DNA of 27,166 bases from a virus. The DNA lies in the IMG/VR virus record IMGVR_UViG_3300025685_000019, positions 1 to 27,166 of that record, one strand, 5' to 3'. The position numbers and the translations under genes were made by a program. This document shows, in pieces, positions 1-27,166 of the stretch; the stretch's first letter is position 1, and each line of letters starts with the position of its first letter. The notes below the pieces were generated by a model. It was not told the DNA's origin. It was given only the letters and a program-made list of their open reading frames with translations, and ran no database searches.

Positions 1-1284
1 ATACCATTTATGCAATTAAAGGCTAGACATCGTAGAGAAGTTGTTGAGGAAATACTTGACATACAAATCTTCTCCACAATGAATATGATTCTAAAACAAA
101 AACTAAAAACTGTGTTTGATGATATTCGTGATATTGAATATCAATTTAACTTAGAAACAGAAAAGGTCAGTTTACAAGAAAATCTTATATCTGATTTACA
201 AGACAATAAAGATAAGATTATCAAACAAAAACAAGATTTGATTAACAACAATGAAAAAGAAATATTTAAGAGAAATAAAGAAAAAACTGATTTGCAACTT
301 TTAGATGAAAAATTATTAAAAACAATATCAGATAAGGCTTCTGCTGAAACTAAACTTTCTAAACTAAAAGAAATAAAAGCTACACTAAATGAAAAACACA
401 AATCACATTCGGAAATGATTGAGTTCTTTGAAACTAATGAAGACTGCCCTACCTGTCAACAACATATTGATGAAGTTTTTAAAGAAGGTATTGTCACATC
501 TAAAAGGTCTGATATTGAAGAACTACAATTTGGTATGGGTAAATTAAAAGAAGAATTAACCAAAGCTTCTAATAGAACAAATGAGATTAAAAACATTACT
601 AGTGATATTAGAAGTAACTCTGTTAAACTTGCAACAATACAACAATCTATTGTAGAACTAGAAAAGTTTAATGCTAAACTTCAAACAGAGATTGAACACT
701 TTGTCAAAGATGGTGTTGGTCAATCAGACCTCGATAAACTTGAAGAATTAAATAAAAATGTAAAAGTGATTGGTAATCGCAGGACTGAACTAAAAGAAGA
801 TAAAACTTATTTTGAAGCATCAAAAAGTATGTTGATGGATACTGGCATTAAGACTAAAATCATTAAACAATATCTGCCAGTTATGAATAAGTTGATTAAC
901 AAGTATCTAACATCAATGGAATTTTATGTTAACTTTACACTAGATGAAAACTTTGAAGAAACAATAAAGTCAAGACATCGTGATGAGTTTTCTTATGCAT
1001 CATTTAGTGAAGGTGAGAAAATGAGAATTGACCTTGCACTACTCTTTACTTGGAGAGCTATTGCAAAGATGAAAAATTCAACGAATACAAATCTACTTAT
1101 CTTAGATGAGATATTCGATAGTTCACTTGATGGAACAGGAACAGATGAGTTTCTAAAAATATTGGGAACTCTGAATGATGAAAATGTATTTGTAATATCA
1201 CACAAACAAGATGCACTTGCTGATAAATTTAGAAGCACAATTAAATTTATTAAAGAGAAAAATTTTAGCCATATAAAGGAATAA
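1..1284 (+). CDS. 46: gp46-like recombination endonuclease subunit (SbcC/Rad50 type), 5' end missing
   Basis: The frame is open from base 1, so the gene starts upstream; the first in-frame ATG at 10 is internal. The visible part is the C-terminal three quarters of an SMC-like ATPase. It has a long coiled coil, a zinc-hook CPTC at 445-456 in the middle of the coil, a second coil, then the ABC signature (FSEGEKMR, near 1005-1028) and a Walker B with catalytic acid (LLILDEIFD, near 1090-1116). The N-terminal Walker A lies outside the window. In T4, gp46 pairs with gp47 as the Mre11/Rad50-like complex that resects DNA ends for recombination-dependent replication. The order of 46 before uvsX/45/44/62/regA fits a T4-like phage. 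Only three bases separate its stop from the next start. Confidence 0.93.
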   Translation: MPFMQLKARHRREVVEEILDIQIFSTMNMILKQKLKTVFDDIRDIEYQFNLETEKVSLQENLISDLQDNKDKIIKQKQDLINNNEKEIFKRNKEKTDLQLLDEKLLKTISDKASAETKLSKLKEIKATLNEKHKSHSEMIEFFETNEDCPTCQQHIDEVFKEGIVTSKRSDIEELQFGMGKLKEELTKASNRTNEIKNITSDIRSNSVKLATIQQSIVELEKFNAKLQTEIEHFVKDGVGQSDLDKLEELNKNVKVIGNRRTELKEDKTYFEASKSMLMDTGIKTKIIKQYLPVMNKLINKYLTSMEFYVNFTLDENFEETIKSRHRDEFSYASFSEGEKMRIDLALLFTWRAIAKMKNSTNTNLLILDEIFDSSLDGTGTDEFLKILGTLNDENVFVISHKQDALADKFRSTIKFIKEKNFSHIKE

Positions 1285-1287
1285 ATA

Positions 1288-2598
1288 ATGTTACTGATTA
1301 ACGGAGATTGCATTAAAGAAATGCAGAAACTAATTGATGATGGTGTACAAGTGGATTCAGTTGTTACCGACCCACCATACGAACTTGGATTCATGGGTAA
1401 GAGTTGGGATTCAACAGGTATTGCGTTCAATCCAAAAACTTGGGAACTTGCATTGAAACTTCTGAAGCCAGGCGGCTATCTACTTGGATTTTCTGCTTCT
1501 CGTAATTATCACAGAATGGCAGTTGCAATAGAAGATGCTGGATTTGAAATTCGTGACCAGATGATGTGGTTATATGGAAGTGGATTTCCAAAGAGTTTGA
1601 ATATTGGTAAGGCGATAGATAAAAAGAATGGTGTTCAAGGAGATGTGATTGGTACACGCAAAGTTACATCATCTGACATTGGACAGAAAAGTGGTTGGAA
1701 TCATCTTAACACAGACAGAGGTGATTATGAATATAGAGAAATAATGAATGAATACGAGGGTTGGGGAACTGCACTCAAACCAGCACACGAACCTATCGTA
1801 ATGGCGAGAAAACCTCTATCAGAAAAGTCTATTGTAGATAACGTATTAAAACATGGCACTGGTGCAATTAACATTGATGGTTGTAGGATAGAGGGTAATG
1901 AAGCAAATGGTGCAGAAAGAAAAAAGGTAGTTCGTAAATCTAGAAGTGAAGATGGAGTCTGGACAGATGGAAACTCTGGTATGAAAGCAGAGGGAACACA
2001 ATATGCAGATGCAGACCCAAGAGGTAGATTTCCAGCAAATGTTATGCATGATGGAAGTGATGTGATTACAAAAGAGTTTCCACAAACAGGCAAGTCTGGA
2101 AGTGTTAAACCTATTGACAAACAAAAAACAAATGATGTTTTTGGTAAGTATAATGAGGTTAAAGAGTTTCAAGCATATGATGATGAGGGTTCAGCTGCAA
2201 GATTTTTCTATTGTCCTAAGACATCAAGTGCAGAGAGAAACAGAGGACTAGAGAACTTTACTGCAAAACCTATAGCGTGGGGTAACCAAGCAAAAGCAGA
2301 ACTAAAAAGAGGAAATTTAGATTTTGCTGCTGATGGTGATGGAACTAAACATAATAAAGTATCAATGAGATTGAACACCCACCCAACAGTTAAACCTGTT
2401 GAGTTGATGAAATACCTATGCCGACTTGTAACACCAAAAGGTGGTATAGTTCTTGACCCATTTATGGGAAGTGGTTCTACAGGAATGGCTGCAAAAGACG
2501 AGGGGTTTGATTTTATAGGTATTGAAAAAGACGAAGAATACTTTAAGATTTGCGAATCACGAATAAAAACAACTTCACCACTTATGGATTTCATGTAA
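1288..2598 (+). CDS. DNA methyltransferase, beta class (N6-adenine or N4-cytosine)
   Basis: The catalytic motif IV, DPPY, is at residues 28-31. The SAM-binding motif I (LDPFMGSGST) is near the C-terminus at about 389-398, preceded by HPTVKPVELM. This circular order (IV, target-recognition region, I) defines the beta class, whose members methylate adenine N6 or cytosine N4. At 436 aa it is long, with roughly 300 residues between the motifs, enough for a sizeable target-recognition region. ATG 1288 follows AAAGGA with good spacing. No cognate restriction nuclease is adjacent, so protection of phage DNA against host restriction is the likeliest role. Target sequence and base cannot be read from the protein. 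Confidence 0.9.
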   Translation: MLLINGDCIKEMQKLIDDGVQVDSVVTDPPYELGFMGKSWDSTGIAFNPKTWELALKLLKPGGYLLGFSASRNYHRMAVAIEDAGFEIRDQMMWLYGSGFPKSLNIGKAIDKKNGVQGDVIGTRKVTSSDIGQKSGWNHLNTDRGDYEYREIMNEYEGWGTALKPAHEPIVMARKPLSEKSIVDNVLKHGTGAINIDGCRIEGNEANGAERKKVVRKSRSEDGVWTDGNSGMKAEGTQYADADPRGRFPANVMHDGSDVITKEFPQTGKSGSVKPIDKQKTNDVFGKYNEVKEFQAYDDEGSAARFFYCPKTSSAERNRGLENFTAKPIAWGNQAKAELKRGNLDFAADGDGTKHNKVSMRLNTHPTVKPVELMKYLCRLVTPKGGIVLDPFMGSGSTGMAAKDEGFDFIGIEKDEEYFKICESRIKTTSPLMDFM

Positions 2599-2618
2599 AA
2601 TCGTGATAGTAATCACAA

Positions 2619-2636
2619 ATTTATTTTAAAATAAAT
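2619..2636. repeat. Perfect 18-base AT palindrome downstream of the methyltransferase
   Basis: ATTTATTTTAAAATAAAT is identical to its own reverse complement. A small GTGAT/ATCAC stem (2603-2607 with 2612-2616) precedes it. The pair sits between the methyltransferase stop and the promoter of the next gene. It could be a weak transcript-end structure or an operator. There is no GC-rich stem with a U tract, so I do not call it a terminator. Confidence 0.4.
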
Positions 2637-2647
2637 CTCAAAAGCCC

Positions 2648-2676
2648 TTGACTTTGCTTTGTTTATTGTGTATAAT
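2648..2676 (+). promoter_or_regulatory. Sigma70-type promoter for the CobT-like gene
   Basis: TTGACT at 2648-2653, a 17-base spacer and a perfect TATAAT at 2671-2676. The transcript would start near 2683, about 25 bases before ATG 2709. The core AGCCCTTGACTTT (2643-2655) recurs exactly at the next promoter (4972-4984). Confidence 0.85.
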
Positions 2677-2708
2677 GGTAACATAGAATAAAAAAAGAGA
2701 GAAAAGTT

Positions 2709-4973
2709 ATGAGAGACTTATCTACCATTGCAAAACTACTTGCTGAAGAAGATATTTTTGTACAAAACAAAAATCAATCTACAGCATCGTTTGATGTTAA
2801 AAATCGTGTACTTTCACTTCCTATTTGGAAAGAAATGTCTAAACCAATTCAAGAGTTAATGACTATCCACGAAGTAGGTCATGCCCTAGAAACACCACTA
2901 GAACAATTAGAACAAGCGGAAAAAGAAAATATAGAATTTTCAGTATTAAATGTTTTAGAAGATGTTCGTATTGAAAAATCTGTTCAAAAGAAATATCCCG
3001 GCTCTGTTCGTATTTTCAAAAAAGGTTATCAAGAACTGATTTCCATGAATTTCTTTGGAACTAAAGAACTTAATATTTCTGAACTTAATCTTATTGATAG
3101 AATCAATCTGCATTATAAACATCATTCAGATATTCCTTTTTCTGTTGATGAAAATGTTTGGGTACAAAAAGCAAACCAAACTGTGACTCCTGATGATGTT
3201 TTAACCCTTGCAAAAGAAATCATTGATTTTGTTGGAAACAACCCAGAAAGTCAGTCTAAATCACCCTCTCAAGACGATACAGAGGGTGCTAAAGACATGG
3301 TAGAGGACGACACCAACTCACAAGATGATGAAAATCAAAGTGATGATTTTGATACATCAAACAGTCCTTCAGCAGAAAATGAAACAAAAACTCTTGATAA
3401 CAATCAGAAAGATTCTAATTCTGATTCAACAAAATCAGATGATACTGATGGTGTTAAATCAGAGGAAAAACAAACAGTTGCTCAAAATCAAGCTAAAGGT
3501 AGTGACAATTCTGATACTAAAGAAATAATTTCTGTTACAGATATTGCGTCAAGAGGCTCAGTTAAAAACTTATTGTCTGATGCTACTAATGATATTTCTT
3601 ATGCTTCTATTCCTAAGTTGATAATGAAAAATGTGATTGTTCCTAACAAAGAAATATTAGAAATTTTCAATGAACAGTATACTTGTCAAATGGAAAAACG
3701 TGATACAAAGTATTATGATTCTACACGATGTGAACTTGAAAAACTTAAAAAGGAAAGTAAAAAAACTGTTGCATATATGGTCAAAGAATTTGAAATGAAA
3801 AAGTCAGCTGATCTTTATTCGCGTTCATCTACTTCAAAAACGGGTTCGCTTGATATGGGTAAGTTACACACTTACAAATATAATGATGATCTGTTTGCAA
3901 AGATTACTACTTTGCCTGGCGAAACTAATCATGGTTTAGTTCTATTCCTAGATTGGTCTGGTTCAATGGCAAGTAATCTTATTGGTACTTTAAATCAGTT
4001 ATTCAATATTATTTGGTTTTGCAATCGCACACAAATTCCTTTTGAAGTTTTTGCTTTCAGTAACAATTCATTACTTCAAAATGATGAACGCCCAAACCAA
4101 AAATTTAAATCTGAAGATTTGTCTATCCCAGAGTTAAAATTGCTTCAATTCTTTTCAAATAAAATGTCTTTATCTGACCAGAATACTATGATGCATAATC
4201 TTTATATGATGGCTTTTCGTTGGAGTTGGATGACAACTGAAAATGATCGTAGCATACTAAGATATGAGTGTCCAATGAAAATGGAATTAAACAGTACTCC
4301 ATTAAATGATACAATAATTGCAGCAATGGATTTAGTTCCTGCATTTCAAAAAAAGTCTGGTGTTCAGAAAACCCATATTATTTTTTTGACTGATGGTGCA
4401 AGTAATGAGATAAGGAGCAAATTTACTATCAAAACAGATACAACTGGCAAAGATTTTGAAACTGTAGATAGAGATTTTTGTCCGTACTATAGTAGCTACA
4501 GAAATGCCGTCAATGCAAATCAAGATGTTTATTTTGATCCTACAACCAACACAAGAGTAAATTCTAAAGATATTACTGGCCGAAGTGTCCAAACTAAATG
4601 TCTTCTAAAACTTCTCAAAAAAAGATGCCCAGAGGCCTCTATTGTAAATTTCTTCGTTGCTGGAGAGGGGCGCAATGGTTCAGTAAGAACAAAAATTTTC
4701 CAAGATATCATTGGATATGAATGGGAGCACGAAGATTTAATAAAAAATTACAGAAAATCTTTAAGAAAAGATAATTTTGTTTCGATCGAAGGCGGGCAAG
4801 GATTCGATACTATTTACATTTTGCCCGGCATGAATGACTTAGATATGGACTCAGAGTTGGAAGTCGAAGTAGGTGCTTCAAAATCAGAACTTAAAAAAGC
4901 ATTCAAGCAAATGTCTAACAAGAAAATGCTGAACCGCCCATTGCTAAATAATTTCATAAAAATGGTCGCTTAG
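2709..4973 (+). CDS. CobT-like / MoxR-associated von Willebrand A domain protein
   Basis: This 754 aa protein has three parts. The N-terminal domain (1-175) contains HEVGH at 54-58 followed by LEDVRIE at 83-89, a pattern like zinc metallopeptidases and CobT relatives. Residues about 180-275 are a Ser/Asp/Glu-rich linker. The C-terminal half carries a vWA domain with a complete MIDAS: DWSGS at 415-419, and FLTDG at 559-563 as the later Asp motif. CobT and related vWA proteins work with a MoxR/CobS AAA+ ATPase in metal insertion or protein-complex remodelling. The next gene is exactly such an ATPase, so the two very likely act together. No CobN-like large chelatase subunit is present, so a cobalamin role is doubtful. 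ATG 2709 follows an AGAGAGAAAAG purine tract. Confidence 0.85.
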   Translation: MRDLSTIAKLLAEEDIFVQNKNQSTASFDVKNRVLSLPIWKEMSKPIQELMTIHEVGHALETPLEQLEQAEKENIEFSVLNVLEDVRIEKSVQKKYPGSVRIFKKGYQELISMNFFGTKELNISELNLIDRINLHYKHHSDIPFSVDENVWVQKANQTVTPDDVLTLAKEIIDFVGNNPESQSKSPSQDDTEGAKDMVEDDTNSQDDENQSDDFDTSNSPSAENETKTLDNNQKDSNSDSTKSDDTDGVKSEEKQTVAQNQAKGSDNSDTKEIISVTDIASRGSVKNLLSDATNDISYASIPKLIMKNVIVPNKEILEIFNEQYTCQMEKRDTKYYDSTRCELEKLKKESKKTVAYMVKEFEMKKSADLYSRSSTSKTGSLDMGKLHTYKYNDDLFAKITTLPGETNHGLVLFLDWSGSMASNLIGTLNQLFNIIWFCNRTQIPFEVFAFSNNSLLQNDERPNQKFKSEDLSIPELKLLQFFSNKMSLSDQNTMMHNLYMMAFRWSWMTTENDRSILRYECPMKMELNSTPLNDTIIAAMDLVPAFQKKSGVQKTHIIFLTDGASNEIRSKFTIKTDTTGKDFETVDRDFCPYYSSYRNAVNANQDVYFDPTTNTRVNSKDITGRSVQTKCLLKLLKKRCPEASIVNFFVAGEGRNGSVRTKIFQDIIGYEWEHEDLIKNYRKSLRKDNFVSIEGGQGFDTIYILPGMNDLDMDSELEVEVGASKSELKKAFKQMSNKKMLNRPLLNNFIKMVA

Positions 4974-4976
4974 CCC

Positions 4977-5005
4977 TTGACTTTATGGTTTAGTTGTGTT
5001 ATTAT
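4977..5005 (+). promoter_or_regulatory. Sigma70-type promoter for the CobS-like gene
   Basis: TTGACT at 4977-4982, a 17-base spacer and TATTAT at 5000-5005, followed by AGCTAGG. The -35 region begins inside the stop codon region of the vWA gene. The leader of about 45 bases contains a short GATTGA direct repeat (5017-5032). Confidence 0.85.
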
Positions 5006-5058
5006 AGCTAGGTAAGATTGAGATTGAGATTTTAAATTAATGAGAGAGAATATATATT

Positions 5059-6216
5059 ATGATTACATTTACTCCACAAAAACAAAAGTTTATTGATTCT
5101 GCAATAGAAATGTTTGGTTCGGGTTCTACTTTGACCAATCAACAAGTTGTTGATGCTTCTAAAACTGCTGGTGTTCCAAAAGCTGGTTGGTTTAAAAAGA
5201 AATATAAAGTTGGCTATAACCAATTTAAGTTACCATTAGAAGCTGCTCCTGCTCCTGCATCTGTTTCAGAAACTTCTGATGAGAATACTACTGTAAGTTT
5301 GATTGCAACTAATATGGAAAAACAAAATTTAATTCCTGCTCCCTTTGAAGGTTTTGTGCCTTGGGGTCATTTTAAAACATTAAAACAAATTACTAAATCT
5401 GGTTTATTTTATCCTGCCTTTGTTACAGGATTATCTGGTAATGGTAAAACTTTAATGATTGAACAAATTCATTCTGATATGAATAAAGAACTTATTCGTG
5501 TCAATATTACAATCGAAACTGATGAAGATGATTTACTTGGTGGTTTCAGACTAGTGAATGGTGAAACAAAGTTTGTGCCAGGCCCTGTAATCGAAGCAAT
5601 GGAACGCGGTTGTACTTTACTTCTTGACGAATGTGATCTGGGTTCTAACAAATTAATGTGTCTGCAACCTGTCCTTGAAGGTAAAGGTGTTTATCTCAAA
5701 AAAGTCAATAAGTGGGTCAAGCCTAAAGATGGTTTTAATGTGATGGCAACTGCTAACACTAAAGGTAAAGGTTCAGAAGATGGACGCTTTATTGGAACTA
5801 ATATTCTGAATGAAGCATTTCTTGAAAGATTTGCAATCACTATTGAACAACCATACGCTTCTGCTGCAACAGAAAAGAAAATCATTGTTGGTTCTATGAA
5901 AAAGTATGGCAATGTTGATGAAAACTTTGCAGACAATCTAGTAACTTGGGCAGAAGTAATTCGCAAAACTTTCTATGATGGTGGTGTTGATGAACTTATC
6001 TCAACTCGCCGTTTAGATCACATTGTAAAGGCTTATGCAATCTTTAAAGACAAGTCTAAATCAATCGAACTATGCGTTTCCAGATTTGATGAAGATACTA
6101 AAGATTCATTCTTAGACCTTTATTCTAAAATTGATGCTGGTATAAATCCTTTAGAAGATGAACAATCAGAAAAAATTGTCGAAGATGAATTAGTTAAATC
6201 AGAACGTCATTTTTAA
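5059..6216 (+). CDS. MoxR/CobS-like AAA+ ATPase
   Basis: This is a 385 aa AAA+ ATPase. Walker A is GLSGNGKT at 124-131. Walker B is LLLDECD at 187-193, with D190-E191 as the catalytic pair. A sensor-1-like MATANT follows at about 230. The first 60 residues look like a small separate helix-turn domain, followed by an Ala/Pro-rich link. T4-like marine phages commonly carry a gene annotated cobS, and this matches that type. Its immediate upstream neighbour is a MIDAS-containing vWA protein, the usual partner of MoxR ATPases. I therefore infer a two-component remodelling or chelatase-like machine acting on an unknown host or phage target. The ATG follows a GAGAGAA tract and has its own promoter. 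Confidence 0.87.
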   Translation: MITFTPQKQKFIDSAIEMFGSGSTLTNQQVVDASKTAGVPKAGWFKKKYKVGYNQFKLPLEAAPAPASVSETSDENTTVSLIATNMEKQNLIPAPFEGFVPWGHFKTLKQITKSGLFYPAFVTGLSGNGKTLMIEQIHSDMNKELIRVNITIETDEDDLLGGFRLVNGETKFVPGPVIEAMERGCTLLLDECDLGSNKLMCLQPVLEGKGVYLKKVNKWVKPKDGFNVMATANTKGKGSEDGRFIGTNILNEAFLERFAITIEQPYASAATEKKIIVGSMKKYGNVDENFADNLVTWAEVIRKTFYDGGVDELISTRRLDHIVKAYAIFKDKSKSIELCVSRFDEDTKDSFLDLYSKIDAGINPLEDEQSEKIVEDELVKSERHF

Positions 6217-6230
6217 AGTACTATAAACAT

Positions 6231-6260
6231 AATAGGAGATAATAGGAGATAATAAGAGAT
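6231..6260 (+). repeat. Three tandem 10-base units carrying Shine-Dalgarno sequences
   Basis: AATAGGAGAT (6231-6240), AATAGGAGAT (6241-6250) and AATAAGAGAT (6251-6260) lie directly in front of ATG 6264. Each unit contains an AGGAG or AAGAG ribosome-binding core. The middle unit (AGGAG 6244-6248) has workable spacing of about 15; the degenerate last one (AAGAG) is closest. The array looks like replication slippage and could tune translation by copy number. Confidence 0.8.
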
Positions 6261-6263
6261 AAT

Positions 6264-6659
6264 ATGAAAAAACAAAATGCTTTTAAAAGAATGATAATGC
6301 TCTCCGTATCATTGTGGCGAGTTGTGATGAACGTGAAGTACAACCCACTAAAATATGTTCCTTGTCCAAAATTACAAGCTTACTTTATGCTAGTTTTGTT
6401 TATGATTTGGAGTGTATTTTTTGGATTTGTCGCTTCAGTTCATTTAGGATTTGTGAATTACAGCACTGTAGCAAGTATAATTATTCATCTATCTATAATT
6501 GTGCCTTTAGTTATAACAAATGCAGTATTCGTAGATGCAGAACGCGATGGCCACAAATGGTTAGCTGAGTGGAAAAAAGAGCAGTCCAGATATAAAATAT
6601 TTGCAAATCGTTTAAAAACAAAAAATGCTGTTATATGGAAACCAGATATAGAAGCCTAA
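6264..6659 (+). CDS. Small membrane protein with two predicted helices, function unknown
   Basis: This 131 aa protein has a basic N-terminus, a first hydrophobic stretch at about 38-60 (rich in F, L, M, V) and a second at about 68-90, then a charged C-terminal tail of 40 residues. With the positive-inside rule, both ends probably face the cytoplasm, with a short external loop around residues 62-67. I do not recognise the family. It sits between the AAA+ ATPase and a small exported protein. In T4-like phages, inner-membrane proteins in early regions often act in superinfection exclusion or lysis control, but nothing in the sequence proves that. Translation is preceded by the triple Shine-Dalgarno repeat. 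Confidence 0.7.
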   Translation: MKKQNAFKRMIMLSVSLWRVVMNVKYNPLKYVPCPKLQAYFMLVLFMIWSVFFGFVASVHLGFVNYSTVASIIIHLSIIVPLVITNAVFVDAERDGHKWLAEWKKEQSRYKIFANRLKTKNAVIWKPDIEA

Positions 6660-6720
6660 AATATTACTTAAAATATCGTAAATAAGTATTACATTTTTAT
6701 GACATGGAATAAATATTTAT

Positions 6721-6739
6721 GATAACCATAAAAGTTATC
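6721..6739 (+). other. Small hairpin in the leader of the exported-protein gene
   Basis: GATAAC (6721-6726) pairs perfectly with GTTATC (6734-6739) around a CATAAAA loop, 28 bases before ATG 6768. The 108-base gap 6660-6767 otherwise holds only AT-rich sequence, including the palindrome ATAAATATTTAT at 6709-6720. I see no convincing promoter in it. Confidence 0.35.
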
Positions 6740-6767
6740 TCCACTTAAAATCAAAAAAGGAGTTAAT

Positions 6768-7088
6768 ATGAAAAGGTTTGTTTTAGTTGTAATGCTTGCT
6801 AGTTTGCCATTTACAATACAAGCTGCTGACCGAGAGTTTCAAAACAAAGTAAAGGTAAAGTTTGATCTTATACAAGACCTATATCTTCAAGGCACTTTGA
6901 AATCTTATCAAACCACAGAAGATAATTTTTATCTTGCATCAAAAGAAGTTGTGTTTGGTAAAGTTTGGAAACCAATTAGCAACACTAAAGTTAATACATA
7001 TATTGAAAAAGATTTTAATAGACGAGGCAAAAATAATAATACATTTACAGGTGTTGATGTTGAATTTAAATTCGATCTTACAAAATAA
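6768..7088 (+). CDS. Small exported (periplasmic) protein, function unknown
   Basis: This 106 aa protein starts with a textbook Sec signal peptide. It has MKR, then a hydrophobic core through about residue 15, and a likely signal peptidase I site after IQA or IQAA (residues 17-20). The mature part is about 86 residues, rich in Lys, Asn, Phe and beta-prone, with no cysteine pairs or lipobox. The ATG follows AAAAAGGAG with ideal spacing. I do not recognise the family. An exported early phage protein next to a membrane protein suggests a role at the host envelope, such as blocking a second infection. This is inference from context only. Confidence 0.72.
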   Translation: MKRFVLVVMLASLPFTIQAADREFQNKVKVKFDLIQDLYLQGTLKSYQTTEDNFYLASKEVVFGKVWKPISNTKVNTYIEKDFNRRGKNNNTFTGVDVEFKFDLTK

Positions 7089-7195
7089 TTATGTAAAAGA
7101 TTTTAATCTAGGGTTACAATCTTTATATATAATAGGTGATGCCGTAAAGGGTCACACACAACAATCTTGCTTAAATTTAAAAGGAGATAACTATT

Positions 7196-7642
7196 ATGGT
7201 TACAAGCAAAAATATTAGTATGAGTTTATTAGAACAAGTGGCTGCACTCAGTCCTTACACTGTAGGTTTTGAAAGGCAATTTAGTCGATTAAAAGACTTC
7301 GAGAGTTTACAAAAACAAACTACAGGATACCCACCTTATAACATTCGCAAAGTAGACGACTACATTCATGTCATTGAACTTGCTTTAGCAGGATTCAGTA
7401 AAGATGATGTAGAAGTTGAAATTGCAGATGGCAAACTAACTATTCGTTCTGTAAAAGAAAGTGATACTGAAGATGATGGAACAATTCATCGTGGCATTTC
7501 TTATAGAAAGTTCAATCGTCAGTTTACACTTGCTGATGATATTATAGTAAATGAGGCCTCATTAGATAATGGTCTTTTGACTGTTACTTTGGAACAAGTT
7601 GTTCCAGAGGAAAAGAAACCAAGACTCATTGAAATAAAATAA
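7196..7642 (+). CDS. Hsp20 / alpha-crystallin small heat-shock protein
   Basis: This 148 aa protein matches bacterial IbpA-type chaperones. The N-terminus (1-45) has IbpA-like SPYTVGFERQF-type sequence. The alpha-crystallin domain runs from about 46 (YPPYNIRK) to 135, with the family signature ASLDNGLLTV at 121-130. The C-terminal tail ends in IEIK, close to the I-x-I/V oligomerisation motif. Small heat-shock proteins hold unfolding proteins for refolding, and marine T4-like phages often carry one, thought to help virion assembly or protect phage enzymes. ATG 7196 follows AAGGAG with good spacing. The 107-base gap upstream contains a TATAAT-like box (7128-7133), but I cannot pair it with a good -35. 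A terminator hairpin lies just after the stop. Confidence 0.92.
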   Translation: MVTSKNISMSLLEQVAALSPYTVGFERQFSRLKDFESLQKQTTGYPPYNIRKVDDYIHVIELALAGFSKDDVEVEIADGKLTIRSVKESDTEDDGTIHRGISYRKFNRQFTLADDIIVNEASLDNGLLTVTLEQVVPEEKKPRLIEIK

Positions 7643-7652
7643 AAAAAATCAG

Positions 7653-7678
7653 AAAAGGGGTTGACAATAACCCCTTTT
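7653..7678 (+). terminator. Intrinsic terminator after hsp20, overlapping the next promoter
   Basis: AAAAGGGGTT (7653-7662) pairs perfectly with AACCCCTTTT (7669-7678) around the loop GACAAT, and six T follow the C run. This is a classic GC-core, T-tract terminator. Its ascending arm and loop supply the TTGACA -35 box of the following promoter. Confidence 0.82.
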
Positions 7679-7690
7679 TTGTGTTATTAT
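7661..7690 (+). promoter_or_regulatory. Sigma70-type promoter embedded in the hsp20 terminator
   Basis: A consensus TTGACA at 7661-7666 lies in the terminator hairpin; TATTAT at 7685-7690 follows an 18-base spacer and is followed by AGATGG. It would drive the 2OG oxygenase, uvsX and downstream replication genes. The terminator and promoter share about 18 bases. Confidence 0.8.
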
Positions 7691-7724
7691 AGATGGAATA
7701 AATTGATAAAGGTTATTAAATATT

Positions 7725-8771
7725 ATGGCAGAAATATATGACTTAAATTCTGGAGAACTAAAAAATGGTGGAGTTGCTGAAAAATCCAAAGACAACCAAT
7801 ATATTATACCACCATGTACTCCAGAAGAATGGGAAACCATTGTACCCACCGAAAATGATTTCAAAAATGTAAAACATGCAAACAAAAAAAATCTGGCAGA
7901 AATGTCAGAAGAAGATATTCTATTTGAAGCTAAAACAAAACGATATAGAAAAAACTTTGCACAGCGTCATAGAAGTGTTTATGAAGAACACGAAACGAAT
8001 GGCACATTAGATCAACTTCCAATAGACAATATGTTTCATCCACAAACTACAGGGGCTCCTATACCAGCAAAACAAGGTACAAGTTTAGGGATTGTAATGC
8101 GACCACAACTTGCAGTTAACATGATGAAAGTGGATATCCCAATTGCTGTAATTAATGAAATCAATGAGCATATTGAACAAACACTTATTCCAGAAGATAA
8201 AGATTTTTCCAAAAACTTAGTTGGTCAAATTAATCGTAGTAAAAAATCAAAACAATTAGAGTTTCCTCATAAAAATTCTGATGCTGGTGAAATGTTGGGT
8301 GGTTTAATTCAAACTCTTGGTGATACCTACATGGGTAATGTGCGAAAAGGTGAATGTTATAAAACAGAAATGGATAGTATGTGGACAGTTCATAGTTATG
8401 AAGGTGACTATAATCCTTTACACGATCATGGCACTAAAACACCAATTGGACTATCGTGTATTCTATATTTGAAAGTACCAGACCAAATTGCAGCTCTTCC
8501 AAATCCTGCTGAAGAATTTGGTGGACTAAATGGTTCAAGTGGTGCAGTAGATGGATTTACATATTTCAATTGGGGTACTCATGGTGTGAGTGATTATAAT
8601 ATGTTAAGATCAGCAACCGAAGAATATGTAAAACCAGAAGTTGGAACTTTACTTATGTTTCCGTCATGGTTAAGACATTCTGTAAATCCATTCTTTGGAG
8701 AAGGTGAACGCAGAACTTTATCTGCTAATTTGAATGTAAACAAATTTGAAGAACTTGAGGACAAAAATTAA
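7725..8771 (+). CDS. Putative 2OG-Fe(II) oxygenase
   Basis: The C-terminal half (about 210-340) looks like a double-stranded beta-helix oxygenase. It has LHDHG with H233, D234 and H235, then [12 protein letters not shown] distal histidine H318 sits in FPSWLRHSV, followed by RRTLSANLN, where R329 or R330 could bind the 2-oxoglutarate carboxylate. This layout fits the putative 2OG-Fe(II) oxygenase group common in marine T4-like phages. The N-terminal 200 residues are charged and unrecognised. The substrate is unknown; protein or nucleic-acid hydroxylation is possible. The stop overlaps the uvsX start by one base (TAATG), so the two are translationally coupled. Confidence 0.75.
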
Positions 8772-9832
8772 TGACTGATTTTTTAAAAGACATAATTAAA
8801 CAAACAGGCAACGAATATGCATCACTAGTTAGTGATGGTGTAGAAGCAGGAGATTGCGATTCGTTTATTGACACAGGAAGTTATATTTTCAATGCATTAC
8901 TTTCTGGTAGTATCTATGGTGGATTACCCGACAATAAGATTACAGCAATAGCTGGTGAGTCAGCAACAGGTAAAACTTTCTTCGTGATGGGAATGTGTAA
9001 ATCCTTTCTTGATGCAAATCCAGATGCAGGAGTTTTATACTTTGAATCTGAAAGTGCAATTACAAAATCAATGGTAGTCGATAGAGGTATTGATCCTACA
9101 AGAATGGTTATCATTCCTGTAACAACTGTACAAGAATTTAGAACTCAAGCACTCAAAGTGTTAGACTCATATCTTGCAAAGAAAGAATCAGACAGACGAC
9201 CAATCATGCTTTGTCTTGACTCTCTAGGAATGTTATCTACCACCAAAGAAGTAGAAGATACTTCTGATGGTAAAGAAACCAGAGATATGACAAGAGCTCA
9301 AGTTCTTAAAGCTGCATTTAGAGTATTGACTTTGAAACTTGGTAGAGCAAAAGTTCCTATGGTTGTTACTAATCATACATACGACTCAATGGGTTCTATG
9401 TTTCCAACTAAAGAAATGGGTGGTGGTTCTGGATTGAAATATGCAGCTTCATCTATTATATTCTTATCTAAGAAAAAAGATAAAAATGGTACAGAGGTTG
9501 TCGGTAATATTGTTCATTGTAAAAACCATAAGTCAAGATTGACTATTGAGAACAAAATGGTTGATGTTCGTTTATCGTATGAAACAGGATTAGACAGATA
9601 TTATGGATTGCTTGAACTTGCAATCAAACATGGTATCTTCAAACAAGTATCAACTCGTATTGAATTACCAGATGGCACTACACAGTTTGGTAAGACAATT
9701 AACAACAATCCAGAAAAATACTTTACAGAAGATGTGATGCAACAGATTGATGACATTGCTAGTAAAGAATTTAAGTATGGTCAAACAGATGTACCTCTCG
9801 AAGATGATGGAGCAATTGATGTACAAATATAA
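8771..9832 (+). CDS. uvsX: UvsX RecA-like recombinase
   Basis: This 353 aa protein matches the T4 UvsX/RecA fold. Walker A is GESATGKT at 62-69. Walker B is LCLD at 147-150 after a RecA-type core. A glycine-rich DNA-binding loop region ([15 protein letters not shown]) lies at about 215-230. UvsX coats single-stranded DNA and performs strand exchange for recombination-dependent replication, working with the gp46/gp47 nuclease upstream. It is somewhat shorter than T4 UvsX (391 aa). The start overlaps the stop of the oxygenase by one base. Its last 14 bases overlap the next gene. No UvsY loader gene is seen in the window. Confidence 0.94.
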
Positions 9833-10097
9833 TGAAGATGCTACTTTAAATGAATTAAAGAAGTATATTGACTCCACTTATGATGCACACTATAGTAAGG
9901 ATAAATTCCAAGCTACAGAGTTCATTATAGATGGTGGTCATGGTGAAGGTTTTTGTATCGGGAACATACTCAAGTATGCACAACGCTATGGAAAAAAAGA
10001 TGGCAAGAACAGAAAGGACTTGCTAAAAGTAATACATTATGGTATAATAGCATTATACGTCAATGAATTGGAGAATTTAAATAATGAAACTAAGTAA
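9819..10097 (+). CDS. DUF3310-like (SaV-like) small protein between uvsX and 45
   Basis: I place the start at ATG 9819, inside the end of uvsX, because GGAG at 9809-9812 sits six bases before it; a longer in-frame start at 9747 has no such signal. The 92 aa product has the DUF3310 pattern: a Tyr-rich start, [20 protein letters not shown], the basic QRYGKKDG, then a helical [10 protein letters not shown]. Such proteins are often called putative nucleotide kinases but lack a P-loop, so I treat the function as unknown. It overlaps uvsX by 14 bases and gene 45 by 14 bases, and the promoter for 45 lies inside it. Confidence 0.75.
10020..10048 (+). promoter_or_regulatory. Sigma70-type promoter for gene 45
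   Basis: TTGCTA at 10020-10025, a 17-base spacer and perfect TATAAT at 10043-10048, followed by AGC. It lies inside the DUF3310-like gene, about 30 bases before ATG 10084. It would give extra transcription of the sliding clamp, which is needed in high amounts. Confidence 0.72.
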
Positions 10098-10758
10098 CTA
10101 TACAACTTCTGTATTGAAGAACTTTTCGACTATTAATCAAAATTTAGTGATTAAGGAAGGAAACACAATAACAACAATGTCTGCAATGAAAAACATTGTT
10201 GCTAAAGCTGAAGTGGAAGAAACATTTCCACAACAGATTGCAATCTATGACTTGAATGAATTTCTAGGAGCATTGTCTTTGTTTACAAGCCCTGTTTTAG
10301 ATTTCAGTGATAACTATGTTATGATTAGTGAAGAAAACAAACCTACAACCAAGATGAAGTATTTTTACTCTGACCCATCTGTTGTAACTAGTCCTAACAA
10401 AATGATTACTATGCCTTCTAATGAAGTGAAGTTTACTATGAGTAGTGAAGATTTATCTAGACTAAAGCGTGCAGCTGGTGCAATTGGTGCGCCTGATATG
10501 GTTTTAGAAAAAGATGGTTCTAGTTCATCACTTACTGTAAAAGATAAAAAGAATGATACTGCTAATAATTATTCTCTTGATGTTGATACTACAAGTGAAG
10601 GTGAGTTTAACTTCTACTTTAAAGTAGAAAATATGAAACTTCTTGATGGTAATTATGATGTAGAGATTTCAGCTAAAAATATTAGTCACTATACAAATAA
10701 AAGCACTGACATAGAATATTGGATTGCACTTGAACCCGAATCAACTTACACTGTTTAA
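10084..10758 (+). CDS. 45: gp45 DNA polymerase sliding clamp
   Basis: This 224 aa protein is close to the length of T4 gp45 (228) and has its features. It starts with the short [18 protein letters not shown]-type helix and has FPQQIAIYDLNEFLGALSLF in the first domain and a related fold repeat in the second. It ends in a WIALEPES-type C-terminal strand. The homotrimeric ring tethers the polymerase, and in T4 it also activates late transcription through gp55/gp33. The gene order 45-44-62-regA is the T4 signature. A dedicated promoter lies upstream. The start overlaps the DUF3310-like gene by 14 bases. Confidence 0.93.
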   Translation: MKLSNYTTSVLKNFSTINQNLVIKEGNTITTMSAMKNIVAKAEVEETFPQQIAIYDLNEFLGALSLFTSPVLDFSDNYVMISEENKPTTKMKYFYSDPSVVTSPNKMITMPSNEVKFTMSSEDLSRLKRAAGAIGAPDMVLEKDGSSSSLTVKDKKNDTANNYSLDVDTTSEGEFNFYFKVENMKLLDGNYDVEISAKNISHYTNKSTDIEYWIALEPESTYTV

Positions 10759-10775
10759 TTTAGGTACACTATATA

Positions 10776-11711
10776 ATGGAAAAATATTTATGGGTGGAAC
10801 AATATCGCCCAACAAAAATCAGCGACTGTATTCTACCAGATGATTTAAAAGACACATTTTCTGAGTTCGTTAATAATAAACATATACCAAATCTAATTTT
10901 ATCAGGTGGGCCTGGCGTAGGTAAAACTACTGTCGCTAAGGCTATGCTTGATGAAATTGGTTCAACATATATGATGATTAATGGTTCAGAAGAATCTGGT
11001 ATTGATGTCCTGAGAACTAAAATTAAGAACTTTGCATCTACTGTATCCCTCGAAGGTGGACGCAAGTATATCATCTTAGATGAGGCAGACTATCTTAACG
11101 CACAATCTACTCAACCAGCTCTGCGTGGTTTCATGGAAGAATTTCATAAGAACTGTGGATTTATTCTTACTTGTAATTATAAGAACCGATTGATACCACC
11201 ATTACATTCTCGTTGTAGTGTTATTGATTTTATAATTCCAAATGACCAGAAACCTAAACTTGCAAGAGATTTCTTTGATAGAGCAAAGGATATTCTGAAT
11301 AAAGAAAATGTAGAGTTTGAACCTAAACCTGTTGCAGAACTTATGAACAAGTTCTTCCCAGACTGGCGTAGAGTATTAAATGAATTACAAAGGTATTCTT
11401 CATCAGGTAAAATTGATGCAGGAGTGTTGGTAAATTTATCTGAATCTAATATCAACGATCTAATGATATCTCTGAAAAATAAAGAGTTTACTAATGTTCG
11501 TAAATGGATTGTACAAAATTTAGACAATGATCCTGTGCGTGTATATAGACGTATTTACGATAGTTTATATTCTAATTTGGACGCTAGTACTATTCCTCAT
11601 GCTGTTGTTATCATTGCTGATTATCAATACAAGGCTGCATTTGTATCTGACCAAGAGATTAATCTGTTGGCATGCATGACAGAATTGATGGGTCAGGTGA
11701 AGTTTAAATGA
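10776..11711 (+). CDS. 44: gp44 clamp loader large subunit (AAA+ ATPase)
   Basis: This 311 aa protein matches T4 gp44 (319 aa) and RFC small subunits. It has a WVEQYRP RFC box near the start, Walker A GGPGVGKT at 44-51 and Walker B LDEAD at 101-105. The trans-acting SRC arginine finger is at 145-147 in PPLHSRC. The C-terminal collar domain follows. Four gp44 and one gp62 load the gp45 ring onto primed DNA using ATP. Its stop overlaps the start of the MT-A70 methyltransferase (ATGA at 11708-11711). In T4 the next gene is 62 directly; here another gene intervenes. Confidence 0.95.
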   Translation: MEKYLWVEQYRPTKISDCILPDDLKDTFSEFVNNKHIPNLILSGGPGVGKTTVAKAMLDEIGSTYMMINGSEESGIDVLRTKIKNFASTVSLEGGRKYIILDEADYLNAQSTQPALRGFMEEFHKNCGFILTCNYKNRLIPPLHSRCSVIDFIIPNDQKPKLARDFFDRAKDILNKENVEFEPKPVAELMNKFFPDWRRVLNELQRYSSSGKIDAGVLVNLSESNINDLMISLKNKEFTNVRKWIVQNLDNDPVRVYRRIYDSLYSNLDASTIPHAVVIIADYQYKAAFVSDQEINLLACMTELMGQVKFK

Positions 11712-12247
11712 TATTATTACCAAATAAAAAATATAATATAATCTATGCCGATCCGCCTTGGCACTTTAAATCAAGAAGTGAAAAAGGAGATGGTAGAAAT
11801 GCTACTCAGCATTATGATTGTATGTCACTAAAAGATATATGCAATATGCCTGTTAAAGAAATAGCAGATAAAGATTGTGTATTATTAATGTGGGTTACTG
11901 ATCCATTATTAGAAAAAGCATTTAAAGTTATTGACGCTTGGGGATTCACTTATAAGACAGTAGGATTTACTTGGGCAAAATCAAACAAAACTAATATGGG
12001 AATGTTTACAGGATTAGGATATTGGACTAGATGTAATCCAGAAATGTGTTTACTTGCAACAAAAGGTAAACCTAAAAGAGTTAGTAAATCTGTAGCACAA
12101 TTAGTTATAGATCAGCGTAGAGAACATAGTAGAAAACCAGATAGAATCAGAAATGATATAATTGAATTATGTGGTGATCTACCTAGAATAGAATTATTTG
12201 CTAGACAAACATTTGATGGTTGGGATGCATGGGGTAATGAAGTATAA
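11708..12247 (+). CDS. MT-A70-family N6-adenine methyltransferase, inserted between 44 and 62
   Basis: This 179 aa protein has the MT-A70 motif DPPW at 15-18 very near the N-terminus. LLMWVTDPLLEKAFKVID and GFTWAKSN follow, and the C-terminal half has ECLL-like CLLATKGKP and REHSRKPD, typical of this family. Such enzymes methylate adenine N6 in DNA or, in eukaryotes, in RNA; phage members are small DNA methyltransferases. The gene is tightly fitted, with ATGA overlap with 44 upstream and TAATG overlap with 62 downstream, so it is co-translated with the clamp loader. It uses TTA for most leucines, more than its neighbours, which hints at later acquisition. Substrate site not known. Confidence 0.88.
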   Translation: MILLPNKKYNIIYADPPWHFKSRSEKGDGRNATQHYDCMSLKDICNMPVKEIADKDCVLLMWVTDPLLEKAFKVIDAWGFTYKTVGFTWAKSNKTNMGMFTGLGYWTRCNPEMCLLATKGKPKRVSKSVAQLVIDQRREHSRKPDRIRNDIIELCGDLPRIELFARQTFDGWDAWGNEV

Positions 12248-12642
12248 TGTACGAACTTAAAGATTACCTTAAAGAAATTAACACAGATAAAAACCCTCTG
12301 ATGGACACAGATGATGAAATGTGGGAAAAGAAATATCCTGCTTTTATCGTAAACAAATGTCTAGCACCATTTCCAGATACTATCCACCTAGTTAACGAAA
12401 TGAATCTCCACAACCACCTTGATAAAAAACTACAATTTGATTTTTTACTAAATAGTCTAAGAACAAGGAAAAGATTTACTCCTTGGCTGAAGGCGAGTAA
12501 ATTAAATAATCTAGAGTATGTTAAAGAGTATTATGGTTACAATAACGAAAAAGCAAAGTCAGCTCTTAAAATACTTAATGATGAACAGATAAAGGCTATC
12601 AAGGATAGTTTGAATAAAGGTGGAAGAAATGGAAAGCATTAA
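12247..12642 (+). CDS. 62: gp62 clamp loader small subunit
   Basis: This 131 aa protein is placed by sequence style and position between 44 and regA. The stretches MYELKDYLKEIN, PAFIVNKCLAPFPDTIHL and the basic TRKRFTPWLKASK resemble T4 gp62. In T4, gp62 is 187 aa, so this one is shorter, as in many marine relatives. It forms the 4:1 clamp loader with gp44. Its start overlaps the methyltransferase stop by one base. Confidence 0.87.
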   Translation: MYELKDYLKEINTDKNPLMDTDDEMWEKKYPAFIVNKCLAPFPDTIHLVNEMNLHNHLDKKLQFDFLLNSLRTRKRFTPWLKASKLNNLEYVKEYYGYNNEKAKSALKILNDEQIKAIKDSLNKGGRNGKH

Positions 12643-12658
12643 CTGGACACAGGGGCAG

Positions 12659-13033
12659 ATGCTTGAAGTCGTTTTAAAAGAACCAGACGATTTTCTAAAG
12701 GTACGAGAAACTCTATCTCGTATTGGTGTTGCTTCAAGAAAAGAAAAAATATTATATCAATCATGTCATATTCTACACAAACAGGGTAAGTACTTTATTG
12801 TACACTTTAAAGAACTGTTTGCATTAGATGGTAAACAAACTAACTTATCAGAAAATGATATTGCAAGACGCAACACAATCTCAAAATTATTAAAAGATTG
12901 GGGATTAGTGGAGATTCAGGCAGAACTAGAACCTATTGCTCCTCTTAGTCAGATTAAAATTATTTCATTCAAAGAAAAAGATGAATGGGCTCTTGAAACT
13001 AAATATAACATAGGCAAAAAGAGAGAAATTTAA
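12659..13033 (+). CDS. regA: RegA translational repressor
   Basis: The protein aligns well with T4 RegA. LEVVLKEPDDFLKV, ILYQSCHILHKQGKY and IVHFKELFALDGKQ match near-identical blocks of T4, and the end KDEWALETKYNIGKK also fits. I choose ATG 12659 (124 aa) because it aligns exactly with the T4 start and the 122 aa T4 length, with AGGGG at 12651-12655. In-frame starts at GTG 12620 and ATG 12629 would add 13 or 10 residues and overlap gene 62; the ATG at 12629 has AAAGG at good spacing, so it remains an option. RegA binds ribosome-binding sites of early mRNAs and represses them, including its own. Confidence 0.93.
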   Translation: MLEVVLKEPDDFLKVRETLSRIGVASRKEKILYQSCHILHKQGKYFIVHFKELFALDGKQTNLSENDIARRNTISKLLKDWGLVEIQAELEPIAPLSQIKIISFKEKDEWALETKYNIGKKREI

Positions 13034-13035
13034 TT

Positions 13036-14034
13036 TTGGAACAATTCAAGTCATTTATTACAGAAGAAGAAAAACAGCAATCATATCGTTTTGTCATTAT
13101 CTATAATGACCCAGAAAATATGACTGATGATTCTAAAGCAGAAGCTGAAGAAATGGCAATTGATATGATAAAGTTTGGTAATGAACTTGGACTGAAAGGT
13201 TTTACATGTAGAATTGAAGATGCATACATATCTCACAAAAATGATAAAATGTATATACATGACATTGACGATAAAGAATTTTTGATAGATGAAAATACTT
13301 TAATATTCAACAGGTCTAAATCAAATGATTTTGCAAACTGGCAAGGTCTGATGTACGAACTAGAAAAATCAGGTGCTAATGTAATAAATTCACTTGATGT
13401 TCATATACTCTGTGCTGATAAATGGAAAACATACATCAATCTAAAAAAAGTTGGTGTTAAACAACCCAACTCTCTTTTGGTAAATAGTCCAGATAAAGTA
13501 GGTGATGTGTTTAAAAGACTGAAAACAAAATTTCCAATTATTCTAAAAACACAACTAGGTACAGGTGGTATCGGAGTTGTAAAAATTGAAAATGAAACAC
13601 AACTACTTGCAACCTCACAACTTATTCATAGGTTGGGTCAAGAAAGAGGCATGTTAATACAAGAGTTTATTGAACTTGATTATGATATCAGAGTAATTGT
13701 TATTGCTGGTAAAATACATGGTGCAATGAAACGACCAACTCCAAAAGGGGATTTTAGAAGCAATGTGCATCAGGGGTCTGAACCAGAAAAAATTGAATTA
13801 ACTAAACTTGAAGAAGATGAAATATATAAAACAATGAAGGCACTAACACCTAGAGGTGGTTGGGTAGGTGTTGATTTAATACCAGCAAAAGATAGAGAAA
13901 AAGAACGACCCTATTGCCTAGAAGTTAATTCTCAGCCAGGCACAGTAGGATACAACACAATAATAAAAGGGAACATTCTTGAGGATGTTCTTAAAACATA
14001 TATGAATAGAGATAATTGGAAAAAGTATGAATAA
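13036..14034 (+). CDS. ATP-grasp ligase, RimK-like
   Basis: The 332 aa product has a complete ATP-grasp core: Gly-rich loop KTQLGTGGIGVV at 171-182, QEFIELDYDIRV at 209-220, FRSNVHQG near 240-247, then GVDLI (D280) and the metal-binding LEVNSQPG (E296, N298). RimK-type enzymes add amino acids, classically glutamate, to protein C-termini; the phage substrate is unknown. The only start that keeps the N-terminal strand FVIIYNDPE is TTG 13036, three bases after the regA stop; the next ATG (13120) would remove it. The start region MEQFKSFITEE resembles T4 capsid-targeting peptides. The gene occupies the place where T4 has gene 43, which is not in the window. Confidence 0.85.
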   Translation: MEQFKSFITEEEKQQSYRFVIIYNDPENMTDDSKAEAEEMAIDMIKFGNELGLKGFTCRIEDAYISHKNDKMYIHDIDDKEFLIDENTLIFNRSKSNDFANWQGLMYELEKSGANVINSLDVHILCADKWKTYINLKKVGVKQPNSLLVNSPDKVGDVFKRLKTKFPIILKTQLGTGGIGVVKIENETQLLATSQLIHRLGQERGMLIQEFIELDYDIRVIVIAGKIHGAMKRPTPKGDFRSNVHQGSEPEKIELTKLEEDEIYKTMKALTPRGGWVGVDLIPAKDREKERPYCLEVNSQPGTVGYNTIIKGNILEDVLKTYMNRDNWKKYE

Positions 14035-14266
14035 ATTTATAGTTGATGCATTAAGAAAAAAATATGAATATCAAATTGCTTTGAGTAAAGCAAATATAAA
14101 AAATTATAACGATGGCGAAACCCCTGCAAGTGGAAAGTATAACTACAGTAGTGCTGTAGATCCAGTTGGTGCTGAAATTGAAAAATTAAGCACTGCAAAA
14201 AATAATCTCAAAACTCTAAATTCAGAGTATCCAATAGATAAAAAACCTCAAATTCTTTCAGAATAA
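14027..14266 (+). CDS. Small hypothetical protein
   Basis: This 79 aa, Lys/Asn/Ala-rich, probably helical protein overlaps the end of the ATP-grasp gene by eight bases. GGAA lies about 9 bases before the ATG. Two helix-like stretches (1-25 and about 49-66) flank a Gly/Ser/Asn/Tyr-rich loop. No family is recognised. Its position within a tight operon and the start/stop overlap support it being a real gene. Confidence 0.6.
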   Translation: MNKFIVDALRKKYEYQIALSKANIKNYNDGETPASGKYNYSSAVDPVGAEIEKLSTAKNNLKTLNSEYPIDKKPQILSE

Positions 14267-14269
14267 CTC

Positions 14270-14298
14270 TTGACAATCCAACAATAACTTGGTACAAT
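14270..14298 (+). promoter_or_regulatory. Sigma70-type promoter for the cytosine methyltransferase
   Basis: TTGACA at 14270-14275, a 17-base spacer and TACAAT at 14293-14298. The expected transcript start near 14305 falls on or just before the first ATG of the gene (14306). This suggests a leaderless message or a start further in. Confidence 0.8.
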
Positions 14299-14305
14299 GT
14301 AAGTA

Positions 14306-15532
14306 ATGAATGAAAAAATGCGAGGAAATAATTACTTGAAATATTTTAGATATACACTCGATGATCTTAAAAAGTCATCAGACAGAAAACTATTTGATTA
14401 CATATCATTTTTCGCAGGCGGTGGTGGTTCATCTGCAGGCTATAAACTTGCTGGTGGTGATTGTAAATTTGTCAATGAATTTCAACAAGTCGCAGTAGAT
14501 ACTTATCTTGCAAATTGGCCAGAAACTCCACATCATATTTGTGGTGATATTAAAGCTGTTTCTGGTCAACAAATAATGGAAATGACAGGTATTAAAAAAT
14601 ACGAATTAGACATACTTGATGGTTCGCCTCCTTGTCCACCATTCTCTATGTCTGGTACTAAGAAAAAAGGTTGGGGCAAAGAAAAGACAGCCTATGGAAT
14701 GAAACAGAAAAACATAGAAGATTTGACTTGGGAACAGATTCGTATTGCTGGTGAAATGATGCCTAAAGTAATTGTATGTGAGAATGTAAAAGGTCTTACA
14801 ATGGAATATGCATCAGAGCATCTTGCACGAATGGTGAATGATTTTGAAGAGCTAGGTTATACTACAGTTTATAAAGTATTAAAAGGACATGAGCAAGGAG
14901 TTCCACAAAAAAGAGAAAGAGTATTTATTGTATCAGTTCGTAATGATGTACTTGATGCAATCAATATGCCATTCATGTGTGTTGCAAGTGAAGTGTTTCC
15001 AAACCCAGAAAAAGAGTTTGCCTCTATTGCTGATGCAATAGAAGATTTACAACTGAATGATGAAAACAAACTAGAGGCACACGAACTTGTTGCAACAATG
15101 AAAAAAGGTGCAAAGTGGAAATGGTTGAAAAGACTAGAAAAAAATCCAGATAAAGTTGTATCTGTTGGAGATGATGTAGTTAGGCCGTGGTATGATAAAG
15201 TTATTGCACATAGAATCAAATGGGGTAAGACTGTTCCAGAAGCAAAACATTCGTTCTTTCAATCTAGACGAGTGCCTTGGAATCAAGCATCACACACACT
15301 TTCTGAGCAAGGACTACAAACAAGTCTTGCTGTGCATTTACACCCAGAAGAAGACAGAGTTTTTACTACTAAAGAATCTGCAAGAATAATGACTCTCCCC
15401 GATGATTATATTCTTACAGGCACACTTAATGAGAAACTTGCAAGGATTGGTCTAATGGTTGCACCAATCTGTATGAAATATCTGGCAGACAATATCTATA
15501 ATAATATATTAAAACCATATAAAGAGCTGTAA
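14306..15532 (+). CDS. C5-cytosine DNA methyltransferase
   Basis: With the start at 14306 the protein has 408 aa and all main motifs of the family. Motif I is SFFAGGGGSSAG (34-45), motif IV with the catalytic cysteine is GSPPC (C110), motif VI is ENV (159-161) and motif VIII is QKRER (201-205). TLPDDYILTG and a final SAM-pocket helix close the protein. It methylates carbon 5 of cytosine at an unknown site. The promoter puts the transcript start at about 14305, so ATG 14306 would be leaderless. TTG 14336, preceded by GAGG, would give 398 aa and is a realistic alternative start. Its own promoter suggests separate, perhaps early, expression. Confidence 0.93.
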   Translation: MNEKMRGNNYLKYFRYTLDDLKKSSDRKLFDYISFFAGGGGSSAGYKLAGGDCKFVNEFQQVAVDTYLANWPETPHHICGDIKAVSGQQIMEMTGIKKYELDILDGSPPCPPFSMSGTKKKGWGKEKTAYGMKQKNIEDLTWEQIRIAGEMMPKVIVCENVKGLTMEYASEHLARMVNDFEELGYTTVYKVLKGHEQGVPQKRERVFIVSVRNDVLDAINMPFMCVASEVFPNPEKEFASIADAIEDLQLNDENKLEAHELVATMKKGAKWKWLKRLEKNPDKVVSVGDDVVRPWYDKVIAHRIKWGKTVPEAKHSFFQSRRVPWNQASHTLSEQGLQTSLAVHLHPEEDRVFTTKESARIMTLPDDYILTGTLNEKLARIGLMVAPICMKYLADNIYNNILKPYKEL

Positions 15533-15562
15533 TACAAATGATAAATAAATTTAAAAAAGTAC

Positions 15563-15591
15563 TTGTTATTATCCATTAAATGTGGGATAAT
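15563..15591 (+). promoter_or_regulatory. Sigma70-type promoter for the ParB-like gene
   Basis: TTGTTA at 15563-15568, a 17-base spacer and GATAAT at 15586-15591, followed by AGCTAG, the same bases that follow the CobS promoter -10. The transcript would begin near 15598, right at the hairpin described next. Confidence 0.7.
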
Positions 15592-15599
15592 AGCTAGAC

Positions 15600-15630
15600 A
15601 ATTAAATGCTGGGTATGAAGGCATTTAATT
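15600..15630 (+). promoter_or_regulatory. Perfect inverted repeat at the 5' end of the ParB-like gene transcript
   Basis: AATTAAATGC (15600-15609) and GCATTTAATT (15621-15630) pair over 10 bases around an 11-base loop. The repeat begins two to three bases after the predicted transcript start. It could be a 5' hairpin that protects the message or a dyad bound by a repressor. A normal Shine-Dalgarno sequence (AAGGAG, about 15646-15651) follows well before ATG 15661. Confidence 0.7.
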
Positions 15631-15660
15631 CAATATTGCAACTAAAAAGGAGTACAATCT

Positions 15661-16692
15661 ATGCAATTACTATTCGATATAAAACGAAGCCTAGCGGCAA
15701 ACCCCCCTAAAAATCAACATGGAGTTGGTGTTATTTTCAATGACAGAAAACAAGGAAAGTTAAAAGACCTTGTAGTTAAAAATTCAAAAGGCATTTCTCT
15801 TCAACCAAGAGAAAAAAACATTGAAGAAAATAGAGCTGAAGGTGAAACTTTATCTTTTAAACAAGATGGGGTTTTATATAAAAAAGATGTTATGGTAGTG
15901 GAGTTACGAAAAGATGGAGAATTAGAACTCATATCTGGATTTAATCGTAGAAATTATTTAATGAAGGATTATGGCAAAGATGTAACATATTTTTATGATG
16001 TCGTTCAATTTGAAAGTCCTTTTTATAAAACTTTGTGGAAAAGAAGATATAACTCTGGAAAAGATCATAGAGCTCAAGGTGTTCCAAATACTATTGGTTC
16101 ATATGTAAAAGGTTTAATTGAAGCAAAAAATGGAGATCAATTTGTTAGCACAGATGATGATGCTGTAAGAGCAGCAATTGATTTCATGGCGGATGGAAAA
16201 AAATCCCCAGAACAAATTGAAGCTATTCTAAGTAAATTTAGAGAAACAAACAGTAAAGAGGTTGGAATAATAGCTCTCAATACTGATATGGCAAATAGTT
16301 ATGCAAGATTATTAGGCCTTCCAGTTAAAGGTTATCAAAAAAGTGTTAAAAACAATCCAAGATTAGAAACTGGTTTTGTAAGAGGTAGTGGAGATTTTAA
16401 ATCAAAAATGGTTACATGGATTGATTTAATTGATTATTATAATCAACCAGTTCAAATTACTGGATTTGTTATGTTTGCAGAACACGACAATATTTTGAAA
16501 CAAAGAACTAAATGGCTTAAAGATTTTAACTCTTTTCTTAAATGGATGGAAGATAAAGGTTTAGGACATTATTCAAAACAAATTCATTTTAAAGGATTTA
16601 TTGCACAAATTACTACTGAAGACACATCTCAAGGTGGTAAACCTAAAGAACGTGGTCTAGTTGATGTGAATGGGAAAATTATTAGAGAATGA
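15661..16692 (+). CDS. Protein with a possible ParB/sulfiredoxin-like nuclease domain
   Basis: The 343 aa protein has KDVMVVELRKDGELELISGFNRR-type sequence, with ISGFNRR at 91-97. This resembles the ParB-like G-x-R-R box that follows a strand pair, and YNSGKDHRAQG follows. A helical region (about 170-210) and a C-terminal domain with VTWIDLIDYYN and several Trp/Lys-rich helices follow. The ParB link rests on one motif and general layout, so it is tentative; a phage-specific DNA-binding or nuclease role is the best guess. It overlaps the kinase gene by four bases (ATGA), has its own promoter and follows the cytosine methyltransferase. Confidence 0.55.
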   Translation: MQLLFDIKRSLAANPPKNQHGVGVIFNDRKQGKLKDLVVKNSKGISLQPREKNIEENRAEGETLSFKQDGVLYKKDVMVVELRKDGELELISGFNRRNYLMKDYGKDVTYFYDVVQFESPFYKTLWKRRYNSGKDHRAQGVPNTIGSYVKGLIEAKNGDQFVSTDDDAVRAAIDFMADGKKSPEQIEAILSKFRETNSKEVGIIALNTDMANSYARLLGLPVKGYQKSVKNNPRLETGFVRGSGDFKSKMVTWIDLIDYYNQPVQITGFVMFAEHDNILKQRTKWLKDFNSFLKWMEDKGLGHYSKQIHFKGFIAQITTEDTSQGGKPKERGLVDVNGKIIRE

Positions 16693-17222
16693 TAATAATG
16701 ATTGGTGGAATACCATGTTCTGGTAAGTCTACATTAATGAGAAATATTCTTAGTGAATTGGGTTCGCATGAAGATGTCGAACCCATGAAACTATTTCCAT
16801 GTCAAAAGTATGGGGATACTCTTGTAGTAGGACGATATCCAGCTGGAGAAACTTTTGGTGGAACTGACCGCATATCCTATGGAGCAATTCCAAAGTTTCG
16901 TGATTTCATTAATCAAGAAGCACCCAAACATAAACACATTTTTCTAGAGGGCGATAGATTTTTTCGTGCAGTTGACATTGAATGGTTGTTATCAGAACAT
17001 GATGCGAAAGTTTATATACTAAAGGTATCACCAGAAGTGGAAAAGGAAAGACACATTGCAAGAGGAGATGAACAGTCTGAAAAGTGGTTACAGACAAGAC
17101 GGACTTTAATCTCTAACTTGCAAACTAATTTTCTTCTTATAGACAAATTAGATATACGACTGACCGATACATGGGATGCTCTGCATGAACTAAAAAATGA
17201 AATCAAAGGAATATGCAATTAA
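16689..17222 (+). CDS. P-loop kinase of the AAA_33/zeta-like type
   Basis: The 177 aa protein begins with a strand and Walker A, GGIPCSGKST at 6-15. KHIFLEGDRFF at about 81-91 is a Walker-B-like strand. ERHIARGDEQSEKW at about 119-132 looks like a lid with arginines that contact phosphates. This is the layout of small kinases that phosphorylate nucleosides, nucleotides or other small hydroxyl compounds. The substrate is not readable from the sequence. The start overlaps the previous stop; ATG 16698 just before GGIP is an alternative that drops three residues. Confidence 0.72.
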   Translation: MIIMIGGIPCSGKSTLMRNILSELGSHEDVEPMKLFPCQKYGDTLVVGRYPAGETFGGTDRISYGAIPKFRDFINQEAPKHKHIFLEGDRFFRAVDIEWLLSEHDAKVYILKVSPEVEKERHIARGDEQSEKWLQTRRTLISNLQTNFLLIDKLDIRLTDTWDALHELKNEIKGICN

Positions 17223-17239
17223 ATAGTTATGGAGATAGT

Positions 17240-17398
17240 ATGAAAAGATTATTAAAGACAGTGCATGTCGAGCACTATGAAGAATTTGAAGGCGATGAAC
17301 GACTTATTAGAGTTGAAACTACAACGGAGAAACATTTCCCTAGTGACTCATTACCTACACACCGACCAACAAAATCAACTAAAGTAGAGTACATATAA
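17240..17398 (+). CDS. Small hypothetical acidic protein
   Basis: I choose ATG 17240, which has GGAG at 17231-17234 with five bases of spacing; an upstream in-frame ATG at 17213 overlaps the kinase and lacks a good site. The 52 aa product is charged, with an acidic YEEFEGDERLIRVE stretch, and no membrane segment or known motif. It sits tightly between the kinase and the hydroxylase, and the next gene starts eight bases later. No function can be offered. Confidence 0.5.
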   Translation: MKRLLKTVHVEHYEEFEGDERLIRVETTTEKHFPSDSLPTHRPTKSTKVEYI

Positions 17399-17406
17399 AT
17401 TTTATT

Positions 17407-17955
17407 ATGGATAACTATATTAGAAAGTATGACAATGTAGTCAGCGATAAGTTTTGTGATGGTTTGATTGAAAAGTTTGAAGACCATCCAGAACAGCAAG
17501 AAAAACTATCTCAAGGCTTGATGTCTTTAACGCACCTTGAAATGATGCGTCCAGATACACAAATATGGAATAAAGATGTTATGCATCTTGTAGATGTTTT
17601 TAAGAAGTATGTTACAGTATACAAAAACGAATGTAAAATTGAACCAGTAATGTGGCCTGATAAATATTTAGTTGAATCATTTAGAATAAAACGATATTTA
17701 CCAAATGATACAGATCAATTTGGGCCTCATGTAGATTCAAAAGATGCAAACAGTTGTAAAAGATTTCTAGCATTCTTTTTGTATCTTGATAATAATGATG
17801 GTGGTTCAACCATGTTTCCACAAATGGACATTACATCAAAATGTAAGAAGGGTTCATTATTAGTTTTCCCACCACTCTGGCCTTGGCTACATGAGGGTAA
17901 AAAACCAATTGATAAACCAAAATATATAGTAGGGAGTTATTTAAAATATGTCTGA
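17407..17955 (+). CDS. 2OG-Fe(II) oxygenase, prolyl-4-hydroxylase-like
   Basis: The 182 aa protein fits the minimal prolyl-4-hydroxylase fold. The iron-binding H-x-D is at H108-V109-D110 (GPHVDSKD). The strands FLAFFLYLDNNDGGSTMFP, typical of the family, come next. The distal H162 is in WLHEGKKP, and K172, exactly ten residues later, is well placed to bind the 2-oxoglutarate carboxylate. All the catalytic residues are therefore present. Phage members are common in marine T4-like genomes, but targets are unknown. Its stop overlaps the next start by eight bases. Confidence 0.87.
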   Translation: MDNYIRKYDNVVSDKFCDGLIEKFEDHPEQQEKLSQGLMSLTHLEMMRPDTQIWNKDVMHLVDVFKKYVTVYKNECKIEPVMWPDKYLVESFRIKRYLPNDTDQFGPHVDSKDANSCKRFLAFFLYLDNNDGGSTMFPQMDITSKCKKGSLLVFPPLWPWLHEGKKPIDKPKYIVGSYLKYV

Positions 17956-18373
17956 ATTATTAGACCAATTTGGTCAACCAATAGGTGGTAAGACTGAAAA
18001 AGAATTGCCGAATGCACCATTACCAAATGTCGAGCAGCTGCTGCAAGACCCAATTACAAAGAAGTTTCTTTTTCTTAATAGCAAGGAAGAGCCAGATATT
18101 ACAGCTATAGGATTGACAGACGAAACTGATTACGCGGGCGTGGTCTACAAATACGGCCAAGTTACTCTCCCTGATGAGTCTAAAATAGTTGATGGAGAAC
18201 CCTTGAGTTTACAGTTTAAGTATGATATAATAGAAAACAATGGATATCCTAAAGAAAAATTTGGAGATGATTTCTTCAAACTTATCGGAGATATTTTATT
18301 TCACATTATTATAACTCAATCAGAGGACGGCTCAATTGACGAACCAAACAATAGAACGGACAGCACTCAGTAA
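17948..18373 (+). CDS. Conserved-looking hypothetical protein upstream of gp41
   Basis: The 141 aa acidic protein has a Pro/Gly/Lys-rich N-terminus, a central beta-rich part (about 35-95) and a final helix with hydrophobic KLIGDILFHIIIT. It overlaps the upstream gene by eight bases and the helicase gene by 38 bases. It carries the promoter for gene 41 in its coding region. It does not match T4 UvsY or other replication proteins I know. The overlap arrangement suggests a role linked to helicase expression or function, but this is only context. Confidence 0.6.
   Translation: MSELLDQFGQPIGGKTEKELPNAPLPNVEQLLQDPITKKFLFLNSKEEPDITAIGLTDETDYAGVVYKYGQVTLPDESKIVDGEPLSLQFKYDIIENNGYPKEKFGDDFFKLIGDILFHIIITQSEDGSIDEPNNRTDSTQ
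18203..18231 (+). promoter_or_regulatory. Sigma70-type promoter for gene 41
   Basis: TTGAGT at 18203-18208, a 17-base spacer and TATAAT at 18226-18231, followed by AGA. It lies within the upstream hypothetical gene, about 100 bases before the gene 41 start. The CCTTGAG context resembles the CCTTGAC of the CobT and CobS promoters. Confidence 0.6.
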
Positions 18374-19733
18374 TTTAGTATCCAACGAAGAATATTGTCG
18401 AAAGGTATTACCTTTTATCAAGGCTGATTACTTTGCTGTTAAAGAAGAACGAGTTGTCTTTGAAGAAATTACAAGCTTTGTTGATAAGTATCGAAAGATG
18501 CCAACAAAGATTTCTTTGGAAATTGAAGTAGAATCCAGACAAGATTTAACTGAAACTGAACATAACAAAATTGTGGAAATTATCAAAACACTTGATTCCA
18601 CAGATGTTGATATGGATTGGTTGGTAGATACTACTGAGAAGTTCTGTAAAGACAAAGCCATCTATAATGCAATTGTTGATGGTATCTCTATTATTGATGG
18701 GAAGGATAAGAATCGTGGTGCAGATGCTATACCTAGTTTACTTACAGATGCACTTGCAGTATCTTTTGATAATGCTGTAGGACACGATTATTTTGACGAT
18801 AGTGCCTCAAGATTTGATTTCTATCACAAGGTAGAAGAACGTATACCATTTGACCTAGAGTTTTTCAACAAAATTACCAAAGGTGGATTACCACAGAAAA
18901 CATTGAATATCGCACTTGCTGGTACAGGTGTTGGTAAATCTTTGTTTATGTGTCACATGGCTGCAAACTGTTTATCACAAGGTAAGAATGTATTGTACAT
19001 TACTCTAGAAATGGCAGAAGAACGCATCGCAGAACGTATTGATGCAAATCTATTAAATGTTTCTATGGAGAATTTACAAGACTTACCAAAGACTATGTTT
19101 GAAGACAAGATTAAGAAGATACAAAAAAAGACTAATGGTCAACTTATCATTAAAGAATATCCAACTGCATCTGCTCACTCTGCACATTTTCGTGGATTGA
19201 TTAAAGAGTTATCTATCAAGAAGTCATTTAAACCAGATATGATTTTTATTGATTACTTGAATATATGTGCATCATCTAGATTGAAGGGTGCATCACAGGT
19301 TAATTCTTATACATACATTAAATCAATTGCAGAAGAACTTAGAGGTCTTGCAGTTGAAACAAATGTTCCAATCATGTCAGCAACACAAACAACAAGAAGT
19401 GGCTTCGGTTCAACAGACATTGGACTTGAAGATACATCTGAATCGTTTGGTTTACCAGCAACAGCAGATTTCATGTTTGCTCTCATCTCTAATGAAGAAC
19501 TTGATGCCCTCAATCAAATTGTAGTCAAACAACTCAAAAACAGATACAATGACCCTACTATGAATAAAAGATTCGTTTTAGGTATTGACAGAAGTAAAAT
19601 GAGATTGTATGATGTAGATAATAAAGAACAAGAGGATTTGGTAGATAGTGGTCAAGATGATGAACCAGTATTTGACAAAGGTAAATTTGGAGCTAAATTT
19701 AAAGATCACAAGTATGATGGGTTCAAGGTTTAA
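18336..19733 (+). CDS. 41: gp41 replicative DNA helicase (DnaB-like)
   Basis: The 465 aa protein matches T4 gp41. The N-terminal domain has LVSNEEYCRKVLPFIKADYF, close to T4. A linker leads to the RecA-like core with Walker A GTGVGKS at 196-202, the LEMAEERIAERIDAN helix, Walker B with D306 (FIDYLN) and QTTRSG before the C-terminal arginine-containing strand. The hexamer unwinds DNA ahead of the fork and works with primase gp61, not seen here. The start is TTG 18336, with GAGG about nine bases upstream; no ATG lies between it and the conserved N-terminal block, so TTG is very likely real. It overlaps the previous gene by 38 bases. Confidence 0.94.
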   Translation: MTNQTIERTALSNLVSNEEYCRKVLPFIKADYFAVKEERVVFEEITSFVDKYRKMPTKISLEIEVESRQDLTETEHNKIVEIIKTLDSTDVDMDWLVDTTEKFCKDKAIYNAIVDGISIIDGKDKNRGADAIPSLLTDALAVSFDNAVGHDYFDDSASRFDFYHKVEERIPFDLEFFNKITKGGLPQKTLNIALAGTGVGKSLFMCHMAANCLSQGKNVLYITLEMAEERIAERIDANLLNVSMENLQDLPKTMFEDKIKKIQKKTNGQLIIKEYPTASAHSAHFRGLIKELSIKKSFKPDMIFIDYLNICASSRLKGASQVNSYTYIKSIAEELRGLAVETNVPIMSATQTTRSGFGSTDIGLEDTSESFGLPATADFMFALISNEELDALNQIVVKQLKNRYNDPTMNKRFVLGIDRSKMRLYDVDNKEQEDLVDSGQDDEPVFDKGKFGAKFKDHKYDGFKV

Positions 19734-19738
19734 CCTCT

Positions 19739-19746
19739 TATAAATA
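19739..19746 (+). promoter_or_regulatory. T4-type late promoter
   Basis: TATAAATA is an exact match to the T4 late -10 consensus recognised by gp55. It lies just after the gene 41 stop. A start at about 19753 leaves a 35-base leader before ATG 19788. There is no matching -35 box, as expected for a late promoter. All other promoters found in the window are of the TTGAC/TATAAT type. Confidence 0.8.
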
Positions 19747-19787
19747 GTACATAAATATAAACTATATGTAAATGGAGCCATTGAAGT

Positions 19788-20909
19788 ATGTCATTACGAA
19801 AATCTATTCGTCAACTTAAACACGAAGAAAAATTTACTGAAGAAAAAAAACTCCTTGTAATGGGCGATACTACTGCAGCTTATGATATGGAAAAGGTTAT
19901 AGTTTCTGCCGCTGGTGGAGAACCATTTGTGTCTAAACTAATTCCTAATTCTGAAGATATTGGTAAAAAAATTATTACTGATTTGAAACTTAGTGGTAAG
20001 GGTGCATTTCCAAAAAATTCATATCCAGCTACTAAAAGGTGGAATCAATATTTTCCCTCTGGTGCTAAAGGTTCAACTTTAACACCCAAAACTGATCTTA
20101 TGATTGGTGACAAAAGAATATCTTTAAAAACAGGTGATGCTCAACTTATGTCTGGTGGTGTTAATGAAGCCTCTGCAACTTTTTATGTTGCTGCTGAAGA
20201 ATCTGGCACGTCATTAAATGAAGCTGTTTCTAATTTGGGTAAACACATCAATAATCTTTTGCCCAGTACTGATATGAGAAAATTAGGTATCAAAGGTAAC
20301 AAAACTCAATTAAAACAAATGGGTAAGTTTGCAGAAATAGAAATATTAAAAAACGCAGATGACGCACATCATGCGTTTAAAGATGACATGAGAAAAGTTT
20401 TTAAAGGAAATGCTGCATTTGCAGAAGCATTTACATTTGAGGCAATGACAGGTAAAATTAAATTTGGAGATAGTTTAGGAACTGCTGATCATTTTCTTGT
20501 AACTGACTATGAAGGCACTGCTAATATTCATAAAGTTACAACTATGTCCGATGCTTATGTAAAGAAAATTGCAAAACAGGTAAAACCAGATGTAAAATTT
20601 AAAGCAACACAGAGCACATCATCTCAATTAAAATCTCCACAAAATCCAAAAGGAAAAACTGGTTATTATACTTTTTGGTCTGCTGTTGGATTGGGTGTTA
20701 AAATGATTGTTGAGGAAGAAATGCAAAATGGTGACTTACTCAATGAAGGTTTTATGGATATATTTAAACGTGCTATCAATAAAGCTTTGAATTGGATGAA
20801 AGGTTTTTGGAAAAAAGTGAAAAATGTTGTTAGTAAATCTTGGGAAGCTTTAATTAGATTCATGGGATTAGAACCAATGGTGAGTTTTAATAATCATGTT
20901 AAATTTTAA
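19788..20909 (+). CDS. Late protein with PD-(D/E)XK-like signature and cationic amphipathic tail
   Basis: The 373 aa protein is the first gene after the late promoter. E35 in DMEKVIV, then TDLMIG (D103) and ISLKTG (S112-x-K114), resemble PD-(D/E)XK nuclease active sites in which the second acid is replaced by Ser. The motif is suggestive only. Residues 317-321 read LLNEG, matching the T4 prohead protease rule (L-x-E before G/A/S). After it, residues 321-373 form a Lys/Trp/Phe-rich amphipathic segment without acid clusters, like membrane-active peptides. I infer a head-packaged protein that may be cut to release this tail. Shine-Dalgarno is GGAG about 11 bases before the ATG. It overlaps the next gene by 14 bases. 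Confidence 0.65.
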   Translation: MSLRKSIRQLKHEEKFTEEKKLLVMGDTTAAYDMEKVIVSAAGGEPFVSKLIPNSEDIGKKIITDLKLSGKGAFPKNSYPATKRWNQYFPSGAKGSTLTPKTDLMIGDKRISLKTGDAQLMSGGVNEASATFYVAAEESGTSLNEAVSNLGKHINNLLPSTDMRKLGIKGNKTQLKQMGKFAEIEILKNADDAHHAFKDDMRKVFKGNAAFAEAFTFEAMTGKIKFGDSLGTADHFLVTDYEGTANIHKVTTMSDAYVKKIAKQVKPDVKFKATQSTSSQLKSPQNPKGKTGYYTFWSAVGLGVKMIVEEEMQNGDLLNEGFMDIFKRAINKALNWMKGFWKKVKNVVSKSWEALIRFMGLEPMVSFNNHVKF

Positions 20910-22143
20910 ACAACTAAACGAAGACAAGGGTGGTAAGAATTTACACCTAGAGCATCTAGAAGATGAAATCATTAACTATGGAGTTGATGGTGGTAGAGCT
21001 GCAATCAACTTCCTACGTTCATTAAGAGATATGCTTGCTGGTAATGCTCGGTCTTCAATCAACATGACTGTCAAGTGGGATGGTGCGCCTGCGATATTCG
21101 CTGGTATTGACCCAGAAGATGGTAAGTTTTTTGTTGCAAAAAAATCAGTATTTAATGCAACTCCAAAACTCTATAAGACAAACGCAGAGATTGATGAAGA
21201 TGGACTATCTGGTTCATTGAATAGTAAGTTCAAGATAGCACTTGCAGAGTTTTCCAAGTTAGGTATCAAAGATGTACTTCAAGGCGACTTGATGTTTACA
21301 TCAGAAGATAAAGGTAATGAAAAAATTGATGGAAAGTCTTTCATTACATTTCAACCTAACACAATCGTATATGCTGTAGACCCCACATCAGATATTGGCA
21401 AACAGATTAACAAAGCAAAGATTGGTATTGTATGGCATACAACATACACAGGTAAAGCATTACAGGATATGAAAGCATCATTTGGTGCAGATATTAAAGG
21501 ATTATCTAAACCAACATCAGTATGGATGGATGATGCAACTTACAAAGATGTATCAGGTAGTGCTACAATGAACTCAAAAGAAACAGAATCAGTAACAGCT
21601 GCACTTTCTGCAACTGGTTCTACTTTTAAAAAGATTAACTCAATGCAACTAAAGAAGTTTCTTAATCTACAGGAAAGTATGACAGGTGCAATCGCTGGTG
21701 CATCTCTTAAAACATACAATAACAGTAAGGTTCGTGCTGGAGAAAAGATTACTAATCCCAAAGCTCATGCAAAAGGATATGAAAAATGGGTTGAGATGTC
21801 AATTCAGAAACAAATTGATAAAGCAAAGAGTGTAAAAGGAAAAGATAAATACAAGAATATACAGAAAGAATATGTAAGAGAAGTTAAGAAACACACTACC
21901 AACTTAATACAAATAATCACATTTCAAAATTATTTGGTTGATGCAAAAATGCAAATTGTAAAAAAACTAAATAGTGTAAAGGGATTGACAAATACTTTTA
22001 TCAAGACCGCAAATGGATTTAAAGTAACTAACCCAGAGGGTTATGTTGCGATTGATAGGGTTAGTGGTGGTGCTGTTAAACTAGTGGACAGAATGGAGTT
22101 CTCGTTTAATAACTTTACCGCAATAAAGGCATGGGATAAATGA
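20896..22143 (+). CDS. Probable nucleotidyltransferase-fold (ligase-like) late protein
   Basis: The 415 aa protein contains KWDG at 60-63 in NMTVKWDGAPAIFAG, like the active-site K-x-D-G of ATP-dependent DNA and RNA ligases. A strand GKFFVAKKS, then DVLQGDLMF and a C-terminal AVKLVDR (motif-V-like) occur in a plausible order. The DGAPA variant and the lack of a clear E-G-x-V motif mean that ligase activity is uncertain. The N-terminus MLNFKQLNED resembles a capsid-targeting peptide with an L-x-E site. The start overlaps the previous gene by 14 bases and the stop overlaps the next start by four (ATGA). It lies in the late block, so a packaged enzyme is a reasonable inference. Confidence 0.62.
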   Translation: MLNFKQLNEDKGGKNLHLEHLEDEIINYGVDGGRAAINFLRSLRDMLAGNARSSINMTVKWDGAPAIFAGIDPEDGKFFVAKKSVFNATPKLYKTNAEIDEDGLSGSLNSKFKIALAEFSKLGIKDVLQGDLMFTSEDKGNEKIDGKSFITFQPNTIVYAVDPTSDIGKQINKAKIGIVWHTTYTGKALQDMKASFGADIKGLSKPTSVWMDDATYKDVSGSATMNSKETESVTAALSATGSTFKKINSMQLKKFLNLQESMTGAIAGASLKTYNNSKVRAGEKITNPKAHAKGYEKWVEMSIQKQIDKAKSVKGKDKYKNIQKEYVREVKKHTTNLIQIITFQNYLVDAKMQIVKKLNSVKGLTNTFIKTANGFKVTNPEGYVAIDRVSGGAVKLVDRMEFSFNNFTAIKAWDK

Positions 22144-24782
22144 AAAATTTTAGAGATATCGTAGAGGCTCGTGGTGATACAGCTGTATTCACTTTTGGTA
22201 GATTTAATCCACCAACAACAGGTCACGAAAAACTCATAGATGCACTTGCAAAACAACAATCTAAGAACGCTGGTTCTATGATGTACGTCTATCCATCACA
22301 TTCACAAAACGCTAAGAAAGATCCACTACCACACACACTAAAAATTGCATATATGAGGAAAATGTTTCCAAAGTATAAAAGCAATATAATTGTAAGCAAA
22401 TCAAGAACTGCTCTGGAAGCAGCTGTCGAGTTACATAAAAAAGGACATCGTTCTATTGTAATGGTTGTTGGTTCTGACAGAGTTACAGAGTTTAACACTC
22501 TACTCAATAAGTACAATGGTGTAGATTCTAGACATGGTTTTTATGGTTTTGACAATATCAAAGTTGTATCTGCTGGAGAACGTGACCCAGATTCAGAAGG
22601 TGTATCTGGTATGTCTGCATCTAAGATGCGAGCTGCAGCTGCTGATGGTGATTTCGATTTATTCAAAACTGGTGTTCCATCTACCTTTAAAGATTCACTA
22701 AAACTTTACAATGATGTTCGCAAGAATTTAGGTATTCGTGAAGAAAGAGATATGGGTGAGATGACAGACTTTGAAACACTCAGAGATTTGTATCTTACAG
22801 GTAAACTTTGGAATGTGGGTGACATTGTAGAAGCTCATGGTCACGAAGGTAAAGTTATTAATAAAGGCACAAACTACTTGACATTTGTATCCGAAGATGG
22901 AAAAGTACATAAGACTTGGTTACACGATATTGTAGAACGAGATTACAAAAAAGAATACGAAAATTATCAAGGAACACCAGAACAGATTGCAAGACGTTCT
23001 TCTAGAAACAAAGCTCGTAGACTTATGGGTGACAAAGCAGTAAAGGGTAAAGATGTAGGACATAAAGATAATAATCCTCTAAATAACGACCCCTCTAATT
23101 TGAAAATGGAAGACCCATCTAAAAATCGTAGAGAACCAAGATTAAGAAATGAAGTAAAACAAGATAAAGATATCAAAGATAGAGAAGGTACTCAACCAGC
23201 AAAGTATTATGCAAAAGATGCTGAAGGTGATACCATGGCTAAGTCTACTAAACAAGCTCGTGCAAGACACTTTGATAAAAAGAAATCAGGGCCAGCGCCA
23301 GGCGATGCATCTGCAACAACTAAACCATCTAAACATACCAAAAAGTTCAAACAGATGTTTGGTGAGAAACCCATAGATGAAGCAAGAGCAAAACAAGCAG
23401 TCAATTCTCGTGGTAAGGTTCAGAAACTTGTAACTGCACATGGTCTTAAATTTAAAGGTAAAGTGTATAAAGAAATAGACATGGAGTTGGTAAAAATTAA
23501 CAACTCAACTGAAATGGTTACATTTAATATTATTCATCCAAAAGAAATCTTTGGTAATGAAACTAATATATCATTTAAAGCATTAAAGCGTGGCCCATTT
23601 ATGGCAACCGATACTTCTAAAATAAATGAAGTTCTTGGTAAAGACGCAGACATGGGTGATTATATCAAAGATTTCGAGAAGTCTGATTCTCCACAGTTTA
23701 AAGGTAAGTCTAAAGAAAAACGCAAAGAAATGGCGATTGCTGCATATCTATCAAAAAATGAAGAACTAGAATTTTATCAGTTAGATGAAAAGATTGAAGG
23801 ACTTGTAACAAAAGCAAAGAAATCTGGTATGCCGTATGGTATTCTAAAAAAAGTATATGACAGAGGAATGGCTGCATACAAGACAGGACATCGGCCCGGC
23901 ACTACTGCCCAACAATGGGCATTTGCAAGAGTTAATTCTTTTGTTACCAAATCTGCTGGAACTTGGGGGAAAGCAGATGCTGACCTTGCAAAACAAGTTC
24001 GTGGTGAAGATTTTGGTATGATACCAAAGAAGAAACGAAAAGGACATGAGGTTCTAGGAACTGGTGGTGCATTTGGTGAAGAAGACAAAAGTAAAACAAA
24101 CGAAGAAAATCCTTGTTGGGATGGTTTCAAGCAAGTCGGTATGAAAACAAAAGGTGGAAAACAAGTTCCTAATTGTGTTCCAGAAGAAACAACAGCAGAA
24201 GATTGTTGTGATGATTGCATAGATGAAAAAACTTTTGCAAAAATGGCATTTGATAAAATTTACAAAATGACTCATCCAAAACACTATGACGCTCTTGTTA
24301 AAACCTATGCAAATTTGATAAGAAACGAACCACAAAAAACACATGCTCATCTTGCTGGTAGAGCAGTTAGACAGTATAATACAAAAGTAGATGCAAAAGC
24401 TTTGATGACATATGTTAACAAACTAGTTGCTATGGGTAAACTACCAAAAGAATTAAAGGCTGACTTTGATGTCAACCAATCAGAATCCCTAAATAGTTGG
24501 GGTGAAATAACAGAAACAGACAAGAATAGCGGTAAAGAACTTAATAATCCTACAAAAGGCGATGTTAAGAAATACAAAGTTTATGTTAAAAACGATAAAG
24601 GCAATGTGGTCAAAGTAGAATTTGGTGATCCAAACATGGAAATCAAACGAGATGACCCAGAAAGAAGAAAAGCATTTAGAGCTAGACATAATTGCGATCA
24701 GAAAAAAGATAAAACTACAGCAGGATATTGGTCTTGCAAGTTTTGGTCTAAAAAATCTGTAACAGATTTAATGAAAGGATAA
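22140..24782 (+). CDS. Multi-module late protein: nucleotidyltransferase, KOW-like, HNH-like and other modules
   Basis: The 880 aa protein reads as joined modules. Residues 1-9 (MKNFRDIVE) look like a capsid-targeting peptide ending in I-x-E before Ala. Residues 13-200 form a cytidylyltransferase-like domain with GRFNPPTTGH (20-29) and SASKMR (159-164). Residues 224-266 are KOW-like (GDIVEAHGHEGKVINKG). Residues 303-331 have an HNH-like GHKDNNPLNNDPSNL. Residues 415-497 are a small beta-rich module. Residues 551-623 carry GILKKVYDRGMAAYKTGHRPGT, a helical domain frequent in marine phage proteins. Residues 657-683 (NPCWDGFKQVGMKTKGG) and 810-880 (two late Cys, C852 and C866) are further modules. 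L/I-x-E sites at 414, 550 and 696 fall at module borders. Confidence 0.72.
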   Translation: MKNFRDIVEARGDTAVFTFGRFNPPTTGHEKLIDALAKQQSKNAGSMMYVYPSHSQNAKKDPLPHTLKIAYMRKMFPKYKSNIIVSKSRTALEAAVELHKKGHRSIVMVVGSDRVTEFNTLLNKYNGVDSRHGFYGFDNIKVVSAGERDPDSEGVSGMSASKMRAAAADGDFDLFKTGVPSTFKDSLKLYNDVRKNLGIREERDMGEMTDFETLRDLYLTGKLWNVGDIVEAHGHEGKVINKGTNYLTFVSEDGKVHKTWLHDIVERDYKKEYENYQGTPEQIARRSSRNKARRLMGDKAVKGKDVGHKDNNPLNNDPSNLKMEDPSKNRREPRLRNEVKQDKDIKDREGTQPAKYYAKDAEGDTMAKSTKQARARHFDKKKSGPAPGDASATTKPSKHTKKFKQMFGEKPIDEARAKQAVNSRGKVQKLVTAHGLKFKGKVYKEIDMELVKINNSTEMVTFNIIHPKEIFGNETNISFKALKRGPFMATDTSKINEVLGKDADMGDYIKDFEKSDSPQFKGKSKEKRKEMAIAAYLSKNEELEFYQLDEKIEGLVTKAKKSGMPYGILKKVYDRGMAAYKTGHRPGTTAQQWAFARVNSFVTKSAGTWGKADADLAKQVRGEDFGMIPKKKRKGHEVLGTGGAFGEEDKSKTNEENPCWDGFKQVGMKTKGGKQVPNCVPEETTAEDCCDDCIDEKTFAKMAFDKIYKMTHPKHYDALVKTYANLIRNEPQKTHAHLAGRAVRQYNTKVDAKALMTYVNKLVAMGKLPKELKADFDVNQSESLNSWGEITETDKNSGKELNNPTKGDVKKYKVYVKNDKGNVVKVEFGDPNMEIKRDDPERRKAFRARHNCDQKKDKTTAGYWSCKFWSKKSVTDLMKG

Positions 24783-24787
24783 TAAAA

Positions 24788-26293
24788 ATGAGTAGAGTCA
24801 GAATGTCAGAATTATTGGAGAAAGCGAGAGCGTTTGATCCAAGTAAAATGAAACCAAGAAAAACAACTTGGGCTCCTTTACAAGAAAATGCACAAATTGA
24901 TGAGGATGGTCATCAAGATGTCTCCTCTGCTATTCGTCAGTGCAAAACTACTATTGAAGATGCACAAGACATGTTACAGAAACTACAAACTATGAATCCA
25001 GAAGATTCCCTTCCTTCATGGTGGACAAACAAACTTGCAGTTGTATCTTCTAGTATGAACAAGATGAGAGATTATCTTTTAGTTCCATCTGTATCAGAAG
25101 AAGTTGAACTTGATGAAATGAAAAAGGTAAGTGTAGAGTTTGATAAAAGAAATAAGACCGATATGTTGAAAGCAAAAAAAGACTTAGAAAAAAAAGGTCA
25201 TACAGTAGATGTATCGGGTAGTATGCTAACTATTACTGCAAAAAGAGGTGCTGACATAGGTAGAGAGATAAAAGACGTAATGAATTTCTACAATGGTGCT
25301 AAAAGAGCAAAAGCATTAGAAAGTGTTGAAAACGAAGCTGTATCTCCTGCACAACAAGCTGCAATTGCAATCTCCAAGAAAGAAAGAGGAGAAAAACCTA
25401 AGAAAGAAGAAGTTAAACTTGACGAAGCAATTAAGATTTCGCATGTTCTTATTGACACCGCTGACCGCAATGAAGTTGTTTCAATGGCGTCTAGTGAAGC
25501 ACAAATAAAACAGTCTAAGAATTCTGCTGAACGCCCACCTATGTCAATTAAAGATAAGAACACTTTGAAGATAGTCAAACTGAAGAGACCTTTGGGTATG
25601 AAAGCAGCTGATAAGTTGTTTGGTTATCCTTTCAAAGAGTCTGCTGAACTTGACGAAGCAAAGTCTTCTACTGGTTACGAACTATATCACAAATCATTCT
25701 CTGATGCAATGCAACACTCATATGCCTTTGCAAAGAAAAAGTTTGGTATCACTGTTGACCCTAAAGAAATTGATAGAAAAGTTGCTACTGGGCCAAAGAA
25801 ACCATCTTCTGGTAAGACAAACTCTTATCGTTTAGTTGGAACAGATGGCAAGAAAGCAATTCAAGTTCAAGTTGCTAATCTTGATAACAAAAGATATGAA
25901 CTTAACATGTATAAAGAAGAAGTAGATTTAGAAGAAGGAACTGAATTTGATACTATGAAAGCTTATGCAAGTGGCATTTCAAGAATTTTAGGAAGTCAAG
26001 GTATTGAAGTACCAATCAATGAACTCATTGATCCTGCTGATATTGATGACGATGCATCATCAAAAGATGTAGCACTAGCTGCAAAGAATATTATTTTGCA
26101 ACTTAAAAAGTCCGTTGATATGAATGGAAAGAAAGATGTAGAATTTGCAAGTGGAAAACAAAAAGTTCCAGCTGCAATCGCACAGAAAGCATTAGATGTA
26201 CACAGTAAAATGAAACCTCAAGATAAAATGAAGTTTCAAACAACAATCGCTAAGTCATATACGGGCTTACTCAATGCTATAAAGGGGAAATAA
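24788..26293 (+). CDS. Modular late protein with repeated L-D-E linker motifs
   Basis: The 501 aa protein is built of segments of about 71, 103, 77, 93 and 118 residues. Each border carries the same kind of motif: QIDE 36-39, EEVELDEM 104-111, EEVKLDEA 207-214, ESAELDEA 284-291 and EEVDLEEG 377-384. These match the T4 prohead protease rule of L/I-x-E before a small residue, apart from Asp40 and Met111. Segments have recognisable marine-phage modules (for example LPSWWTNKLAV at 75-85, STGYELYHKSF at 294-304) but no known enzyme. The start MSRVRMSELLEKA has another L-x-E. I infer an internal head precursor cut into several small proteins. It follows the upstream gene by five bases. Confidence 0.7.
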   Translation: MSRVRMSELLEKARAFDPSKMKPRKTTWAPLQENAQIDEDGHQDVSSAIRQCKTTIEDAQDMLQKLQTMNPEDSLPSWWTNKLAVVSSSMNKMRDYLLVPSVSEEVELDEMKKVSVEFDKRNKTDMLKAKKDLEKKGHTVDVSGSMLTITAKRGADIGREIKDVMNFYNGAKRAKALESVENEAVSPAQQAAIAISKKERGEKPKKEEVKLDEAIKISHVLIDTADRNEVVSMASSEAQIKQSKNSAERPPMSIKDKNTLKIVKLKRPLGMKAADKLFGYPFKESAELDEAKSSTGYELYHKSFSDAMQHSYAFAKKKFGITVDPKEIDRKVATGPKKPSSGKTNSYRLVGTDGKKAIQVQVANLDNKRYELNMYKEEVDLEEGTEFDTMKAYASGISRILGSQGIEVPINELIDPADIDDDASSKDVALAAKNIILQLKKSVDMNGKKDVEFASGKQKVPAAIAQKALDVHSKMKPQDKMKFQTTIAKSYTGLLNAIKGK

Positions 26294-26295
26294 AG

Positions 26296-26988
26296 ATGGC
26301 ATATTTTGATACAAAAACAGGTAGCCTTGAGGAAGCAATTAAGGCCGTAGGTGGTAGTGAACTTGAAGAAAAACTTGATCCAGTAAATAAAACTGCTGTT
26401 AAGAAAAAGTTTGATGATCGTAAAGATAAAGACATTGACAATGATGGTGATGTAGATAGTTCTGACGAGTTTTTACACAAAAGACGCAAAGCAATTTCTA
26501 AAGCAATGTCTAAAGACGAAGGTAATGCATTTACTGGAGCACTCAATGCTGCAAAAGAAAAAGGTGAAAAGACTTTTGTTGTTTCTGGTAAAACATATAA
26601 AGTAGAAGATTACAAAAAAGAAAACTATGAATTTGGAACACCAGAACGCACAAAACACACATTAGAAGTAACTCCAGGCCAATCTAAAGAAGATTGGGAT
26701 AAAACAGTTGGTGTAATGCATAAGAAAAATGACACCATGCGTGAAGCACTTGCCAAGATGTGGAGTGTTGATGAAGGACATAATCCTTTTATCAAAGAAG
26801 CAGATGAGTTTAAACCTCACATGATGTATGATCCTAAAACTGGTAAAGGTTATAAGGCAAACACTATGGCTGACCATCTACGAATGAAAGATATGGGTTA
26901 CTCGCATGATGCACCTAAAAAAGAAAATAAAACTATGACAGGTAAACCTACAACTAAAGTTACTATTGAACCTGAAATGAAAGATTAG
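26296..26988 (+). CDS. Late protein with EF-hand-like loop and L-E-E N-terminus
   Basis: The 230 aa protein starts two bases after the previous stop, with GGGGAAA upstream. SLEEA at 10-14 is a possible prohead protease site near the N-terminus. DKDIDNDGDVDSSDE at 44-58 has the D-x-D-x-D-G pattern of EF-hand or dockerin-type calcium loops, but only one copy is seen. GNAFTGALNAAKEKGEKTF at 76-94 is a module familiar from marine phage proteins. SVDEG (157-161) and IKEAD (166-170) may be further cleavage sites. The end is polar and disordered-looking. No enzyme motif is seen. By context it belongs to the same late internal-head set. Confidence 0.65.
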   Translation: MAYFDTKTGSLEEAIKAVGGSELEEKLDPVNKTAVKKKFDDRKDKDIDNDGDVDSSDEFLHKRRKAISKAMSKDEGNAFTGALNAAKEKGEKTFVVSGKTYKVEDYKKENYEFGTPERTKHTLEVTPGQSKEDWDKTVGVMHKKNDTMREALAKMWSVDEGHNPFIKEADEFKPHMMYDPKTGKGYKANTMADHLRMKDMGYSHDAPKKENKTMTGKPTTKVTIEPEMKD

Positions 26989-26991
26989 CAA

Positions 26992-27020
26992 TTGACTTTA
27001 TTTCTAAACAATGTTATAAT
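26992..27020 (+). promoter_or_regulatory. Sigma70-type promoter for the HAD-like gene
   Basis: TTGACT at 26992-26997, a 17-base spacer and perfect TATAAT at 27015-27020, followed by AGCGG. The transcript would start near 27027, about 30 bases before ATG 27058. Confidence 0.85.
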
Positions 27021-27057
27021 AGCGGTACAAATGGGTAGAAATTAGGAAATTGAATTA

Positions 27058-27166
27058 ATGAAAAATTTAAAACAAATGATGGAGGCAAGTAAAGACGAAT
27101 TGCCAGCCATCTATTGTGATATGGATGAAGTTTTGGTAGCGTTGATGAAAGGTGCAGAAAAAGTGT
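27058..27166 (+). CDS. HAD-superfamily phosphatase or 5'-nucleotidase-like protein, 3' end missing
   Basis: Only 36 codons are in the window; the frame is still open at the end. The start ATG 27058 has AGGA about 11 bases upstream. After a targeting-like start (MKNLKQMMEASKDEL) the sequence YCDMDEVLV contains D-x-D-E-V, the nucleophile motif I of HAD phosphatases and of deoxyribonucleotidases. The likely role is nucleotide or small phosphate hydrolysis, but the rest is not visible. M-M-E before Ala at residues 7-9 is a possible prohead protease site, weaker than I/L-x-E. It differs from the late block in having its own sigma70-type promoter. Confidence 0.6.
   Translation, partial: MKNLKQMMEASKDELPAIYCDMDEVLVALMKGAEKV

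Follow-up and report, generated by a model that had tools for sequence, protein, structure and literature searches.

Organization of the gene pair and domain architecture

The window analyzed here (the complete 27,166-nt record) is a piece of the genome of a marine T4-like myovirus. Two large neighboring genes are encoded on its forward strand: a CobT-like gene (2709..4973, 754 aa) that matches phrog_459 ("peptidase," 4e-188) and a CobS-like gene (5059..6216, 385 aa) that matches phrog_249 (9e-113). The original prediction had described a MIDAS vWA protein with an N-terminal HEVGH...LEDVRIE pattern next to a MoxR-type ATPase, and the open reading frames, motifs, and profile matches all confirm this description.

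The CobT-like protein is composed of a zincin-like N-terminal domain (residues 1–181, 2709..3251), an acidic linker rich in Ser, Asp, and Glu that is modeled with low confidence (residues 182–275, 3252..3533), and a vWA domain (residues 404–754, 3918..4970). The HEVGH sequence (residues 54–58, 2868..2882), a putative zinc-binding/catalytic motif, and the NVLEDVRIE sequence (residues 81–89, 2949..2975), which includes LEDVRIE (residues 83–89, 2955–2975), are located on two next-but-one helices, with E84 as a candidate third metal ligand. The MIDAS of the vWA domain is complete and consists of DWSGSM (residues 415–420, 3951..3968), TPL (residues 530–532, 4296–4304), and LTDG (residues 560–563, 4386–4397), the latter two being conserved together with the first. 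Among the phage-type loci, some of which are copies of one contig, the HEXXH motif is present in all sequences that reach the region (162/162), ExxR in all loci except two incomplete ones, and the MIDAS sequence DxSGS in 165 out of 165. Seven residues (H54, E55, H58, N81, E84, D85, and R87) are invariant across 74 diverse family sequences.

The structural model of the N-terminal domain (pLDDT 91.3) places HEVGH within helix 45–61 and E84 on helix 77–95. Each of the best 17 VIA-align rows for this domain is a zinc metallopeptidase or a relative of one, among them ArdC (Z 6.5), abylysin (Z 6.3), BlaR1, jannalysin (Z 6.0), IrrE/PprI, ZMPSTE24, and selecase, and Wss1 (Z 3.9) comes after them. Foldseek agrees with VIA-align, the individual scores being weak (best E 0.24, best Z 6.5). 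The confident model and the fold matches, which are consistent though weak, together support a zincin-like fold of the modeled domain. The similarity to the minigluzincins (abylysin, jannalysin, and selecase) is one of fold at low sequence identity, and these are small stand-alone peptidases without an AAA+ partner. A comparison of the Pfam zincin families with the 74 family members gave no convincing match (at most two out of 74 match MPTase-PolyVal, E 0.02), and sequence and profile searches against solved structures with the CobT-like protein returned only low-complexity chance matches. Solved CobT chains exist and are absent from the fold-match lists, an absence that carries no meaning. 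The vWA domain is most similar to the MIDAS domain of midasin (Z 15.6) and to the vWA domain of NorD (Z 14.9), the latter in a structure solved together with its NorQ ATPase. Both NorQ-NorD and midasin couple an AAA+ ATPase to a MIDAS-vWA domain but differ from the phage pair in their cellular roles, and neither is known to contain a zincin domain.

The CobS-like protein contains a Walker A motif (GLSGNGKT, residues 124–131, 5428..5451), the acidic pair DE of Walker B (in LLLDE, residues 190–191, 5626..5631), a sensor-1 Asn (TANT), and an Arg finger (LERF), which together with the match to Pfam AAA_5 (6e-16) assign it to the MoxR/chelatase clade of AAA+ ATPases.

Predicted promoters

Each gene of the pair is preceded by a predicted sigma-70-like promoter on the same strand. 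The site upstream of the CobT-like gene (2643..2676) combines a −35 element TTGACT (2648–2653) and a −10 element TATAAT (2671–2676) at a spacing of 17 nt (11/12), and the site of the CobS-like gene (4972..5005), which overlaps the stop codon of the CobT-like gene, combines TTGACT (4977–4982) and TATTAT (5000–5005) at the same spacing (10/12). The −35 element of each predicted promoter falls inside a copy of the 13-mer AGCCCTTGACTTT, which occurs exactly at 2643 (2643–2655) and 4972 (4972–4984) only. Similar contexts were seen again at 18198 and 26987. Sites of at least 10/12 within the 150 nt upstream were found in 79 of 154 relatives for the CobT-like gene and in 68 of 130 for the CobS-like gene, compared with 6.7% of random windows. 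It is this recurrence of promoter-like sites across relatives, rather than the repetition of the 13-mer, that carries the weight. The original prediction of two promoters sharing 13 exact bases holds for both predicted sites and for the repeat. The window contains 60 repeated 13-mers, so the repetition of one alone is unremarkable, and given the similar contexts elsewhere AGCCCTTGACTTT was rejected as a private promoter signal and is an ordinary early-type promoter context of this phage. The main text of a published cyanophage transcriptome names neither gene of the pair.

Distribution and relation to known systems

The pair in the window belongs to the known cyanophage core genes "peptidase" and "cobS" (phrog_459/phrog_249). 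The core pair of the Kyanoviridae (for example, S-PM2 p122/p123 and Pelagibacter phage HTVC008M) consists of full-length homologues (approximately 32% and 54–59% identity) in the same gene order and at the same location between gp46 and gp45, the remaining difference being divergence only. Within the window, extra genes (methyltransferase, Hsp20, 2OG oxygenase, and UvsX) are located between the pair and gp46 or gp45, the Hsp20 gene lying close to the pair. In the kyanovirus loci that were viewed, the pair is found within the replication block (gp46/47 ... gp45/gp44) and not among the structural genes. The two genes are adjacent in 126 out of 149 loci with sufficient flanking sequence and within 1.8 kb of each other in seven more, and at 16 loci with room no CobS-like gene was found in the available flank. 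The pair is near-universal and fixed in location in the cyanomyoviruses, where cobS has been used as a community marker and its role in phages is called unknown (PMC9983427), and is also present in phages of Pelagibacter. Melnitz, which is the closest isolate in gp44 comparisons and encodes its own prohead protease, lacks both genes. Pseudomonas phage phiK7B1 carries a related pair that has lost the HEXXH motif, so that cutting would not be needed everywhere.

A related HEXXH-vWA gene is located in the recombination block of the SXT/R391 ICEs, beside ssb-bet-exo-AAA and radC-primase. Its product resembles the CobT-like protein of the window in carrying a HEAAH...NIIEDVRIE domain (hhalign 96.7%) together with a vWA domain, and a CobS-like AAA gene (32% identity) is close by; in contrast to the window, DUF3150 and further genes separate the two, and the ICE protein matches PF06213 whereas the CobT-like protein does not. 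Group 2.2 jumbo phages encode a MoxR AAA+ ATPase and a vWA domain fused to an N-terminal metallopeptidase (ASV44729.1/ASV44728.2; PMC7824862), a pair likened to that of the window by its architecture and partner. Atu_ph07 was dismissed as the source of ASV44728/ASV44729 since it is the wrong record and contains no match to the family.

The cobaltochelatase subunits CobS and CobT (CobNST) share with the phage pair a chelatase/MoxR-clade AAA+ ATPase, a vWA domain with a MIDAS, and a weak alignment of the ExxR helix, but differ in several respects. None of 34 alphaproteobacterial CobT proteins contains HEXXH; they carry RGxADxxAL at the position of the phage motif (matched by eye) within the signature RGxADxxAL..HD. 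No match above cut-off to PF06213, PF11775, or NCBIfam CobT is among those reported for the CobT-like protein, and the CobS-like ATPase scores 74.2 bits (1e-20) against the CobS equivalog TIGR01650, far below its cut-off of 558.55. The phage ATPases form a clade (support 100/97) separate from cellular CobS (100/99), with long branches. The absence of a chelatase large subunit, which had been claimed before, was borne out by a search for CobN: none is found in the 27-kb record, which means little for a genome fragment, and none in five complete phages carrying the pair, while a CobN-family protein was recovered from Synechococcus elongatus as a control. Among the sampled alphaproteobacterial genomes, 55 out of 114 contain CobT without CobN.

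Proposed function and alternative explanations

These tests favor a MoxR ATPase with a vWA-metallopeptidase over a cobaltochelatase CobST. The original interpretation, that the two genes form a module with a probable metal-dependent site and do not encode a cobalamin enzyme, is sustained by the invariant HEXXH/ExxR residues of the phages, the absence of HEXXH from CobT, the zinc-metallopeptidase fold matches, the position of the ATPase outside the CobS clade, the missing CobN, and the joint absence of both genes from Melnitz. Its novelty is not, as the phage pair had already been read as a cobaltochelatase cobST cluster (PMC8651126) or as a MoxR plus vWA-metallopeptidase pair (PMC7824862). On balance, we consider it probable that the pair is a two-part, ATP-driven, protein-remodeling metallopeptidase, a core module of marine T4-like phages with no connection to cobalt insertion. 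In this scheme, the CobT-like protein would be coupled through its C-terminal vWA domain to the AAA+ ring of the CobS-like ATPase, in the manner of NorD and NorQ. A partner or substrate bound at the MIDAS would be moved or opened by ATP hydrolysis in the ring and cleaved by the zincin-like domain, through H54-E55-x-x-H58 and probably E84. Zinc binding, proteolysis, and complex formation of the two proteins are inferred. The location among replication and recombination genes in several unrelated elements and the early-type promoters tentatively suggest that the substrate protein belongs to complexes of DNA replication or recombination, gene neighborhood being weak evidence on this point.

Most cyanophage papers assume that phage CobS and CobT join the host CobN and raise the level of cobalamin for a B12-dependent ribonucleotide reductase, and the hijacking of host CobN by viral CobST has been proposed explicitly (PMC8651126). 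The distant homology to cellular CobS (28–29% identity, and the TIGR01650 match), the vWA partner, and the CobN-family protein of S. elongatus agree with this explanation; it is nevertheless improbable given the retained HEXXH, the family cut-offs, the ATPase tree, and the relatives without CobN. Furthermore, the pair occurs in phages of Pelagibacter, a host for which cobalamin-independent pathways or nutrient scavenging have been suggested (PMC4303638), and the function in phages is termed unknown in PMC9983427. An equally improbable explanation regards the zincin fold as a structural relic, with an N-terminal domain that adapts substrates to the AAA+ ring without cutting them, as might be expected from cellular CobT, which keeps an N-terminal domain without the motif, and from phiK7B1; the invariance of the seven residues in 74 diverse sequences is difficult to account for if no metal is used.

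Phage assembly often involves proteolysis, and the Hsp20 gene lies near the pair. A virion-assembly chaperone that processes structural proteins, as proposed for the jumbo-phage pair of the same architecture (PMC7824862), is accordingly conceivable but doubtful: the kyanovirus pairs sit in the replication block away from structural genes, the predicted promoters are of an early type, and Melnitz makes virions without the pair and has its own prohead protease. A protease that removes host proteins for counter-defense or host takeover, comparable in use to ArdC, would fit the presence of ArdC and IrrE/PprI among the best fold matches and a module that a close relative can do without and that is spread over ICEs and phages. 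This is unlikely, since the pair, unlike patchy defense genes, is near-universal in the cyanomyoviruses at a fixed location (PMC9983427), and the anti-phage defense models of PADLOC match neither protein.

A broader and rather speculative extension of the proposed metallopeptidase is that the CobST-like pairs of mobile elements are widespread ATP-driven zinc proteases that service DNA replication or recombination complexes in T4-like phages, other phages, and SXT/R391 ICEs, and that the cobaltochelatase CobST arose from such pairs by losing the protease site upon recruitment to metal insertion. The phage pair looks like one that is usually misfiled as a B12 gene, and its second part keeps a putative zinc-protease site that CobT is without. 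The cobS gene is a commonly cited "B12" auxiliary gene of ocean viruses, and phage cobT has been described as "mistakenly annotated as a peptidase" (PMC8651126). Should the two proteins work as a protease-chaperone machine, that remark would itself be wrong and the B12-based readings of viral metagenomes would need correcting.

The two-gene module and its phage

The 27,166-base virus fragment (G+C 33%) carries the gene content of a T4-like marine myovirus: gp46 (truncated by the window start), UvsX, gp45, gp44, a DnaB-like helicase, Hsp20, a 2OG-Fe(II) oxygenase and several DNA methyltransferases. Based on gp44, the nearest isolates are the Melnitz-group Methylophilales phages (69%), followed by cyanophages and the Pelagibacter phage Mosig (57–58%). 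The 27 kb include three DNA methyltransferases, each from a different family (1288-2598, N6/N4; 11708-12247, phrog_359 type; 14306-15532, C5 cytosine). In an 880-aa protein (22140-24782), a cytidyltransferase-like domain at the N-terminus precedes an HNH-like stretch and further segments, and an ATP-grasp protein (13036-14034) displays weak likeness to the ribosomal protein S6 glutaminyl transferase; in Melnitz, a RimK-like ATP-grasp gene adjoins the clamp-loader genes. A strong terminator-like hairpin 3' of Hsp20 (7650-7690) contains TTGACA and overlaps with an 11/12 promoter-like site.

The positions and motifs of the two genes given in the original prediction were both confirmed: the vWA protein (2709-4973) matches phrog_459 ("peptidase") over its full length (4e-188) and the ATPase (5059-6216) matches phrog_249 ("porphyrin biosynthesis", 9e-113). 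The 13-mer said to be shared by their promoters is present as an exact copy at both −35 positions, but the repeat by itself means little because repeated 13-mers are common in the window. Across relatives, sigma-70-like sites are strongly enriched 5' of both genes (51% and 52%, versus 6.7% in random windows).

The first gene was recovered at 165 related loci, drawn from two scans plus a small number of phage regions; some of these loci duplicate a single contig. HEXXH was found in 162 out of 162 sequences reaching that region, DxSGS in 165 out of 165, and H54, E55, H58, N81, E84, D85 and R87 are invariant over 74 diverse sequences. The ATPase gene follows downstream in 133 out of 149 loci with room for it (within 600 bases in 126), both genes have equal record counts in the phage collection (Synechococcus 365, Cyanophage 61, Prochlorococcus 24), and in the kyanoviruses inspected closely gp46 lies on one side of the pair and gp45 on the other. 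Melnitz retains the order gp46, Hsp20, gp45, gp44 and contains neither gene. Based on this paired occurrence, equal counts, fixed place and joint absence, the pair behaves as a single module. Its place in Melnitz is filled by a TIGR03299 phage/plasmid-like protein (18759-19718 of the Melnitz locus).

Predicted folds and relatives on other elements

The N-terminal 181 residues of the CobT-like protein were modelled with a pLDDT of 91; the model places HEVGH within a long helix and E84 on one that comes later. Fold matches score weakly but are uniform in kind (ArdC, abylysin, jannalysin, selecase, BlaR1, IrrE/PprI and ZMPSTE24, with Wss1 and M1 aminopeptidases lower): every one is a zinc metallopeptidase or related to one. 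The C-terminal part folds as a vWA domain, for which the best matches are the MIDAS domain of midasin (Z 15.6, 222 residues, rmsd 3.4) and the vWA of NorD (Z 14.9, 257 residues, rmsd 7.8), whose structure was solved in complex with its own AAA+ partner NorQ.

SXT/R391 ICEs encode a vWA protein with HEXXH and NIIEDVRIE. Its gene stands between DUF3150 and RadC, and ssb, bet, an exonuclease and an AAA ATPase with 32% identity to that of the window lie upstream of it; in element R997 this relative of the phage pair occupies a recombination block (ssb-bet-exo-AAA-x-DUF3150-x-vWA(HEXXH)-radC-primase, 6474-12401; also in locus L209). The versions of Rhizobium phage RHph_Y2_11 and of Vibrio phage MJW have HEXXH, and DNA polymerase genes come after them; in Pseudomonas phage phiK7B1 the pair has DNA ligase on one side and DNA polymerase III on the other. 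The neighbourhood common to these elements suggests that the pair may work on replication or recombination proteins. The phiK7B1 CobT-like protein (2358-4442 of its locus) retains the N-terminal homology and has lost HEXXH, which makes it a natural test case.

Comparison with cellular CobST

None of the CobS- or CobT-specific features tested was found in the window pair: the ATPase scores 74 bits against the CobS equivalog model (cut-off 559) and the vWA protein matches no CobT model. Unlike the phage protein, cellular CobT carries HEXXH in none of 34 strong proteins and has RGxADxxALxxxxHD at that place. In a tree of 61 ATPases, in which long branches leave the deep order unsure, the kyanovirus ATPases group together in one clade (100/97) and 43 alphaproteobacterial CobS in another (100/99). 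Outside both fall the ATPases of SXT, the Rhizobium phage, the Pseudomonas phage and one chromosomal copy (alphaproteobacterial locus L300), whose partner protein carries HEXXH. This partner (L300 1814-3316) is a second, HEXXH-type CobT-like gene in a genome that has CobN, and the neighbouring ATPase groups with SXT.

Among 144 alphaproteobacterial genomes, some perhaps incomplete, CobT is present in 114 and a CobN-family protein in 61, a count based on PF02514, which includes Mg-chelatase H, so that true CobN would be rarer still. Both occur in 59 by the genome lists, leaving CobT without CobN in 55 out of 114, again with some genomes perhaps incomplete; the control genome of Caulobacter vibrioides likewise has CobT and lacks CobN. 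Even in cells, therefore, a CobST-type pair can occur where no cobalt is inserted, and a CobN-independent role of CobST is probable there too. The CobT-like gene retained by five small low-GC genomes (L292, L294, L295, L301 and L302) lacks HEXXH and adjoins a CobS-like gene.

Role of the pair

A cobST cluster has been described in tailed viruses, with the peptidase label called a mistake and a hijacking of host CobN proposed (PMC8651126); the function of cyanophage cobS has been stated to be unknown (PMC9983427). No CobN was found in five complete relatives that carry the pair, and this absence, together with the lack of CobS and CobT features, is evidence against a B12 role and bears out the proposed separation from cobalamin synthesis. 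For the MoxR and vWA-metallopeptidase pair of jumbo phages a function in virion assembly was proposed (PMC7824862); for the present pair, the genomic position and the type of promoter argue against an exclusively structural function. One cyanophage study puts metabolic genes in the middle expression class and describes expression timing as conserved among T4-like cyanophages, without naming either gene of the pair (PMC5082946). MoxR-vWA couples have been reviewed as peptide-capturing chaperones (PMC7159879).

Overall, the evidence sides with a metallopeptidase-chaperone against a B12 role. Sequence gives good support to the zinc-protease reading and the predicted fold moderate support, the activity itself being putative. 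The observation behind the original prediction is real, and the pair is ordinary in that a known phage group carries it as a core module, albeit one that is commonly misfiled.
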